Source: Anaerovorax odorimutans DSM 5092 (GTDB lineage: Bacteria; Bacillota; Clostridia; Peptostreptococcales; Anaerovoracaceae). Taken from it: a stretch of 64,000 nucleotides of DNA. A program made the position numbers and the translations under genes. Each line of letters starts with the position of its first letter. Positions within the stretch are counted from its first letter, which is position 1. The DNA lies in the NCBI RefSeq assembly GCF_000426305.1, contig NZ_KE384519.1, positions 1 to 64,000 of the forward strand. The letters are read 5' to 3'. Shown piece after piece: positions 1 to 64,000 of the stretch. The notes beneath the pieces were generated by a model. The model searched no databases and was not told where the DNA came from. It saw only the letters and a program-made list of their open reading frames with translations.

Positions 1-146
1 GACAAAATTGAGCGTATAGTGAATTCAAAAGATACTTTTCTATTACGCGTAAAGTCTTTTTCTGGACGACAACATAATTTTGATTTGATATGATTTAAAC
101 TAGTTATTTGTGAGTTGAATTTTGAAATTGCTTCTTTAGTATTCAT
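1..146 (-). CDS. IS4-type transposase, N-terminal part only
   Basis: A minus-strand reading frame starts with ATG at 146, seven bases after an AAGGAG ribosome binding site, and runs off the left edge, so only about 48 residues are visible. The segment CCRPEKDFTRNRKVSFE resembles the N-terminus of clostridial IS4-family DDE transposases, which carry a similar FTRNRKL-type motif ahead of the catalytic domain. The catalytic residues lie outside the window, so activity cannot be judged. A 13-bp inverted repeat at 190-234 lies in its 5' leader. The family call rests on one short motif read by eye. Confidence 0.6.
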   Translation of the reverse strand, partial: MNTKEAISKFNSQITSLNHIKSKLCCRPEKDFTRNRKVSFEFTIRSIL

Positions 147-189
147 TTTATTCTCCTTGTAAATAGATTTGTTAAGTTCTACTTACAAG

Positions 190-234
190 GGCCACTTTTA
201 TCCTTTTTAAAAGGATGATCAGATAAAAGTGGCC
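190..234. repeat. 13-bp inverted repeat upstream of the transposase
   Basis: GGCCACTTTTATC (190-202) and its exact complement (222-234) flank 19 bases that hold a smaller palindrome. The element sits about 45 bases upstream of the transposase start. Such hairpins in insertion-sequence leaders often stop outside transcription from entering the transposase gene. It could also mark one end of the element. Neither role is proven here. Confidence 0.6.
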
Positions 235-261
235 TCACATTTTTATGAAGTTGTCAAGCAT

Positions 262-297
262 AAAAAAACCCGCATCAAAAAAATTGATACGAGGTTT
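262..297 (-). terminator. intrinsic terminator (minus strand)
   Basis: Read on the minus strand, a stem of about 12 pairs (AAACCTCGTATCAA against TTGATGCGGGTTT, one A/C mismatch) is followed directly by seven T residues. It ends the RNA candidate on its right. Confidence 0.75.
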
Positions 298-480
298 CTT
301 AACTTAATGCCATTGTAGTTCAACTAGTGGTTTTGATTGTAAAATAGGACAACATTCGTTGTTCTCATTCCAGCATTTCGTGCTGCTGTCCGTTTTTCCA
401 TTAAATTCACTTTGTGAATTTGGAAAAAAGGCAGCGAAGGGAGAGAAACGACCGGAGGAGTGAAGCACAAAGTGCTGAAC
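262..480 (-). ncRNA. candidate structured non-coding RNA
   Basis: On the minus strand this stretch ends in a good intrinsic terminator (262-297) and is dense in short-loop hairpins. ACAAC/GTTGT is at 349-362 and CAGCA/TGCTG at 371-385. A long composite hairpin spans 385-435: GCTG/CAGC, then TTTTTCC/GGAAAAA, then a perfect AAATTCAC/GTGAATTT tip. AGCAC/GTGCT is at 464-476. Base composition is far more balanced than the flanks. A 70-codon frame (304-516, minus) overlaps it but has no convincing ribosome binding site, and the hairpins explain the sequence better. I do not recognise a known RNA family. It may be a mobile-element RNA, given the adjacent transposase. Confidence 0.4.
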
Positions 481-564
481 GTTGCCTGGGAAATAAGATA
501 CATATGATGAAAACAAAAATATTTATTTTGTTTTTCTTATAATACATTAGAATAAATAGTAATC

Positions 565-603
565 AAAAAGGATTAATTATCTACATTAGAATTAATCCTT
601 TTT
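565..603 (-). terminator. terminator after the GGDEF/EAL gene
   Basis: AAAAAGGATTAATT and AATTAATCCTTTTT form a long stem with T runs on both strands. On the minus strand it lies about 60 bases past the stop codon of the GGDEF/EAL gene. Confidence 0.75.
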
Positions 604-664
604 ATGTTTAAGAAAATATTGGAAATGATTATATAAAATACGTATAAGCTTACAAAATAAAGGT

Positions 665-2056
665 TTAAATTGTGTTATTAGTTTCTTTAAGTAATGTTTC
701 AAAATCTTCAATTGGCATAGGTTTAGCAAATAAAAATCCTTGTGCCATATCACATTGCGAGCTTTGTAGAAACTCAGCTTGCTCCTGTGTTTCTACACCT
801 TCAGATAGGACTTGTAAATTCAAATCTTTAGCGATATTAATAATCCCTGAGACTACATATTTATCTTTTTTATCTAATCCATCAGGTTTAAAAAATCCTT
901 TATCTAATTTTACTATATCTACAGGAAGTTCCTTAAGTAAATTTAATGAAGAATATCCACAACCAAAATCGTCTATAGATAGTATAAATCCCATTTTTTT
1001 TAATGCATTAATCATATTCAAAACATCAGATACATTTTTTAAGAAAATATTTTCTGTAAGCTCTAATTCTAAGAGATTTGAAGGAATTTTATATTCATCA
1101 ACAATCTTTTTAAAAGAATTGGCAAAGTTATTATTTGCTACATGTAGCCTAGATACATTTACAGAAATAGGAATAAGAGGTTTATTGTTATCAATCCATT
1201 TTTTTAGTAAGGTACATACTTTTTTATATACATAAAAATCTAAGTCAACAATATAACCGTTACTTTCAAAAAGAGGAATAAATTTATCGGGCGAAATCAA
1301 ACCTTCTAACGGGTGCTGCCATCTTACAAGCGCTTCAGCACCTATAATTTCCTTAGTTGTAAGGGAAATTTTAGGTTGTAAGTATACAACAAATTCATTC
1401 TTTTTTAAAGATGATGCGATAGAATTTTCCAAAGCCTTTTCATGTAATAATTCTTTATGTATTTTATCATCATAAAATGATAAAGTATTGGTGAGGGATG
1501 TTTTAATAGTTCTTTTTGAGTGTTCAGCTTTTCCCACTATTAAAGAGATATCATATTCTTTTTTATGTATGATATAAATTCCCTTTTTCATAAAAAGCGT
1601 ATAATTGTTATCCTTAATACTTTTGATTTCATTGCATTTATTATGTAATAAAGAAAGTCTTTTTTTAACACTATTTTTATCTTTAAATTTTAGTAACAAT
1701 ACAAAAGTATCATCAGAACGTCTTGCGCAGAGTTCATCTGTTCCTAAATTTTTATTGATTATATTAGATATTTTAGCTAAAATTTTATCACCAAATTTAT
1801 ATCCAAAAGTATAATTTATATATGAAAAATTATCAATATCGGTACATACTAAAGCAAATTGTTCTTTTTTGTTACTTTTTAATATTAATTCAGCATCGAC
1901 CCTAAATTTATTATAATTCAGACCACCGGTCACTGGGTCAGTATAAGCTATTTTTTTCATTTCATTATATTGTTTAAATTTAATTGATATAATAGTTAAT
2001 AGGATAATAATTATGATTAAGAGCAGTAACATTATACTGTAAGAGTGTGTTATCAT
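665..2056 (-). CDS. GGDEF/EAL protein, probable c-di-GMP phosphodiesterase
   Basis: This 463-residue protein has one N-terminal membrane segment (residues about 7-25), a GGDEF-type domain (about 35-195) and an EAL domain (about 205-455). The diguanylate cyclase signature is degenerate: RSDDTF (113-118) replaces GGDEF, so synthesis is unlikely. The EAL domain looks intact. It has EAL at 241-243, NVSR at 299-302, ELTEN at 332-336, DDFG at 362-365, K383, EGVET at 419-423 and QG at 439-440, covering the usual metal and substrate ligands. The likely role is membrane-tethered hydrolysis of cyclic di-GMP, with the GGDEF remnant perhaps sensing GTP. It is monocistronic, with a sigma-A promoter at 2095-2123 and a terminator at 565-603. 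Confidence 0.9.
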   Translation of the reverse strand: MITHSYSIMLLLLIIIIILLTIISIKFKQYNEMKKIAYTDPVTGGLNYNKFRVDAELILKSNKKEQFALVCTDIDNFSYINYTFGYKFGDKILAKISNIINKNLGTDELCARRSDDTFVLLLKFKDKNSVKKRLSLLHNKCNEIKSIKDNNYTLFMKKGIYIIHKKEYDISLIVGKAEHSKRTIKTSLTNTLSFYDDKIHKELLHEKALENSIASSLKKNEFVVYLQPKISLTTKEIIGAEALVRWQHPLEGLISPDKFIPLFESNGYIVDLDFYVYKKVCTLLKKWIDNNKPLIPISVNVSRLHVANNNFANSFKKIVDEYKIPSNLLELELTENIFLKNVSDVLNMINALKKMGFILSIDDFGCGYSSLNLLKELPVDIVKLDKGFFKPDGLDKKDKYVVSGIINIAKDLNLQVLSEGVETQEQAEFLQSSQCDMAQGFLFAKPMPIEDFETLLKETNNTI

Positions 2057-2094
2057 AATAAACCCAAGCCTTCTAATTAAGTTTTAGTATTGGT

Positions 2095-2123
2095 AGTATA
2101 TCGTAAAACCTTAAAAATATCAA
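2095..2123 (-). promoter_or_regulatory. sigma-A promoter for the GGDEF/EAL gene
   Basis: Read on the minus strand, TTGATA (2118-2123), a 17-base spacer and TATACT (2095-2100) lie about 40 bases upstream of the start codon. Confidence 0.65.
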
Positions 2124-2259
2124 TATGAATGGAAAAAATAGTAATATATAAATTATAAATGTTTTAAATTATATATAAATTGGAAAATGAAGGCATACAG
2201 GTAAATAGAAGAGTATAAAAATATAAAACTTATTTTATATTTTGCTTTTCTTTACTCTG

Positions 2260-2288
2260 TTGCAGACAAGTTAAATATTGTATATACT
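2260..2288 (+). promoter_or_regulatory. sigma-A promoter for the decarboxylase gene
   Basis: TTGCAG (2260-2265), a 17-base spacer and TATACT (2283-2288) lie 26 bases before the start codon at 2315. Confidence 0.65.
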
Positions 2289-2314
2289 AGAGAAAAAAGA
2301 ATGGAAATAATATA

Positions 2315-3778
2315 ATGAAAACATCAATTTATGAATTTTTAAAAAAACATGCAGAAAAAAATCCTGTATCATTTCATATGCCGGGACATAAGGGTTCTGA
2401 TTTATATAAAAAATTGGGATATGAAAGCTTTATGAGGGATTTTTTAGATTATGATATAACTGAAATACCTGGAGCAGATAATTTATTTCAAACGGAGGGT
2501 ATTTTGAAAGAAACACAAGACCGTTATGCAAAGCTTTATGGCGTTAAAAAATCATATTTGCTTATTAATGGTACAAGTGGAGGTATTATTGCAGCTATAC
2601 TTGCTTCAGCAGTAAAAAGTAAAAAGCTAATAATGGCTAGAAATAGTCATAAATCAGTATTTAATGCTTTGACTTTGGGTCAAATTCAGCCTATTTATGC
2701 TTATCCTGATATGATAGCGGATCATGGAATATCAGGTAGTGTTTCTGCGGGTGAAATAGAAAGGCTTTTAAATGAAAATCCAGATGCTGATGCAGTGATT
2801 TTACCAAGCCCTAATTATTATGGAATTTGTAGTCCTATTAGGGATATTGCAGAGGTTGTGCATAGGCATAATAAAATTTTAATTGTAGATGAAGCACATG
2901 GTGCACATTTAAAATTATTTGAAAGTATAAATAATACATCAAATAATAAAAAGAATTTGCAATTGCCAAAGTCAGCTGTTTCATTAGGTGCAGATATTGT
3001 AATCAATAGTATTCACAAAACCCTTGCATCTTTAACGCAAAGTGCCGTATTACATTTAAATTCAAATAGAGTAGACCAATATTTGCTTGAGGATAAGTTG
3101 CAATGTATAGAGAGTACAAGTCCGTCATATATTTTAATGGCTTCACTTGATATTTCCGCAGATATTTTGGAAGAGCATGGTATGCAACTTATGGAAGAAT
3201 GGAAAGATAATATAGAGAATTTTTATAATAGAGCTACACAAATTCCCGGTTTACAAATTATTAATAATTTGAAAGGACTAGATTGGACTAAGATAAATCT
3301 TAACATGAGTGGTGCTGGACTTTCCGGAGCGGAATTAGAAAAAATTCTCATAGAAGATTATGGGATATATACGGAACTTGTAACAGGTGATGTATTAATG
3401 GCAATGTCTGGCATTGGAAATATAAAACAAGATTATGAAAAACTTGCAAAAGCATTAGAAGAAATTTCTTATAAATATTACAAAATAAAAAATGAAAAAA
3501 ATAATGACAAAAAAAGAAAATTAAATTTACCAAAGCAAGCAAAGTTATTTGATATTCCAAAAGAAAAGAAAAAAATCAAGTTAGAAGATGCAGAAGGGTA
3601 TTTATGTGCAAGCTCAATTATTCCATATCCACCGGGTATTCCAATACTTTGCCCAGGAGAATTAATAGAAAAGGGAGTAATTGAATACATTAAGGCTCTT
3701 CGCTTTTCAGGAGAAAAAGTTATCGGAGTAAATGAACTTGGAGAGATTATTGTATCTTATGATAAATATAATAAATAA
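2315..3778 (+). CDS. Orn/Lys/Arg decarboxylase-family PLP enzyme
   Basis: This 487-residue protein is a fold-type I PLP enzyme of the short Gram-positive Orn/Lys/Arg decarboxylase group. It has FHMPGHKG near the N-terminus (about 20-27), DEAHGAH (192-198) providing the PLP aspartate, and SIHKT with K235 as the expected Schiff-base lysine. The C-terminal YPPGIPILCPGE segment is also typical. Members decarboxylate lysine, arginine or ornithine to make polyamine precursors, but the substrate cannot be read from sequence. It has its own promoter (2260-2288), and the next gene is 200 bases away, so it is probably monocistronic. Confidence 0.9.
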   Translation: MKTSIYEFLKKHAEKNPVSFHMPGHKGSDLYKKLGYESFMRDFLDYDITEIPGADNLFQTEGILKETQDRYAKLYGVKKSYLLINGTSGGIIAAILASAVKSKKLIMARNSHKSVFNALTLGQIQPIYAYPDMIADHGISGSVSAGEIERLLNENPDADAVILPSPNYYGICSPIRDIAEVVHRHNKILIVDEAHGAHLKLFESINNTSNNKKNLQLPKSAVSLGADIVINSIHKTLASLTQSAVLHLNSNRVDQYLLEDKLQCIESTSPSYILMASLDISADILEEHGMQLMEEWKDNIENFYNRATQIPGLQIINNLKGLDWTKINLNMSGAGLSGAELEKILIEDYGIYTELVTGDVLMAMSGIGNIKQDYEKLAKALEEISYKYYKIKNEKNNDKKRKLNLPKQAKLFDIPKEKKKIKLEDAEGYLCASSIIPYPPGIPILCPGELIEKGVIEYIKALRFSGEKVIGVNELGEIIVSYDKYNK

Positions 3779-3985
3779 GATAAATTAAATAATTACGGGT
3801 ATTATTTTAGCAAATCTCTAGGAGAAAAAATTAATGGTTAAAAAATAATAATGATTTTTATATTTAAATAGTCACTATATATTTAATCATATTTTAAAAA
3901 TAATTGGTGTAATGATATTCCAAACTAAATAAAATTTAATGAATACATCGTATTTAATATTAAGGGAAAAAGGAGAGATTATTTA

Positions 3986-4264
3986 ATGAAATTCGGAAGC
4001 ATGAAACCAGAAAGAGTTGCAAAAAATGTTTTTATTTATTTGACAATTCTTATAATAATAAACTATATTTCAATACCTAATATTATTGTGCCTTTAGGAA
4101 CTGTCGTTACTGAATTACAAAATAATTTATTAAAAATTGAATTTTACATTGAAAAAGCAGTAATATTTATTATTTATTTAATTCTATTAAGGCTTTTTTG
4201 CGAAATAATATATAACATTATTTTTGCATGCCATTTGTATATAAATAATAAAATAAATAAATAA
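3986..4264 (+). CDS. small DUF4282-like membrane protein
   Basis: A 92-residue protein behind an AGGAGAG ribosome binding site. It has two hydrophobic segments (about 15-38 and 57-80) separated by a short polar stretch. The C-terminal segment LLRLFCEIIYNI resembles the RLLCE motif of DUF4282 membrane proteins, a family of unknown function; the match was read by eye and is weak. It stands alone between the decarboxylase and apbE genes. The 207 bases before it hold no recognisable element. Confidence 0.55.
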   Translation: MKFGSMKPERVAKNVFIYLTILIIINYISIPNIIVPLGTVVTELQNNLLKIEFYIEKAVIFIIYLILLRLFCEIIYNIIFACHLYINNKINK

Positions 4265-4367
4265 TTTTTCATTCCTATTAAGTAAGAACAATTTTGAATA
4301 AAGAAAGCAGGTTTTAAATTTGGACAAGGCATAATCGATTGTAAAAACTGGAAGGTGATAATATATT

Positions 4368-5390
4368 ATGAAAATTAATAAAAATGTAACTTTAATAATA
4401 TTGATATTGATAGTAATGATAAGCATAAGCAGCTGTACGAATCCTTTAAAAATTAAAGATAAATCAAAGGTACTTTCACAAAGTAATTTTCAATTAGACA
4501 CAATTGTAAAGATAAATCTATATGGCTGGGAAGATGAAGCAATTTTTAATGAAGTCTTTGATGAAATTGGAAGATTGGAAAAAATTTTAAGCGTAGATTA
4601 TGAAGGAAGCGATTTAGATTTATTATGTAAAAATGCAGGTACTAAGTGGACAACTGTATCTCCTGAAACTTTAGAGATTTTAAAAACAAGTATATATTAT
4701 TCGGAATTATCGGAAGGGTATTTTGACATAACAGCAGGGCCACTTATATCATTATGGAATATAAAGGATGGAAAAGGGTACGTACCAAGTTCAGAAGAGA
4801 TAGAAGAAGCAAAAAAGTTCATCAATTATAAAGATATTTTGTTTCAAAATGAAAAGGAGGTAATGCTAAAAAATCCCGGAATGAAAGCAAATTTAGGCGC
4901 CATTGCAAAGGGCTATATTGCTGATAGAGTAAAAGAACTGCTCTTAGAAAAGGGTGTAAAAAGTGCTATTATTAATTTAGGTGGTAATATACTCGTAGTT
5001 GGTGAACCACCAGAAGGAGGAGAATTTAATATTGGAGTTCAGGATCCTTTAGGAGAAACCGGTGAAGCCATAGGTATTTTACAAATAAATGATAAGAGTT
5101 TAGTATCATCAGGATCATATGAAAGATATTTTGTATATGAAGGAAAAAAATATCATCATATTTTAGATCCATTTACAGGATATCCCTCTGATAATAATTT
5201 ATCAGGTGTAACAGTAGTTTCGGAAAAATCCACAGATGGTGATGCCCTTTCAACAATAATCTTTTTACTTGGAGAAGAAAAAGGCATGAAATTAATTGAA
5301 AGTATTTCAAACACAGAGGCTGTTTTTATTGATAAAAAAGGTAATATTCAAGTTAGTACAGGGCTACAAGATAAATTAATAAAAAACTAA
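4368..5390 (+). CDS. apbE: FAD:protein FMN transferase, lipoprotein
   Basis: ApbE moves FMN from FAD onto threonine residues of flavoproteins such as RnfG/RnfD and NqrB/C outside the membrane. The 340-residue product starts with a lipoprotein signal (lipobox SISSC, Cys23). It has the family's NLGGNI segment, the SSGSYERYF and HHILDPFTGYP motifs, and the DGDALST metal/FAD site near the C-terminus. Length is typical. It is followed 13 bases later by a NusG-domain-II protein and an overlapping Gx-type membrane protein. This trio usually accompanies rnf genes in Clostridia, but no rnf genes are in the window. Confidence 0.92.
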   Translation: MKINKNVTLIILILIVMISISSCTNPLKIKDKSKVLSQSNFQLDTIVKINLYGWEDEAIFNEVFDEIGRLEKILSVDYEGSDLDLLCKNAGTKWTTVSPETLEILKTSIYYSELSEGYFDITAGPLISLWNIKDGKGYVPSSEEIEEAKKFINYKDILFQNEKEVMLKNPGMKANLGAIAKGYIADRVKELLLEKGVKSAIINLGGNILVVGEPPEGGEFNIGVQDPLGETGEAIGILQINDKSLVSSGSYERYFVYEGKKYHHILDPFTGYPSDNNLSGVTVVSEKSTDGDALSTIIFLLGEEKGMKLIESISNTEAVFIDKKGNIQVSTGLQDKLIKN

Positions 5391-5403
5391 GAGGTTTTTA
5401 GAT

Positions 5404-5769
5404 ATGGTTAAAAAGGCTGATATATATTTAGGCATAGTAATGTTAGTTTTGGGAGTTTTATTTTTTCTTTTTATATTGTTCTTTCAGGAAACAGGTAGTG
5501 AAGTTGAAATTACAGTGGATGGAGAACTTTATGGAAAATATTCATTAGATAAAGATGCGGTAATAGATATTGAAAAAAATGGTCATATAAATAAATTGGA
5601 AATTAAAGATGGAAAAGCTAAAATGATTTATGGGGATTGCCCCGATCAATATTGCGTAAAACATAAATCCATAGATTCTACAAATGATACTATTGTATGT
5701 TTACCTAATAAGGTAGTAATTACAGTTATTAACGGAGAGGAAAGAAAAATAGATGCAATCACAAACTAA
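5404..5769 (+). CDS. NusG domain II-containing membrane-anchored protein
   Basis: A 121-residue protein with one N-terminal membrane segment (about 8-29) and an extracytoplasmic beta-rich domain of the NusG domain II type. It carries the characteristic GDCPDQYCVKH motif, whose two cysteines are conserved in this clostridial family. It lies between apbE and a Gx-family membrane protein whose start overlaps its end by 17 bases, which suggests translational coupling. Its biochemical role is unknown. Context suggests help in flavinylation or in a membrane redox complex. Confidence 0.8.
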   Translation: MVKKADIYLGIVMLVLGVLFFLFILFFQETGSEVEITVDGELYGKYSLDKDAVIDIEKNGHINKLEIKDGKAKMIYGDCPDQYCVKHKSIDSTNDTIVCLPNKVVITVINGEERKIDAITN

Positions 5770-6241
5770 AAAAATAGCTATCAGTTCAGTATTGATTGCT
5801 CTTGCCATTATTTTTTCTTACGTAGAGGTTTTAATTCCTTTTAATTTTGGAATTCCGGGAATGAAACTGGGGATTCCCAATATTGTTGTTATATTAGCTC
5901 TTTATACTATAAGTGCAAGTTCAGCTTTAGAGATTAATTGTATTCGTATTATACTTGTAAGCGCCATGTTTGGTAGTTTCTCTATGGCTATTTACAGCTT
6001 TGCAGGAGGTTTTTTAAGTTTTGGAGTTATGTATTTTTTAAAACGTACAAATAAATTTAGTATTATAGGGGTTAGCATGGCGGGAGGAGCATTTCATAAT
6101 ATAGGCCAACTATTAATGGCAGCAGCAATCGTTGAAAATATAAAAATGCTGTATTCTCTTCCTTTATTAATGATTATAGGAATGATTACAGGAATAATTA
6201 TTGGAATAATAAGCCATAAAATAATTAAAAATTTTGAATAA
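5753..6241 (+). CDS. Gx transporter family membrane protein
   Basis: A 162-residue integral membrane protein with about five hydrophobic helices. It begins SQTKKIAISSVLIALA and contains the PFNFGIPGMKLGIPNIV region typical of the family once labelled heptaprenyl diphosphate synthase component I and now called Gx transporter. The ATG overlaps the preceding gene by 17 bases. The apbE/NusG_II/Gx order is a known clostridial arrangement, and the Gx protein may supply a flavin or quinone-related substrate. The exact substrate is unknown. Confidence 0.8.
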   Translation: MQSQTKKIAISSVLIALAIIFSYVEVLIPFNFGIPGMKLGIPNIVVILALYTISASSALEINCIRIILVSAMFGSFSMAIYSFAGGFLSFGVMYFLKRTNKFSIIGVSMAGGAFHNIGQLLMAAAIVENIKMLYSLPLLMIIGMITGIIIGIISHKIIKNFE

Positions 6242-6270
6242 ATTAACAACTTATAATGATAGTTAAAGAA

Positions 6271-6299
6271 TTGACAAGTTGAAAAGGTGAAGTTATAAT
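6271..6299 (+). promoter_or_regulatory. consensus sigma-A promoter for the AOR leader
   Basis: TTGACA (6271-6276), exactly 17 bases, TATAAT (6294-6299): a perfect match to consensus. Transcription should begin near 6306, just upstream of the folded leader at 6335. Confidence 0.85.
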
Positions 6300-6334
6300 A
6301 AATGTAAATACAAAGATAATTATAAAAAGTTAAT

Positions 6335-6471
6335 ATTTTCTCTGAATTTCCAATTGACAATAGGTATATTGCCGATGGAAACGTTAGGGTAATAAAAGTG
6401 ATTTTATTGTCTGCCAGTGTGCAAAGGAGAGATAGGCCCATTTTGGGAGTATCTTACCTTTGCTTTTTTTT
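6335..6471 (+). promoter_or_regulatory. Moco/Tuco-type riboswitch leader with terminator
   Basis: The leader has TTTTCTCTGA, a stem TTTCC/GGAAA, GGG, a perfect seven-pair stem AATAAAA/TTTTATT capped by the GNRA loop GTGA (6391-6408), then CTGCC and GTGCAAAGGAG. The same order of parts recurs in four other leaders in this window. A terminator follows: GCAAAGG (6421-6427) pairs with CCTTTGC (6457-6463), then eight T. Its 5' arm is the aptamer's own GCAAAGG segment, so the two folds exclude each other. The position before ferredoxin-AOR genes suits the Moco riboswitch class, whose shorter variants were proposed to sense the tungsten cofactor. The family assignment is from memory of the consensus. 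Confidence 0.65.
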
Positions 6472-6544
6472 ATGAAAAAGCTGGTAAATATGAATATAAA
6501 ATTATTTTAATTATGAAAAATTGAAAGGCGGGAACCAATTAATT

Positions 6545-6934
6545 ATGAAAAGATTAAAATTTTCAAAAGAAAAATGTATTGGCTGTCAATTATGTTCTCA
6601 AGTATGTTCAGCTATGAAAGAAGGTGAGTATATTCCTTCAAAAGCACGAATTGGAATTGAAACTTACTATGATAAGGGCAAAGAAATAAAGTATCATGAT
6701 TCTTATTGTATTCTTTGTGGTATTTGTAAAAAGAAATGTCCTGTAGATGCAATTACTCTTGGGGAATATATTCAAGTGGATATGGATAAATGCATTGGCT
6801 GTGGAGTTTGCGCTGAAGTATGTCCTAAGCATGTAGTAAAAATCAGAGATGAAAAGGCATATATATGTGATACTTGTAAGGGTGATCCTGCATGTGTTAA
6901 GACTTGTCCACAAAACGCTTTGACGTTTGAATAA
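6545..6934 (+). CDS. four-cluster 4Fe-4S ferredoxin, AOR partner
   Basis: This 129-residue polyferredoxin has four cysteine groups. Three follow CxxCxxCxxxC (CIGCQLCSQVC, CILCGICKKKC, CIGCGVCAEVC), and the last is CDTCKGDPACVKTC. Together they can bind four 4Fe-4S clusters. Such HycB-like subunits carry electrons to or from aldehyde:ferredoxin oxidoreductase, encoded 23 bases downstream. I chose ATG 6545 over the upstream TTG at 6521 because the homologous region begins at KRLKFSKEKC. The ribosome binding site (AAAGGCGGG) is a little distant. The riboswitch leader at 6335-6471 precedes it. Confidence 0.88.
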   Translation: MKRLKFSKEKCIGCQLCSQVCSAMKEGEYIPSKARIGIETYYDKGKEIKYHDSYCILCGICKKKCPVDAITLGEYIQVDMDKCIGCGVCAEVCPKHVVKIRDEKAYICDTCKGDPACVKTCPQNALTFE

Positions 6935-6957
6935 TAGAGAAAGGAGATATGCACGAT

Positions 6958-8724
6958 ATGACAATGTTAGGATATCAAAACAAATTTTTGAGAATTGATT
7001 TAACTAAAAAAGGAGCAAAAACAGAGCCTCTTCGTATGGATTGGGCTGAAAAATATATTGGATCAAAGGGTTTAGCTATCAAGTATTTATACGAGGAACT
7101 AAAACCTGGTATTGATCCTCTTTCATCAGAAAATAAACTGCTATTGATGACAGGACCTCTTACAGGTACTCCAGTACCATGTTCTGGTAAATTATCAATA
7201 TCAGCAAAGTCACCTGCAACAGGAACCATTAATGATTGTTCCATTGGAGGGCATGTAGGAATTAAAATTAAATTTGCAGGTTATGACGCCATCATGTTTG
7301 AAGGAGTATTAAAAGAGCCGGGATATGTACTCATTGAAGACAGTAAAATTTCCTTTAAAGATGCAAAAGATCTTTGGGGAAGGGGATCACATGAAGCGGA
7401 AGCAATTTTAGCAGAAAAATATGGTCATGAATATAGTATTTTATCTATCGGACCTGCTGGTGAAAATCTTGTAACTATGTCTTGTATTAATTCTGACTAT
7501 TATAGACAGGCAGGAAGAGGTGGCATTGGTGCTGTTATGGGTAGCAAAAACCTTAAAGCTATTGTAATTAAAGGTACCGGTGGAGTAAAAGCTGCTAATA
7601 TTGTGGAAACTACAAAAAGAATTGTAGAGATTCTTCATGAAGATGTTCTTCAAGAAGATAATACATTTATTTTTGACTGTGGTACAACAGCATTCCTTGA
7701 AGCCTGTAATGATGGAGGAATTCTTCCTGTAAATAACTTCTCAGATACAACAGATGAAAGATGGACGGAATATAATGGAGATGTACTACTTGAAAAAAGA
7801 GCAGGAAAACGAGGATGCGGAAGCTGTGGCCTTGGATGTGGTAACTTTTTAAAGTATGGAAATGCTATTTGTGAAGGACCTGAATATGAAAGTATCGCTG
7901 TAGCGGGCCCTAATGCAGGAATTAGAGATCCGGAAGCTATTGTTAAATTTAATCAGGTAGCTGATGACGTTGGACTTGATACAATCAGTGCAGGAGATAC
8001 TATTATCTGGGCTATGGAAATGACAGAAAAGGGAATTCATGATTTTGGTATTAAATTTGGCGATAAAGAAAAAATGATAGAATATTTATATTTAATGGCA
8101 AAAAGAGAAGGCGTTGGTGCTGATCTTGCGTTAGGTGTAAAACTTGCTTCTGAAAAATATGGAGGTACAGACTTTGCTATGCATGTAAAGGGACTTGAAT
8201 ATCCTCAATATGAACCTCGTGGTTCATGGGGAATGTCACTTGCATACGCAGTGTCAGACAGAGGTGCCTGCCATATGAGAGCTTATGCTCCAAATGAAGA
8301 AGTATTTGCTGCTTCTATACCCCCATATACTCCTGAAGATAAAGGTCAGATGGTATATAATCTTGCAGAACATAATGCAGTAAAATTCTGTTTATGTATT
8401 TGTGACTTTTGGGGTACAATAACTATGGAAATAATGGCAGAAATGATGACAATTGTTACAGGTAAAGAATGGTCTGTTCAAGAAATGAAAGACGTAGCTT
8501 GGAGAACAATTCAGATTGCAAGAGCCTTTAATCAAAGAGAAGGCTTTAATAGAAAAGATGATACTATGCCAAAACGTCTTGCTAAAGAAGCCTTGAAAAA
8601 TGGTCCTGCAGCGGGGCAGGCAATTCCTCAGGAAGCTTTTGAAGATATGCTTAATCAATATTATAATGTACTTGGCTGGGATGAAAATGGAATGGTTCCT
8701 GAAAGTATTATTTGCCAACTGTAA
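6958..8724 (+). CDS. aor: tungsten aldehyde:ferredoxin oxidoreductase
   Basis: AOR oxidises aldehydes to acids, or reduces acids, with ferredoxin and a tungsten bis-pterin cofactor. The 588-residue protein has the AOR N-domain (GLAIKYLYEEL, LLMTGPLTGTPVPCSGK, GGIGAVMGSKNLKAI). The cluster motif CGSCGLGC fits CxxCxxxC, and the distal cysteine lies in the KFCLCICDFWG region. Three close ATG codons exist (6949, 6958, 6964). 6958 gives the best compromise with the AAGGAG at 6941-6946. It is co-transcribed with the ferredoxin and regulated by the upstream leader. A terminator at 8776-8814 lies before the MoaD-like gene. The tungsten assignment is from family knowledge, supported by tup genes in the window. 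Confidence 0.93.
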   Translation: MTMLGYQNKFLRIDLTKKGAKTEPLRMDWAEKYIGSKGLAIKYLYEELKPGIDPLSSENKLLLMTGPLTGTPVPCSGKLSISAKSPATGTINDCSIGGHVGIKIKFAGYDAIMFEGVLKEPGYVLIEDSKISFKDAKDLWGRGSHEAEAILAEKYGHEYSILSIGPAGENLVTMSCINSDYYRQAGRGGIGAVMGSKNLKAIVIKGTGGVKAANIVETTKRIVEILHEDVLQEDNTFIFDCGTTAFLEACNDGGILPVNNFSDTTDERWTEYNGDVLLEKRAGKRGCGSCGLGCGNFLKYGNAICEGPEYESIAVAGPNAGIRDPEAIVKFNQVADDVGLDTISAGDTIIWAMEMTEKGIHDFGIKFGDKEKMIEYLYLMAKREGVGADLALGVKLASEKYGGTDFAMHVKGLEYPQYEPRGSWGMSLAYAVSDRGACHMRAYAPNEEVFAASIPPYTPEDKGQMVYNLAEHNAVKFCLCICDFWGTITMEIMAEMMTIVTGKEWSVQEMKDVAWRTIQIARAFNQREGFNRKDDTMPKRLAKEALKNGPAAGQAIPQEAFEDMLNQYYNVLGWDENGMVPESIICQL

Positions 8725-8775
8725 TTTAGCACATTTTAAAATAAAGATTTGAGATAGTAATAAGTATGTAATTAA

Positions 8776-8814
8776 AAAAGGGTGGAATTTTTTATATGAA
8801 AATTCTGCCCTTTT
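8776..8814 (+). terminator. terminator between aor and the MoaD-like gene
   Basis: AAAAGGGTGGAATTTT pairs with AAAATTCTGCCCTTTT over 16 positions (two G-U) around a short loop. With only a TTTT tail it may be leaky and allow read-through into the carrier gene. Confidence 0.7.
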
Positions 8815-8882
8815 AAGTATAATGAGATATAAAGAAATTTTTTATTATTTTATTAAATATAAAATTAAAGAAGGGGAATCTT

Positions 8883-9122
8883 ATGAAAATTACCATTACA
8901 TTAAGAGGAAGTTTATTGAAATATTTTAATGGAGATAAAGAAAGGGTAGTGGAAGTTCCTGATTCATGTACTTGTGAAGAGGCCTTGGCCACTGTTGGAA
9001 TTAATTGGCGTGAAATAAAAAGCTTTGGATTTGTAGCTATAAACGGTAAAAGGGTTATGATCTTTGACCAATTAAAAGAAGGAGATGAGTTAAAAGCATA
9101 TCCTAGAATTTCAGGAGGATAA
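8883..9122 (+). CDS. MoaD/ThiS-family sulfur carrier
   Basis: A 79-residue ubiquitin-fold protein that ends in the Gly-Gly tail (RISGG) needed for adenylation and thiocarboxylation. It starts with ITITLRGSLLKYF, like MoaD-type carriers found beside AOR genes. It probably gives sulfur to the dithiolene of the molybdo/tungstopterin used by AOR. The ribosome binding site GAAGGGG precedes ATG 8883. No moaE or moeB is nearby, so partners must lie elsewhere in the genome. Confidence 0.85.
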   Translation: MKITITLRGSLLKYFNGDKERVVEVPDSCTCEEALATVGINWREIKSFGFVAINGKRVMIFDQLKEGDELKAYPRISGG

Positions 9123-9166
9123 ATTAGAGTTTTCATAAACCAAATAAGTATGACTTATGAATATTT

Positions 9167-9210
9167 AAACAAATAAATGAGCAGATAATTATCTGCTCAT
9201 TTATTTGTTT
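9167..9210. terminator. perfect 44-base palindrome, two-way terminator
   Basis: AAACAAATAAATGAGCAGATAA is followed directly by its exact reverse complement. The 22-bp arms end in TTATTTGTTT. It separates the aor/moaD transcript from modA. Confidence 0.8.
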
Positions 9211-9239
9211 AATTCAAGGGATTTCAGACGTATGTTTAC

Positions 9240-9268
9240 TTGACAAGAATATATACTATTGATATAAT
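9240..9268 (+). promoter_or_regulatory. consensus sigma-A promoter for modABC
   Basis: TTGACA (9240-9245), a 17-base spacer and TATAAT (9263-9268): a perfect consensus promoter 52 bases before modA. No ModE-like palindrome or folded leader is visible between it and the gene, so this operon may be constitutive or regulated elsewhere. Confidence 0.85.
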
Positions 9269-9319
9269 TTGGTCTAGTTGGTTTTAATTAAAAAAGTTAG
9301 AAATAAAGAGAGGTAAATT

Positions 9320-10135
9320 ATGTTTAATAAGAAAATCTTAGCAATACTTTTAGTTCTATGTCTTTGTATCGGTTTATTTGCCGGATGTGGAAATAGTGAA
9401 AAAAATACAGATTCTGATTCCAACTCAGATACCACAGCACAGTCACTAGATGGAGAATCTTTGTTTATTTACTGTGGCGCAGGAATGACAAAACCTTTTA
9501 CCGAAATTGTGGATCTTTTTAAAGAAAAAACAGGAGCAGATGCAACTGTTTCATTTGGGAACTTAGCTCAAATCAGTAGCCAGATCAATACTTCACAAGA
9601 AGGAGATCTATTTATAGCGGGAGATCAAGATGATTTAGCAACCTTTGATGAAGGAATTATCACAGATACAAAACCTTTGGTTAAACATATACCGGTTTTA
9701 GTAATACAGAAGGGAAATCCTAAAAATATATCAAAAATTAAAGATTTGGCAAATAGCGATATAAGACTAGTTTTAGGTGATAATCAATCTACGCCTATTG
9801 GTAAAATAGCTGATAAAGTGTTAAAAAATCAGGAAATTTTTGATAAAGTAAATATTGTTTCAAGAGCAACTACAGCTCCTGAAATCGCAAATGTACTGTC
9901 CATGGGAGAATGTGATGCAGCTATTGTATGGAAAGAAAACGCAAATAATGATGGCGTGGAAATAGTAGATACAGATGAACTGGATGGTTTCATAAAGACT
10001 ATACCAGCGGCTAGCATAAGTTACAGTAAAAATGAAAAAGCAAGAAAAGCATTTTTAGAATTTTTAGATACAGATGAAGTTATTGCAATATGGCAGAAAT
10101 ATGGATATGAGCAGGTAGAATCAGATAAGGAATAA
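9320..10135 (+). CDS. modA: molybdate ABC transporter binding lipoprotein
   Basis: A 271-residue extracytoplasmic solute-binding lipoprotein (lipobox FAGC, then a Ser/Asp/Thr-rich linker). The mature part begins LFIYCGAGMTKPF and continues with GDLFIAGDQDDL and TPIGKIADKVL. These match the ModA/WtpA family that binds molybdate or tungstate with hydrogen bonds from loop residues. It is followed two bases later by the permease, then the ATPase and modD, which supports molybdate. Sequence alone cannot exclude tungstate. The AGAGG ribosome binding site is well placed. Confidence 0.88.
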   Translation: MFNKKILAILLVLCLCIGLFAGCGNSEKNTDSDSNSDTTAQSLDGESLFIYCGAGMTKPFTEIVDLFKEKTGADATVSFGNLAQISSQINTSQEGDLFIAGDQDDLATFDEGIITDTKPLVKHIPVLVIQKGNPKNISKIKDLANSDIRLVLGDNQSTPIGKIADKVLKNQEIFDKVNIVSRATTAPEIANVLSMGECDAAIVWKENANNDGVEIVDTDELDGFIKTIPAASISYSKNEKARKAFLEFLDTDEVIAIWQKYGYEQVESDKE

Positions 10136-10137
10136 AA

Positions 10138-10935
10138 ATGAATATCAAACAAAGTTTAAGAAAGATAAGCTTTTTTGATGTGATAACAATTTTAATAGCA
10201 AGCATTGTTATACTCTTTATTTTAAGTGTAGTAGTTATGCTTATTTTCAAAGGAATTGCTAGCATAAATAAAGAATTTTTTTCAAAAGAGATTATATTTG
10301 CTTTAACTCTTAGTTTATCTACAGCAAGTATATCAACAATTGTTTGCCTTTTATTTGGTATTCCCACTGCTTATGTTTTAACCAAAACAAAGATACCTTT
10401 TAAAAGATTTTTTGAAGTTTTAATCGAATTACCGCTATCTTTACCTAATCTTGTTTTAGGATTAAGTCTTTTATTAATTTTCGCATCACCTTTTGGAAAG
10501 ATGTTAAGTGAGGCAGGGTTTAGAGTTATTTTTTCCAAAGCCGGAATTGTTATGGCACATACGTTAGTAAATCTGCCTTTTGTAATTCGGATGATAAAAA
10601 CTGCTTTTAGAAGTGTGGATAAAAGACTGGAATTTATAGCACAAAGCTTGGGTGCTTCAAAATTTAAAAGTTTTTTGCTAGTTACTCTTCCGTTATCGAG
10701 AAATGCTATTGTAGGAGCAGTAATTCTTGCATGGTCAAGAGCATTGGGAGAATTTGGAGCAACTCTTATGGTAGTTGGTGTTACAAGAATGAAGACAGAA
10801 ACTTTACCTGCAAGTATTTATTTGAATATTGCAACAGGTGATATGGGAGCTGCTATGTCTTCAGCAGTTATTTTGTTAATTATATCAGCTGCATCATTGT
10901 TTTTATTTAATTGTTTTCAGAAAGATATGAGATGA
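10138..10935 (+). CDS. modB: molybdate ABC transporter permease
   Basis: A 265-residue inner-membrane permease with about six helices. The binding-protein-dependent transport motif, the EAA loop that docks the ATPase, appears as AQSLGASKFKSFLLVTLP. The later RALGEFGATLMVVG segment is typical of ModB/WtpB permeases. It starts two bases after modA stops, so translation is likely coupled. It forms the channel of the ModABC importer. Confidence 0.9.
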   Translation: MNIKQSLRKISFFDVITILIASIVILFILSVVVMLIFKGIASINKEFFSKEIIFALTLSLSTASISTIVCLLFGIPTAYVLTKTKIPFKRFFEVLIELPLSLPNLVLGLSLLLIFASPFGKMLSEAGFRVIFSKAGIVMAHTLVNLPFVIRMIKTAFRSVDKRLEFIAQSLGASKFKSFLLVTLPLSRNAIVGAVILAWSRALGEFGATLMVVGVTRMKTETLPASIYLNIATGDMGAAMSSAVILLIISAASLFLFNCFQKDMR

Positions 10936-10965
10936 TTGTAAATAATTATACGTAAGGAGTAGTAT

Positions 10966-11718
10966 ATGAAGAAGAATAATATGGTGTGTGTAAATAATTT
11001 TTCTTTAGCTCTTGGAGATTTTCATCTGAACCAGATTTGTTTGGATATAGAAGAAGGAGAAATCTTTGCTATATTAGGTCCAACAGGAGCCGGGAAAACA
11101 GTACTACTTGAATCGATTGCAGGAATATATGAAGGGGAAAAAGGAGTAGTATTTTTAGATGGAAAAAGAGTTTGTGACAGTGCTCCTAATAAAAGAGATT
11201 TAGCATTCGTATATCAGGATTATGCACTTTTTCCTCATATGACTGTTATGGAGAATATTAAATTCGGATTAAAAATGAAAAAAATAGATAAAAACAAAGG
11301 TAATGAAAGAATCAATGAGCTTATCACTCTATTAAAGATTGAACATTTGATGAACAGATACCCTGCTAATTTAAGCGGAGGTGAAAAACAGAGAGTTGCT
11401 TTAGCACGTGCACTTGTTTTAAATCCAAAATTACTACTTATGGACGAGCCTTTTTCTGCTTTAGACCCTAAAACAAAAGAACAAATGTATCAACTTATAA
11501 AAAAGATACATGAAGCCTTTGGTTGTACAATTATTTTTATAACACATGATTTTAATGAAGCGCAAAGATTGGCATTTCGTATTGGAATTTTAATTGGTGG
11601 AAGTATAAGAGGCGTATGTGAAAGTCAAGCTCTTTTCCATGGAAATATGGAAAAAGATGTGGAAGATTTTCTAATAAGAAAAGAAATTAACATGAAAATG
11701 GTTAGTAATTTAAATTAA
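10966..11718 (+). CDS. modC: molybdate ABC transporter ATP-binding protein
   Basis: A 250-residue ABC ATPase with Walker A GPTGAGKT (38-45), a Q-loop in YQDYALFP, signature LSGGEKQ (136-142), Walker B LLLMDEP (156-162) and switch His in ITHDF. It powers the ModAB importer. Classical ModC proteins carry a C-terminal molybdate-binding TOBE (Mop) domain and are about 350 residues long. This one stops after about 30 residues beyond the nucleotide-binding domain and lacks it. Oxyanion feedback on the transporter is therefore probably absent. The hairpin repeats follow directly. Confidence 0.9.
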   Translation: MKKNNMVCVNNFSLALGDFHLNQICLDIEEGEIFAILGPTGAGKTVLLESIAGIYEGEKGVVFLDGKRVCDSAPNKRDLAFVYQDYALFPHMTVMENIKFGLKMKKIDKNKGNERINELITLLKIEHLMNRYPANLSGGEKQRVALARALVLNPKLLLMDEPFSALDPKTKEQMYQLIKKIHEAFGCTIIFITHDFNEAQRLAFRIGILIGGSIRGVCESQALFHGNMEKDVEDFLIRKEINMKMVSNLN

Positions 11719-11746
11719 AGTGCAAATCAGTATAAATATAAGTTAT

Positions 11747-12047
11747 AATGGTTTCTGTGATTGAGACAGCGTTGCTGTAATGTAGAAACCATTGAAACAT
11801 GTCTGCAGTTACAAATTGGTCTGCAGAATATGGAAACATGTTATAATGATTCTTGTGATTGAGACAGCGTTGCTGTAAGGTAAGAATCATTGAATTATGC
11901 TTGGAAACTTGTGTCATGATATAATGGTTTCTGTGATTGATACAGCGTTGCTGTAATGTAAAAACCATTGAAACATGCTTGGAAACTTGTGTCATGATAT
12001 AATGGTTTCTGTGATTGATACAGCGTTGCTGTAATGTAAAAACCATT
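11747..12047 (+). repeat. four tandem hairpin repeats between modC and modD
   Basis: Four 47-base hairpins lie at 11747-11793, 11845-11891, 11923-11969 and 12001-12047. The last three start 78 bases apart, the first 98. Each has an outer stem of about 10 pairs, an inner stem ACAGC/GCTGT with loop GTT, and conserved unpaired flanks GTGATTGAK and AATGTA or AAGGTA. The outer stem covaries: AATGGTTTCT/AGAAACCATT in copy 1 becomes AATGATTCTT/AAGAATCATT in copy 2. This supports a real folded element. Copies 3 and 4 are identical, including the 31-base spacer before each. Each repeat is preceded by TATAAT-like DNA. Function is unknown; I see no match to a known RNA. Confidence 0.8.
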
Positions 12048-12107
12048 GAAACATGCTTGGAAACTTGTGTCATGTTATAATATAATATAAAGAAAAGGAG
12101 GCGTAAG

Positions 12108-12953
12108 ATGATATATATTTCAGATGAAGATATCGATCGATTAATTAAAGAAGATGTACCTTATATAGACCTTACCACATGGGTATTAGGTTTTGGAGAG
12201 GAAATTGGAAGAAGCATATATTTTACAAGGCAGGATGCTGTATTATGCGGAACAGAAGAAGTTATCCGTATTATGAATAAATTGAACATAGAAGTAGAAG
12301 CTTCAAAGCCTTCAGGAAGTCTTATTAAGAGCGGAGAGAATTTTTTGACTGCTAAAGGTAAAGCGAAGGATCTGCATATGGCATGGAAGATGTGCCAAAA
12401 TATTTTTGACCATTGTTCAGGTATGGCCACGAAGACAAAAGAGTTGGTAGATATTGTAAAATCAGAAAATCCTAATATGGAAATTGTAACAACAAGAAAA
12501 TGTTTCCCTGGAACAAAAGCATTGGCTGTAAAAGCAATTATGACTGGGGGAGCATATCCTCACAGATTAGGGCTTTCAGAAACAGTCCTTGTTTTTAAAC
12601 AGCATACTAATTTTATCGGTGGATTTGAAGGATTTATAAAGGAAATCCCTAATATAAAGCATAAGCTTTGTGAAAAGAAGCTTATCGTAGAAGCAACGTC
12701 CATAGATGAGGCTGCTAAGTTATGCGAGGCAGGAGTTGATGGTATACAATTTGATAAATTAACGCATGAAGTTTTAAAAGAAGGTGTACCTAAATTACGC
12801 AATATTTCTCCAAATGTGCTTATATTAGCTGCGGGAGGCATAAATGAAAAAAATGCAAAAGAATATGCTAAAACAGGAGTAAATGCAATTGTTACTACAA
12901 GTTTATACCAAGCTAAGCCAATTGATATTGGAGTGAAGATTGAAAAAATATAA
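12108..12953 (+). CDS. modD: ModD, nicotinate-nucleotide pyrophosphorylase-like protein
   Basis: A 281-residue homologue of quinolinate phosphoribosyltransferase (NadC fold) of the ModD family, found with molybdate transport operons. The N-terminus IDRLIKEDVPYIDLTTWVLG, the TTRKCFPGTK segment and the LAAGGINEKNAKEYAKTG phosphate-binding end are typical. Its true reaction is not established; the family is named for its linkage to mod genes. It has a strong ribosome binding site (AAAGGAGGCG) but is separated from modC by the hairpin repeat array, which may control its expression. Confidence 0.88.
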   Translation: MIYISDEDIDRLIKEDVPYIDLTTWVLGFGEEIGRSIYFTRQDAVLCGTEEVIRIMNKLNIEVEASKPSGSLIKSGENFLTAKGKAKDLHMAWKMCQNIFDHCSGMATKTKELVDIVKSENPNMEIVTTRKCFPGTKALAVKAIMTGGAYPHRLGLSETVLVFKQHTNFIGGFEGFIKEIPNIKHKLCEKKLIVEATSIDEAAKLCEAGVDGIQFDKLTHEVLKEGVPKLRNISPNVLILAAGGINEKNAKEYAKTGVNAIVTTSLYQAKPIDIGVKIEKI

Positions 12954-13020
12954 ATTTTTTGAATGGAAATTTGATAGTTATAGTTCATGTAACAATTTTT
13001 TATAAAAATATGATACTTAT

Positions 13021-13064
13021 AAATAAACCCCAATAAAAAAATATTTTTTTATTGGGGTTTATTT
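13021..13064. terminator. perfect palindromic terminator shared by modD and the next gene
   Basis: AAATAAACCCCAATAAAAAAAT is followed by its exact reverse complement, giving T-rich tails on both strands. It serves the convergent modD (plus) and 13086-13661 (minus) genes. Confidence 0.85.
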
Positions 13065-13085
13065 ATATCTTTAATTTGTTATTTT

Positions 13086-13661
13086 TTAAGCGGTTTTATC
13101 GAATATCAATCCTGTTTGATTTATTCCCAAAGGATCTTGTGCCATCGTACTCTCATATGTAGTTTTTGCTTCAATGGTAATTTGTTTAATATTACTTCCT
13201 TCTATTTTACTTTCTTGCTCTCTTCTTGCAAGTTCAGTATTAGCTTCTGCTTGGCTTATTACTTGTTCAGATACTAATTCCTGAATTTCCTCTTCTGTTA
13301 AGGTAGAAAGATTAATAGTGCTTGAATCATCATCTTCAGTTGATGATGATGTACTCTGCTCAATAATTTCTGAATTATTTAAAGCGCTGTCTGTCTGGGT
13401 CACAGAAGAAGAATTAATATTTAAATCTTCTTCTGAGTCATTTTGAGAAGATAAATTTGACATTAATGAGTTTAAACCGGCATCACTAATTTCTATTGAA
13501 TCAGTTTTACGAGTTATTGCTTGCTCAATAGGAAGAGATTGCTTGTCCGCAGTAACTTTACCTTCTTCGTCTTCTGTTGAAGTAATGGAATTTAAGGTTT
13601 CTTTAGAGCTTATTGAATATTTCTCATTCGTATTGTAATAATTACTAATTGCTTGAATCAT
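13086..13661 (-). CDS. acidic low-complexity protein of unknown function
   Basis: A 191-residue protein behind a strong AAAGGAGGTA ribosome binding site, so it is very likely expressed. It is rich in Ser, Thr, Glu and Asp, with a disordered-looking middle (about 70-125) and no signal peptide or membrane segment. The segment KTDSIEISDAG resembles the short D-x-V-E-I-S motif seen in many small clostridial proteins such as FlgM-like ones. The C-terminal AKTTYESTMAQDPLGINQTG may be a second conserved patch. No function can be assigned. It shares its terminator with modD. Confidence 0.65.
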   Translation of the reverse strand: MIQAISNYYNTNEKYSISSKETLNSITSTEDEEGKVTADKQSLPIEQAITRKTDSIEISDAGLNSLMSNLSSQNDSEEDLNINSSSVTQTDSALNNSEIIEQSTSSSTEDDDSSTINLSTLTEEEIQELVSEQVISQAEANTELARREQESKIEGSNIKQITIEAKTTYESTMAQDPLGINQTGLIFDKTA

Positions 13662-13844
13662 GATTTTACCTCCTTTCTCTTTTTATGAAAAATTACCCAT
13701 ATATATACTATCGCATGTATATGTTATTTCTGTGAAAAATTTTAATATATTTAAAATTTTCTTTATTTTAGGGAAATTTAAAAAGCTACATGCTGCAAAA
13801 TAGACAATATGTGTAAAAGTAAAAGGAGTCTTTTGGGATTTAAT

Positions 13845-14696
13845 TTAACACAATTTATTATTTTTAAAGCCTCCCCCAATTACAGAAATACTTTCTGTAA
13901 TTGTAACAAAAGCAGTTGGTTCAATTTTTAAAACTATATTTCTGAGTTTTGGAGTTTGATATGGATTAATAGCACACATCATTTGTTTCTTTTGTTTACC
14001 AGAATATGCACCTTTTACCTCCGTAATAGTTACTCCTCTTCCAAATTCTTTCATTAGGGCAAGTGCGATTTCATCAGCTTTTTCTGTAATAATGATTACA
14101 GTTCTTTTATAATTGATACCCTCTATGATATAATTTACTACAGTACTGGAAATAAATATTGTAGCAATAGTTGCAACTACAATATCTATACCAAGAAAAT
14201 AGCATGCAAAAATTAATATAAGAGCATTTGAACCCAAAGAGGAATTCCCCATGGGTATTGAGAAATATTTATATAGTATTCTTGATATTACATCTAGGCC
14301 TCCACCGGAACCATTATTTCTAAGCATTATACCGGCACCAACTCCAATAATTACACCTCCGGCTATAATACATGTAATTGGATTTTCAGAAGGAGTGGGG
14401 ATATTTTCAGTTAATTTTAAAGCTATAGACATTGATATCATACCTAATGAGCTGAAAAAAACGAATTCTTTGTCTACTAGAAAAATACCTAAAATTAATA
14501 TAGGAATATTTAAAACAAAAGTAACCAGGGCAATGTTTGTACCTAATAATATATTAGATAAAATTGCAATTGCAGTAATTCCGCCACCTAATAGATTAAC
14601 TGGAACATAAAATAAATTTATTCCAAAGGCAATAATAACAGCTCCTAAAATAATTAGAAATATTTTTTTTGCTATCCTTAAGATATTTTTAAACAT
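13845..14696 (-). CDS. YitT family membrane protein
   Basis: A 283-residue protein with five to six hydrophobic helices (about 1-190), including the family segments AFGINLFYVPVNLLGGG and RNNGSGGGLDVISRIL. A cytoplasmic DUF2179 domain follows (about 195-283; GRGVTITEVKGAYSGKQKKQM). This is the standard YitT/DUF161-DUF2179 architecture. The family is widespread in Firmicutes and of unknown transport function. It has its own AGAGGA ribosome binding site and is divergent from the fab operon. Confidence 0.88.
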   Translation of the reverse strand: MFKNILRIAKKIFLIILGAVIIAFGINLFYVPVNLLGGGITAIAILSNILLGTNIALVTFVLNIPILILGIFLVDKEFVFFSSLGMISMSIALKLTENIPTPSENPITCIIAGGVIIGVGAGIMLRNNGSGGGLDVISRILYKYFSIPMGNSSLGSNALILIFACYFLGIDIVVATIATIFISSTVVNYIIEGINYKRTVIIITEKADEIALALMKEFGRGVTITEVKGAYSGKQKKQMMCAINPYQTPKLRNIVLKIEPTAFVTITESISVIGGGFKNNKLC

Positions 14697-14854
14697 AATA
14701 ATTTTCCTCTTATACTAAAATACTTTTAAATATATTATTTTCCTTATCTTTTATTATTATAATTATTATAATAAATTTATGTATTTCTAACAATCAAAAT
14801 TAGAAAAAAGTAGTTTTTAATTTATAATAAGGAAATTTGTCATTAATTTAAATG

Positions 14855-14883
14855 TTGACATTTAAAAATTATCAAAATATAAT
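14855..14883 (+). promoter_or_regulatory. sigma-A promoter of the fab operon
   Basis: TTGACA (14855-14860), a 17-base spacer and TATAAT (14878-14883): perfect consensus. The FabT-like box starts 11 bases after the -10. Confidence 0.85.
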
Positions 14884-14887
14884 TAAA

Positions 14888-14910
14888 TCAAATAGTTTGA
14901 TAATCAAAGT
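14888..14910 (+). promoter_or_regulatory. FabT-like operator of the fab operon
   Basis: AGTTTGATAATCAAAGT (14895-14911 region) holds the palindrome TTTGAT-A-ATCAAA and closely matches the streptococcal FabT box. An overlapping TCAAA-tag-TTTGA repeat (14888-14900) and an ATTATCAAA copy in the promoter spacer extend it. It covers the transcription start region, as expected for repression. The likely ligand is the FabT-like domain encoded at the end of this operon (20373-21884), so the circuit would be autoregulatory. Confidence 0.75.
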
Positions 14911-14942
14911 AAATTAATATAAGAATAATAGGGAGGAATAGA

Positions 14943-15932
14943 TTGGGAGTTACAATAATAGGAACAGGAAAAGCATTACCTGAGTTATCTGTAAAAAATG
15001 AAAAATTAGCAGAACTGGTAGAAACAGATAATCAATGGATTATAGACAGAACAGGTATTGAATCAAGGCATATCTCTGTAAATGAAAAAGCTTTAGATCT
15101 AGCTGTTAGTGCAGCAAAAAAGGCTTTAGGAGAAATAGATTTAGATAGCATTGGACTTGTAATTGTTGCTACAGTTTCACCAGATGTATTAGTGCCGTCT
15201 ATGGCAGCACTTGTTAAAAGGGAACTACATTTGTCAAATGCAGTTGCATTTGATTTAAATACTGCCTGCAGTGGGTTTATATATGGAACATGGACAGCAG
15301 AAGCGCTTATAAAAAATGGAATGTGTGGAAATAGTAATACGAATAAAATTAATCGTGCATTGGTAATAGGCGTTGAAAGGTTGAGCAGAATTGTTAATTG
15401 GGAAGATCGAGGCACATGTATTTTATTTGGAGATGGCGCAGGGAGTGCAGTTTTAGAATATTCTCAGGAGAAAACCGGAATTATAGGAAGCTATGTAAAA
15501 AATTATGATGACGTTACAGATTGCTTAACGTGTGGTATGCAATATATTAAAACGCCTTTTACAAATGAAATAGAGCATAGTGATATGTTTTTAAAAATGA
15601 ATGGTCCACAGGTATTTAAATTTGCGGTAACAGCAATAGAAGAAGTTATGAATAAGGTTTTAACTGATACAGGAGTTTCAGCTGATGAAGTTAAATATTA
15701 TGTTCCTCATCAGGCAAATATGAGAATAATAAAGACTGCCGCGCAGAGATTTAAGCAGCCCCTTGAAAAATTTCAGGTAAATATTCAAAATACAGGAAAT
15801 GTATCTGCTGCTAGTATTCCTATGGCGTTAGCAGATTTAATGTCTAGTGGTAAGGTAAAAAGCGGAGATAAAATTATGATTGTTGGCTTTGGCGGCGGAC
15901 TTAGTGCAGGAGCTATCCTTTTTGAAGCGTAA
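14943..15932 (+). CDS. fabH: beta-ketoacyl-ACP synthase III
   Basis: FabH starts fatty-acid chains by condensing acetyl-CoA or branched acyl-CoA with malonyl-ACP. The 329-residue protein has the catalytic triad: Cys109 in NTACSG, His256 in VPHQAN and Asn286 in QNTGN. It begins with TTG at 14943, seven bases after GGGAGG; no upstream ATG fits. It is the first gene of the fab operon, downstream of the promoter and FabT-like box. Confidence 0.95.
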   Translation: MGVTIIGTGKALPELSVKNEKLAELVETDNQWIIDRTGIESRHISVNEKALDLAVSAAKKALGEIDLDSIGLVIVATVSPDVLVPSMAALVKRELHLSNAVAFDLNTACSGFIYGTWTAEALIKNGMCGNSNTNKINRALVIGVERLSRIVNWEDRGTCILFGDGAGSAVLEYSQEKTGIIGSYVKNYDDVTDCLTCGMQYIKTPFTNEIEHSDMFLKMNGPQVFKFAVTAIEEVMNKVLTDTGVSADEVKYYVPHQANMRIIKTAAQRFKQPLEKFQVNIQNTGNVSAASIPMALADLMSSGKVKSGDKIMIVGFGGGLSAGAILFEA

Positions 15933-15988
15933 TAAGAATATAAAAAGTGAAAATGACCTTAGTTGATAAAAGAATGGAGGAAGTAGTT

Positions 15989-16954
15989 ATGATAAATATA
16001 TGCGAGCTTCTGGGAATAAAATATCCAATTATTCAAGGCGCTATGGCATGGATAGCAGATAGTTCTTTAGCAGCAGCAGTAAGTAATGGCGGAGGATTGG
16101 GAATTATTGCAGCAGGAGCGGCAGAGCCAGAATGGGTTAGGGAAGAAATAAGAAAGACAAAGAAATTAACTAATAAACCTTTTGGAGTAAATATTATGCT
16201 GCTTAGTCCCCATGTGGACGCAGTAATGGATATACTTTGCGAGGAAAAAGTTGCTGTAGTGACAACCGGCGCAGGAAATCCAGGTAAATACATAGAAAAG
16301 CTTAAGCGAAGCGGAGTAAAAGTTATACCAGTAATTGCATCTGTTGCTCTTGCTATAAGAGTAGAAAGAGCAGGTGCGGATGCTGTTATAGCAGAAGGGT
16401 CAGAGGCTGGAGGCCATATTGGAGAATCTACTACTATGGCTTTAGTTCCTCAAGTTGCTGATGCAGTTAATATCCCCGTTATAGCAGCGGGAGGAATCGC
16501 AGACGGAAGGGGAATTGCAGCAGCGTACATGCTTGGAGCGAAGGGTGTTCAGGTAGGAACCAGGTTCTTGGTAGCTAAAGAATGTACAGTTGCACAAAGT
16601 TATAAAGATTTAATTATAAAAGCTAAAGATACTGATACAATAGCTACAGGAAGAAGTACAGGACATCCTGTTAGAGTTATTAAAAATAAGCTTGCTAGAG
16701 AGATTCTTAATTTAGAAAAGAAAAATGCTTGTTTTGAGCAAATTGAAATGCTCACAGTAGGAAAATTAAGGGCAGCAGTTAAAGACGGAGATGTTATTAG
16801 GGGTTCGGTTATGTCTGGACAAATAGCGGGACTAGTAAAAAAAGAACAGCCGTCTAAAGAAATAATAGAGGAAATGTTTAAGGAGGCAGAGGAGATTTAT
16901 GAAAATAGGATTGATATTTGCAGGTCAGGGAGCTCAGCACACAGGAATGGGTAA
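15989..16954 (+). CDS. fabK: enoyl-ACP reductase II (FMN)
   Basis: FabK is the FMN-dependent enoyl-ACP reductase of many Firmicutes and completes each elongation cycle. The 321-residue TIM-barrel protein starts MINICELLGIKYPIIQGAMAW and has EAGGHIGE with the conserved His, plus the FMN-phosphate region AAGGIADGRG and GVQVGTRF. I chose ATG 15989 because GGAGG (15976-15980) is eight bases away; an upstream in-frame start at 15947 only adds unconserved residues. Its 3' end overlaps fabD by 56 bases. No fabI is present in the operon. Confidence 0.93.
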   Translation: MINICELLGIKYPIIQGAMAWIADSSLAAAVSNGGGLGIIAAGAAEPEWVREEIRKTKKLTNKPFGVNIMLLSPHVDAVMDILCEEKVAVVTTGAGNPGKYIEKLKRSGVKVIPVIASVALAIRVERAGADAVIAEGSEAGGHIGESTTMALVPQVADAVNIPVIAAGGIADGRGIAAAYMLGAKGVQVGTRFLVAKECTVAQSYKDLIIKAKDTDTIATGRSTGHPVRVIKNKLAREILNLEKKNACFEQIEMLTVGKLRAAVKDGDVIRGSVMSGQIAGLVKKEQPSKEIIEEMFKEAEEIYENRIDICRSGSSAHRNG

Positions 16955-17930
16955 AGACCTTTACGAAACATCAGAGGCAGCAAAGAAAGTAATTGATATA
17001 GCAGGAGAAGAAATAAAGGGTTGGTGTTTTGAAGGTACTAAAGAAATGCTTAGACAAACAAATATTACTCAGCCTTGTATTTATACTGTTACAATGGCGG
17101 CTTATGAAGCATTTCTCGAGGAAATATCAAAGTTGACTAATGAGCAGAAAGATTCTGTGGAAATAATGGGTATGGCTGGATTTAGTTTAGGCGAATATGC
17201 CGCTTTAACAGCCGGAGGTGCAATTGAAGATTATGAGATTGGTTTAAACGTTGTAAAGCAAAGAGGTAAATGGATGAACGAGGCCGGCCTCAATGAAAAT
17301 GGTGAAGGAAAAGGTGGAATGATAGCTGCCTTTGGAGATAGAACTAAAATTTTGGAATGTGTTAAAACCGTAAGAGAAGATGGAATTTTAGAAGGCGTTA
17401 ATTTTAATTCTCCAATTCAGACAGTAGTAGCAGGTGATAAAGAAGCTTTAGCCAGATTTAGAAAAAAGGCTAAGGAGCAGGGTGATATTAAAGCTGTACC
17501 TCTTAGTGTAAGTACAGCTTTTCATAGTCCAATGATGGAATCTGCGGTTAAAAAATTAAAACCACTTCTTTTAGAAAGCAATTTAAAGGAGCCTGTTTTT
17601 AAGCTATATTCTAATGTAACAGGAAAAGATCTAATGGAAGGAGCCGATAAACCTGCTGATAAGTGGATTGCGGATATTATGGCAAAACAGGCAATGAGTC
17701 CTGTTTATTGGCAGGAGATTGTTGAAAATATTATTGCAGACGGAGCACAAGTATTAGTAGAAATAGGACCGGGAAATACACTTTCAGGATTAGTAAAAAA
17801 AATAAATCATGATATGATTACTATGAATGTTTCCGATGAAGAAACTTTAAAGCTTACAATAAAAAGAATTATAGATTTGCTTAAAAAGGAAGAAGCAGGA
17901 GAAGAATTGATAGAAGAAGGTGAAAAATAG
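16899..17930 (+). CDS. fabD: malonyl-CoA:ACP transacylase
   Basis: FabD loads malonate onto acyl carrier protein. The 343-residue protein has FAGQGAQHTGMGKDL at its start, the nucleophile Ser96 in GFSLGE and His209 in TAFHSPM. A short extra C-terminal tail is rich in Lys and Glu. The ATG lies inside the end of fabK with AGGCAGAGGAG upstream. Its stop codon overlaps the GTG start of fabG by one base. Confidence 0.94.
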   Translation: MKIGLIFAGQGAQHTGMGKDLYETSEAAKKVIDIAGEEIKGWCFEGTKEMLRQTNITQPCIYTVTMAAYEAFLEEISKLTNEQKDSVEIMGMAGFSLGEYAALTAGGAIEDYEIGLNVVKQRGKWMNEAGLNENGEGKGGMIAAFGDRTKILECVKTVREDGILEGVNFNSPIQTVVAGDKEALARFRKKAKEQGDIKAVPLSVSTAFHSPMMESAVKKLKPLLLESNLKEPVFKLYSNVTGKDLMEGADKPADKWIADIMAKQAMSPVYWQEIVENIIADGAQVLVEIGPGNTLSGLVKKINHDMITMNVSDEETLKLTIKRIIDLLKKEEAGEELIEEGEK

Positions 17931-18670
17931 TGTTAAAGGGTAAAAGTGCAGTAATAACAGGCGGCGTACGTGGAATAGGTAAAGCTATTGCAGAAGAATT
18001 TTGTAAGAATGGTGCCAATGTAATGCTTTGCTACAGAAGCAATGATGAGGCAGCTGAAAATACAGCTAAGGAGCTTTTGCAGTATGGTACAAAAGTAGAA
18101 TTAATGAAAGGCGATGTTTCAGATTTTAATCATGCAGAGGAAGTTGCAAAAGCAGCTAAAGAAGCTTTTGGTAAAATTGATATTTTAGTAAATAATGCTG
18201 GAATTACAAGAGATAACTTAATGATGAAAATGAGCTCGCAAGATTTTGATGATGTGGTAAAAGCTAATTTAAGCGGTAGTTTTTATTTTGTAAAAGCAAT
18301 TTCAAAAATTATGATAAAGCAAAGAAGCGGACGTATAATTAACCTTTCATCTATTGTTGGTTTAAAAGGAAACCCAGGACAGGTAAATTATAGTGCTTCA
18401 AAAGCAGGTGTTATTGGACTTACTCTTTCAGCAGCAAAAGAGCTGGGAAGACGAGGTATTACAGTTAATGCCATTGCGCCTGGATTTATAGAAACAGATA
18501 TGACAGGTATTTTAACAGACGAACAGAAAAAAAAGATGGCAGAAACAATAAGCTTAGGAAGAATCGGCAAACCGAAAGATATTGCCAATGCCGCAGTTTT
18601 TCTGGCATCAGACAATGCAAGCTATATTACGGGGCAAGTTCTGGGTATTGATGGTGGAATGAGTATATAA
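17930..18670 (+). CDS. fabG: 3-oxoacyl-ACP reductase
   Basis: FabG is a short-chain dehydrogenase that reduces beta-ketoacyl-ACP with NADPH. The 246-residue protein carries the Rossmann motif TGGVRGIG, NNAG, and the catalytic Ser141, Tyr154 and Lys158 (YSASK). It starts with GTG at 17930, overlapping the fabD stop by one base, so translation is probably coupled. Confidence 0.95.
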   Translation: MLKGKSAVITGGVRGIGKAIAEEFCKNGANVMLCYRSNDEAAENTAKELLQYGTKVELMKGDVSDFNHAEEVAKAAKEAFGKIDILVNNAGITRDNLMMKMSSQDFDDVVKANLSGSFYFVKAISKIMIKQRSGRIINLSSIVGLKGNPGQVNYSASKAGVIGLTLSAAKELGRRGITVNAIAPGFIETDMTGILTDEQKKKMAETISLGRIGKPKDIANAAVFLASDNASYITGQVLGIDGGMSI

Positions 18671-18690
18671 AGGAAGGATATATTTATATT

Positions 18691-19920
18691 ATGGATAGAA
18701 GAGTAGTGATAACAGGTATGGGAGCCATTACACCTGTAGGCAATAATGTTAATGAGTTTTGGCTGGGTATTAAAGAAGGAAAAAACGGAATAGATTTAAT
18801 AACTCATTTTGATACAGCAGATCAAAAAGCTATTATGGGAGGCGAAGTTAAAGACTTTGAGTATTCTGATAAAAAAGCAGGTAAAAGACTTGACCGCTCA
18901 TCTCAGTTTGGATTAACTGCCGCTTCTGAAGCTGTATTAGACAGCGGTCTTGTTAGTGGAGAAAATATTGACCCACATCGCTTTGGAGTAATAGCGGGTA
19001 CTGGGATTGGAGGAATCATGACTCTTGAAAAAGAGACTAGAAAAGCATATGACAGAGGAGTTTCTAGAGTTTCTGCATTATTAGTCCCTATGGTAATACC
19101 TAATATATTAGCAGGGAATCTAGCCATTAATTTTTCAGCAAAAGCTAGTTGTATCGGAATTGTAACTGCGTGTTCAGCGGGCACACATAGCATTGGTGAG
19201 GCATACAGAACAATAAAACACGGATATGCGGATGCTATGATTTCAGGTGGATCTGAAGCGGCTTTTGCTCCTGTTTGCTTCTCAGGGTTTGCAAATATGA
19301 CAGCACTTTCCACAAGAAAAGATAAAAATAGATGCTCAACTCCATTTGATAAAGAAAGAGATGGATTTGTTATGGGTGAAGGATCAGGATTTGTTATTTT
19401 AGAAGAATTAGAACATGCTCTTGCAAGAAATGCTAAAATTTATGGAGAAATTGTAGGATACGGAACTACTTGTGATGCATATCATATTACTTCACCATCT
19501 CCTACAGGAGAGGGTGCAGCAGCAGCTATGCAGCAGGCTATTGACGAAGCTGGTATTAAACCAAATGAAGTGGACTATATTAATGCGCATGGAACAGGAA
19601 CACCATATAATGATTTATTTGAAACTATAGCTATAAAAAGTGTTTTTGGTGAAGATGCTTATAATATACCTGTTAGCTCAACAAAGAGTATGACAGGACA
19701 TCTTTTAGGTGCCGCAGGAGCAATAGAAGCAGTTATATGCGTAAAAGCTATAGAAAATGGTATTGTTCCTCCAACAATAAATTTAGAAGTTCCTGATGAA
19801 GAATTAGACTTAGATTATGTACCAGGTGTCGGCCGTGAAAAAGAGTTGAACTATGTTATGTCCAATTCATTAGGATTTGGTGGGCATAATGGAACAATTT
19901 TAATTAAGAAATATGTATAG
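18691..19920 (+). CDS. fabF: beta-ketoacyl-ACP synthase II
   Basis: FabF extends acyl-ACP with malonyl-ACP. The 409-residue protein has the Cys-His-His triad: Cys161 in TACSAGTHSIG, His300 in NAHGTGTP and His337 in KSMTGHLLGAAG. Length and the C-terminal GFGGHNGTIL motif are typical. It is in the fab operon, 20 bases after fabG with AAAGGAAGG upstream. Confidence 0.95.
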   Translation: MDRRVVITGMGAITPVGNNVNEFWLGIKEGKNGIDLITHFDTADQKAIMGGEVKDFEYSDKKAGKRLDRSSQFGLTAASEAVLDSGLVSGENIDPHRFGVIAGTGIGGIMTLEKETRKAYDRGVSRVSALLVPMVIPNILAGNLAINFSAKASCIGIVTACSAGTHSIGEAYRTIKHGYADAMISGGSEAAFAPVCFSGFANMTALSTRKDKNRCSTPFDKERDGFVMGEGSGFVILEELEHALARNAKIYGEIVGYGTTCDAYHITSPSPTGEGAAAAMQQAIDEAGIKPNEVDYINAHGTGTPYNDLFETIAIKSVFGEDAYNIPVSSTKSMTGHLLGAAGAIEAVICVKAIENGIVPPTINLEVPDEELDLDYVPGVGREKELNYVMSNSLGFGGHNGTILIKKYV

Positions 19921-19928
19921 GTGAAAAA

Positions 19929-20357
19929 ATGTTATTAGATAGAGAGCAAATCAAAGAAATTCTTCCTCACAGAGATCCTTTTCTTCTTATAGATGGAATT
20001 TTAGAGATGGAAAAAGGCGAAAGGATTGTGGGAGTTAAAAATGTAAGTGCAGATGAGTACTACTTTCAAGGACATTTCCCGCAGGAACCGGTTATGCCGG
20101 GAGTTCTCATTGTGGAAGCATTAGCTCAAGTTGGAGCTGTTGCAATTTTATCCATGGAAGAGTATAAAGGTAAGATTGCATATTTTGGTGGAATTAAAGA
20201 AGCTAAATTTCGCCATAAAGTTGTACCGGGTGATACTTTAAGATTAGAAGTTACTCTTGGACGTATGCGTAGAAATATAGGAACAGGAGAAGCCATTGCA
20301 TATGTGGGTGAAAATGTAGCCTGTAAATGTAGTATTATGTTTGCTATTGAAAAATAA
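19929..20357 (+). CDS. fabZ: 3-hydroxyacyl-ACP dehydratase
   Basis: FabZ dehydrates 3-hydroxyacyl-ACP to the trans-2-enoyl form. The 142-residue hot-dog protein shows HRDPFLLID, catalytic His49 in FQGHFP, and Glu63 in the MPGVLIVEALAQ helix. It starts eight bases after fabF ends. No fabA or fabM is adjacent, so the route to unsaturated acids is not encoded here. Confidence 0.95.
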   Translation: MLLDREQIKEILPHRDPFLLIDGILEMEKGERIVGVKNVSADEYYFQGHFPQEPVMPGVLIVEALAQVGAVAILSMEEYKGKIAYFGGIKEAKFRHKVVPGDTLRLEVTLGRMRRNIGTGEAIAYVGENVACKCSIMFAIEK

Positions 20358-20372
20358 GCAAAGGAGAACGGC

Positions 20373-21884
20373 ATGAATGCAACAAAAAAATTGAATGAAA
20401 TACTGGTTAGCCTGTTTAACAGTGTATTAAAAATGGAAGAGAAAGCAGTAAAAGATTCTTCAAAGCATAATCTTTCAATTACAGAAGTGCATACCTTGAG
20501 TGCAATTGGTGCAGGAAAAGCCAAAACTATGACACAAGTATCTGCTAGTTTGAAAATAAGTATAAGTACTCTTACAGTAGCTATCAACAGGCTTGTCAAA
20601 AAAGGGTATGTTAATCGGTTTCGTGTACCGGAAGATAGACGAATGGTAAAAATAGAATTGACAGAAGAAGGAATAGATGCAGTTCATGAACATGAAGCCT
20701 TTCATCTAAAGATGGTAGATGAAGCTATTTCGGAATTAAATGAAACGGAGAAAGAGTTATTGATTCAATCATTAGATAATATAAATGAGTTTTTTAAAAT
20801 GCAAAAAGTAAAACCAATAAAAAGTGATAAACCTTTAAAATTAAAACCTATGAAGTTAGGAGAATCAGAAATTCCTGTTCCAATTTGGCAAGGAGGCATG
20901 GGAATTGGTGTCTCCTTATCAAAGCTGTCAGCAGCTGTAGCTAAATGCGGCGGTGTTGGGATTATTTCAATATCTCAGCCTGGATTTTTAGAACCTGATT
21001 TTTACACAAATCCTGTGGAAGCAAATATAAGAGCTTTACAAAGGTACATCAGAGAAGCATTAAGAGAAGTTAAAGATGTGGTTAATAAAGGTCTTATCGG
21101 AGTTAATATAATGTGTGCAGGCAGACATTATAATGAATATGTAAAAGCAGCACTTGAAGCGGGTGCACAAGTGATTGTTTCCGGTGCAGGACTTCCTACA
21201 TCTTTGCCAGGACTATGCAAAAATAGTAAAGCTAAACTTGTTCCAATTGTATCTTCTGCAAGGGCAGCTGCTTTAATAATAAAAACATGGGCAAAAAAAT
21301 ATAACAGAGTACCCGATGCTATTGTATTTGAAGGTCCTGAGGCAGGCGGTCATCTGGGTTTTAAAGAAGAACAGCTGGAAATGGCACAGGGTGATTTTTA
21401 CAAAACTATTTTAGAAATAAAGGCTGAAATTAAAGATTTGCAAAATTGTCCTCTTATCGTGGGCGGAGGAATTTTTACAAAAGAAGATGTGCAAAAGGCA
21501 TTAGCTTATGGGGCAGATGGAGTACAAATCGGAACTCGCTTTGTTACTACTGAAGAATGTGATGTTCATCCAAACTTTAAAAATGCATATATAGATTGTA
21601 AAAAGGAAGATATAGTTATTATTAAAAGTCCCGTTGGAATGCCGGGAAGAGCCATACACAATGCATTTGTAAAGAGAACAGAAAAAGGCAATATACCGGT
21701 AGAAAAATGTAATTCATGTATTATTTCATGTAAATCAGAAGAAGCCCCATACTGTATTACTCAGGCACTTCTCAATGCCGCTCATGGAGATGTGGAAAAT
21801 GGCTTGGTATTTTGCGGAAGCAAAGCATATAAGGCCAATAAAATTGAAAAAGTATGTGATATTTTTAAAGAACTTACTTCATAA
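20373..21884 (+). CDS. FabT-like MarR domain fused to a FabK/nitronate monooxygenase domain
   Basis: One 503-residue open frame joins two families. Residues about 1-145 are a winged-helix MarR regulator (SITEVHTLSAIG, KISISTLTVAINRLVKKGYV, RVPEDRRMVKIELT) like FabT. Residues about 165-503 are an FMN TIM barrel of the FabK/nitronate monooxygenase type: PIWQGGMGIGVS, EGPEAGGHLGF, VGGGIFTKED and GVQIGTRFV. A cysteine group at about 446-462 (CNSCIISC then APYC) is shared with one nitronate monooxygenase subgroup. It closes the fab operon, whose promoter carries a FabT-like box, so it is the likely repressor. The enzyme domain could sense acyl-ACP, enoyl-ACP or redox state. No stop or shift site separates the parts, so it is a true fusion. 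Confidence 0.88.
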   Translation: MNATKKLNEILVSLFNSVLKMEEKAVKDSSKHNLSITEVHTLSAIGAGKAKTMTQVSASLKISISTLTVAINRLVKKGYVNRFRVPEDRRMVKIELTEEGIDAVHEHEAFHLKMVDEAISELNETEKELLIQSLDNINEFFKMQKVKPIKSDKPLKLKPMKLGESEIPVPIWQGGMGIGVSLSKLSAAVAKCGGVGIISISQPGFLEPDFYTNPVEANIRALQRYIREALREVKDVVNKGLIGVNIMCAGRHYNEYVKAALEAGAQVIVSGAGLPTSLPGLCKNSKAKLVPIVSSARAAALIIKTWAKKYNRVPDAIVFEGPEAGGHLGFKEEQLEMAQGDFYKTILEIKAEIKDLQNCPLIVGGGIFTKEDVQKALAYGADGVQIGTRFVTTEECDVHPNFKNAYIDCKKEDIVIIKSPVGMPGRAIHNAFVKRTEKGNIPVEKCNSCIISCKSEEAPYCITQALLNAAHGDVENGLVFCGSKAYKANKIEKVCDIFKELTS

Positions 21885-21899
21885 GAAGAAAAAGGTTAA

Positions 21900-21953
21900 A
21901 AAAGGCTGTATTAAAACAGATAAAGTAGATTTTGTTTTAATACAGCTTTTTTG
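21900..21953 (+). terminator. fab operon terminator
   Basis: AAAAGGCTGTATTAAAACA and TTGTTTTAATACAGCTTTTTT form a long stem with a six-T tail, just after the fusion gene's stop codon. Confidence 0.85.
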
Positions 21954-22106
21954 ATATAATGATAAACATAAAACTATATAATAATTTTATTTATAATAAA
22001 TAATAAAATCAATGTTCTTATTGAATTTTAAAATAATTTAGTAAAATTTAGTTTTAATATGATAATATGAGATGAATATTATCTTGTCGTGAGGAGATTA
22101 TGGGTT

Positions 22107-23030
22107 ATGAAAAGAGGGATTATTAAATGGATATTACTCTCTATTGTAAGTATATGGATTGTTATTTCTGTGTTTTTTTATTTTCAACACAGAATTCAAG
22201 TAGATATGTATCCTATTGGTAAATATATAGAATTTGATGATTTTAGCATACTAATAAAGAATGTAGAAAAATATAATTATGAAAATAATAAGCCTAATTA
22301 TAAATCTTCGCGTGCTATAATGAAACTTAATTTACCGTGGAATATAACAGAAACAATATTAAAAACAAAGTATTTTTATAATCGCCCTTATAGTAGTAAT
22401 AAGGGATATCAATATAGTGTTAATTGTGAAATTATATATAATCCCAATTCTGTTTCACAAGAGAAAGTAGTAGAAATTGTTAATGAAAAGATAAACTTAG
22501 AAGTTTGTAATAAATCGCTACAGTCTTTTGATATACATGGTGAAAACGGCATGCAATACACCAATAAAAGCAATATTATTCACTATGAAAAAATTGGTGA
22601 TTGGAAGAACGATAGCACAAATTTAAAAATCAGTGATCTTGAAAATGACCATCAGTATATAATTCCATTAGAGAAAGCATCTACTGGAAAGTATGATTAT
22701 TTTAACAGAAAAAAAGAAGACAAATCACATATGGCTGACAATATAATTGATAGATTTTTACGAAGTTATAAAGATGATGATATTAAAAGTGCAGAAACAT
22801 ATATAAATAATAAATATGTTGATGATTTTCCGTGGGATAGAATAAAGCAATATGAGTATGAAACTATTCTTAATGCCCATTATGAATTATCATATATAGG
22901 AGAATATAAAGAGGAAAAAGATGTATTTCTTATGAAAGTATCTTTTGATGAAAATGATAATTCAATGAAAAAAATTAACTTTTATTTGGTTTACAAAGAT
23001 TTTAATTGGCAGATTATTGATATAGTATAG
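22107..23030 (+). CDS. membrane-anchored protein of unknown function
   Basis: A 307-residue protein with a single N-terminal membrane segment (about 9-30) and a long Asn/Lys/Tyr-rich extracytoplasmic part. The last 100 residues (about 205-307: a DRFLRSYKDDDIKSAETYINNKY start and VYKDFNWQIIDIV end) look like the DUF4878 or NTF2-like lipoprotein domains seen in Firmicutes. I chose ATG 22107 over GTG 22089 because GAGGAG (22091-22096) then has ten-base spacing. No function can be assigned. Confidence 0.6.
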   Translation: MKRGIIKWILLSIVSIWIVISVFFYFQHRIQVDMYPIGKYIEFDDFSILIKNVEKYNYENNKPNYKSSRAIMKLNLPWNITETILKTKYFYNRPYSSNKGYQYSVNCEIIYNPNSVSQEKVVEIVNEKINLEVCNKSLQSFDIHGENGMQYTNKSNIIHYEKIGDWKNDSTNLKISDLENDHQYIIPLEKASTGKYDYFNRKKEDKSHMADNIIDRFLRSYKDDDIKSAETYINNKYVDDFPWDRIKQYEYETILNAHYELSYIGEYKEEKDVFLMKVSFDENDNSMKKINFYLVYKDFNWQIIDIV

Positions 23031-23147
23031 AGTCATAAATATGTAATTGCTTATATTTTTTCATACATTTTATTGTGGATTATGAAATTTTAATCCTTTA
23101 AATAAATGTTACTTTAAAATCTATTTTGAGCAAAATAAACAATATGA

Positions 23148-23861
23148 TTATTTTATTGAAAAATAGTATAGATTAAACGTTACAAGAAGTAATGAAAACG
23201 GATACCAAAAATTATAACTTGTATATATGATATTTTTGAATTTAGATGTAAATAGTTTTTTCTCCAAGTATGATGCAAAAATACTGTAACATAAAGAAAT
23301 CGTAAATAAGATTATAATTGCATATATTTTAGTTTTTAACAAAGTTATATTATATATGTAATCATATATAATAAATTTAATTAAAATAACTGTTATTATA
23401 ACATATATAAAACTTAAAATCACTCTAAATATTATTTTAAAATTATTTTGTGCTATGTCAGATTCTTTTTTTGTATTCTCTTTTTCACTTGTATTAGTAG
23501 ATAGGGTATTTTTTCCTGAAAGATGAATTCCTAATTTACTTCCAATAAAAAATATAGAAGCTCCATAGAAAAGCTTTGTTAAACTATGAAATATCAAACA
23601 AGCTATTAAAGTAGATAAAAATACAATTGTAGTAACATAAAATGAATGAAGTGATGATTTATATCCTTTCATATAGTCTAATATTTCGCAGATGCAATAA
23701 AGACTTCCTATAGAAAAAATAATAAAAAGTGTATTTAATTCCATAAAAAATGAGAATAATGAAATACCAAGAAGTAATTCTTTAAAAATAAACAATATAA
23801 TAACTGGGGCACTATTTTTTTTAGTCATATTATCTTTTGCTTCTGCCATTTTTTCAATCAT
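23148..23861 (-). CDS. multi-pass membrane protein of unknown function
   Basis: A 237-residue protein with about six hydrophobic helices and a short polar loop (SEKENTKKESD). The start at 23861 (MIEKMAEAKDN) follows AAAGGAAAGG and is better than the longer frame from 23906. The N-terminal half recalls DUF6442-like or XRE-associated membrane proteins, but I do not recognise the family. The XRE-membrane regulator at 24258-24926 and a gene remnant lie upstream on the same strand. Confidence 0.6.
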   Translation of the reverse strand: MIEKMAEAKDNMTKKNSAPVIILFIFKELLLGISLFSFFMELNTLFIIFSIGSLYCICEILDYMKGYKSSLHSFYVTTIVFLSTLIACLIFHSLTKLFYGASIFFIGSKLGIHLSGKNTLSTNTSEKENTKKESDIAQNNFKIIFRVILSFIYVIITVILIKFIIYDYIYNITLLKTKIYAIIILFTISLCYSIFASYLEKKLFTSKFKNIIYTSYNFWYPFSLLLVTFNLYYFSIK

Positions 23862-23919
23862 ATTTCCTTTCCTTTTATAATTATCTATGAGGTTTTTAAG
23901 CCTCATAGAAGATTGTTAA

Positions 23920-24227
23920 TTATATGAACATAGAATAATAAGTAGTTGTTAAATTAAGTTTCTTACCAGCAGGAGTATAGTATTCAACTTTATGCATATA
24001 TCTTACTTCATAATCTCCAGGAATTCTATATAATGTTTCTTTAACATCACTTTCCATTGCGTAAGGGCTTGCCGCTTCCTTTATTTTGCTTGCCGCTTGA
24101 GATATGGCAAAAAGTGCAAGGGTAATTGTAGTTGTACGAGCATCTTTAAGCTTCAATTTAGATGAAAGCTTACCTGCTATTAAAGATGTAGTTAAATCTT
24201 TAAAGGGGTGCCGAAGTGTACAAATTT
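23920..24227 (-). pseudogene. gene remnant, C-terminal part of an unknown protein
   Basis: An open frame of about 100 codons ends at 23920 with the segments LYRIPGDYEVRYMHKVEYYTP and GKKLNLTTTYYSMF. It has no ATG or GTG and no ribosome binding site. The only start-like codon is a TTG at 24156, but coding continues upstream of it (HPFKDLTTSLIAGK) to a stop near 24232. Codon use is more GC-rich than the neighbours. This fits the 3' end of a gene whose front was lost where the XRE gene now ends, 31 bases away. The family is not recognised. Confidence 0.4.
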
Positions 24228-24257
24228 AAATTTAAGAGCTTTTTTTAATAGTATATA

Positions 24258-24926
24258 TTATCTTTTTAGTTTTTGGATTTTTAGATATAACATTAAAATT
24301 ATACAAATCACAATATACGGAATTAATAGATATAATATGTCGGTCCAAAAGGTTATAGGTCTTCTTATAATAGGGAAAGAAAAGAAACCTAAATAAATTA
24401 TAGGAATAGGCATTATCAACCAAATACTGGCAGTGTAAAAATATTCTTTTATATGTATTTGCTTTTCTTCCAATTTATCTTTATCATAAAATATTTCAAA
24501 TAATATAATCGATAATATTTGAAATAAAAAACATATGCCGACTTTTAGTATAACTTCATTGAATACTAAATTAACACTTTCATAATGTGTATATTCAAAA
24601 AGTATAAAAAGAAACGCTAGGATCAAGGCTATGATCTCAATTGAAATAGAAATTTTAGATATAAATTTAATCTGTTTAAGTAAATTTTTTTGTTTAATTA
24701 TGTTCTGAGAATTATTTTCAATGTCATTAATTTCATCATTTAATAAATAGTCTATGGAAACTCCAAATAATTTACTTAATTGAACAACATTATAAGTATC
24801 AGGCATTGATTCACCTAATTCCCATTTGGAAATAGCTTGCCTCGAAACGGAAAGCTTTAAAGCTAATTTTTCTTGTGATATATTTTTAGATTTTCTAAGT
24901 TGTAGCAGTTTTTCACCTAATGTCAT
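24258..24926 (-). CDS. XRE-family regulator with membrane domain
   Basis: A 222-residue protein. Residues 1-66 form a Cro/C1 helix-turn-helix (EKLLQLRKSKNISQEKLALKLSVSRQAISKWE, with LFGVSIDYLL after it). The rest holds four hydrophobic helices (about 90-112, 125-145, 165-185 and 195-215). This XRE-plus-membrane layout is common in Clostridia and often controls neighbouring transporters or membrane proteins. The likely targets are the divergent frameshifted gene at 25267 and the co-directional membrane protein. Confidence 0.8.
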   Translation of the reverse strand: MTLGEKLLQLRKSKNISQEKLALKLSVSRQAISKWELGESMPDTYNVVQLSKLFGVSIDYLLNDEINDIENNSQNIIKQKNLLKQIKFISKISISIEIIALILAFLFILFEYTHYESVNLVFNEVILKVGICFLFQILSIILFEIFYDKDKLEEKQIHIKEYFYTASIWLIMPIPIIYLGFFSFPIIRRPITFWTDILYLLIPYIVICIILMLYLKIQKLKR

Positions 24927-25266
24927 AGTTTAAGTTCCTTTCATTAAATTATTTTTAATACTATAATTTTAGCAATAAATCCTAATTTATTCTACCAAAT
25001 GTAAGTTGAATATATGCAACTTATAGTTGCAGTTAAAAAGTCATGTATTCATATTTAGATTTTTAAGGAATTAAAATACATATACTTTTTAAAATATTTT
25101 AAAAAATATCTTCTATCTTTCAAGGATCATTGCAATGGCAATTTATGCACGAATATGGCAACCTGTGCATTTCGTATTGCAAAATTATATGATTTATGTA
25201 AATATAAGTATGGAAGCTTTCATTTAAAAATTAAAAAAAGATTTTATTAAAAGGAGAAAGGGAAAA
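24927..25266. other. 340-base gap with a nested inverted repeat
   Basis: No gene is visible. At 25129-25182 two nested pairs stand out: TTGCAAT/ATTGCAA outside and ATGCAC/GTGCAT inside. The patch is GC-richer than its surroundings and lies between the XRE regulator and the divergent gene at 25267, so it could be an operator. AAAGGAGAAAGGG just before 25267 is a strong ribosome binding site. Confidence 0.45.
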
Positions 25267-25736
25267 ATGGGAAAAATAAAGAAGTTTAATTTATATTTCA
25301 TTATGTTCCTTATGCTTTTTTCATTCATCTTTGTTATTTTTTTTCAATAGATGAAAGCTTATTAAATAAAGATATTTCAAAAAGAAACGAAATCCCATCT
25401 AAAATATTAATAGAAAAAAATATAAAATCAACAAAATTATTATTATTTACAGATGAGAAAAATAATATAGGCATAGGGGATTATATAAAAATTCCACTTA
25501 TAAATAGATATTTTTGTAAAGAGTTTTACTTATTGGATAATACATATGAAGATAAGGAGATTAATGCTGTTTTTACAGGTGCATGGGAAAGTTATTGCAT
25601 AAAAGCCACATTTAATTTTATAAAAATTGAAGATGTTAATAAATTGGATGGGGTTTATTGGATTTATATAAGTATATTGTATATAGTTTTTTTAATTGAT
25701 CTTATTGTTATCGTAAGAATAAAAAATAAATCTTAG
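25267..25736 (+). pseudogene. frameshifted small membrane protein gene (T8 tract)
   Basis: A strong AAAGGAG site precedes ATG 25267, which encodes a signal or anchor helix (MGKIKKFNLYFIMFLMLFSF...) and stops at a TAG at 25348. One frame over, coding continues from the run of eight T (25337-25344) to 25736 (SIDESLLNKDISKRN... to a second hydrophobic helix and RIKNKS). One more T, or a -1 slip, would give a continuous protein of about 156 residues with two membrane segments. It may be a dead gene, a phase-variable one, a frameshift product or a sequencing error. The family is unknown. Confidence 0.6.
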
Positions 25737-25758
25737 AATTTTCTAAGATTTATTTTTT
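25727..25758 (+). terminator. terminator overlapping the stop codon of the frameshifted gene
   Basis: AAATCTTAGAA and TTCTAAGATTT form the stem, followed by ATTTTTT. The stop TAG lies inside the 5' arm. Confidence 0.7.
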
Positions 25759-25834
25759 ATTAATTAAGTTATATTAGTAAAAAGAACTTTTATTAATAGA
25801 TCATAGAGATATTTTTTTATTAAAAGCAAATTTA

Positions 25835-26710
25835 TTATTTCACACAACAAAATCCCTTACTTGTCCAACGACGATATAGGCAGTTTGCGCAAGAATTCTC
25901 TTGTTCTGTTAAACGTTCTTCATGATCATTATCTAAAATAAAATCAGGACATTCTTGTTTCCAAATACCTTCAATAAGAGAATTATCAGGGTTAAATAAG
26001 TCGGATTTTTGACATATGCGATTTTGTGAATCTGCTAGAATAGTTTTTTCCCCGTTCCAAAGTACTGCTTTTGCAAATTTGTCTATATTAATAATCGTAC
26101 TCATTGATATTGGGCTGCCATCTAAATTCAGAACCTGAGAAACACCTGTCTCATCACAAAAGTCTTTAGCTGATATAACTTTTTCCCCGTTTTTCATTTT
26201 TAATTTACCACGAAATGTTCCGTCCCAACCGCTTAAACGCAGTCCTATGCCAGCTAACGCACCAATAATCCCTGCACCTGTATTGCCGTGTTCTGTTAAG
26301 GAGATACCTCCTAATTTATTTGCTAGGTTATAAGCTTCTTCTTTTTTTATTACTTCTTTTTTTGCACGGCAACCAAAAGCAATAAGCTCTTCGGGAGAAG
26401 TGACTTTTTCAGGAATACAAATACAAAGACCAGGGCAAGCGCTGGGAACAATATTATCTAGCAAAACTTTTTCGGCAGTATTACAAACTTGTTCATAGAG
26501 TTCTTTATCTATGTCAGCAGGGAAACACATCGAACTATTATGTGAAGTATAAGCGATATCCTCATGAAGTAATAATTGATGTCTTGTGATACCCAGTTCT
26601 GTAATGCCACCTAGTTTTTTTATTTCTTTTTCAATTAATTCAGCTATAGTTCCTGTACTTGTTGTTTTAGTTAAATCATCCGTGTCATCAACACATATTA
26701 AGATTCTCAT
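25835..26710 (-). CDS. TiaS-like (DUF1743) protein of unknown bacterial role
   Basis: A 291-residue protein whose N-terminal half matches archaeal tRNA-Ile2 agmatidine synthetase TiaS: CVDDTDDLTK, TSTGTIAELI, ELGITRHQLLLHEDIAYTS and HNSSMC. The middle (ISLTEHGNTGAGIIGALAG, LRLSGWDGTFRGKL) is also TiaS/DUF1743-like. It is shorter than archaeal TiaS (about 420) and appears to lack the OB-fold part, but keeps a C-terminal cysteine group (CANC ... FCCVK) that could bind zinc. Bacteria use TilS for the same tRNA position, so another job is likely. It is the last gene of the operon with the FecCD-type transporter; AAGGAGC precedes the start. Confidence 0.7.
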   Translation of the reverse strand: MRILICVDDTDDLTKTTSTGTIAELIEKEIKKLGGITELGITRHQLLLHEDIAYTSHNSSMCFPADIDKELYEQVCNTAEKVLLDNIVPSACPGLCICIPEKVTSPEELIAFGCRAKKEVIKKEEAYNLANKLGGISLTEHGNTGAGIIGALAGIGLRLSGWDGTFRGKLKMKNGEKVISAKDFCDETGVSQVLNLDGSPISMSTIINIDKFAKAVLWNGEKTILADSQNRICQKSDLFNPDNSLIEGIWKQECPDFILDNDHEERLTEQENSCANCLYRRWTSKGFCCVK

Positions 26711-26774
26711 ATATTTAGCTCCTTATATTTATTAATTACCAAGTTATTTTTAATTTTAATTTAAATTACTTAAA

Positions 26775-27890
26775 TTATTTTCCTGCATTTTGTCCACTTG
26801 TTCGTATCCCTTCTCCTAAAAGAATCATGTTATAGGTTTCTTCATCTAAAGTAAGATTTAAATAGTTTTTATAGAAAGAAAATACTTCATCATGAAGGTT
26901 AATATCCTTATAATATTCAGGGTATAGTGTTGTGCCAGCCCAAAGCATTGCTAAAAATGTTTCTAAACTACCTTGCTGACCCCAACGAGTGGCACCCACA
27001 GGAATATTATAGACTTTATTTTCATAAACAGCACGTAGACCAGTCCATTTTGAATCAGATAAAAGATACTTCATAGTTAATGCATCATTACAAATAATAA
27101 CATCGGGATCCCAATTAAAGATTTGCTCCATACCGCAATAGTAATTTTCATCTTCTGATTTTAAATTTTCACCTACTGATACATTTATAAATCCAACATT
27201 TCTTGTCCAGTCAGCGCCTAAAGAATCTTCACCATCTGTACGAACTGCTTCATTGATAGAATGATAAACTCTAAGCTTTTCTTTCTGTGGAATTAATTTT
27301 GCACGCTCAGCAGTTAATTTAATTATATCTTCATAATACTTATTGATATCAACGGCTTTTTTTTCTGATTCACCGCCAATAATTTTACCGATCATATCTA
27401 ATGCAAATATTTGTTCTTCCATAGTTGTATAATTTACAACTAAATATGGGATTTTTAGCTTGTTTAATTTATTTATTTCTCCTTCATCTAGATAAAGTGC
27501 ATTTTTCAATAAGATTACATCGGGGTCAAGAGATAAAATTGATTCTGCACTAATTGTTCCTCCAGACATGGGTACAGAAATAGTTGTAAGCTCAGGATAT
27601 ATTTTTACTAATAATTTGTCCCTTTGTACACCATTTGGCGTAGCTACCATTTTTTCGCCAGCACCTAAAATTACCATTGCTTCTCCTGCAAAAGAATCTA
27701 GAGCCGCTACTCTATTGATTTTTTCAGGAATTACTACTTCTCTTCCTATACAATCAGTTATTGTTTTTCCGGATAAATTAGATTCTTTATTCGTTTCATT
27801 AAGGTTACAACCTGTACAGCTTATAAGTAAAGAAATAATAAGAATTATAATAAAATAATTGCGTACTTGTGATAACTTATATAATTTCAT
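26775..27890 (-). CDS. FecB/BtuF-type ABC transporter binding lipoprotein
   Basis: A 371-residue extracytoplasmic binding protein for a metal chelate. The signal peptide ends in a lipobox with a cysteine at about 25-28 (SCTGC). TDCIGREVVIPEKINRVAALD is the usual start of the peripla_BP_2 domain, and LSLDPDVILL and WDPDVIICND mark the two lobes. It works with the ATPase and FecCD permease upstream. The substrate (siderophore, haem, cobalamin or an oxyanion chelate) cannot be read; no cobalamin riboswitch or Fur box was seen near the operon. Confidence 0.88.
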   Translation of the reverse strand: MKLYKLSQVRNYFIIILIISLLISCTGCNLNETNKESNLSGKTITDCIGREVVIPEKINRVAALDSFAGEAMVILGAGEKMVATPNGVQRDKLLVKIYPELTTISVPMSGGTISAESILSLDPDVILLKNALYLDEGEINKLNKLKIPYLVVNYTTMEEQIFALDMIGKIIGGESEKKAVDINKYYEDIIKLTAERAKLIPQKEKLRVYHSINEAVRTDGEDSLGADWTRNVGFINVSVGENLKSEDENYYCGMEQIFNWDPDVIICNDALTMKYLLSDSKWTGLRAVYENKVYNIPVGATRWGQQGSLETFLAMLWAGTTLYPEYYKDINLHDEVFSFYKNYLNLTLDEETYNMILLGEGIRTSGQNAGK

Positions 27891-27925
27891 AGAAATCTCC
27901 GTTCTGTATTTAATAAATACTTTAA

Positions 27926-28732
27926 TTATAATGTTTTTAAAGGGATAATTTGACGTAAATTACCATAATCGCCATCATATGAAGATATGATTTTTGAGTC
28001 AATTTGATAAATTCTGCGAATAGATTCTTCTGTAAGTATCTCATTAGGCAATCCTGATTTATAAATTCCACCCTTGCTCATTATAGCAATTTTCACATTA
28101 ATAGCTTGATTTTCAAAATAAAATGCTTGATTAGGAGAATGAGTTGCCATTAATACCGATACGCCGTGATCTTTAATTAATTTAACAACAGTTTCCATAA
28201 AAAGCAATTCATTTTTATAATCTAAATGAGCAGTAGGCTCATCCATAATGATAATAGGTGTTTGTTGGACTAAAGCTCTTGCAAGCATAACAAGCTGCAT
28301 TTCTCCGCCGCTGATTTGAGTATAAGGGCGGTCTGCCAAATGGGCAATGCCAACAGAGGTTAAAGCATTTAAAGCTATTTGTTCGTCTTTATCACTGGGC
28401 GTTTGAAAATGAGTCATATGCGCACTTCGTCCCATTAGAACAATTTGTATAACCTGGTAAGGAAAAGATCTGTCATGTATTTGAGGAACATATGCCAATT
28501 GTTTTGCCAATTGAGATGGTTTGTAGACAGAAAGCAGTTGATCTGCAATTTCTATTTCTCCATTACGTAGTTTGTGTATTCCTAATATACAGTCTAAAAG
28601 AGTACTCTTTCCGCAGCCATTAGGGCCCATGAGACAGCATAATTGTCCTTTTCCCAGTTTTAGATTAACATTGGAAAAAAGATTATTTTCATCATATCCA
28701 AAACTTGCATTTTTCACATGTATCAGATTCAT
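27926..28732 (-). CDS. FecE/FepC-type ABC transporter ATPase
   Basis: A 268-residue ABC ATPase with Walker A GPNGCGKST, Q-loop YVPQ, a signature in the unusual form ISGGEMQ (first residue Ile, not Leu), Walker B IIIMDEP and switch His in ATHSP. It begins at the TAATG overlap with the permease stop codon at 28732, which shows tight coupling. It energises chelate uptake with the adjacent FecCD permease and binding lipoprotein. Confidence 0.9.
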   Translation of the reverse strand: MNLIHVKNASFGYDENNLFSNVNLKLGKGQLCCLMGPNGCGKSTLLDCILGIHKLRNGEIEIADQLLSVYKPSQLAKQLAYVPQIHDRSFPYQVIQIVLMGRSAHMTHFQTPSDKDEQIALNALTSVGIAHLADRPYTQISGGEMQLVMLARALVQQTPIIIMDEPTAHLDYKNELLFMETVVKLIKDHGVSVLMATHSPNQAFYFENQAINVKIAIMSKGGIYKSGLPNEILTEESIRRIYQIDSKIISSYDGDYGNLRQIIPLKTL

Positions 28733-29745
28733 TATTTCCAGCCGCCTCCTTTAGTCTTTTTCAATAGATAAATAAAGAATGGTGCACCAATTAAAGAGGT
28801 TAATATGCCTAATGGTATTTCTGAGGCAGTAATACTGCGGCTGATTGTGTCAATCAGAACCATGAAAGCTGCTCCCATAGACATGGATACCGGCATTAAG
28901 CGTCTATTATCGTTACCTACAATCATTCGTCCCATATGGGGTATAATTAAACCTACCCAGCCGATCATACCTGACATACATACAGAGCCTGCTGTTGCCA
29001 ATGTTGCACCTGTAATAATTAATAATTTATTTCGTTTTACATCCACACCCATTGTTTGGGCTTCCTTATCTCCCATGGATAAAACATTAATTTTCCAGCT
29101 CATAATGAACAATATAATAAGACCTGATACAACTGGTATCAATGCCCAAAAATCACTGTAACCAACAGATGAAAGACTGCCCATAAGCCAATAAACAATA
29201 GTAGGAAGCTGACTTTCTGTATCGGCTACATATTTAAGAAATGAAAGCAATGCACTGAAAAGTGAAGACACTATGGTACCTCCCAATATGAGCATTACAG
29301 TTGGAACTGATTTATAAATTCTGGCAATCCAATAACTCATTCCTACAGCAATTATACCAAAGGAAAAAGCTAGTACGTAGGATGTCCATTGTGCTGCAAA
29401 TAAAATAATAGCTAAAGCAGCACCGAATCCAGCTCCTGAGCTTACACCAAGTAAACCGGAATTTACAAGGGGATTACGAAATACTCCTTGAAAAGCACAG
29501 CCGCTGGCAGCAAGGCCTGCACCAATGAAAGCGCCTGCAATGGCTCTTGGTAAACGCAGCTGGGTTACAACCGTTAATGTTTCCCTGGAAATATTTTTAG
29601 ACACATCAAAATCTAATGGAGCAAGAAGGGAGTAAATCACTTCTGAAAAAGATACATGGTAACGCCCTACAAAAAGAGTACCTAATATAAATATAATAGG
29701 CACTGATAATATGGCAATGTTTAAAATCCCTTTTTTTAGTATCAT
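28732..29745 (-). CDS. FecCD-type ABC transporter permease
   Basis: A 337-residue permease of the FecCD/BtuC family with about nine to ten helices. It shows the markers RLPRAIAGAFIGAGLAASGCAFQGVFRNPLA-like sequence near residue 70, GWVGLIIPHMGR and the EIPLGILTSLIGAPFFIYLL end. The start ATGA overlaps the stop of the upstream oxidoreductase by four bases, and the end overlaps the ATPase start. It forms the channel of the chelate importer. Confidence 0.92.
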   Translation of the reverse strand: MILKKGILNIAILSVPIIFILGTLFVGRYHVSFSEVIYSLLAPLDFDVSKNISRETLTVVTQLRLPRAIAGAFIGAGLAASGCAFQGVFRNPLVNSGLLGVSSGAGFGAALAIILFAAQWTSYVLAFSFGIIAVGMSYWIARIYKSVPTVMLILGGTIVSSLFSALLSFLKYVADTESQLPTIVYWLMGSLSSVGYSDFWALIPVVSGLIILFIMSWKINVLSMGDKEAQTMGVDVKRNKLLIITGATLATAGSVCMSGMIGWVGLIIPHMGRMIVGNDNRRLMPVSMSMGAAFMVLIDTISRSITASEIPLGILTSLIGAPFFIYLLKKTKGGGWK

Positions 29746-31220
29746 GATCTTTCCTCCGTTTTAGCTTTTGATATATGGGCTGAGGATATTAGATCAGCAT
29801 CACTTCCTGCTATATTTTTAATTAAAACTTTACCTGGAGATATTGGGGCATCACAAGAAAATTTTCTTGCAATTGCAATAACCTCTGGAATTAATTTTTT
29901 TGAAATAGGTTTGTCCGTACGCACAGGTAACAAAGGGCGAATTCCTCCATTAAGTTTTACGCTGGTTGTTACAGTTCTTTGAGGGTTCGTATATTCTTCT
30001 AATGCAAAAGCTTCTCCTTTATGACAGCCAAAATCAGTAATTTCATAGGAATCACCCGAAGATGAAGTCTTGCATATGGATATTTGACAGCCTGTAGGAC
30101 ATAAAATACAAGTTATTTGCTTTTCTTTATCTTGCAGATTTTTATTTAATTGATTGATCCCCTTTGGTTCTGTTATTTCTATCTTAAGTTGTCTGCTTAA
30201 GTCATTTGAAATTGTAAAGTCTGAAAGAATCCATTCAGAAGCTTCTATTCCCGCACGTTGTCCTTCCAAGGAAACACTGTCTGCTAAATCGTGAACTTTT
30301 ACGCAATTGCCGCAAGCAAAAATTCCTTCTTTTCCTATACATAAATTCTCATCAAGATCAAGCTTTTCTGAGGAATCTGAAATTAGACTTGAATCTTTAC
30401 AAATTTCCAATTCCGGAATTAGTCCTGCAGCGATTAATAATGTATCACAAGGTACATATTCTTTTTCATTTAGGGTTATCTCACCATTTTCATTTATAGG
30501 AGCAATAGTTACACCCTTTAATCTTTTATATCCGTGAACAGAGACAACGGTCTTTCCATATTGCATAGGAATATTAAAATCCTCAACACATTGAACATGA
30601 TTACGTACTAATCCGGTAGAGTTTTGCCCTAAAATCAGTTTTACATTAATACCCTCTAATGTCATACGACGTGCCATAATCAAACCAATATCACCAGAAC
30701 CTAAAATAACTGCCGATTTTCCGGGAAGATAATTTTGAATATTCATCATATATTGAGCTGAACCAGCAGTGTAAATTCCTGAAGGTCTGCTGCCCGGAAT
30801 ATGTAATTGAGCTAATGTTTTTTCTCGGCAGCCTGTGGATATAATAACAGCTTTTGCAGATACTTGATTTATACCATCAATGTTATTGATATAAGAGATG
30901 CCCCATTTTTTCTTTACTGAGTCTGTATCTTCTTTTATTTCAAAAATTTTTAATGCAGTAGTAGTAAGATAAATGTCAATATCTAAAGCTTTTAAATCAT
31001 CTGCCCATTTTTCAGCGTATTCAGGTCCTGTAAGGGATTTTTTATATAAATAAAGACCAAATCCATCATGTATACATTGAGGTAAAATGCCTCCTAAATA
31101 ATTATGACGTTCTATAATTAGAATATTTTTAATTCCACAGAGTTTTGCACTTACGGCAGCTGCCATGCCTCCAGGACCTGCACCGATAACTACAAGATCA
31201 TAATGTTTTTTAACATTCAT
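29742..31220 (-). CDS. FAD/NAD(P) oxidoreductase with DUF1667 domain
   Basis: A 492-residue fusion. Residues about 1-345 form a two-dinucleotide-domain flavoprotein (VIGAGPGGMAAAVSAK, VILGSGDIGLIMARR, GIFACGNCVKVHDLAD). Residues about 370-480 match the DUF1667 domain with its cysteine motif CILCPTGC and a later CHKGE. In many Clostridia these are separate genes next to a GlpA-like partner; here they are joined. The pair is often called glycerol-3-phosphate or 2-hydroxy-acid dehydrogenase-like, but substrate is not proven. Four-base overlaps with both neighbours show a coupled operon. Confidence 0.85.
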   Translation of the reverse strand: MNVKKHYDLVVIGAGPGGMAAAVSAKLCGIKNILIIERHNYLGGILPQCIHDGFGLYLYKKSLTGPEYAEKWADDLKALDIDIYLTTTALKIFEIKEDTDSVKKKWGISYINNIDGINQVSAKAVIISTGCREKTLAQLHIPGSRPSGIYTAGSAQYMMNIQNYLPGKSAVILGSGDIGLIMARRMTLEGINVKLILGQNSTGLVRNHVQCVEDFNIPMQYGKTVVSVHGYKRLKGVTIAPINENGEITLNEKEYVPCDTLLIAAGLIPELEICKDSSLISDSSEKLDLDENLCIGKEGIFACGNCVKVHDLADSVSLEGQRAGIEASEWILSDFTISNDLSRQLKIEITEPKGINQLNKNLQDKEKQITCILCPTGCQISICKTSSSGDSYEITDFGCHKGEAFALEEYTNPQRTVTTSVKLNGGIRPLLPVRTDKPISKKLIPEVIAIARKFSCDAPISPGKVLIKNIAGSDADLISSAHISKAKTEERS

Positions 31221-32668
31221 TTTCTCACCTGACCTTTTACAAATTGACTGCCCTTTGTACTTTTTAATATTTTATCAGGGGAAACATGCCATTCCCTGCT
31301 TAGAATTTCAATAATATTTGGTGTACAAAATGCACCTTGGCAACGTCCCATGCCTGTACGTAAACGCTTTTTCAGTCCATTTAAACTTTTAGGGGGCAGA
31401 GGCTCATTTAATACACGAAGAATATCACCTTCTGTAATTTTTTCACACCTGCATACAATATTACCATAGGCAGGATTTTGTTTAAATAATTCTATTTGCT
31501 CCTTTTGTGATCTTTCCAAAAATGGTTTGTTAGACGGAAGCTTAGAAACAAAATTATCTTTTTTGATTAAAGATAAACCTTCTTGTTTCAGTAAGTTAAT
31601 CATTTTGTCTGCTAAATAAGGAGCAGCTGTCATGCCTGGGTTTTTAATTCCCAAAGCACTTACAAAATGAGGTGCACTTATGCGAACTACAAAATCTTTT
31701 TCTTCTTTTGCCACATTTTTAATATTAGCTCTGACACCTGCAAAACTTGTAATTACACGCCCCATATCAATATCTGGGAGAACTTTTTTTGCAACAGCTT
31801 CAACGTGAGAAAGACCTGATTTAGTAGTTTCATTACAATTAAAGGATCTTACATTTTCTGAGGTTGGACCTACTAATAAATTACCATCAATTGTTGGAGC
31901 AATTAATGTTCCTCCTTCATTGTTTTCTTGAGCTTGGTAAATTACATGATTTATTTTATAACCTTTTGGCTGTTTATCAAAAACATAATACTGCCCACGT
32001 CTTGGCTTTATAATTAAATCAGCAGGACGTACTAAGCTTTCTATGGGAGCTGCTTGCTCACCTGCAGTATTTACAATATAATCTGCTGAAAATTCCCCAG
32101 TATCAGTATGTACTATATATGATTTGTTTTCCTTTTTTAATCCGATTACATTTGTTTGAAAAAGAAATTCTATGCCATTTAAATTTGCTGATTTAGCAAC
32201 GGCTAAAATGAGCTGGAAAGGTGAAATGATTCCAGTAGTAGGGGCATAAAGTGCCTGTAATATTTTAGAGCTCAATGCAGGCTCCATTTTTCTAGCATTT
32301 TCTCCACTTATTATTTCAAGTCCCACAGCACCGTTATTGATACCTTTTTTCATTTTTTCTTTTAAAGTTTCAATTCCTTCTTGATGAAAGGCAACAAAAA
32401 GAGAACCCACATAAGACATGGGAACTTGTAGATCTTTGCAAATATCAGAGTAAAGAGCATTTCCCTGTACACATGAAATACCCTTTAGGCTTCTTGATCT
32501 AGGGTGAAAACCAGCATATAAGACTCCGCTGTTAGCTTTTGTAGCACCTTCACCTACATCATAAGCTCGTTCTATGACTAAAACTTTTAAGTTGTAACGG
32601 CTCAGTTCCCTTGCAGTCATAGTTCCTAAGATACCTGCACCTATAATAATTACATCATAATTTTCCAT
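31217..32668 (-). CDS. GlpA/LhgO-like FAD oxidoreductase with BFD-like Fe-S domain
   Basis: A 483-residue flavoprotein. The N-terminal DAO domain (IIGAGILGTMTARELSRY, GATKANSGVLYAGFHPRS, GLYPGD-type SALGIKNPGMTAAP) is like GlpA and L-2-hydroxyglutarate oxidases. The C-terminal 90 residues carry a BFD-like 2Fe-2S site: VCRCEKITEGDI then GRCQGAFCTP. It is the first gene of the six-gene operon and partners the next flavoprotein. The likely reaction is oxidation of a hydroxy acid or glycerol-3-phosphate, with electrons leaving through Fe-S centres. The divergent MarR gene probably regulates it. Confidence 0.85.
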   Translation of the reverse strand: MENYDVIIIGAGILGTMTARELSRYNLKVLVIERAYDVGEGATKANSGVLYAGFHPRSRSLKGISCVQGNALYSDICKDLQVPMSYVGSLFVAFHQEGIETLKEKMKKGINNGAVGLEIISGENARKMEPALSSKILQALYAPTTGIISPFQLILAVAKSANLNGIEFLFQTNVIGLKKENKSYIVHTDTGEFSADYIVNTAGEQAAPIESLVRPADLIIKPRRGQYYVFDKQPKGYKINHVIYQAQENNEGGTLIAPTIDGNLLVGPTSENVRSFNCNETTKSGLSHVEAVAKKVLPDIDMGRVITSFAGVRANIKNVAKEEKDFVVRISAPHFVSALGIKNPGMTAAPYLADKMINLLKQEGLSLIKKDNFVSKLPSNKPFLERSQKEQIELFKQNPAYGNIVCRCEKITEGDILRVLNEPLPPKSLNGLKKRLRTGMGRCQGAFCTPNIIEILSREWHVSPDKILKSTKGSQFVKGQVRK

Positions 32669-32875
32669 AATCAGACCTTTATCTTCCTAAGTTAATAAGG
32701 AGATTATAGTATAGTGGAATTTAAAGTGTCAAGTAATGAATAAAGGTATCAAGGTAATAAATAATATAAATCAAAAAATATATTTTAAACAAAACATAAA
32801 CTAACTAAAATAAACATAAATACAAAAGAAGATATATAAATTTACTAAAATAAGCTAAATACTACTAAAATATTC

Positions 32876-32905
32876 TTGACGTATTTATAATAATATGTCT
32901 ATAAT
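32876..32905 (+). promoter_or_regulatory. sigma-A promoter of the MarR gene
   Basis: TTGACG (32876-32881), an 18-base spacer and TATAAT (32900-32905). The inverted-repeat operator begins three bases after the -10. Confidence 0.7.
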
Positions 32906-32908
32906 AAA

Positions 32909-32930
32909 ACTAATTAGATACCTAATTAGT
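32909..32930. promoter_or_regulatory. MarR operator (ACTAATTAG inverted repeat)
   Basis: ACTAATTAG, ATAC, CTAATTAGT: a perfect 9-bp inverted repeat with a 4-base centre, placed over the transcription start of the MarR gene. Similar ACTAAAATA-like half sites are scattered at 32800-32875 toward the divergent operon. It suits a MarR dimer. Confidence 0.7.
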
Positions 32931-32970
32931 TAACTAAATAATTGATTTATGTTAAAAGAAAGGTTCAGTG

Positions 32971-33495
32971 ATGGGAAAAAAGAATGATGTCTTGGAATCA
33001 TTTCAGCGTTTGGGAAGAAATATAAAAAGAAGAATTCCTCCGACTATGCCAAATACTCATGGTAGGGCACAAGGAAAGACTTTACGCCTTATTGAGCAAA
33101 ATGATGGTATTCGTGCAAATGAACTTGCGATACTTCTTGATATTCGGCCATCTTCTTTAACACAAAAATTAGACAAGCTTGAAATTGATGGAAATATTAA
33201 ACGTATTCGTGACCGTCGTGATGCAAGAGTTGTCCGTATCTATATTACAGATGAGGGACGAGAGGCTTTGGAGCAAAGGAAAAAAGAGCGACAGCAGATT
33301 AAACAAGACTTTAGTGACTGCCTTACAGAAAGAGAAAAAGAGATTTTTTGCGAACTGTGCGATCGTCTGAGTAATAATTTAGAGAGAATAAGAGAAGAAG
33401 AAAAAGCTTTATATGCTGGAGTTACCATATTAAAAAAAGAAAAGCAAGAAAATGAGGAACTAGAGGATATGGAGGACAACGGTAAAATAGGTTAA
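32971..33495 (+). CDS. MarR-family transcriptional regulator
   Basis: A 174-residue winged-helix repressor: IRANELAILLDIRPSSLTQKLDKLE is the recognition region and IRDRRDARVVRIYIT the wing. A Glu/Lys-rich tail of about 35 residues follows the dimerisation helices. I prefer ATG 32971 over the in-frame GTG just before it, given GAAAGG seven bases upstream. It is divergent from the oxidoreductase/transporter operon, with an operator (32909-32930) over its own promoter, so it likely represses itself and perhaps the operon. Ligand unknown. Confidence 0.85.
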   Translation: MGKKNDVLESFQRLGRNIKRRIPPTMPNTHGRAQGKTLRLIEQNDGIRANELAILLDIRPSSLTQKLDKLEIDGNIKRIRDRRDARVVRIYITDEGREALEQRKKERQQIKQDFSDCLTEREKEIFCELCDRLSNNLERIREEEKALYAGVTILKKEKQENEELEDMEDNGKIG

Positions 33496-33652
33496 TAAAT
33501 TTTAGTTATTGTTTTTATTTGTATATAGGAGGAAAGATAACAATGAGAAAAAATTAAACAGAATGTATTATATAGAATTTGTACCAGTATTAATTACAAA
33601 GTCAAAAACATAATAAATTCAGCAATAGTATTCAGAAAAGAAGGAGAAATAA

Positions 33653-36600
33653 ATGTATTCAAGAAAAGTAACGAAATGGAAAACGAGTATATCAATACTA
33701 TTGATATTATTAATGATAATATCAATGTGTGGAATAAACAGCACTATATCCATTGCGGAAGGAGGTATGGAGGTAACTCTTGACCAAACCGCAACCATTA
33801 TTAGTTCAGATGAATCTCAAGTATATAGTGAACTTTCAGCGGCAGTTGATCCTTCGCAGCTTAATTTAGCCTGGAATTTTGGTAATGGATTTGATAGAAA
33901 ATTAGAAAAAAACTTAGAATTAATAACTTTGACAAAAAAAGAACCAAATGAAATGATTAGTATCTCTAGAGATGATTTTAAGTATATAAATGAAGGTCAG
34001 GGTGATGGCAAGGTAAGACGTTTGGAGCTTTCACTTAGCACAATTCTAGAGGATAATTGTAGATATGTTATTAAAATGGATAAAAAATTTGCGGCTAATA
34101 ATGGCAGTACAATAGGAAAAGATTATTCATGGGAATTTATCACAGCAGCTACGTCAGCTAAGGATGTGATTGCTCCAATTTGGGCAGAAGGCAGCAGCAT
34201 TTTGAAAACGGCCAGTACTGAAAGCAGTGTTGACCTTGAGTGGCCGGCAGCTACTGATAATATAGGGGTTACAGCTTATCATGTTTACCGAAATGATGAA
34301 ACTGAAGCTATAGCCACGGTAAATGGGAAAACTTTAACTTGCCATATAACAGGGCTTGAGGCTGATACTACATATAATTTTACAGTAGAAGCTGTAGATG
34401 CAGCAGGAAATAGTAATAAAGAGCTAACCACAGAAGTAAAGACTGATAAAAAAGATAATACAGTGCCAAATTGGTCAGATGATAGTAAACTTACTGCAAG
34501 TTCAATTTGTAGCAGCAGTTTGATTTTGAGCTGGACTTCGGCTATTGACAACATAGAGGTTACAGCTTACCATATTTACCGTAATAATGAAACTGAAGCT
34601 ATAGCTACTGTAAAAGGGACAACTTTAAATTATAAAGTAACGGATCTCGAAGCTGATACGTCATATAATTTTAGAGTTGAAGCTGAAGATGCAAACGGCA
34701 ATTGTACCCAAAATGGCCCTTGCATTACAGTGTCTACTGCAGCCGCAAGTGGTCCGGTTGATCCTGATGCCAGCATGATGAAGGTTATGTCTGCGGGAGA
34801 GTATTATACAGTCTTTCTAAAAAAAGATGGAACCATATGGAGTTGGGGGGCGAATGACAAAGATCAATTAGGTAATGGAAACGATGAAGATATGAATAAA
34901 ATACCCCAAAAGATTGAAGTAACAGGAACGTTTCAATCAGTAGCTACAGGACAATATCATACTCTAGCTCTTAAAGATAACGGAACTGTATGGACCTGGG
35001 GAGGAAATAGTAATGGTCAGTTAGGTGACGGAACGAAAAATTCCCATAATAAGCCTGTTGCCATTGAAGGAGCTTCCGGATTTAGTGCAATCGCAGCAGG
35101 GCGTTATCATAGTCTGGCATTGAAAAAAGACGGCAGCGTCTGGGCATGGGGATATAATAATAAGGGTCAATTAGGTCTAGGAAGTAACGCAGAAGATAAA
35201 GTTTTAGAGCCAACTAAGATCGAAGGCCTGGATGGGGTAATTGCTTTAGCAGGAGGGTGTTACCATAGTATAGCGTTGAAAGAAGACGGCAGTGTCTGGA
35301 CTTGGGGATATAATTATTATGGTCAGTTGGGAGATGGAACTACTACTTCGCATAACTCTCCCACTAAAATTGAAGGTTTAACTGATGTAGTTATGATAAG
35401 CTCTGGCGAAGATTTTTGTTTAGCTATGAAAAAAGATGGCAGTGTTTATTCTTGGGGTAAAAATGATTATGGACAGCTTGGAAATGATACCGTAGGTTCA
35501 AAGAGCCTTGTTCCAGTGCAAGTAGCTGGTGAGAGTGGTCAGGGGAATCTTTCTAGTGTAACATCCATTGCGGCAGGAAAACGGAATGGTGCTGCATTAA
35601 TATCTGATGGGACAGTTAAAACTTGGGGGTATAATCGTTGGGGACAACTTGGCGACGGCACTAGCGATTATTCTGCAAAAAGTAAGGTTCCCATTAATGT
35701 GACTGGGATTAGTGGCGTTATTGCCATCGCATTAGGAGATGATCATGCACTAGCACTGAAAAAGGATGGAAGCCTTTGGAGCTGGGGACATAATGATGTG
35801 GGACAACTTGGAAATGGATTTGGTGGAAATACATTTGACATGTGTCTTGTACCTACAAAAACTTTGATAAGTGATTATCCGGATAAAATTGTTCCTGTAT
35901 GGACTGATGCTAATTTGGAAGGGGTGGATCTTGCACCCGATTCATTAACATTACAATGGTCAGGGGCAAGTGACGACAGCGGAATAAAGGAATATTATGT
36001 CTATCAGGATGATTTATTAATAGATACTGTATCTGGAGATAAAAATTCTTGTGATATTAGAAATCTTGAAAAAGGAAAAACTTATAATTTCAAAGTTCAA
36101 GCAAGTGATATTTCGGATAACAATAGTACTGATGGACCTACAGTCACATTAATTGCTGGGGGTTCCGCAACACAACAGGCGGGATTTGATTTTTCTCTTT
36201 CTTCTCCTGCGTGCAGCACAATAAGCATCAGTGATAAGAGAATAGTTAATTTGATTTGCAATAATATACAGCCTGATACAGTTAATTTAAAATGGAACTT
36301 GCCTTCTAAACTTAATGATAATTATATATCCTATATCAAATTAAGCAAAAAACATAGCGGGGAACAGATTGATATTCATCCTGAAGAGCTTGTTTATTCT
36401 GATTCAGAAAATAAGGTTACACTGGAGTTTAAAAAATCATTAGAACCATTTACTTCCTATATAATTGAAATGGGCCCTGATTTATCGGTAGATAATGGTG
36501 ATAGACTTGGTAAAACTTATGCATGGGAATTTACAACTATGCCTAAGGATGGTATTCAATCAAAAATAATTTCTGCAGGTGAAGGATACAGCCTAGCTGT

Positions 36601-39600
36601 AAAAAGTGATGGCAGTGTTTGGAGTTGGGGAGATAGTGCTAATTGTCGCTTAGGACGTAACAAAATAATTGATTCTAAGGTACCGGCACAATTAAAAGGA
36701 ATTAACGGATTTACCGCACTTTCTGCCGGCAGATATCACAGTCTGGCCCTTCGTAATGATGGAACTGTGTGGGTCTGGGGTGGAAATAATTATCGTCAAT
36801 TAGGTGATAAAAATGATGAAGAAAGAGAGCAGCCATATCAGTTACAAGATTTTCGAGATGTTGTATCTATAGGAGCCGGATATTATCATAGTTTAGCGGT
36901 AAAATCTGATGGCAGTGTTTGGAGCTGGGGTAATGGATCTTCTGGACAGCTTGGATTAGGAGATAATGCAGAAAATAAAATTGATACTCCTACTAAGATT
37001 GAAGGCTTTGTTAATGCAAAATCAGTTTACGGAGGAGACAGTCATACCTTATGTCTTAAAAAAGATGGAACCATATGGACATGGGGAAAGAATACTTATG
37101 GTCAGTTGGGAGATGGCTCCACATCTTCTAAAAAAAGCCCTCAACAAGTGACCGGAATAAATGATGTTACTGCTATTGCTGTTGGTGCAAATCATAATTT
37201 AGCTCTTAAAAAAGATGGAACTGTATGGGCTTGGGGTGATAACAGTAAGGGACAATTAGGTCTAGGAGAAGGTGCAGATACTAAAGTTTTAACTCCGAGT
37301 AATGTGCCGGGATTAATCGATATTATAGCAATTGATGCAAGAGAAAGACATAGTTTAGCATTAAAAAAAGATGGGACCGTATGGGCATGGGGATATAATG
37401 CGTATGGTCAAGTAGGAAATAATAGTAAGTTAGATTCAAAAGTACCGGTACAAATTGAGATCTCAAATGTGGCTGCTATAGCTGCCGGATGGGATCACAG
37501 CATAGCTGTTAAAAATAATGGAACTTGCTGGACTTGGGGTAGAAACAATGCAGGACAAATTGGTAACGGGGAAAGTGGATACAGCGAAGTAAATTTAACT
37601 CCTATAAAGAATCTCATGATAATGGCAACAGACAGCATCAAGTCAAATTGGCCTGAAGGCAGCAGCTTGAAAAGCAGCAATATCACTCAAAGCAGTGTAA
37701 TGCTGGAATGGACAGCAGCAAAAGATAACATAGGAGTTACTGCTTACAGAATTTATCAAGATTCAAAACTGATAAAAACAGTAGCTGGTGATGTAACAAG
37801 TTATCAAGTTGAAGGTTTGAGCTCTGATAAGAAATATACTTTTAAAGTTGAGGCGGGAGACGGTTCAGGAAACTGGAGCAATAATGGACCATCAATCACA
37901 ATAATGACTTCGCCAGGACCTGCAATTTTGGTTAGTGCATCAGTTGAACGAAATGGAAGAAATATTCTGTTAAAGTTTTCTAAAGCCATGTCTGACCCTG
38001 CAGGGAATAAAGAGGCTTTTATCTTAAATCTTAATGGTGAGGATATACAGTATAAAGCTATAGAATTAAAAAAAGATACAACTGAAATACAGTTACAATT
38101 ATTAAATCCTGCATTTAGTAATGATGTATTAAAGATTAATTGTAAAGATAGTATATTAACAGCCGAAGATGGAATGAAATTGGCAGATATTATTGATGCA
38201 AACGTAATAAATAATGCGCCAGTGAAAATAGATAAAAATGAAATATCATTTGATAACAATAATAAAGACTTAGCTGTTACGGAAAATACACCTTCTGTTA
38301 CGATAAATGTTCCGGAGAACGTAAGTGATGCTGCTATCAATGTAGCAAATATAATGGAATCTGCAGTAGATAATAAGATTAAAACAAAAGCTTTACCAGC
38401 GTTGAAAATTGATGTTGCTAATAGCTCAATAAGTGCAGAAGCTTCAATAATAGTTAATATTCCTAAAGGTGTTAGTATTACAGCATCATCGGAATGGGAT
38501 GGAACGATTAATGTACCAAAGGTTATTTCTAAAGATAAGGCGAAAGTAAAGGCTGACACAGGTAAGGAAATTAAAGAAGTAACTGCAGTAATTGAAATGG
38601 GTGATAGTGATTTAACACTAAATTTTGATAAAGCGGTAAAAATAATAATACCAGGTCAAGCTGGCAAAGATGCAGGTTACCAAAAAGGCGACAGCTTTAC
38701 TTCGATTACTACTGTATTAACAGGCACAACTCAAGAAGAGATAGAGGCTGAAATGCTTGCCAAAAAAGTCCAGGAAGGTAAAATGAATGTTGGAAATGAT
38801 ATGGTTATCTGGACAAAGCATTTTACAAGTTTTATAACATATACTCAGACTACAACGGATGATGGAAACAGTGGCGGAGATAGTGGCGGAAGCAATGGCG
38901 GAGATAGTGGCGGAAGCAGTAGTGATCCTAATAAAGGGACTAAGCCTCTTAATATTATTGGTGTGACTCTCTCCACTATTTCAGGAAATGTTTCTACGGG
39001 GGGAGATTCAGTTACTAGTGTAAAAGTATCAACAAAGCCTCTTATTCGTATTGAAGCGGATAAAAATGTTACAGAGTCAAATATATGGGAAAAAAATAAA
39101 CGTTGTATTACATTGACTGATTCAAATGGAAAGGATGTGTCAATTAAGGTTAGTAAACTATATGAAGATCAGGATACATTCGATGAACGAAAATATATAT
39201 TTATTGAACCAAAAAGTGATTTGAGAAATGAAGAAAAATATACAATACATATATCACCCGACTTATTAGCAAAAAACGGTAATACGCTTGGTTCGAGTAA
39301 TGGAAATAAGGAGTATACAATATCATTTTCTACTTTATCCTCATCTACCTCTGCAACTTCAGCTACTCCTGTAAAAGAGACAAATAAGATAAACCCATTA
39401 GAGGAAAATAGACTGAGCAAATTGGGTGAACTTGAGATATGTATTCCAAAAGGAGCAATTAAAGGATCTAAACAAGTAATCTTGACGGCTAAAAAGGTTG
39501 AAAATCCAGGAGCTTTATCCAATGGAAATACGTTGATTAGTAATGTATATGAATTTATGATAGACAATGAGAAAACATATACTTTTGAAGACAATATTGA

Positions 39601-40321
39601 GATTACTTTGAACTTTGACAATACTAAAATACCAGATGGATATATGGCGGTACTTGCATACTATAATGAGAATGGTGGAAAGTGGATTGTGATCGGAGGT
39701 ACAGTAAATGATAATAGAATAACAGCGAATGTTAAGCATTTTACGAAGTTTGCAGTTTTGTCAGTACCAAAAGAAAGTATAAAATTCACGGATATTTCTT
39801 CTTACTGGGCAGAGGCAAATATTATATCACTTGTTCAAAAGGGAATTATAAATGGATATGATGATAATACATTCCGTCCAAACAGTTCAATTACAAGAGC
39901 AGAATTTGCTAAGATTTTAACTAATGCATTTGAACTAAAGGCAACAAAGAAAGTATCCTTTAGTGATGTTAAAGATTCTTCTTGGTATAGTGAATCTGTC
40001 AGTGCGTTAGTTGAAAATGAAATTGCATTAGGGATGGGAAATGGAAAATTTGGAGCAAATGAAAAGATAACACGTCAAGATATGGCGGTTATGCTTTATA
40101 AGGCTATGCAAAAGAAAAACATAAAGATTGATAACACAAGAGCCTTCCCAACCTTTAAAGATTCCCAAAAAATTTCAAATTATGCAGAGGAGGCAGTAAA
40201 ATCTACGTATAATTGTGCTGTCTTTAATGGAGTGAGTAAAGAGTATTTTCAACCAAAAGGTCAGGCTACAAGAGGACAAGTTGCGGCAGTAATTGATAGG
40301 ATTTTGACAAAAACAAAGTAA
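33653..40321 (+). CDS. giant S-layer-anchored protein with two RCC1 propellers
   Basis: A 2222-residue secreted surface protein. After the signal peptide (about 1-36) come a Big_5-like Ig domain (to about 180) and two fibronectin III domains (about 185-365). Then seven RCC1 repeats (about 374-736), each with W-x-W-G-x-N and QLG, form one complete seven-bladed propeller. Another FN3 and Ig-like domain follow, then a second set of seven RCC1 repeats (about 969-1319). A further FN3, Ig-like parts, a Gly/Ser linker (about 1736-1763), a Big_5 domain and a ZU5-like domain lead to three SLH repeats (about 2040-2222) that anchor to the cell wall polymer. Ligand unknown. AAGGAG precedes the start. It is followed by a hairpin and an Ig-like gene. 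Confidence 0.9.
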   Translation: MYSRKVTKWKTSISILLILLMIISMCGINSTISIAEGGMEVTLDQTATIISSDESQVYSELSAAVDPSQLNLAWNFGNGFDRKLEKNLELITLTKKEPNEMISISRDDFKYINEGQGDGKVRRLELSLSTILEDNCRYVIKMDKKFAANNGSTIGKDYSWEFITAATSAKDVIAPIWAEGSSILKTASTESSVDLEWPAATDNIGVTAYHVYRNDETEAIATVNGKTLTCHITGLEADTTYNFTVEAVDAAGNSNKELTTEVKTDKKDNTVPNWSDDSKLTASSICSSSLILSWTSAIDNIEVTAYHIYRNNETEAIATVKGTTLNYKVTDLEADTSYNFRVEAEDANGNCTQNGPCITVSTAAASGPVDPDASMMKVMSAGEYYTVFLKKDGTIWSWGANDKDQLGNGNDEDMNKIPQKIEVTGTFQSVATGQYHTLALKDNGTVWTWGGNSNGQLGDGTKNSHNKPVAIEGASGFSAIAAGRYHSLALKKDGSVWAWGYNNKGQLGLGSNAEDKVLEPTKIEGLDGVIALAGGCYHSIALKEDGSVWTWGYNYYGQLGDGTTTSHNSPTKIEGLTDVVMISSGEDFCLAMKKDGSVYSWGKNDYGQLGNDTVGSKSLVPVQVAGESGQGNLSSVTSIAAGKRNGAALISDGTVKTWGYNRWGQLGDGTSDYSAKSKVPINVTGISGVIAIALGDDHALALKKDGSLWSWGHNDVGQLGNGFGGNTFDMCLVPTKTLISDYPDKIVPVWTDANLEGVDLAPDSLTLQWSGASDDSGIKEYYVYQDDLLIDTVSGDKNSCDIRNLEKGKTYNFKVQASDISDNNSTDGPTVTLIAGGSATQQAGFDFSLSSPACSTISISDKRIVNLICNNIQPDTVNLKWNLPSKLNDNYISYIKLSKKHSGEQIDIHPEELVYSDSENKVTLEFKKSLEPFTSYIIEMGPDLSVDNGDRLGKTYAWEFTTMPKDGIQSKIISAGEGYSLAVKSDGSVWSWGDSANCRLGRNKIIDSKVPAQLKGINGFTALSAGRYHSLALRNDGTVWVWGGNNYRQLGDKNDEEREQPYQLQDFRDVVSIGAGYYHSLAVKSDGSVWSWGNGSSGQLGLGDNAENKIDTPTKIEGFVNAKSVYGGDSHTLCLKKDGTIWTWGKNTYGQLGDGSTSSKKSPQQVTGINDVTAIAVGANHNLALKKDGTVWAWGDNSKGQLGLGEGADTKVLTPSNVPGLIDIIAIDARERHSLALKKDGTVWAWGYNAYGQVGNNSKLDSKVPVQIEISNVAAIAAGWDHSIAVKNNGTCWTWGRNNAGQIGNGESGYSEVNLTPIKNLMIMATDSIKSNWPEGSSLKSSNITQSSVMLEWTAAKDNIGVTAYRIYQDSKLIKTVAGDVTSYQVEGLSSDKKYTFKVEAGDGSGNWSNNGPSITIMTSPGPAILVSASVERNGRNILLKFSKAMSDPAGNKEAFILNLNGEDIQYKAIELKKDTTEIQLQLLNPAFSNDVLKINCKDSILTAEDGMKLADIIDANVINNAPVKIDKNEISFDNNNKDLAVTENTPSVTINVPENVSDAAINVANIMESAVDNKIKTKALPALKIDVANSSISAEASIIVNIPKGVSITASSEWDGTINVPKVISKDKAKVKADTGKEIKEVTAVIEMGDSDLTLNFDKAVKIIIPGQAGKDAGYQKGDSFTSITTVLTGTTQEEIEAEMLAKKVQEGKMNVGNDMVIWTKHFTSFITYTQTTTDDGNSGGDSGGSNGGDSGGSSSDPNKGTKPLNIIGVTLSTISGNVSTGGDSVTSVKVSTKPLIRIEADKNVTESNIWEKNKRCITLTDSNGKDVSIKVSKLYEDQDTFDERKYIFIEPKSDLRNEEKYTIHISPDLLAKNGNTLGSSNGNKEYTISFSTLSSSTSATSATPVKETNKINPLEENRLSKLGELEICIPKGAIKGSKQVILTAKKVENPGALSNGNTLISNVYEFMIDNEKTYTFEDNIEITLNFDNTKIPDGYMAVLAYYNENGGKWIVIGGTVNDNRITANVKHFTKFAVLSVPKESIKFTDISSYWAEANIISLVQKGIINGYDDNTFRPNSSITRAEFAKILTNAFELKATKKVSFSDVKDSSWYSESVSALVENEIALGMGNGKFGANEKITRQDMAVMLYKAMQKKNIKIDNTRAFPTFKDSQKISNYAEEAVKSTYNCAVFNGVSKEYFQPKGQATRGQVAAVIDRILTKTK

Positions 40322-40341
40322 AAGATTAAATAACTTAATAT

Positions 40342-40393
40342 CCTCGGCGTTAAAAGAGATATAGGGATCCCCTCTAGTCTTTTAATGCTGAGG
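40342..40393 (+). terminator. large hairpin after the RCC1/SLH gene
   Basis: CCTCGGCGTTAAAAGA pairs with TCTTTTAATGCTGAGG (two G-U), with GGGATCCC at the tip. No T tract follows on the plus strand, so it may be a weak terminator or an mRNA-stabilising 3' end. Confidence 0.55.
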
Positions 40394-40483
40394 CTTAAAA
40401 AAAAGAATTTAAACCTTTGATAAATTCAAAATTATAAATACACTTAAAAATTATTTTTATAAAATTAAGAAAGAAATGTAAGC

Positions 40484-41308
40484 ATGAGAAATAATAAAAA
40501 TTTAAACAAAATACTTGTAAAATTATCAATTGTTCTATGTATGTTATTGTGCCTATCTTTTTATTCATTTGCAGAAGGCGGCAATGGTGATGGAAGCGGA
40601 GGAGGTAGGGATATCCCTGTAGGTATTGCATCGAGCAATATTACGGATGGTCAGGTTGATGTACCTATTGATACCCAAATAAATTTAGAATTTAATAAGA
40701 ATGTAATCAATATAAGTGTAGCGGAAAATAACAAAAGCTGCTTTACTTTGGTAGATAATAATGACAAAAATATTGGTATAACTGTAGTTATGGGAGATGA
40801 TCAAATTGATCCAAGTATTAGGAGGTTAATTACTGTTATACCAGATGGCTTAGAAGCAGAAACAAAATATACTTTAACAATTAGTAAAAATTTTACTGCG
40901 AAAAATGGAGTATCCCTTAAAGAGCCGATTATTCTTTCCTTTACAACAGAAGGAAAGAAAGAAGCTGTTCAAAGTACAAATATTGCAGTAGCTTCTAACA
41001 ATCTAAATCAGAAGGATGCAAATAATAAAGATCAGCCAGAACAACCGGATTTTTCAAATATTATAAATAAAGATAAGGTAGAAAAAACAGATGTTACCAG
41101 TATTACTGAAGCGGGATTAACAGAAACAGAATCAGGACTAAAGCTATCCCAGGCAGGTATAGATAATGGTGTGAAGCAAGAACTGAAAAATTCTACGGAA
41201 ATAAATAAGATAAAATTATTTTCTGGTATTATTATAATTGTTTTGGCTGTACTTATTGCATATGTTATATTAAAAAGAAAATTAAATAAAAAAGCAATAA
41301 AAAAATAA
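40484..41308 (+). CDS. secreted Ig-like protein with C-terminal membrane anchor (cassette A)
   Basis: A 274-residue protein. It has a signal peptide (VLCMLLCLSFYSFAEGG), a Gly-rich linker, one Big_5-type Ig domain (about 45-165: SSNITDGQVDVPIDTQINLEF ... SFTTEG), a Ser/Asn/Glu-rich spacer and a C-terminal membrane helix (about 245-265) followed by KRKLNKKAIKK. It is paralogous over its whole length to 44993-45700, and its signal and anchor also recur in 46100-46348. The topology puts the Ig domain outside the cell. It lies between the RCC1/SLH gene and the first riboswitch-type leader. Function unknown; it could be a docking or binding module. Confidence 0.75.
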   Translation: MRNNKNLNKILVKLSIVLCMLLCLSFYSFAEGGNGDGSGGGRDIPVGIASSNITDGQVDVPIDTQINLEFNKNVINISVAENNKSCFTLVDNNDKNIGITVVMGDDQIDPSIRRLITVIPDGLEAETKYTLTISKNFTAKNGVSLKEPIILSFTTEGKKEAVQSTNIAVASNNLNQKDANNKDQPEQPDFSNIINKDKVEKTDVTSITEAGLTETESGLKLSQAGIDNGVKQELKNSTEINKIKLFSGIIIIVLAVLIAYVILKRKLNKKAIKK

Positions 41309-41337
41309 ACAAAAAATAAGAAAATGTAAATTATAAC

Positions 41338-41383
41338 GAAAAAGCAAGGATTTCTTGCTTTTTTTATTTTAATAAAGTATAAT
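41338..41383 (+). promoter_or_regulatory. terminator overlapping a promoter (cassette A)
   Basis: AAAAGCAAG and CTTGCTTTTTTT (41340-41364) form a terminator. Its 3' arm supplies TTGCTT (41355-41360) as a -35, followed by 17 bases and TATAAT (41378-41383). The same overlap occurs at 45737-45765 and, with a shorter spacer, at 46387-46413. Confidence 0.7.
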
Positions 41384-41403
41384 CTTCATAATTAAATAAT
41401 AAG

Positions 41404-41540
41404 TTTTCCGAGTTAAACATTTCTAAGGCGATAGGCTATGAAGTTTAACCGTTGGGTTTATAAAGAAATTTATACGCCTCCCATTTGGAAAGGAAGATGA
41501 CAAATATAAATCTTTCCTTTGTTTTACAAAGGATTTTTTA
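41404..41540 (+). promoter_or_regulatory. Moco/Tuco-type riboswitch leader before surface protein genes
   Basis: TTTTCC (41404-41409) pairs with GGAAGA (41492-41497). Inside are GA, a seven-pair stem GTTAAAC/GTTTAAC (41412-41449), GGG, a six-pair stem TATAAA/TTTATA capped by GAAA (41459-41474), GCCTCCC (41476-41482) and TTGGAAAGG. A terminator follows: TCCTTTG/CAAAGGA plus six T (41515-41539). The next gene (41596) starts 56 bases later. Parts and order match the AOR, MOP and tupA-region leaders, so the ligand is probably the same. A Moco/Tuco leader on S-layer-type genes is unexpected. Confidence 0.65.
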
Positions 41541-41595
41541 TGTTTGTCTTTTATTTTTGCTTAAAAATTAATGTAGTGTATTTAGGAGGTAAAAA

Positions 41596-42876
41596 ATGAA
41601 AAAGGACAAGAGGAAGTTATTAAGTTTTATTCTCTGCCTAGCTTTGATCTTTGGAATGACTGGAGCTTTTGGATTATTTTTTGAAGGTAATCTTCCAGTA
41701 GCCAATGCTGAAGATACTCAAGATTTGGGAACAGGGAGTGGTGACCTTACAGGATCAGGAAGTGAAGAGGTCGCGGCAACTACTTTTTCTGCGATTTTAA
41801 TAAATCCTGGTGAATCGAGTTTGTCATCAATTAATTTAAATAATGCAGAATTTCAGATTGAGTTTAATACTGAGGTAAAGAAAAATGCTATTAGGGTAGA
41901 TGAAGCGGTTAGTGTACTTAGTGGAGATGCAATTATTGCAACAGCTAATGAAACAGGTGATGTTAAAGGGATCACATATTCAGAACCGGATGTTAATGAT
42001 AAAGGAACCAAGACAAAAGTAACCTTTACAGTGGATCCTACTTTGTTAAATCCAAATACTACTTATAAATTTAAGTTAGATGCCAATATGAAGAATGATA
42101 TCAAAGCGGTACCTCCGCTTACTTTGGGAGAAGATGTAATTTATCAATTTACAACTTCAGAAGATGAATATGTTGAACCTGAAGTGACACCTGAAGTAAC
42201 TTTTGCAGCTATAAATCTTTATCCAATTAAAGATGCAAAAAATATATTGGTAGATGACAGCTTTAACATAGGATTTAGTAAAAGTATAAAAGAAAATAAG
42301 AACATTACAAATAATACAGCTGTTGAACTGAAAAAAATTGAGGGAACTACCGTTCCAGCTATTCTTACATTAAGTGATGGCAATAAAATTCTTACTGTTG
42401 ATCCAGCTGAGTCATTAGAATATGGAACTAAGTATGAACTTGTAATTTTGGATAACACAATTACATGCAGTGAAAGTGGTATTAAACTAACTTCATCATC
42501 TATTACTTTTAAAACAACAAGCTTTGATAATATAACAGTCGAAGCCCAAAAACAAGAGACATCAGGAGCTTCCATTTCACTTAACCTACATAATGCAGGA
42601 GCAGAAGCTCAAAATGCAAAGATTGTTTGTGTAGTAAGAAGAGATAGAGGAGCAAACCTTGAAGAAGGCGGAACTGTAGTCGCAAAATGTGAAAGTGAAT
42701 TATCTGTTGAAGCTAATAATAATAAAGAAATACAAATTAATATAGAAGATATCACTAAGAATCTAGTAAATGGAGATTTAGTTAATTTAGAAAAAGGTAA
42801 TATCTTTGCAGATGTTTATATTATGAATAAAAATGGTGAAATACTTTATACTCCATTGCATAAAGAAATAATTTAA
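41596..42876 (+). CDS. secreted protein with two Big_5 Ig-like domains
   Basis: A 426-residue protein with a signal peptide ending near PVANAEDT (about 37), a Gly/Ser-rich linker, and two Big_5/SbsA-type Ig domains (about 55-195 and 205-305). A C-terminal beta-rich domain (about 310-426, with SISLNLHNAGAEAQNAKIV) resembles those that end non-anchored surface proteins. It has no SLH repeats or membrane anchor, so it may be held by the SLH protein encoded 22 bases downstream. AGGAGGT precedes the start. Expression is probably controlled by the leader at 41404-41540. Confidence 0.78.
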   Translation: MKKDKRKLLSFILCLALIFGMTGAFGLFFEGNLPVANAEDTQDLGTGSGDLTGSGSEEVAATTFSAILINPGESSLSSINLNNAEFQIEFNTEVKKNAIRVDEAVSVLSGDAIIATANETGDVKGITYSEPDVNDKGTKTKVTFTVDPTLLNPNTTYKFKLDANMKNDIKAVPPLTLGEDVIYQFTTSEDEYVEPEVTPEVTFAAINLYPIKDAKNILVDDSFNIGFSKSIKENKNITNNTAVELKKIEGTTVPAILTLSDGNKILTVDPAESLEYGTKYELVILDNTITCSESGIKLTSSSITFKTTSFDNITVEAQKQETSGASISLNLHNAGAEAQNAKIVCVVRRDRGANLEEGGTVVAKCESELSVEANNNKEIQINIEDITKNLVNGDLVNLEKGNIFADVYIMNKNGEILYTPLHKEII

Positions 42877-42898
42877 AAATAGAGAAAAGGAAAGTCAA

Positions 42899-44902
42899 AT
42901 GAATAAATTTAAATTAAAAAAGGTACTTGCCCTAATCTTTGTATTAGCATTTATGATATCCAGTACTATAACAGCATTTGCAGCGGCAGAAATATCCTTT
43001 GTTACTAACGGTGCTGCTAAAAAATATGCCGCAGGCTCTGTTCTTAGAATACTTGGTAAGGTTGAAGATAATGATTTAGCAATAAGTAAAACAAATGTTG
43101 AAATTAATATTACAGCAGATGGTAAAGTAGTATACTACGGAAACATAACAACTGACAGTAATGGATATTTTAAAACCACATTTACAGTTCCATCAGGTGT
43201 TAGTGGTAATATGAATATTTCCATGAATGCAGCAGGAAATAATATTGATGTGAGTGATTATGCAGTTTTAGATGTGACGGAAACTTTAGTTTTAGCGGGA
43301 TCTGTTCCTGAAGTTGGATTGACAGAAGCAGATAATAAAATTATCTCTGCGTCAACTTCAAAAATAGGTTTGGCTTTTAGCGGGAATGTAAATTACTTTA
43401 ATAATAAAAACAGTTCAGAGAATGGCTTGCCTGAAAGTCTTGGAACGAATGATTGGAATAAAGACTGTATAACTTTATACGAAAAGGAGAGTAATGGAGA
43501 TTACAAAAAAATTCCTTCAAGTATAGATCTTGTGTCTTCCAGCATTAAAGGAAATGCTCTTGTTTCCGGAATTACATATTTTTCAGGAGTAGCAAAAGAA
43601 GACCAAAAAAGTGAAAGAAAAGATGTGATATTTATATCTGCAGAAAATGGATTTAAAGCAAATACTTCTTATAAAATTGCAGTAGATAAAGATTTATGCC
43701 AAAACAGCAGTGCGAGAATGGCAAGTGATGAAACCGTATATTTTACTACTGGTTCTGCTTCTAACGGCGGTAATGGCAGCAGTGGAAGTGGCACGGGTGA
43801 TAACCAAGAAAAAAATACTGTTATTGTTTCAAAGCCTACTTTTAAAGGTACTACGGCAACAATTGCCCCAACTGATACTCAAATTAACGATGCTGTTAAA
43901 AGTTTAAATAAGGATGATAAGAATATAATTACTTTTAAAGTAAGTGAATCTGACATAAGTAAGAATAGCGGAGATATCAATGTATTAGAATTAAAAATAT
44001 CAGAAGCACAGAGAGATAAAATAAAAGACTCAAAATTAGCTTATGATACACCAATAGGTACTGTTACTTTACCAACACAAGTAATTTCTCAAGTAAGGGG
44101 AGATATAGATCTTACAATTACAAAAGTTGAAGAGGATACATATAAAGTAACATTGACAGATGAAAAAGGAAATATATCAAATTTAAATGGCAGAGTAAAA
44201 TTGAAATTCCAGGTTAATGATAAAACAAAGAACTTACTAAGTCATAATGGTGTTATTATGAAAAATGCTATGGTAGAAAATGGGGAAGCCTTTGGTATAA
44301 CAAGTTCATTTAGTACATTCAAATTAGAAAATAAATCAGTGACATTTTCAGATATTTCAAAACACTGGGCAAAATCAAATATAGAATTTTTAGCTGCAAG
44401 AAATATTGTTAATGGTGTTAGTGAAGATGAATTTGCTCCTAATAATAATATAACCAGAGCGGAATTTGTTAAAATGCTCATTAATTCATTAGATGAATTA
44501 GATATTAAGGCAGGATCAGCAACTAATTCGTTTAAAGATGTAAAAGAAGGAAAATGGTATACGGATTATATAAATTGGGCAGCAGAAAAAGGTATTGTTT
44601 CAGGAATGGGTAACGACACATTCGGGACAGACAGAGCTATTTCAAGGCAAGATATGGCAGTTATTATTGAAAGATTTGCCAATGAAATGAATATTGATTT
44701 AAGTGCTAATATAAATAAAGTAACTTTTGCAGATGATACGGAAATTTCCGGCTATGCAAAGGAATCCGTTTATAAGATGCAGCAAGCAGGAATTATTAAT
44801 GGTGTAGGCGGTAATAATTTTAATGCAAAGGACAGTGCAACAAGAGCAGAGGTTGCAAAAATAATCAATATGCTTATAGAAGATTTGGTAACAAATAATT
44901 AG
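42899..44902 (+). CDS. S-layer homology domain surface protein
   Basis: A 667-residue secreted protein. It has a signal peptide (about 1-28), an N-terminal Ig-like domain (about 30-122) and a Big_5-type domain (about 130-285). A Gly/Ser linker and an amphipathic repeat-like part (about 300-475, with HLNGRVKLKFQV-like strands) follow, then three SLH repeats (about 480-667: FSDISKHWAKSNIEFL, FKDVKEGKWYTDYI, FADDTEISGYAKES). SLH domains bind pyruvylated secondary wall polymer. It is co-transcribed with the 426-residue protein and so also lies under the riboswitch-type leader. A hairpin at 44927-44959 follows. Confidence 0.88.
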   Translation: MNKFKLKKVLALIFVLAFMISSTITAFAAAEISFVTNGAAKKYAAGSVLRILGKVEDNDLAISKTNVEINITADGKVVYYGNITTDSNGYFKTTFTVPSGVSGNMNISMNAAGNNIDVSDYAVLDVTETLVLAGSVPEVGLTEADNKIISASTSKIGLAFSGNVNYFNNKNSSENGLPESLGTNDWNKDCITLYEKESNGDYKKIPSSIDLVSSSIKGNALVSGITYFSGVAKEDQKSERKDVIFISAENGFKANTSYKIAVDKDLCQNSSARMASDETVYFTTGSASNGGNGSSGSGTGDNQEKNTVIVSKPTFKGTTATIAPTDTQINDAVKSLNKDDKNIITFKVSESDISKNSGDINVLELKISEAQRDKIKDSKLAYDTPIGTVTLPTQVISQVRGDIDLTITKVEEDTYKVTLTDEKGNISNLNGRVKLKFQVNDKTKNLLSHNGVIMKNAMVENGEAFGITSSFSTFKLENKSVTFSDISKHWAKSNIEFLAARNIVNGVSEDEFAPNNNITRAEFVKMLINSLDELDIKAGSATNSFKDVKEGKWYTDYINWAAEKGIVSGMGNDTFGTDRAISRQDMAVIIERFANEMNIDLSANINKVTFADDTEISGYAKESVYKMQQAGIINGVGGNNFNAKDSATRAEVAKIINMLIEDLVTNN

Positions 44903-44926
44903 GTAATATATAATTTCTACATTAGA

Positions 44927-44959
44927 ATAGATAAGGGGGCGCAGGCTCCCTTTATCTAT
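44927..44959 (+). terminator. hairpin after the SLH gene
   Basis: ATAGATAAGGGGGC and GCTCCCTTTATCTAT form a strong stem with a short loop but no T tract. The next gene starts 33 bases later, so read-through is possible. Confidence 0.55.
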
Positions 44960-44992
44960 AACCGTTATAATTATAATAAGGAAAAGGTAACC

Positions 44993-45700
44993 ATGTTAAA
45001 GAGTAAAATTTCAATTAAGATATTTAGACAAATAATGTTAATCCTATGCTTGATCTTTAGTTTAACAATACTTGCAAATGCCGAAGATGGCAATGGAAAT
45101 GGCGGAGGAGAAAACAGAGATATTCCTGTAGGTATTGTATCTAGTAATGTAGCAGACGGACAGGTTGATGTTCCTGTTGATATAAATATAAATTTAGAAT
45201 TTAATAAAAATGTCATCAATATAAGTGTAGCGGAAAATAACAAGAGTTGTTTTTCATTAGAGGATGAAAATGGAAATAATATAGATATTTCAATAGCTAT
45301 GGGTGATGATCAAATAGACCCTACGGTAAAAAGACTTATTACAGTTGTACCAAAAGAAAATTTAGAAGCCGGTATAAAATATACACTTACAATTAGTGAA
45401 AATTTTACTGCCAAAAATGGAGTGTCTCTTGAGAAACCCATTAGCTTAACCTTTACAACTTTAAAAGAAAATATTATAAATGAAACAAGTGATAAAAATT
45501 TAACTAATTCCCAAAATGTCACGGAATCTAGTATGAAAGTTACAAAAGAATCTTTAAGTGTTACTAAAGCTGGGATATCAGAGGATAAAAAAGATACACA
45601 GAAAGTAAATATGATTAAGATATTATCCATAGTCAGCATTATAATTTCATTTATTTTACTTATAGTATATTTTATTATGAGAAGAAATATAAAAGAATAA
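44993..45700 (+). CDS. secreted Ig-like protein with C-terminal anchor (cassette B)
   Basis: A 235-residue paralogue of 40484-41308: signal peptide (MLILCLIFSLTILANAEDG), Gly-rich stretch, one Big_5 Ig domain (about 42-155, nearly the same VGIVSSNVADGQVDVP and DDQIDPTVKRLITVVP motifs), a shorter spacer and a C-terminal membrane helix (about 210-228) followed by MRRNIKE. AAGGAAAAGG precedes the start. Sequence between the two copies is well conserved in the Ig domain and diverges in the spacer. It is followed by the second terminator-promoter and a decayed leader. Role unknown. Confidence 0.75.
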   Translation: MLKSKISIKIFRQIMLILCLIFSLTILANAEDGNGNGGGENRDIPVGIVSSNVADGQVDVPVDININLEFNKNVINISVAENNKSCFSLEDENGNNIDISIAMGDDQIDPTVKRLITVVPKENLEAGIKYTLTISENFTAKNGVSLEKPISLTFTTLKENIINETSDKNLTNSQNVTESSMKVTKESLSVTKAGISEDKKDTQKVNMIKILSIVSIIISFILLIVYFIMRRNIKE

Positions 45701-45724
45701 TTAAGCTTTGTTCTTTGTAAATTA

Positions 45725-45765
45725 AGCCATGTAGCATTGCTTTTTTTATTTGTAAGCAGTATAAT
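45725..45765 (+). promoter_or_regulatory. terminator overlapping a promoter (cassette B)
   Basis: AAGCCAT/ATTGCTT with a T7 run makes a weak terminator; TTGCTT (45737-45742), 17 bases and TATAAT (45760-45765) make a promoter in the same DNA, as in cassette A. Confidence 0.6.
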
Positions 45766-45786
45766 TAGTATAACAATATAATGAAA

Positions 45787-45917
45787 ATTTTCCCAATTCA
45801 ACTAATCGTAGATAGACGTTTATTGGAGAATATAAAGTATTTATGTACCATTGATCCAAGGAATATAAAAACAATTAATAAAATGATTTTTCCCTTGTGA
45901 TACAAAGGGATTTTTTA
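45787..45917 (+). promoter_or_regulatory. decayed copy of the riboswitch-type leader
   Basis: It aligns to the 41404 leader: TTTTCCCAATT for TTTTCCGAGTT, CGTTTATTGGAGA for the stem and GGG region, and ATATAAA-GTA-TTTATGT (45830-45846) for the GNRA stem. CCATTGATCCAAGGAA stands in for CCCATTTGGAAAGGAA. The invariant CCGA, GGG, GAAA loop and CCTCCC are damaged. The terminator TCCCTTGT/ACAAAGGGA plus six T (45891-45916) remains. Ligand binding is probably lost, and the terminator may now act constitutively. Confidence 0.55.
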
Positions 45918-46017
45918 TTGTATTTTTAGAAAAAGGTATCCTTTGTGTTTAAAATTTAATAATAGAGTTTTAAATTTAAATAATGTTTGATTTAGCTTTT
46001 AGGAGGTGTCATCTGGT

Positions 46018-46035
46018 ATGTACAATAAAACATAA
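46018..46035 (+). other. aborted start after the decayed leader
   Basis: AGGAGGTG (46001-46008) is the best ribosome binding site here, but its ATG (46018) opens a five-codon frame (MYNKT) that stops at once. This looks like the broken front of a former gene equivalent to 41596, or a leader peptide. Confidence 0.4.
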
Positions 46036-46099
46036 AGGTAAAAATATTAACTTTAACTTAAAACTATCTAAAAAACAATTTAAAGAAAGAATGGGAAAA

Positions 46100-46348
46100 A
46101 TGAAAAACAGTAAATTTATAAAAAAATTAGTAAGTCAAGTTATAATAGTTCTATGCATGCTAATAGGCTTATCCTATATATCCTTTGCAGAAAATTTAAA
46201 TGGAGCTTTAAGCATCTATAATAATTATGCAGAGTGTCAGTCAGTTACAAATATTAATGTTTTAAACATGTTTTCATTACAAGGCAGTATAGTTGCTTTT
46301 ATAATATTGTTAATTTGTTTAGCGGCAAATAGAAAAATAAATGAATAA
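46100..46348 (+). CDS. Ig-less paralogue of the secreted anchor proteins (cassette C)
   Basis: An 82-residue protein whose signal peptide (VIIVLCMLIGLSYISFAEN) matches those of 40484-41308 and 44993-45700 and whose C-terminal membrane helix (about 57-78) sits in the same place. Only about 30 residues lie between, so the Ig domain has been deleted. The start could be 46091 or 46100; neither has a good ribosome binding site. A longer frame from 45983 also exists but its upstream part looks unconserved. It may be a degenerating copy or a small two-helix membrane protein. Confidence 0.5.
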   Translation: MKNSKFIKKLVSQVIIVLCMLIGLSYISFAENLNGALSIYNNYAECQSVTNINVLNMFSLQGSIVAFIILLICLAANRKINE

Positions 46349-46362
46349 AACAGATTAAATAA

Positions 46363-46413
46363 AGTGATAAAAGCGAGTTTTATATCTTGCTTTTATCTTT
46401 AAAAAAATATAAT
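46363..46413 (+). promoter_or_regulatory. terminator with overlapping promoter-like sequence (cassette C)
   Basis: GATAAAAGCGAG and CTTGCTTTTATC (46363-46399) form a terminator. TTGCTT (46387-46392) and TATAAT (46408-46413) resemble the cassette A and B promoters, but the spacer is only 15 bases. Confidence 0.5.
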
Positions 46414-46434
46414 TATAAGTAATTGAATAATAAG

Positions 46435-46595
46435 TTTTCCGAGTTGAATTTTCTAAGGTAATTACTATGAAGTTTAACCGCTGGGTATATAAAGAAATTT
46501 ATATGCCTCCCGTTTGGAAAGGAAGATAACAAGTATAGAAATTTTTGTTTTACAAATTTGTAATTCAAGGACTATTTTATGTTTGTTTTTTTTAT
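46435..46595 (+). promoter_or_regulatory. Moco/Tuco-type riboswitch leader upstream of tupA
   Basis: TTTTCC (46435-46440), GA, a stem GTTGAA/TTTAAC (a G-U where cassette A has A-U), GGG, a perfect seven-pair stem ATATAAA/TTTATAT with GAAA loop (46487-46504), GCCTCCC (46505-46511) and TTGGAAAGGAAGA follow in order. Downstream, AAATTTTTGT/ACAAATTT and a late run of eight T may be a decayed terminator. tupA starts about 380 bases further on with no gene between, so control of tupA is likely but not certain. Confidence 0.65.
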
Positions 46596-46976
46596 GCAGT
46601 AAATCACCTTCTATTACATAAAATTACTTAAAACACGCAATATAGGTAATAAGAGATGAAGATAATAATTATTTAAAGTTTTAAACTTATTTTTACTAAA
46701 TCATAAGAAGAAATTAGAATTTATTAGTTAAAGAAAATATGTAATTATAAAGATTAGATATTAACTTAATATTAGAGAAATATATATTGTTATTTTAGGC
46801 AAAAAAGCAAAAGAAAATGACGAAGGATAATGTGTATTATCATATTAAAGATAAGGTAAAATATATACATTGTATGTATATATTTATAGTTTATTTTTAC
46901 AAGGAGAATAAAAGTTATGCTGTTTAAGCAGACTTTTTTCTAATAAATTTTTACTTAAGATAAATAGGAGGAAAAA
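46596..46976 (+). other. long tupA upstream region
   Basis: No full gene is visible. It holds a perfect 10-bp inverted repeat ATATATACAT-TGT-ATGTATATAT (46861-46883), a candidate operator. A well-placed AAGGAG then leads to an eight-codon frame MLFKQTFF (46917-46943), a possible leader peptide. The tupA ribosome binding site AGGAGG follows. Confidence 0.5.
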
Positions 46977-47855
46977 ATGTTAAAGAAAAAAAGTATTTTA
47001 TCACTATTATTAGTAATGATAATGGTGGTATCTATGGCAGCTTGTGGAAATACAGATAAGCAAACAGAGGATGAAAATAATACTCCTGCTGAAGCTAGTA
47101 AAACCATAAGACTTGCTACAACAACAAGTACAAGAGACAGCGGGCTGCTTGATGAGATTTTGCCTGTATTTACTAAAGAAACGGGCTATGATGTAGATGT
47201 TATAGCAGTTGGCTCCGGAGAAGCAATGAAAATGGGGGAAAATGGAGAAGCTGATGTACTTTTAGTTCATTCTCCCGAAGCAGAAAGAGAATTTGTTGAA
47301 GCTGGACATGGTCCTGAAAGATTTGATGTAATGTATAATGATTTTGTTATTCTTGGACCAAAAGATGATCCTGCGGGAATTAATACCGCAGCGCCAAATA
47401 ACGCTAAGGATGCATTTAAAAAGATTTATGATGATCAAATTAAATTTATTTCAAGAGCAGATGAATCAGGGACGCATAAAAAAGAGTTATCAATTTGGAA
47501 AGAATTGAATCTAACTCCAGAGGGAGATTGGTATGTGGAATCCGGCAAAGGCATGGGAGATGTTATTACTATGACAAACGAAATGCTAGGATACACTCTT
47601 TCTGACAGAGCAACTTGGTTGAATATGTCAGAAGGTACTGATTTGAAAATAGTTACTGAAGGAGATAAGGATTTATTTAACCAATATGGAGTTATAGTTG
47701 TAAATCCTGAAAAAAATGATCAAATAAATGCAGAAGGTGCAAAAGCATTCCAGACATGGATACTTTCAGAGTCAACTCAGAAGTTAATAGGAGAATATGG
47801 CAAAGAAAAATATGGAAGTCCACTATTTACACCAAATGCGGCTGAAGCTAAATAA
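46977..47855 (+). CDS. tupA: tungstate ABC transporter binding lipoprotein
   Basis: A 292-residue lipoprotein (lipobox MAAC, Cys about 23). The mature start IRLATTTSTRDSGLLDEILP is the TupA signature, in which the TTTST residues bind the oxyanion. GSGEAMKMGENGEADVLLVHSPEAE, FISRADESGTHKKE and the SDRATWL segment are also typical. TupA binds tungstate far more tightly than molybdate. Its permease and ATPase genes follow but are separated by a minus-strand gene (47913-48485). Confidence 0.92.
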   Translation: MLKKKSILSLLLVMIMVVSMAACGNTDKQTEDENNTPAEASKTIRLATTTSTRDSGLLDEILPVFTKETGYDVDVIAVGSGEAMKMGENGEADVLLVHSPEAEREFVEAGHGPERFDVMYNDFVILGPKDDPAGINTAAPNNAKDAFKKIYDDQIKFISRADESGTHKKELSIWKELNLTPEGDWYVESGKGMGDVITMTNEMLGYTLSDRATWLNMSEGTDLKIVTEGDKDLFNQYGVIVVNPEKNDQINAEGAKAFQTWILSESTQKLIGEYGKEKYGSPLFTPNAAEAK

Positions 47856-47875
47856 TTAAATAAAATTATATATAT

Positions 47876-47901
47876 AAATTCACCTAGTATTAGGTGAATT
47901 T
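47876..47901. terminator. two-way terminator between tupA and the folate gene
   Basis: AAATTCACCTA, GTAT, TAGGTGAATTT: a perfect 11-bp stem with a four-base loop in the 57-base gap between convergent genes. Confidence 0.75.
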
Positions 47902-47912
47902 ATTAATACATA

Positions 47913-48485
47913 TTATAATATTCCATCTACTTTTATATCAGTTTTTTCATAAGGCAGATTTTTTAAAATTTGAAAAGGATAGGCATGTCCTAATTTTAAA
48001 GCATCATGTCTAAGTTGGGTTAAAAAGCGATCATAACAACCTTTTCCGTATCCTAAACGGTTACCGTTTTTATCAAAAGCTAACCCGGGAATTAATATAA
48101 AATCGATTTCTAAAGGATTTATTTTGCAGCATATTTCAGTGTTAGGTTCCCAAATCCCTAAAGGAGATTTTTTTAAATATTTTTTTATAGTTTCATCTAT
48201 AGAATAATTAAAATTCTTTATAGGTATTTCAAAGGGATGAATGTGAAAATTTGAATCAGTAAAAGGTAAGACCAATCTTTTTCCTTCTTTTATACACTCT
48301 TCAATCAATAGTTTTGTTGGCGCTTCATTACGATAATCCATATACATCATAATAACTTTTGAAGATTGAAAAGTCTTTAAATGAATAAGCCTTTTTAAAG
48401 AAGTTTTTTCATATTCATTAATAAAATCTTTTGTAATAAGATTACGTTCTAATAATACTTGTTTACGAAGAATATTTTTATCCAT
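47913..48485 (-). CDS. 5-formyltetrahydrofolate cyclo-ligase
   Basis: A 190-residue enzyme that converts 5-formyl-THF to 5,10-methenyl-THF with ATP. The motif GYGKGCYDRFL near the C-terminus, IDFILIPGLAFDKNGNRLG and the basic N-terminal helix (MDKNILRKQVLLERN) are typical. I start at ATG 48485, preceded by GAAAGGA; the frame extends upstream to 48713 but that part overlaps tupB and is not conserved-looking. It interrupts the tup operon and is transcribed in the opposite direction. Confidence 0.88.
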   Translation of the reverse strand: MDKNILRKQVLLERNLITKDFINEYEKTSLKRLIHLKTFQSSKVIMMYMDYRNEAPTKLLIEECIKEGKRLVLPFTDSNFHIHPFEIPIKNFNYSIDETIKKYLKKSPLGIWEPNTEICCKINPLEIDFILIPGLAFDKNGNRLGYGKGCYDRFLTQLRHDALKLGHAYPFQILKNLPYEKTDIKVDGIL

Positions 48486-48585
48486 GTAAAAAATCCTTTC
48501 TGTTAAATAATCAATATTATCATACCATATATGCTTTGGATAGTGTATTAGAAATGTGATAAAATATGAAAGAAGGGAGATTTTT

Positions 48586-49281
48586 ATGGAAGAAATAATA
48601 AAAGGATTACATTCAGCTGTTTTATTAATATTTTCGGCAGATAAAGAATTATATGGAATAGTCGGTCTTTCTTTAGCCGTATCATTGTCTTCGGTTATCA
48701 TATCTACATTCATTGGCGTTCCGTTAGGGCTTCTGATTGGAACTTATAAATTTCCGTTTAAAAATGCATTGATACGAATTATATATACAATGATGAGTTT
48801 GCCTCCTGTTATTGCAGGATTGGTAGTATTTCTTTTTATTATGAGAAAAGGGCCTTTAGGTTCCTTTGGCCTCAGTTATACTCCAACTGCCATGGTAATT
48901 GCTCAAATTTGTTTGGTTATGCCTATAATTATTGGCCTGACTTATAATATTGTAAAAGAAAAAGCGCCAAATGTTAAAAAGCTTGGGTTGACATTAGGTG
49001 CAGGAAAGCTGGACTCTTTAATACTGCTTATCATGGAAATGAAGATGGGAATTTTAGCAGCTGTTGTAACTGGCATTGGAAGAGCCATATCAGAGGTTGG
49101 AGCAGTTATGATAGTGGGAGGAAATATTAAAGGAAAGACGAGAGTTATGACAACTTATATAGCACAGCTAAAAAGTATGGGCGATTATAGCACTGCTATT
49201 GCAGTTGGTATAATTTTATTGGTTATAGCTTTTACAATCAATGCTGTTTTATATAATTTCCAACAAAGAGGGGAAATATAA
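48586..49281 (+). CDS. tupB: tungstate ABC transporter permease
   Basis: A 231-residue permease with about five to six helices of the TupB type (LSLAVSLSSVIISTFIGVPLG, SLPPVIAGLVVF, and the EAA-like LGLTLGAGKLDSLILLIMEMK loop, then GRAISEVGAVMIVGGN). The start at 48586 follows GAAGGGAG; a longer frame from 48556 lacks support. Its last base overlaps the ATG of tupC. Its promoter must lie in the 100 bases shared with the divergent folate gene. Confidence 0.92.
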   Translation: MEEIIKGLHSAVLLIFSADKELYGIVGLSLAVSLSSVIISTFIGVPLGLLIGTYKFPFKNALIRIIYTMMSLPPVIAGLVVFLFIMRKGPLGSFGLSYTPTAMVIAQICLVMPIIIGLTYNIVKEKAPNVKKLGLTLGAGKLDSLILLIMEMKMGILAAVVTGIGRAISEVGAVMIVGGNIKGKTRVMTTYIAQLKSMGDYSTAIAVGIILLVIAFTINAVLYNFQQRGEI

Positions 49282-49991
49282 TGGATATTATAGTAGAAAA
49301 ATTAATAAAAGAATATGATAAAAATAGAGTTCTAGATATTAATAAGCTAAAAATAGAAAAAGGATCGTTATGTGGAATTATTGGTGCTAACGGTGCAGGA
49401 AAAAGTACTTTTTTAAATATTGTGGCAGGTTTAGAGAAGCAAACATCAGGCAGAGTATTTTATGGAAACAGCAGTAACGAAGAAATTCCACTAGACATAA
49501 TGACTATGGTATTTCAAAGACCGTACATGCTTAGTACTACTGTAGAAAAAAATATCTCATATCCATTAAAACTGCGTGGATGGAACGCTTACTCAATTGA
49601 AAATAGAGTAGCGCAACTTTGTAAAGAATTAGGACTAACGCATTTAATGAAACGTAAAAGCTGGAAATTATCCGGAGGTGAAGTGCAAAAAGTAGCATTG
49701 GCAAGAGCCTTATCTTTTAAGCCTAAATTGTTACTTTTAGATGAGCCTACGGCGAATATAGATCCCAAAACAACAGGGGAGATAGAATTAATTCTAAAAA
49801 AAATAAATATTGATGAAGGTATAACAGTAATTATTATTACTCATAATTTAGTACAAGCTAAGAGGCTTTGTCATGATGTGGTATTTATGAATCAAGGACA
49901 AATAATAGAATTTGGAAGGACAGCTGAAGTTCTAAAAAACCCCAAATATGAATTAACAAAGCAGTTTATCTCAGGAGAACTAATAATATAG
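49281..49991 (+). CDS. tupC: tungstate ABC transporter ATP-binding protein
   Basis: A 236-residue ABC ATPase with Walker A GANGAGKST (35-43), Q-loop VFQRPYML, signature LSGGEVQ, Walker B LLLLDEP and switch His in ITHNL. It powers TupAB. There is no C-terminal regulatory domain, as is usual for TupC. It overlaps tupB by one base; moeA follows 45 bases later, so uptake and cofactor insertion are probably co-expressed. Confidence 0.92.
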   Translation: MDIIVEKLIKEYDKNRVLDINKLKIEKGSLCGIIGANGAGKSTFLNIVAGLEKQTSGRVFYGNSSNEEIPLDIMTMVFQRPYMLSTTVEKNISYPLKLRGWNAYSIENRVAQLCKELGLTHLMKRKSWKLSGGEVQKVALARALSFKPKLLLLDEPTANIDPKTTGEIELILKKINIDEGITVIIITHNLVQAKRLCHDVVFMNQGQIIEFGRTAEVLKNPKYELTKQFISGELII

Positions 49992-50036
49992 GAAAGGATC
50001 CCATCAGTAATATTAATATGGGAATGGAGAGGATAA

Positions 50037-51323
50037 ATGAAATTATTAAATGTAGATACAATAGAGCAGGTAAAGGAAAAAATCCATAACTATTTTTCAA
50101 GTTATAAACCTAAAACAGAAAAAGTTTTTATTCGTCATGCAGTAGGAAGATACATGGCACAAGAAATACTTTCTGATATTGATATGCCGCAGTTTCGAAG
50201 ATCTGTGGTAGATGGCTTTGCAGTAGTATCAAAAGATACTTTTGGGGTAAGTGAGAGTATTCCTGTATTTTTAGATGTTGTTGGGGCAGTGGAAATGGGA
50301 CAAGAAAGTGATATCGTATTAAAGCAAGGTCAAGCAGTTTATGTTCCTACGGGAGGAATGATTCCTGAAGGTGCAGATGCAGTAGTGATGATTGAACATG
50401 TGGAAAAATTAGATGATAAGGTTATTGCAGTTTATAAGGCAGCTTCTCCAAACAATGGTGTAATGAATCAGGGAGATGATTTTAAGTCAGGGGAATTATT
50501 ATATAAAAAAGGACATATTATTACTAAGAAGGATATTGGCATGCTTGCTGCTGTAGGCTGTAGTGAAATTACAGTGTATAAGAAACCTATAGTTTCAATT
50601 ATTTCTACAGGTGATGAAATTATTGAAATTACTAATAATCCTAAAATTGGACAAATAAGGGATATTAATTCTTATACTATAGCTGCTTTTTCAGAGGATA
50701 CAGGAGCAGAAATTGGTTCTATTGAAAAAGTTAAAGATAAAAAAGAAAATTTAATAAAAGCGGTTTCAAAGGCTATTATAAACAGTGATATAGTTTTGCT
50801 TTCTGGAGGAAGCTCTGCAGGTAATAAAGATATGACTGCGGAAGTCATTGAAGAAATGGGATCTCCAGGTGTTATTACACATGGGGTTGCTATGAAACCA
50901 GGAAAGCCAACAATTATCGGTGTTATAAAAACAAATGATAAAAATAATGGGGATAAATCTAATCAAAATAAATTAGTCGTTGGTTTGCCTGGTCATCCTA
51001 TGGCAGCAATTATTGTATATAAAACTTTAGTGGATACTTTTATTAGGAAATATTATTTTAACAACGAGGAACAGCCAATTTGTATATCGGCTAGCATATC
51101 AGAAAATCTTCATGCAGGTGAAGGCAGAGAAACTTTTCAATTAGTTACATTAGAAGATAAAGATGTTAACTCATCCAACCAAGTAAAATTTATAGCAAGA
51201 CCTATCCATGCAAAATCAGGATCCATTTCACAATTAAAATATGCTGATGGATATATAAGAATGTCGAATCTTTGTGAAGGCGTAAAATCTGGAGAAATTG
51301 TAAAAGTTATGTTATTTTATTAA
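50037..51323 (+). CDS. moeA: molybdopterin molybdenumtransferase
   Basis: MoeA inserts molybdate (or tungstate) into adenylylated molybdopterin. The 428-residue protein has the N-terminal MoeA domain (MPQFRRSVVDGFAV, YVPTGGMIPEGADAVVMIEHVE), the MoCF-binding domain (SIISTGDEI, LLSGGSSAGNKDMT, HGVAMKPGKPTI, GLPGHPMAA) and a C-terminal beta domain (about 345-425). Placed after tupBC, it probably handles tungsten as well as molybdenum. The ribosome binding site GGAGAGG is good. Confidence 0.93.
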   Translation: MKLLNVDTIEQVKEKIHNYFSSYKPKTEKVFIRHAVGRYMAQEILSDIDMPQFRRSVVDGFAVVSKDTFGVSESIPVFLDVVGAVEMGQESDIVLKQGQAVYVPTGGMIPEGADAVVMIEHVEKLDDKVIAVYKAASPNNGVMNQGDDFKSGELLYKKGHIITKKDIGMLAAVGCSEITVYKKPIVSIISTGDEIIEITNNPKIGQIRDINSYTIAAFSEDTGAEIGSIEKVKDKKENLIKAVSKAIINSDIVLLSGGSSAGNKDMTAEVIEEMGSPGVITHGVAMKPGKPTIIGVIKTNDKNNGDKSNQNKLVVGLPGHPMAAIIVYKTLVDTFIRKYYFNNEEQPICISASISENLHAGEGRETFQLVTLEDKDVNSSNQVKFIARPIHAKSGSISQLKYADGYIRMSNLCEGVKSGEIVKVMLFY

Positions 51324-51339
51324 AAAATTGAAAATATTC

Positions 51340-51366
51340 TAAACTTTACGAAAAATTTGTCGATAT
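51340..51366 (+). promoter_or_regulatory. sigma-D (flagellar) promoter of chemoreceptor 1
   Basis: TAAA (51340-51343), exactly 15 bases and GTCGATAT (51359-51366) match the sigma-28/sigma-D pattern TAAA-N15-GCCGATAT, 50 bases before the gene. This suggests a motile organism. The second chemoreceptor has a similar but degenerate CGAAAAATTGGTATGAT stretch at 53639-53655. Confidence 0.65.
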
Positions 51367-51415
51367 AAAATATAGTAACATATATACAAATTAAAAAATG
51401 AAGGGAAGGATTGTT

Positions 51416-53530
51416 ATGAATATCATTAAAAAAAGTATACTAATAAAAATATTAGTAGGCATTATTATTCCTGTCGCTGTTTCACTTTGTATTTTGCTTT
51501 ATTTGCTGCTTGGCTTTGTAAAAGATGAGTCGGAAGTTTTAACAACAGATAGCTTAACTGCAAAGTCAAGAGAAGCATCGTATCAAGTAAGTGAATTTTT
51601 CACACAGTACATAAAAATTGCAGAAACTATGTCAGAAAATCCTGCTTTTCAATCTTATTTTAATACAATTCAGCCGGGAGTATCTATTACCCAAGGTGAA
51701 GGATTTGGACAAATAAAGAATAATTTGGTTAATGCCGCATCTTTAGATTCGGAAAATATATTGGCATGTTGGATTGTAGATTTTGATTCAAGTCAATTAA
51801 CTCAATCTGATGGATATACAAGTGGTGCAGATTGGGACGTTACCACAAGAGGTTGGTATAGTGATGTTACTTCTGCTAAAAAGGCTATTCTTACTGAGCC
51901 ATATGTTGACACCGCTACTCAGAAACTAGTAGTAAGCGCAGTTTCTCCTGTTTTTGATAGTACAAATCAAATGGTGGGTGTAGTGGGACTGGATTTAACG
52001 CTTGATAATTTAAGTAATATTATGAAGGGATATGAGCTGGGCGATACGGGGTTTTTTGTTTTTCTATCAAAAGGCGGATCTGTAATATATGATGATGATA
52101 ATGCAAACATTATGAAAAACGTATCGGAGATTGATCTATCACAAGAGGTTTTAGATTTATACAACAATAAGACTGAAGGATATACAGAGTATCAAAGAGG
52201 CGATGAAGATGTTTATGGATATTATAGTTTGATAGGAGATACAGGTTGGAGTGTATTGTCATCTATGCCGAAAGCCGAATATTATGAAGCTTATAATGGA
52301 GTAACAAAATTAGCTGTAACTTTGTTCATAATCATATTAATCATACTCTCAGTTATTATATTCTTTATTTCAAAAGGTATAGTAAAACCTTTAAAACGAT
52401 TATCAAAGGTTGCAAATCAAATTGCAGATGGAGATTTAGAAGTAAGTATAGAACATAAATCAAAAGATGAAACGTCACAAGTGGCAGCGGCCATGGAAAG
52501 AACCATAGTAAGGCTTAAAGAATACGTGAAATATATAAATGAAATTACAAGTGTTTTGGATGAAATGGCATCAGGGAATTTTATATTTGATCTAAAATAT
52601 GATTATTTAGGAGATTTTGCTAAAATCAAGTCTGCGCTTCTCAATATACAAAAAACATTTACAGAAACTTTAAAAAATATAACAATTTCAGCAGATCAAG
52701 TGGCAAGCGGTTCTGATCAAGTGGCAAGCGGAGCACAGGCTTTATCTCAAGGAGCCATGGAGCAGGCAAGTTCAATTGAAGAGCTATCGGCAACGATTAA
52801 TGAAATTTCACAGCATATTAAACATAATGCTGAAAATGCAGATAATGCAAGTCAGATTTCAATGGAATCATCAAAAGAAGTTGAACTTGGAAGTAATCAG
52901 ATGAAAGATATGATAATAGCAATGGAAGAAATAAGCAATGCTTCTAAGGAGATAGGCAAAATTATAAAAACCATAGATGACATTGCATTCCAAACCAATA
53001 TTCTTGCACTTAATGCCGCTGTGGAAGCCGCAAGGGCAGGAGAAGCAGGAAAAGGTTTTGCGGTTGTCGCTGATGAAGTCCGTAATCTTGCAGGAAAGAG
53101 TGCAGAAGCTGCAAAGAATACAACTGTACTAATAGAAACCGCCATAACCGCTGTTGAAAACGGAACTCAGATTGTAGATAAGACAGCGCAGTCATTAGAT
53201 AAAATTGTGTCAGGTGCAGAAAAGACTACAGAGCTAATAGGCGAAATTTCGCAGGCATCTAATGATCAAGCAACATCTATGACCCAAGTAACATTGGGAG
53301 TTGATCAAATTTCATCAGTTGTTCAAACAAATTCTGCTACTGCTGAAGAAAGTGCAGCAGCAAGTGAAGAACTTTCAGGCCAAGCACAAATGTTAAAACA
53401 GCTTGTAAGTCAATTTAAATTAGATAATAAACAGGATGATAATTATTATAAACAAGATGATAGAGGAGAAAAACAGGAGAGTTCAAATGGTGAGAATTTC
53501 AATAGTATAGAGAGCGATAATAAGTATTAA
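51416..53530 (+). CDS. methyl-accepting chemotaxis protein with dCache sensor
   Basis: A 704-residue receptor: N-terminal membrane helix (about 9-31), a dCache-type extracellular sensor (about 35-290, with [23 protein letters not shown] and [11 protein letters not shown]), a second helix (about 295-320), HAMP (about 320-372) and a signalling domain (about 430-680). The signalling tip is [31 protein letters not shown] and the YVD segment are the usual amino-acid-type dCache ligand region, but the ligand is unknown. I start at ATG 51416 with GGGAAGGA upstream. It pairs with the paralogue 159 bases downstream. Confidence 0.92.
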
Positions 53531-53550
53531 ATTTATAATTTAAATAGAGA

Positions 53551-53583
53551 AATATCTGCTTTAATTAAGCAGGTATTTTTTTT
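53551..53583 (+). terminator. terminator after chemoreceptor 1
   Basis: The self-complementary CTGCTTAATTAAGCAG followed by GTATTTTTTTT lies about 20 bases past the stop codon. Confidence 0.75.
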
Positions 53584-53689
53584 ATTTAACCTAGTGATAA
53601 ATATTTCTATTTACTAAGAAAAAAATGTTTGTAATTTTTCGAAAAATTGGTATGATTAATATACTAAAAAGAAAGAGAAGGTAAGATAT

Positions 53690-55807
53690 ATGAAAATAAT
53701 TAAAAAAAGCATTTTAGCAAAAATCTTATTAGGTATTATTATTCCAGTCATTTTATCTCTTTGTATTTTGCTTTATTTTGTATTAGGCGTTGTAAAAAAT
53801 GAAGTAGAAGATTTAACAACAGAGAGTTTAACTGCAAATTCCAAAGAGGCTTCATATGAGGTCAGTGAATTTTTTACACAATACATAAAAATAGCAGAAA
53901 CTATGGCACAAGATCCTGAACTTGAATCTTTTATTAAAGGAAATAATTCTGAAGTTCCTATTAATCAAACTGAAGGATATGAACCGATCAGAAAAAACAT
54001 GGTTAATGTTGCGTCCCTTGATTCTGATAATATTGTAGAAAGCTGGATAGGAGATTTTGAAGCTAATCAAGTAGCACTATCCGGAGGTGGCACTACAGGT
54101 AAAGATTTCGATGTAACTACAAGAGATTGGTATAAAGCTCTTACTGCAGAAAAGAAAGTAATTATTACTGAACCATATATTGATGCTATTACAAATAATC
54201 TTGTTGTAAGTGCTATTGCTCCTGTTTATGATAGCTCAACAAACCAAATGATTGGTGCAGCAGGAGTTGATTTGACCCTTGAAAAGCTTAGCAAGATCAT
54301 GGAAGGATATGAACTGGGAGATTCGGGATTTTTTATATTCTTATCAAAAGAAGGCTCTGTAATCTATGATAAAGACAATGAAAATATTATGAAGAATATA
54401 ACTGAAATAGGAATATCACAGGAAATTTTGGATTTATATAATAATAAGACCTCAGGATACACGGAATATCAAAGAGGTGATGACAAAGTCTATGGATACT
54501 ATACCTTGATAGGAGATACCGGTTGGAGTGTATTATCTTCCCTTCCCAAAGAAGAATATTATAATGCTTACGATCATGTAACAGGGCTTTCGGTTATCCT
54601 TTTTGTTATAATATTAATTATACTCACTGTAATAATTTTCTTTATATCAAAAAGTATAATTAAACCATTAAAACAATTATCAAAAGTTGCAAATCAAATT
54701 GCAGATGGAGATTTAGATGTTAATATTGGAAATAAATCTATTGATGAAACAGGACAAGTAACAGAGGCTATAGAAAGAACAGTATTAAGATTAAAAGATT
54801 ATGAGAAATATATAAATGAAATATCAAATGTATTAGATGAAATGGCAGAAGGAAATTTTGTTTTTGATTTAGAATACGACTATGCAGGAGAATTTTCTAA
54901 AATTAAAAAATCAATGCTTAATATTAAGAAGACATTTTCAGAAACACTAACAAATATAGCAATTGCAGCAGATCAGGTTGCAAGCGGTTCAGATCAAGTA
55001 GCAAGCGGTGCACAGGCTTTATCTCAAGGCGCTATGGAACAAGCCAGCTCCATTGAAGAATTATCAGCTACAATTAACGAGATTTCACAACATATTAAAC
55101 ATAATGCTGAAAATGCAGATAATGCAAGTAATATTTCTTCAGAATCATCAGAGGAAGTTGAACGTGGAAATGAGCAGATGAGAGACTTGATATTGGCAAT
55201 GGAAAAAATCAGCAGTGCGTCAAAAGAAATCGGAAATATTATAAAAACCATAGATGACATTGCATTCCAAACCAATATTCTTGCACTTAATGCCGCTGTG
55301 GAAGCAGCAAGGGCAGGAGAAGCAGGAAAAGGTTTTGCGGTTGTTGCTGATGAAGTTCGTAATCTTGCAGGAAAGAGCGCAGAAGCTGCGAATAATACAA
55401 CTGTACTAATAGAAACCGCCATAACAGCTGTTGAAAACGGAACTCAGATTGTAGATAAGACAGCGCAGTCATTAGATAAAATTGTGTCAGGTGCAGAAAA
55501 GACCACAGAACTTATAGGTGAAATTTCGCAGGCTTCAAATGATCAAGCTACATCTATGACTCAGGTAACATTGGGAGTTGATCAAATTTCATCTGTTATT
55601 CAGACTAATTCAGCAACTGCCGAGGAAAGCGCAGCAGCAAGTGAAGAACTTTCTGGTCAGGCACAAATGCTTAAGCAGATGGTAGGTCAATTTAAGCTAG
55701 AAAATAAACAGGATAATATTAGTTTTAACGAGAATAATATAGAAGAAAATAATAATTTAAGTAATTATGAAAATTTTGAGAATCCTATGATTGACAATAA
55801 GTATTAG
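53690..55807 (+). CDS. methyl-accepting chemotaxis protein, paralogue of the preceding gene
   Basis: A 705-residue receptor with the same layout as its neighbour: membrane helix, dCache sensor (about 35-290, [23 protein letters not shown]), second helix, HAMP and signalling domain. The sensor domains have clearly diverged. The signalling domains are almost identical in protein, and long DNA stretches (55250-55500 against 52972-53222) differ at only a few third positions, which points to recent duplication or gene conversion. Ligand unknown, probably related to that of receptor 1. AGAAGG precedes the start. Confidence 0.92.
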
Positions 55808-55825
55808 ATTAGTATATCTTTATAT

Positions 55826-55866
55826 TAAGGAAAGAAAACATTTGCTTAAGGGTAAATGTTTCCTTT
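55826..55866 (+). terminator. hairpin after chemoreceptor 2
   Basis: AAGGAAA-gaa-AACATTT pairs with AAATGTT-TCCTT. The T tract is poor, so termination is only probable. Confidence 0.5.
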
Positions 55867-55990
55867 ACCTTTAATAGGACTGTAACATTGGTATTTGTAT
55901 ATTTTAGCATTAGGCGATTAAAAAAAATAAGAAAACTGAATATACAAAATATTTCGAATTTTGCATAATTTCAAACTTTGCACATCTTAG

Positions 55991-56020
55991 TTGACAGACT
56001 AATTTGAAGACTGTTATAAT
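55991..56020 (+). promoter_or_regulatory. sigma-A promoter of the MOP leader
   Basis: TTGACA (55991-55996), 18 bases and TATAAT (56015-56020), just upstream of the riboswitch-type leader. Confidence 0.75.
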
Positions 56021-56040
56021 ACAAAAAAATAACAAATGAA

Positions 56041-56203
56041 TATTTTCTCCGAACTCTGTTCCCTGTTGCTGCAAGTTATGGGTGCAGAGTCTATGGGTTT
56101 ATGTAGAAATGCGTAGGCCTCCCGTGCTTGGAAAGGAAAAAAACAAGTTAATTTGATAAATTTTTATCAAAGCCTTTTCACGTACGTTGAAAAGGCTTTT
56201 GTT
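56041..56203 (+). promoter_or_regulatory. Moco/Tuco-type riboswitch leader of the MOP gene
   Basis: TTTTCTCCGA (56043-56052), a six-pair stem ACTCTG/CAGAGT (56053-56090), GGG, a stem TATGTA/TGCGTA with GAAA loop (56100-56115), GGCCTCCCG (56116-56124) and TTGGAAAGGAAAA. A terminator follows: AAGCCTTTTCA/TGAAAAGGCTT (56170-56198). Both stems differ in sequence from the other leaders yet keep pairing. It precedes a molybdenum enzyme gene by 57 bases, the best context here for a Moco riboswitch. Confidence 0.75.
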
Positions 56204-56258
56204 ATTTAAACTGGCTATATTAAAGATGGTATAAATTAAATTCTTGATGGAGGTTATT

Positions 56259-59117
56259 ATGAATTTAAAGAAATTTACATTGAACATTAACGGTGCAGAC
56301 CGTATGTTCATATGCGACCCGGAAAAGGATACTTTGGCTGGTGTTCTTCGTAGGTTAGGTCTGACTGGTACAAAAGTTGGATGTGGAACTGGCGTATGTG
56401 GAGCCTGTTCTGTTATTTTAGACGGAAAAGTTATCCGTTCTTGTACAAAAAAAATGAAGACTGTAAAAGAGTACAGCTCAGTTACTACTATTGAAGGTAT
56501 CGGAACTGTATCAAACCCACATCCATTACAATATGCATGGGTTCACTTAGGAGCTGTACAGTGCGGTTTCTGTGTACCTGGATTTATTGTGTCTGCATAT
56601 GGATTATTACAGCAAAATCCAAATCCTACTAGAGAAGATGTTCGTGACTGGTTCCAAAAGCACAGAAATGTTTGTAGATGTACAGGCTATAAGCAGATTG
56701 TTGATGCTGTTATGGAAGCAGCAGCTATCATGCGTGGAGATAAAACTTTTGAAGATATAACATATGATTATAAGCAGGATGTTGGTGACTTCTATGGTAA
56801 ACCATTAGTTCGTCCTAATGCTATGCCTAAAGCTTGTGGTGTATGCGATTATGGTGATGACATTGAATTAAAGATGCCTGCAGAAACTCTAAAAGTAGTT
56901 CCTGTAATGCCTAGAATCACTAACCATGCTAAGATTTTAAATATAGATTACAGTGAAGCTGAAAAGATGCCTGGTGTAGTAAAAGTTATTACTGCTAAGG
57001 ATATTGAAGGTGCAAATCACCTAATGATGTTCCAATTCACACCAAGAACTACAGCTTTTGATCAGGTTCACAAATTATTATATGATGATAAGATTGTAAG
57101 TTACGGTAATGCTGTTGCACTTGTTGCTGCTGATACAAAAGAACATGCAAAAGCTGCAGCACTTAAGGTTAAGGTTGAAATCGAACAGTTACCTGAATAT
57201 ATGAGTTATCTTGAAGCTGTTACACCTGATGCTCAGAGAATTTACCCTAATATGGATAATATATACAGTTATCAGCCTCTTCTTAAGGGAGATTCTGAAA
57301 AGGTCCCTGAAATGATTGATGATGCGGAATATGTGGTAGAAGGAAGCTTCTATTCTTCAAGAGAGCCACATATGTCCATCGAAGGAGATACTATTCAGGC
57401 TTATTATGATGAAGACGGAAAACTTTGTGTACACTGTAAAACAATGACACTTTACTTTGACCGTGATGATATTGCAGAAGCAACAGGACTTCCTGTAGAA
57501 GACATTCGTGTAATAGAAAATCCAACTGGTGGTTCTTTCGGATGGGCAATGAGTGCTTCTTCATACTCTCTTGCAGCTATTGCTTGTAAGGTACTTCAAA
57601 AGCCAGTTGCACTTTCAATGGATTATTCTCAGTTCATGGCATACAGTGGTAAGCGTTCTCCTGCTTATTTAAATGGACGTTTAGCATGTGATAAAGATGG
57701 TATGATTATTGCTGGAGAATTTGATTCAGGTCTTGATCACGGTTTTGACCCAGCACTAGGTGATGATAAATTAAGTAAAATTGTTCGTTTCATGTTCTTC
57801 CCATACTATGTACCAAATGCAGCTGGTCTAGCAAGAGCAGCAGTTACAAACCATGCTTTCGGTACAGCATATAGAGGTTACGGAGCTCCTCAGGCTTATA
57901 CTTGCGGTGAAGCTTTAATCGATATGATGGCAGAAAAGATTGGAATGGATCCATTTGAATTTAGATACAAGAATATTGCAAGAAAAGGTCAGACTAACTT
58001 AAACAGCGCTGAATTCCTTCAATATCCAATGGAAGAAATGATGGATAAGATGAAACCTTTATATGAAAAAGCTGTTGCTGAAGCTAAGGCAAAAGATACA
58101 CCAGAAGTTCGCAGAGGTGTAGGACTAGCTTGGGGTGGATATAATGTAGGTCTTGGTTCAGATGACTTTGCTGGTGTTGCCCTTGAACTTGTAGGCGATA
58201 GAAAGTTCATTAAATATGATACTTGGCAGGATCAAGGTCAAGGTGGTGACCAAGGTTCATTAATCTGTACGCTTGAAGCATTAAAACCTTATTTCCCTGA
58301 TGTTCTTCCTGAAGATGTTAAATTAATACAGGATGACAGTAAATACTGTCCAAACACAGGTGAATCTGCAGGTTCAAGATCTCACTTTGCAAACGGAAAA
58401 GCTAGTATTCTTGCTGCTAAAAATCTTGCAGATGCTATGCGTAAGGAAGATGGTACTTACCGCACATATGATGAAATGATTGCGGAAGGTATTCCAACAA
58501 GATATGAAGGAAACTGGGAAGCTAAGAATGAATGGGAAGAATTCCAATTCTTAGATCCTAATACTGGAGTAGGAAGTCCAACTTATGCATATACTTATGC
58601 TTTATTTATGTCAGAAGTAGAAGTAGAAGTTGCTACAGGTAAAACAACAGTAATCGGAATGACATGTGTTGACTGGGTAGGAAAGATTGGTAACATTCAG
58701 GCAGTAGATGGTCAAGCTTATGGTGGTATTTCACATGCTATAGGTTTCGCATTAAGTGAAAATTACGAAGACGTTAAAAAGCATACTAATATGTATACTG
58801 CAGGGGTTCCTTATATTAAGGATGTTCCTGATGACATGACATTGATTCACCTTGACGGATATGATGAACGTGGACCTTTCGGTTCATCCGGAGCTTCTGA
58901 AGCATTCCAATCATCTGACCACGTTGCAGTAATCAATGCTATTAATAATGCTTGCGGAGTAAGAATTTATGAAATTCCAGCTACTCCTGCAAAAGTTAAG
59001 GCTGGTATCGATCTTCTAGCTGCCGGCGGTAAAATTGAGCCTCCTAAAAAGTATTTCTTAGGTTCAGATTTATATGATGAATTGGATAAGATTAAAGCAA
59101 ATCCAGTTAGTTATTAG
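56259..59117 (+). CDS. MOP-type molybdenum aldehyde oxidoreductase
   Basis: A 952-residue molybdenum hydroxylase like Desulfovibrio gigas MOP: xanthine oxidase family, one chain, no FAD domain. Residues about 1-80 bind a plant-type 2Fe-2S cluster (CGTGVCGACS). Residues about 90-160 bind the second (QCGFC and CRCTGY). The rest is the Mo domain, with GGSFGW, GTAYRGYGAPQ, GQGGDQGS and GSRSHFANGKAS contacting the cofactor, and a catalytic Glu in SSGASEAFQSSDH. It oxidises aldehydes to acids. I start at ATG 56259, five bases after GGAGG. Codon use is more regular than its neighbours, which suggests high expression. It heads a cluster matching DVU_1559 to DVU_1555. Confidence 0.93.
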   Translation: MNLKKFTLNINGADRMFICDPEKDTLAGVLRRLGLTGTKVGCGTGVCGACSVILDGKVIRSCTKKMKTVKEYSSVTTIEGIGTVSNPHPLQYAWVHLGAVQCGFCVPGFIVSAYGLLQQNPNPTREDVRDWFQKHRNVCRCTGYKQIVDAVMEAAAIMRGDKTFEDITYDYKQDVGDFYGKPLVRPNAMPKACGVCDYGDDIELKMPAETLKVVPVMPRITNHAKILNIDYSEAEKMPGVVKVITAKDIEGANHLMMFQFTPRTTAFDQVHKLLYDDKIVSYGNAVALVAADTKEHAKAAALKVKVEIEQLPEYMSYLEAVTPDAQRIYPNMDNIYSYQPLLKGDSEKVPEMIDDAEYVVEGSFYSSREPHMSIEGDTIQAYYDEDGKLCVHCKTMTLYFDRDDIAEATGLPVEDIRVIENPTGGSFGWAMSASSYSLAAIACKVLQKPVALSMDYSQFMAYSGKRSPAYLNGRLACDKDGMIIAGEFDSGLDHGFDPALGDDKLSKIVRFMFFPYYVPNAAGLARAAVTNHAFGTAYRGYGAPQAYTCGEALIDMMAEKIGMDPFEFRYKNIARKGQTNLNSAEFLQYPMEEMMDKMKPLYEKAVAEAKAKDTPEVRRGVGLAWGGYNVGLGSDDFAGVALELVGDRKFIKYDTWQDQGQGGDQGSLICTLEALKPYFPDVLPEDVKLIQDDSKYCPNTGESAGSRSHFANGKASILAAKNLADAMRKEDGTYRTYDEMIAEGIPTRYEGNWEAKNEWEEFQFLDPNTGVGSPTYAYTYALFMSEVEVEVATGKTTVIGMTCVDWVGKIGNIQAVDGQAYGGISHAIGFALSENYEDVKKHTNMYTAGVPYIKDVPDDMTLIHLDGYDERGPFGSSGASEAFQSSDHVAVINAINNACGVRIYEIPATPAKVKAGIDLLAAGGKIEPPKKYFLGSDLYDELDKIKANPVSY

Positions 59118-59129
59118 TAGATAAATATT

Positions 59130-59158
59130 CCGGCATATAATTATTATTTATATGCCGG
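59130..59158 (+). terminator. hairpin after the MOP gene
   Basis: CCGGCATATA and TATATGCCGG pair around a nine-base loop, 12 bases after the stop codon. No T tract follows. Confidence 0.5.
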
Positions 59159-59185
59159 ATTACGGCATTAAACTTTATAATTTCT

Positions 59186-59275
59186 ATGTAGACCACTATA
59201 GGCAGGTTCAACTACAAACGATTGAGTATTTCAATTATGAAGTGTAAAAAGGACGATGCTTATAGTGGTTTACAT
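59186..59275. repeat. long stem-loop in the gap before the DVU_1558-like gene
   Basis: ATGTAGACCACTATAGGC (59186-59203) pairs over 18 positions (two G-U) with GCTTATAGTGGTTTACAT (59258-59275). The loop contains a smaller hairpin ATTGA/TCAAT (59221-59235). It lies in a 330-base gap with no gene. It could be a folded regulatory RNA or a small mobile remnant. No terminator-like T run and no known motif were seen. Confidence 0.6.
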
Positions 59276-59446
59276 GTTTTAAAAGAAAAGATAAATTTTG
59301 ATAATTTAGTAAATAATTAAAAAATTTAATAAAACGATAAAATAAGGATAAGAATATTTGTGACAATATAATTTTGAATATTCAATATCTTTTGATATAA
59401 TATATTAGACTAGTATAGTTTTATAAATTAAGGATAGGAGTTCCGT

Positions 59447-61735
59447 ATGGAAAAATATATAAAACAATTTGAAAATTGCCTGCAAGGAGAAAAGCCTTTC
59501 TGTACAAATATATGCCCTTTCCATGTGGATATTTTGGATTTTCAAGCAAAAATGAGCAGAAATAACTATAACTCTGCATATAAGACTTTTAGAAATGCGG
59601 TAGCTTTTCCAGATATTGTATCAGCCCTGTGTCCAGAATATTGCGCAGCTGCATGTCCAAGAGGAAAGATGGATAAGTCTGTGCAGATAAATCTTTTGGA
59701 AAAAACTTGTGTAGCTAAAGCAACAAAAAAAGACCCTACGGATTATAACCTGCCAATAAAAAATAAAAAAGTGGCAATTATAGGCGCTGGAATAAGTGGC
59801 CTTGCTTGTGCTCTACGTTTATCTTCAAAAAAATATGAGGTAACTATTTTTGAAAAAACAGATAGAATAGGTGGACAGCTATGGGATTTATTACCTTCAG
59901 AAGTGTTTTTAGAAGATATTCGCAGGCAATTTCAATTTGAAAATTATACTCTGAATTTAAATGCAGAGATTAAAAGTATAGAAGAAATAAGTAATCAAGG
60001 TTTTGATGCTGTTTATGTGGCTACTGGTAAAAATGGCCACGATTTTGGAGCTCTAAATCAAGAAAAAGGACATTGCGTTATTAAAAACAATATAGCTATT
60101 TTTGCAGGAGGCAGTTTAGCAGGAAAAGATCCTATGTATGCTCTGGCTGATGGACTTAACATGTCATGGTCCCTTGAGGTTTATTTTAAAACAGGGAAGT
60201 TAGAATATCCTGAAAAATGGGAACCTTGTAAAATTGTAGAAGATCCGGACAAATTAAAGAAAACAGAACCTGTAATACCTACAGACAATGGTATTTTTAC
60301 AGATGAAGAAGTAGTAAAAGAGGCTAATCGATGTATTAGATGTCAATGTGATTTCTGCAAAAAATATTTTGACTTATCTGCATTTACAAATAAATGGCCA
60401 TTAAAGATGAGAGATGAGATATTCGCTACTGTTACAGCATCTGAATCCATGCTTCATAAAAGTCCTGCGAAAAAGCTTATAAATTCATGTACACAGAGTA
60501 CTCTTTTCGATGATGTATGTCCCGGAGGAATTAAACTTTCAGAAATGATACAGGAAGCACGATATATGCTTCATAAACAGGGAAAAATGCCGGGAGCGTA
60601 TCATCAATTTTGGTTAAATGATATGAATTTTTCTAACAGTAAATTTGCGGCCTTAAGGAAAAATGCACCAGGTCAGGAAGAAAGTGAATATGCCTTTTTC
60701 CCTGGGTGTAATTTAGGTGCTGCTGATCCTCGTTATGTAAGCGAGCCTTATAAATGGCTTCTGTCCAAGAATCCTAAAACAGGTATTTTACTTCGCTGTT
60801 GCAGTATTCCAGTTCAATGGGCTGGAGATAAGGAACTCCATAAAAATGAATTAGATAACCTCGTTAAAGAATGGGAAATTTTGGGTAAACCAACTCTAAT
60901 TATGGCATGTCCTTATTGCCAGAAACATTTAACAGAATTTCTGCCGGAAATAAAAACTATTTCATTATATGAAATTTTAGACAAATGGGGATCTGATTGG
61001 GATTCAGTTAAATTAGATCAAGTTTATTCAGTATTTGATCCTTGTTCTGCCAGAGATGTAAAACCAGTTCAAACGGCCGTAAGAAATCTGGCAGAGAATG
61101 TTGGTGTATCATTAGAAGAATTTCCAAAAGGTGATAAACACGGTTGCTGCGGTTTTGGAGGTCATGGATCAATAGCTAATCCGGAATTTGCAGAATATGT
61201 AGCCAAACAGAGAAGTGAGTTAAACGAAAACCCATATATTGCTTATTGTATCAATTGCAGAGATGTATTTTTAGGAGAAGAAAAGCCTGTTCTGCATATT
61301 TTAGATTTACTCTTTGATATAAATATGGAGAATAATAGCGGCCTTCCTACTGTAACAGAGCGTAGAGTGAACAGAGTAGATTTAAAAGAAACACTGTTAA
61401 AAGAAATTTGGGGTGAAAAAATGACAGATAAGCCGGAAGAATGTAAATTTGATCTTATTATAGGACCTGAAATAAAAGAAAAAATGAACGAACTAAAGAT
61501 CCTTGAAGAAGACATATGTGAAGTACTTGAATTTGCTGAAAAATCAAAACGCCGAACTTATAAACCTGAAAAAGGTACGTATACCTGTTATAGAGAAATA
61601 GGCTACATTACTTATTGGCTGGAATATCGTATAAAGGGTGAAGCCTATGAAATTGTGAATGTTTATACTCACAGAATGAAAATTGAATTGGAGGGTATTT
61701 GGAATGGAAGAAAAACAGACGCTGATCTGCGATAA
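59447..61735 (+). CDS. pyridine nucleotide-disulfide oxidoreductase/dicluster-binding protein (DVU_1558-like)
   Basis: A 762-residue redox fusion. Residues about 1-100 are a GltD-type Fe-S domain (CTNICPFHVDI, CPEYCAAACPRGKMD). A FAD/NAD fold starts with VAIIGAGISGLACALRLS (about 106-124). Next come another cysteine group (RCIRCQCDFCKKYF, about 300) and a CCG heterodisulfide-reductase-like domain (about 411-614: CCSIPVQWAG, ACPYCQKH, DPCSARDV, HGCCGFGGHG, CINCRD). The C-terminal 120 residues are family-specific. It probably takes electrons from the MOP oxidoreductase. TAGGAG precedes the start. It overlaps the next gene by 32 bases. Confidence 0.85.
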   Translation: MEKYIKQFENCLQGEKPFCTNICPFHVDILDFQAKMSRNNYNSAYKTFRNAVAFPDIVSALCPEYCAAACPRGKMDKSVQINLLEKTCVAKATKKDPTDYNLPIKNKKVAIIGAGISGLACALRLSSKKYEVTIFEKTDRIGGQLWDLLPSEVFLEDIRRQFQFENYTLNLNAEIKSIEEISNQGFDAVYVATGKNGHDFGALNQEKGHCVIKNNIAIFAGGSLAGKDPMYALADGLNMSWSLEVYFKTGKLEYPEKWEPCKIVEDPDKLKKTEPVIPTDNGIFTDEEVVKEANRCIRCQCDFCKKYFDLSAFTNKWPLKMRDEIFATVTASESMLHKSPAKKLINSCTQSTLFDDVCPGGIKLSEMIQEARYMLHKQGKMPGAYHQFWLNDMNFSNSKFAALRKNAPGQEESEYAFFPGCNLGAADPRYVSEPYKWLLSKNPKTGILLRCCSIPVQWAGDKELHKNELDNLVKEWEILGKPTLIMACPYCQKHLTEFLPEIKTISLYEILDKWGSDWDSVKLDQVYSVFDPCSARDVKPVQTAVRNLAENVGVSLEEFPKGDKHGCCGFGGHGSIANPEFAEYVAKQRSELNENPYIAYCINCRDVFLGEEKPVLHILDLLFDINMENNSGLPTVTERRVNRVDLKETLLKEIWGEKMTDKPEECKFDLIIGPEIKEKMNELKILEEDICEVLEFAEKSKRRTYKPEKGTYTCYREIGYITYWLEYRIKGEAYEIVNVYTHRMKIELEGIWNGRKTDADLR

Positions 61736-61898
61736 ATGTAATGTTGGTATGGAAGATAAAGAAGTTCAGTTCAAATACTTAAATCGTTCTTTTCGGCATA
61801 AGGTAAAGCGATGTCCTAAATGCGGACAAGTATATATACCAGAAGATCTTGCTGAAGGTAGAATGAAAGAAGTTGAAGGCATATTAGAAGAAAAATAG
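61704..61898 (+). CDS. DVU_1557-family small redox protein
   Basis: A 64-residue protein with two CxxC pairs (CDKC near the start, CPKC at about 38) that suit a rubredoxin-like zinc or iron site. The FRHKVKRCPKCGQVYIPEDLA part fits the DVU_1557 family. I start at ATG 61704, nine bases after GGAGG, inside the end of the preceding gene; the earlier TTG at 61683 is less likely. It probably passes electrons or helps mature the MOP system. Confidence 0.8.
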   Translation: MEEKQTLICDKCNVGMEDKEVQFKYLNRSFRHKVKRCPKCGQVYIPEDLAEGRMKEVEGILEEK

Positions 61899-61970
61899 AT
61901 ATTTTATTGACCTATAACTATAAAATGCAAAATATAAAATCCAATAATTTTAAACTTGAGGAGAAAATGA

Positions 61971-62795
61971 ATGAGTATTTATAAACCGGGAGAATTTAGA
62001 ATAACGGATCAAGCTATGGAAGTATGGAATCTTCCAAAGGGAGCAAAGGTATTAGATATAGGCTGCGGAGAAGGAGAAACCGTTGAATATCTTGAGAAAA
62101 AATATGAATTTAAGGCTAGTGGAATCGATCTTTCGATGAAAATGATAAAAGAAGGACGTGACAGAAATCCAAATTTAGATATACAATACGGAGATGGAGA
62201 ATTTTTAGATGCTTTTTCTTCTTATTCATTCGACGGAGTTATGATGGAATGTGCTCTGTCCCTTATTAATCTGCCGGATGAGGCATTGCATGAAGCATTT
62301 TGTGTACTTAAAAAGGGTGGAAGACTTTTTCTCAGTGATTTATATATAAAAAATCCCGACAAAAAATTTGTAAAGGCTTTACAGCTTGAAGCAGACAAAC
62401 AAGATAAGAAACCTAATATTGAAGATGTTTTTGGTTCTGAAAATAAAGGGGAAGAATGTCAAGACTGCGGAGAACATGAAGAAGAATGTGCAGAACATGA
62501 TGATCACGATCATGATTTGCTTTCAGCTGATTTCGGAGATGCTCATAATAATAAAGTATTTAATTTTAGAAGCAGTGGAAGATTTCTTAAAGAGCCTTTT
62601 ATAGCACAACTTAAAGAAATAGGATATACCAATATTGAATGGAAAGATTGTTCTATAGAACTTGACAACTATGTTGCAGAAAAAATTTTAAACGAAGGTA
62701 GTTTAGAAAGTTGTTTTTGTAAAGAAGGACTTAATCCAAAAGATAAATATAAAACCGGATATTTTATGCTAACAGCGGAAAAACCAATAAAATAA
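61971..62795 (+). CDS. DVU_1556-family methyltransferase-like protein
   Basis: A 274-residue class I SAM-dependent methyltransferase: VLDIGCGEGETVEYLE is motif I, GIDLSMKMIKEGRDRN holds the acidic ribose contact, and the LKKGGRLFLSDLY segment is the post-I region. A His/Cys/Asp/Glu-rich insert (about 160-185, CQDCGEHEEECAEHDDHDHD) may bind metal. Its position after the DVU_1557-like gene fits the DVU_1556 family. The methylated target is unknown. GAGGAG precedes the start. Confidence 0.82.
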   Translation: MSIYKPGEFRITDQAMEVWNLPKGAKVLDIGCGEGETVEYLEKKYEFKASGIDLSMKMIKEGRDRNPNLDIQYGDGEFLDAFSSYSFDGVMMECALSLINLPDEALHEAFCVLKKGGRLFLSDLYIKNPDKKFVKALQLEADKQDKKPNIEDVFGSENKGEECQDCGEHEEECAEHDDHDHDLLSADFGDAHNNKVFNFRSSGRFLKEPFIAQLKEIGYTNIEWKDCSIELDNYVAEKILNEGSLESCFCKEGLNPKDKYKTGYFMLTAEKPIK

Positions 62796-62854
62796 TTAAA
62801 AGGTTATTTGATTGAGATGAATTGTTTGTCTCGTCAGCAGAAGGGAGCAAAGAA

Positions 62855-63226
62855 ATGAAAGAAGATATTTTTGATCTAAAGCTGAAGGGTTACTGTTGCA
62901 GTCAAATTATTATGGAGCTGGGACTAAGAAAGTTAGATAAAGAAAATGCTGATTTAGTTGCAGCTATGGCAGGACTTTGTAATGGCATTTGGAATGGAAA
63001 AACTTGCGGTGTACTTTCTGCAGCTGTATGTTTGCTATATTTAGCAGATCCTTATAATGCAAGTCAAAACTATGTACAAGATATAAATGAGTGGTTTGAA
63101 GATACTTTTGAAGCTACAGATTGCCAAGTCCTATTAGAAGGAAATGAATTAAATAAAACTCAAAAGTGTCCTATGATGATAGAAGCAACTTTTACAAAGG
63201 TTTGTGAGATTTTAGAATGGGATTAA
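62855..63226 (+). CDS. DVU_1555-family C-GCAxxG-C-C protein
   Basis: A 123-residue redox-type protein of the C_GCAxxG_C_C family: GYCCSQIIM near the start, GLCNGIWNGKTCGVLSAAV in the middle and a late cysteine pair (DCQVLL and KCPMM). These cysteines may bind an Fe-S cluster. I prefer ATG 62855, seven bases after AAGGGAG, over the earlier TTG at 62822. It lies in the MOP cluster and probably assists electron transfer or cofactor handling. Confidence 0.82.
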   Translation: MKEDIFDLKLKGYCCSQIIMELGLRKLDKENADLVAAMAGLCNGIWNGKTCGVLSAAVCLLYLADPYNASQNYVQDINEWFEDTFEATDCQVLLEGNELNKTQKCPMMIEATFTKVCEILEWD

Positions 63227-63323
63227 AGTATAAATATTTATTCTAAAGCTAATATTGAATATACGGGATATGATGCTATATTAAATAACAGTTAAAAAAA
63301 TTATATCTAAGGAGAACAACTAT

Positions 63324-64000
63324 ATGAGAGAAGTAAATGTCAATGACGCAGTAGGTATGGTATTAGCCCATGACTTGACACAGATTATCCCCGGGAAATA
63401 TAAAGGAAGCAGATTTAAAAAAGGTCATGTTATTGCAAAAGAAGATATAGAAGTATTGCTCAGTATGGGTAAACAGCACATTTATGCAGTTGATAAAAAT
63501 GAAACAGACATACATGAGGATGAGGCTGCAATGAGAATTGCTTCGGCAGCAGCAGGTAAAGGAATAAAGCTTGTTGCACCTGGAGAAGGAAAAATAGAAT
63601 TAATTGCTGAATATGATGGTTTATTAAAAATAAATACAGCTATGCTTAATCAGCTTATTGATCAAGATGAAATTATGTTTGCTACAATACACGAAAATCA
63701 AATTATAAAAGCAGGCAAGAAAGTAGCAGGTACAAGAGTAATTCCTCTATATGTAAATGAAAATATTGTATTGGGTGCGGAACATGTTTTAGAAAGCGGC
63801 CCTATGATAGAGGTTTTACCTTTAAAATCATTAAAAATAGGAGTTGTTACAACGGGAAGTGAAGTTTACTCCGGAAGAATAAAAGATGAATTTGGTCCTG
63901 TTTTACAGAGAAAATTCAGTGAATTAGGAAGTGTAGTCGTAAAGCAGCTTTTTGCTGACGATGATGAAAATATGATTGCAGACTGTATTAAACAGCTTAT
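63324..64000 (+). CDS. molybdopterin-binding protein (MoeA-like), 3' end cut off
   Basis: The visible 225 residues begin MREVNVNDAVGMVLAHDLTQI after AAGGAG. They have the FKKGHVIAKEDIEVLLSMGKQHIY part and then the start of a MoCF-type domain (LKIGVVTTGSEVYSGRIKDEFGPVL). This is the layout of the short MoeA-like molybdopterin-binding proteins found in MOP clusters. It probably handles cofactor insertion for the MOP enzyme. The gene continues beyond the window. Confidence 0.82.
   Translation, partial: MREVNVNDAVGMVLAHDLTQIIPGKYKGSRFKKGHVIAKEDIEVLLSMGKQHIYAVDKNETDIHEDEAAMRIASAAAGKGIKLVAPGEGKIELIAEYDGLLKINTAMLNQLIDQDEIMFATIHENQIIKAGKKVAGTRVIPLYVNENIVLGAEHVLESGPMIEVLPLKSLKIGVVTTGSEVYSGRIKDEFGPVLQRKFSELGSVVVKQLFADDDENMIADCIKQL

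Follow-up and report, generated by a model that had tools for sequence, protein, structure and literature searches.

At this locus a leader RNA of the Moco riboswitch class stands in front of genes for secreted and wall-anchored proteins, which raises the question of what such an RNA controls at the cell surface of Anaerovorax odorimutans. The main text of Regulski 2008 (PMC2408646) names biosynthesis, oxyanion transport and enzymes as targets of Moco RNAs; the words 'surface', 'S-layer' and 'hypothetical' are absent from it, and the function-unknown genes of one S. wolfei operon are left unnamed there. Compared with these published targets, the surface-protein genes behind the RNA described here, RS1, are different. 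We consider it probable, judging from sequence comparison, that the unit at 41394-45700 provides the envelope-side proteins of a Mo/W importer resembling MolABC, produced when cofactor is short; its uptake role, its ligand and the direction of its switch are what we infer. The whole stretch of 64,000 nucleotides analysed is referred to as the window.

Leader RNA and surface-protein unit

33653-40321, plus strand: 2222-aa SLH protein with RCC1, fn3 and Big_5 domains
40484-41308, plus strand: Big_5/TM paralogue of 274 aa, encoded upstream of RS1, with a terminator of its own behind it (41338-41364)
41378-41383, plus strand: candidate -10 box TATAAT, with TTGCTT (41356-41361) 16 nt upstream (by eye)
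41394-41511, plus strand: Moco RNA aptamer RS1, RF01055, P3-lacking form (Rfam covariance model)
41515-41533, plus strand: intrinsic terminator with T tail, adjoining RS1 as its expression platform (terminator scan)
41596-42876, plus strand: secreted protein, 426 aa, Big_5 domain (Pfam)
42899-44902, plus strand: SLH-anchored protein, 667 aa, three SLH domains above cut-off (Pfam)
44993-45700, plus strand: Big_5/TM protein, 235 aa, with N-terminal helix, one Ig-like domain and C-terminal helix
46425-46540, plus strand: second Moco RNA RS2, before tupA (RF01055, 75.2 bits)
56035-56154, plus strand: third Moco RNA RS3, preceding a gene for a molybdopterin-dependent aldehyde oxidoreductase (RF01055, 67.7 bits)

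The assignment of the leader to the Moco/Tuco-type class, proposed in an earlier note on this DNA, is borne out by the Rfam covariance model, as RS1 shares the P3-lacking architecture (15 P3 positions are empty in its alignment to RF01055) and scores far above the cut-off (69.3 bits, gathering score 36). The terminator ascribed to the leader is found at 41515-41533 together with its T tail, and the spacings given by the note are correct as well: the ATG at 41596 follows the T tail after about 56 bases, and a gap of 22 bases separates the Ig-like gene (ending at 42876) from the SLH gene (starting at 42899). The note's description of the unit as secreted Ig-like and SLH genes applies to these two genes but leaves out the third, the Big_5/TM gene at 44993-45700. 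Its claim of an own promoter stands in part: the TATAAT/TTGCTT pair seen by eye is plausible only, and is missing from the list of a promoter scan that returned no excess (33 sites, 35.2 expected). The scan of 41250-47000, covering both strands, gave 6 terminator-like sites versus 1.6 expected, and the MFE z-score of 41404-41545 is -2.85.

The 5′ arm of the RS1 terminator is able to pair with the GGAAAGGA core of the aptamer (pairing p 0.01-0.03), which is suggestive, and only suggestive, of an OFF-type attenuator. Of 28 cluster leaders having a clear terminator, only four show such a pairing at p < 0.05; the terminator of G035 (L064/L234), visible by eye, was missed by both terminator finders used.

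The window contains three RF01055 matches (RS1, RS2 and RS3) and the genome a fourth on contig 5 (74007-74131); there is no such match before the 2222-aa SLH gene. RS1 and RS2 are alike in sequence, and a degenerate stretch resembling a leader, its terminator intact, is seen at about 45780-45910. Both would fit a regulatory accident, in which a copy of the tupA leader landed before unrelated S-layer genes of an SLH-rich genome. With 111 SLH domain matches in this genome, the presence of an SLH gene downstream of one of the four Moco RNAs would not be improbable by itself and, in this genome alone, could be chance; it is the recurrence of this association in other genomes that gives it weight.

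The products of 41596-45700 contain no Oxidored_molyb domain (PF00174) by Pfam or by a local model of the secreted versions, and no NEAT domain was found in the surface proteins of the window (Pfam, E 0.01). The likeness to CopC and to the CopC-like domain of YcnJ is one of fold comparison only: over 96 residues the predicted domain of the Big_5/TM protein superposes on CopC with Z 12.7 and rmsd 1.6, while unrelated Ig-like domains reach 12.4-12.5, a near-tie that makes the fold alone uninformative on metal binding. A profile of the Big_5/TM alignment had no match in the PDB. Residues D105 and D106 are kept in 40 of 40 sequences and, contrary to the motifs F[NS]KNV[IV]N and [..]NN..C, which were search seeds and are conserved by construction, were not part of the search. 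The structure prediction of the SLH protein, made from two sequences, was set aside at pLDDT 48.8.

Relatives of the unit in other genomes

Two family markers were discarded. The whole 426-aa protein is too specific, as it matched just 2 of 61 genomes, one of them its own, and the 235-aa Big_5 protein matched in 22 of the 61, many of these matches being a different Big_5 protein that adjoins tadA- or ispE-like genes (by eye) in most of L039-L055. These 17 loci served as a control set, in which no RF01055 match was found.

A protein-only search, in which the leader RNA was not used as a criterion, yielded 48 Big_5/TM loci, not all of them independent since L252/L254 and L250/L251 seem closely related. 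FecBCD-type importer genes are present in 44 of the 48, a TiaS-like gene in 39 and an SLH protein in 19; genes labelled tupA, tupB, moeA, moaA or AOR occur in seven. The cluster is led by a Moco RNA in 29 of the 48 loci, or in 27 of 46 without L234 and L247, the records of two seed sequences. The other 19 lack a Moco RNA match, and several of them end at a contig end, though not L215, L217, L222, L224 and L256 among others. The model used, R1, was built from 43 aptamers of at most 126 bases and so leans to P3-lacking forms; it still picked up three 142-base matches. Twenty loci, including the 19 without an R1 match, were compared with Rfam and showed no other riboswitch family at threshold; for the remaining 28 the Moco model only was applied.

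The closest parallel is L233 (Syntrophomonadaceae), which is collinear with the window in its Moco RNA and surface genes, the order being Moco RNA, a protein partly related to that of 426 aa, an SLH relative, Big_5/TM, FecCD, FecE and FecB. Its SLH protein, at the same operon position, is a relative of the 667-aa protein over residues 7-474 (E 1.8e-65), and the first gene of its operon is related to residues 215-398 of the 426-aa protein (E 2.6e-10). Among 143 Moco RNAs examined, the downstream run holds an SLH gene in nine cases and Fec genes in eight, and a known Mo/W gene is found among the first three genes in 101. The placing of the riboswitch class before surface-protein genes, which the earlier note had seen for RS1, is borne out beyond the window. 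Equivalent gene families behind a Moco RNA in other families and lineages, and already L233 and the 29 loci, speak against the regulatory accident, which we regard as very improbable.

Across 393 genomes of the order, a Moco RNA occurs anywhere in the genome in 17 of 17 strong Big_5/TM carriers versus 119 of 376 others (Fisher p 7e-9, kinship ignored), and in 11 of 57 genomes with only weaker matches. In only 7 of the 17 strong carriers does the cluster leader hold the RNA. Fourteen further loci were fetched; in all of them Fec genes lie no more than about 8 kb away, and ten are without an R1 match. The gene family is seen in Clostridia and, beyond these, in a few further lineages.

The FecBCD importer and its putative ligand

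25835-26710, minus strand: TiaS-like protein, frequent partner of FecBCD clusters
26775-27890, minus strand: FecB-type binding protein (PF01497); best solved matches 4ovk and MolA (3psa)
27926-28732, minus strand: FecE-type ATPase (PF00005)
28732-29745, minus strand: FecCD permease (PF01032)
29742-32668, minus strand: two FAD oxidoreductases (DAO/Fer2_BFD, GlpA-like; Pyr_redox_2/DUF1667) of the same run

These genes lie about 12 kb from the surface-protein unit on the opposite strand, and no RF01055 match precedes them in the window. One or both oxidoreductases have relatives in the importer cluster of G063 (L198), L246 and L289. The TiaS-like protein scores 39.7 bits over residues 1-161, below the NCBIfam TiaS cut-off of 600 bits.

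MolBC-A is composed of a BtuCD/FecCD-type permease, an ATPase and a binding protein, and the FecCD, ABC ATPase and FecB-type genes together at 26775-29745 form a gene set of the same type. FecBCD families also serve iron chelates and vitamin B12, and the top NCBIfam model of FecCD is BtuC, with a score below cut-off; an importer for another nutrient (haem, a corrinoid or an iron chelate), only indirectly linked to Mo/W, would be in keeping with both. The Moco RNA leading 29 of 48 clusters and the lack of another riboswitch family at threshold in the 20 loci compared with Rfam argue against it, as does the nearest solved FecB relative of nameable function, MolA, from MolBC-A, described as a molybdate importer of Haemophilus influenzae (PMC4031551). 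We judge this alternative unlikely.

FecB is related in sequence to MolA (E 2.6e-20; profile search 2.1e-42), the second closest solved structure after 4ovk. Most invariant residues of FecB are unmatched in MolA: H210, E214, R217 and D219 are without counterpart in either structure, R302 has one in 4ovk but none in MolA, and N213 and T218 are the sole members of the invariant run that MolA shares. Because of these residues and the closer relationship to 4ovk, the ligand of FecB may be a different one. Further differences from MolBC-A are the Big_5/TM and often SLH proteins, the TiaS-like partner and, in many loci, Moco RNA control.

A putative surface route for tungsten or molybdenum

The earlier note left two options, wall-bound capture and a surface Mo/W activity. 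In the latter case the proteins would carry or support a Mo/W-dependent extracellular activity, their making being fitted to cofactor supply by the riboswitch. This suits different operons, in which other Moco RNAs of the order stand before Oxidored_molyb surface proteins, some with SLH, FMN_bind or Fe-S partners (Pfam: G035 C13:26596, G045 C1, G060 C75, C45 and C48, G002, G044; several single matches fall below Pfam's cut-off, and G078 rests on the local model only). Two P3-lacking RNAs likewise precede putative sulphite oxidase genes of S. wolfei in the text of Regulski 2008 (PMC2408646). The 426-, 667- and 235-aa proteins, in contrast, are without Oxidored_molyb, and their relatives accompany FecBCD genes, which favors capture and makes a surface activity quite unlikely.

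Since relatives of the wall proteins accompany a dedicated membrane importer, the cell probably scavenges Mo/W with wall proteins. When tungsten (or molybdenum) cofactor is scarce, RS1 would let transcription through; wall and membrane proteins would then bind extracellular Mo/W species and hand them to FecB and on to the FecCD/FecE importer (26775-29745). Tungsten is the likelier metal, as P3-lacking Moco RNAs are linked to the tungsten cofactor in the text of Regulski 2008 (PMC2408646).

This layout would resemble the Gram-positive haem relay Isd, here for Mo/W. In Staphylococcus, wall and membrane proteins likewise stand ahead of a FecB/FecCD-type importer, but there with NEAT domains and sortase anchoring instead of the SLH and Big_5/TM proteins of the window. 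FecBCD importers usually serve larger chelates, and genes of the TupABC and ModABC type are present for oxyanions; together with the FecB invariants unmatched in MolA, this leads to the tentative and rather doubtful idea that the relay might scavenge bound W/Mo (such as a metallophore complex or released Moco/Tuco) in place of the free oxyanion, and that the TiaS-like protein might act on the compound taken up.

We know of no wall proteins for TupABC, WtpABC or ModABC. These belong to the same pathway, with tup and mod genes in the window, but use permease and binding-protein families other than those of FecBCD; the introduction of PMC11980592 (2025) counts them as the three W/Mo oxyanion transporters. 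Open-access PMC papers yielded no link between Moco riboswitches and S-layer or SLH proteins and no joint mention of FecCD with molybdate, tungstate and a riboswitch; in PMC3582634 both a tungstate permease and an S-layer protein of S. wolfei are mentioned, with no link drawn between them in the text concerned.

Anaerobic carbon metabolism relies on many enzymes that require tungsten or molybdenum, metals that can be in short supply. If the proposal is true, a further kind of importer with its own wall proteins would be added to the three oxyanion importers listed in that section of PMC11980592, a candidate tied in many loci to an RNA thought to sense the cofactor. The idea of haem-like surface scavenging would be extended to Mo/W, with a ready gene set for testing, and Big_5 and SLH proteins now known by their domains only would gain a function.

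Moco RNAs of the window and the RS1-led unit

The Moco RNAs (RF01055) found with Rfam, the genes led by the first of them (RS1) and the Fec genes of the window are located as follows.

25835-32668, minus strand: TiaS-like gene, FecB, FecE, FecCD and two FAD oxidoreductases
41394-41511: RS1, Moco RNA
41515-41533: terminator behind RS1
41596-42876: secreted Big_5 protein, 426 aa
42899-44902: protein with three SLH domains, 667 aa
44993-45700: Big_5 protein, 235 aa
46425-46540: RS2, Moco RNA before tupA
56035-56154: RS3, Moco RNA before an aldehyde oxidoreductase gene
74007-74131: fourth Moco RNA, on the same contig beyond the window

The P3 stem is absent from RS1. In Regulski 2008 (PMC2408646), P3-lacking Moco RNAs are tied to the tungsten cofactor, an S. 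wolfei operon comprising transport genes and genes of unknown function is placed under three Moco RNAs, and two Moco RNAs are found before sulphite oxidase genes. Literature linking a Moco RNA to S-layer, SLH or FecCD genes was not found among open PMC papers. The two end helices of the 235-aa protein, the Big_5/TM protein, are read as a putative signal peptide and membrane anchor. Upstream of RS1 lie a 274-aa paralogue of this protein and a 2222-aa protein with RCC1, fn3, Big_5 and SLH domains.

Three further observations concern the window. A 121-aa ORF (45983-46348) matches the 274-aa Big_5/TM protein only at the signal peptide (1-36) and membrane tail (233-268) and looks like an internally deleted copy of it; the leader-like sequence that precedes it retains an intact terminator (45891-45910) but has no Rfam match. 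In the stretch 46425-46977, RS2 is separated from tupA by 437 nt without a clear terminator, unlike RS1. Behind a modC-like gene, the minus-strand ORF 11702-12073, composed of near-identical 26-aa repeats, may be a repeat array and not a gene.

The Big_5/TM family and the genes led by Moco RNAs

A five-member alignment of the Big_5/TM family, searched against genome contigs at the protein level only, yielded 48 loci, by record titles mainly from Clostridia (including Desulfosporosinus, Desulfoscipio, Thermincola, Sporotomaculum, Syntrophomonas and Flavonifractor), with one Coriobacteriia and one Atribacteria record outside this class. Fec genes are present in 44 of these loci, while 39 encode a TiaS-like protein and 19 an SLH protein; the Big_5/TM family is a marker of importer clusters. 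Regarding the four loci without Fec genes, the record of L218 begins near the cluster, and L243, L252 and L254 contain ABC ATPases of other kinds.

With a Moco RNA covariance model built in this analysis and run over the 735,660 bases of these loci, 53 Moco RNAs are detected in 29 loci, all 29 having one at most 700 bases before a same-strand Big_5, SLH, Fec or TiaS-like gene; without the source records of two seed sequences (L234 and L247), 27 of 46 loci are RNA-led. In L214 and L235 the Fec genes are led by the RNA and the Big_5/TM gene is separate, the RNA of L214 leading an SLH gene as well. The other 19 loci give no RF01055 match with Rfam either; several end at a contig edge and others do not, among the latter L215, L222 and L256, which adjoin tup, moe and moa genes.

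The closest case to the RS1 unit is L233, from a Syntrophomonadaceae MAG, in which a Moco RNA is followed by a 1128-aa protein, a 654-aa SLH protein, Big_5/TM, FecCD, FecE and FecB. The 1128-aa protein is a partial relative of the 426-aa protein of the window (E 2.6e-10) and also resembles the 2222-aa protein in the N-terminal part of the latter, and the two SLH proteins align over residues 7-474 (E 1.8e-65; 41% identity over the pair). The RS1 unit corresponds to the first part of this operon, the Fec genes of the window being located elsewhere.

The 393 genomes of the order were sampled irrespective of the RNA. A Moco RNA is present somewhere in 136 of them, namely in all 17 strong Big_5/TM carriers (E below 1e-39) versus 119 of the 376 others (Fisher p 7e-9, kinship not corrected); where only weaker matches occur, it is found in 11 of 57. 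Fec genes lie within about 8 kb in all 14 further strong-carrier loci, contiguously in nine, and a Moco RNA is found in the leader in four, or in 7 of 17 when the window, G060 and G063 are added. This ties the cluster to the Mo/W pathway, with the RNA as a common but not universal control. The earlier note had described RS1 as a Moco/Tuco-type riboswitch controlling S-layer surface proteins; upstream of Big_5/SLH genes in other genomes the RNA is indeed encountered.

A Moco RNA is also present in 26 of 61 genomes (own genome counted). Downstream genes were read for 143 Moco RNAs, among those listed from both genome sets: a gene of known type (tup, moe, moa, mod, aldehyde oxidoreductase or AOR) stands within the first three same-strand genes in 101, SLH genes occur in nine downstream runs and Fec genes in eight. 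The arrangement ahead of surface-protein genes thus recurs beyond the window, in two kinds of operon. In the first (G035, G060, G063), SLH and/or Big_5/TM genes are followed by FecCD, FecE and FecB, and the RS1 unit belongs here; the second encodes Oxidored_molyb surface proteins, sometimes with SLH, FMN_bind, MotA_ExbB or DUF2149 proteins.

Several loci display further arrangements. Moco RNAs stand ahead of extracellular Oxidored_molyb proteins in L065, L072, L076, L078, L082, L088, L093 and L184, in some cases together with proteins of the SLH, FMN_bind, Reg_prop or MotA_ExbB/DUF2149 types; a local alignment of these extracellular domains contains no common cysteine. In L176, L182, L167 and L077 they precede runs with apparent ECF transporter parts (named by eye), accompanied in the first three by FMN- or Oxidored_molyb-type proteins. 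In L167 (6843-6954, 7001-7117), L210, L212, L221, L225 and L237 the same gene cluster is preceded by Moco RNAs that stand in tandem or close together, and three consecutive ones lie behind the cluster of L213 at the stretch end (15092-15672). In L293, L295, L296, L297 and L298 the Big_5/TM gene adjoins apparent MoxR, DUF58 and transglutaminase-like membrane genes (named by eye from the L293 and L298 sequences only) and a secreted protein of 640-676 aa; Fec genes are nearby in all five, GlpA-like genes in all except L297.

Direction of the switch

As base pairing is possible between the 5′ arm of the RS1 terminator and the aptamer core GGAAAGGA (p 0.01-0.03 versus shuffles), the ligand-bound form would favour termination, and cofactor shortage would favour expression. 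The minimum-energy fold of 41404-41545 holds the aptamer stems and the terminator together. For 39 aptamers before such clusters, the terminator is clear of the aptamer in 28, overlaps it in two and was not found in nine; attenuator pairing has a p below 0.05 in 4 of the 28 leaders with a clear terminator (Fisher combined 0.005). The pairing supports an OFF-type direction for RS1 and lends weak support to it for the clusters in general.

Possible cargo of the importer and probable role of the surface proteins

The best solved match of the window FecB is 4ovk, named only 'periplasmic binding protein', followed at E 2.6e-20 (profile 2.1e-42) by the molybdate-binding MolA of H. influenzae. Invariant in 26 aligned FecB proteins are H210, N213, E214, R217, T218, D219 and R302. 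When MolA and 4ovk are aligned to it, N213 has a counterpart in both, T218 in MolA and R302 in 4ovk. H210, E214, R217 and D219 have none in either protein, and the ligand may therefore be other than a bare oxyanion. These four residues and the scope of the riboswitch search, in which 28 of the 48 loci were searched with the Moco model only, make the Mo/W reading slightly less and an importer of another nutrient slightly more probable, the latter still being improbable.

The matches of the TiaS-like family are to 3u02 and the N-terminal region of TiaS, and its score is far under the TiaS cut-off. The Ig domain of Big_5/TM is predicted confidently (pLDDT blocks of 92-98 through most of it; whole-protein mean 80.8) and superposes best on CopC (Z 12.7, rmsd 1.6, 96 residues). 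Since unrelated Ig-like domains score 12.4-12.5, the predicted fold is taken only as Ig-like and CopC-sized.

The RS1 feature is genuine, and across the family the pattern is strong; relay, ligand and regulation are what we infer from them. The capture of Mo or W, raised tentatively in the earlier note, offers the best reading: the surface proteins probably serve Mo/W acquisition.
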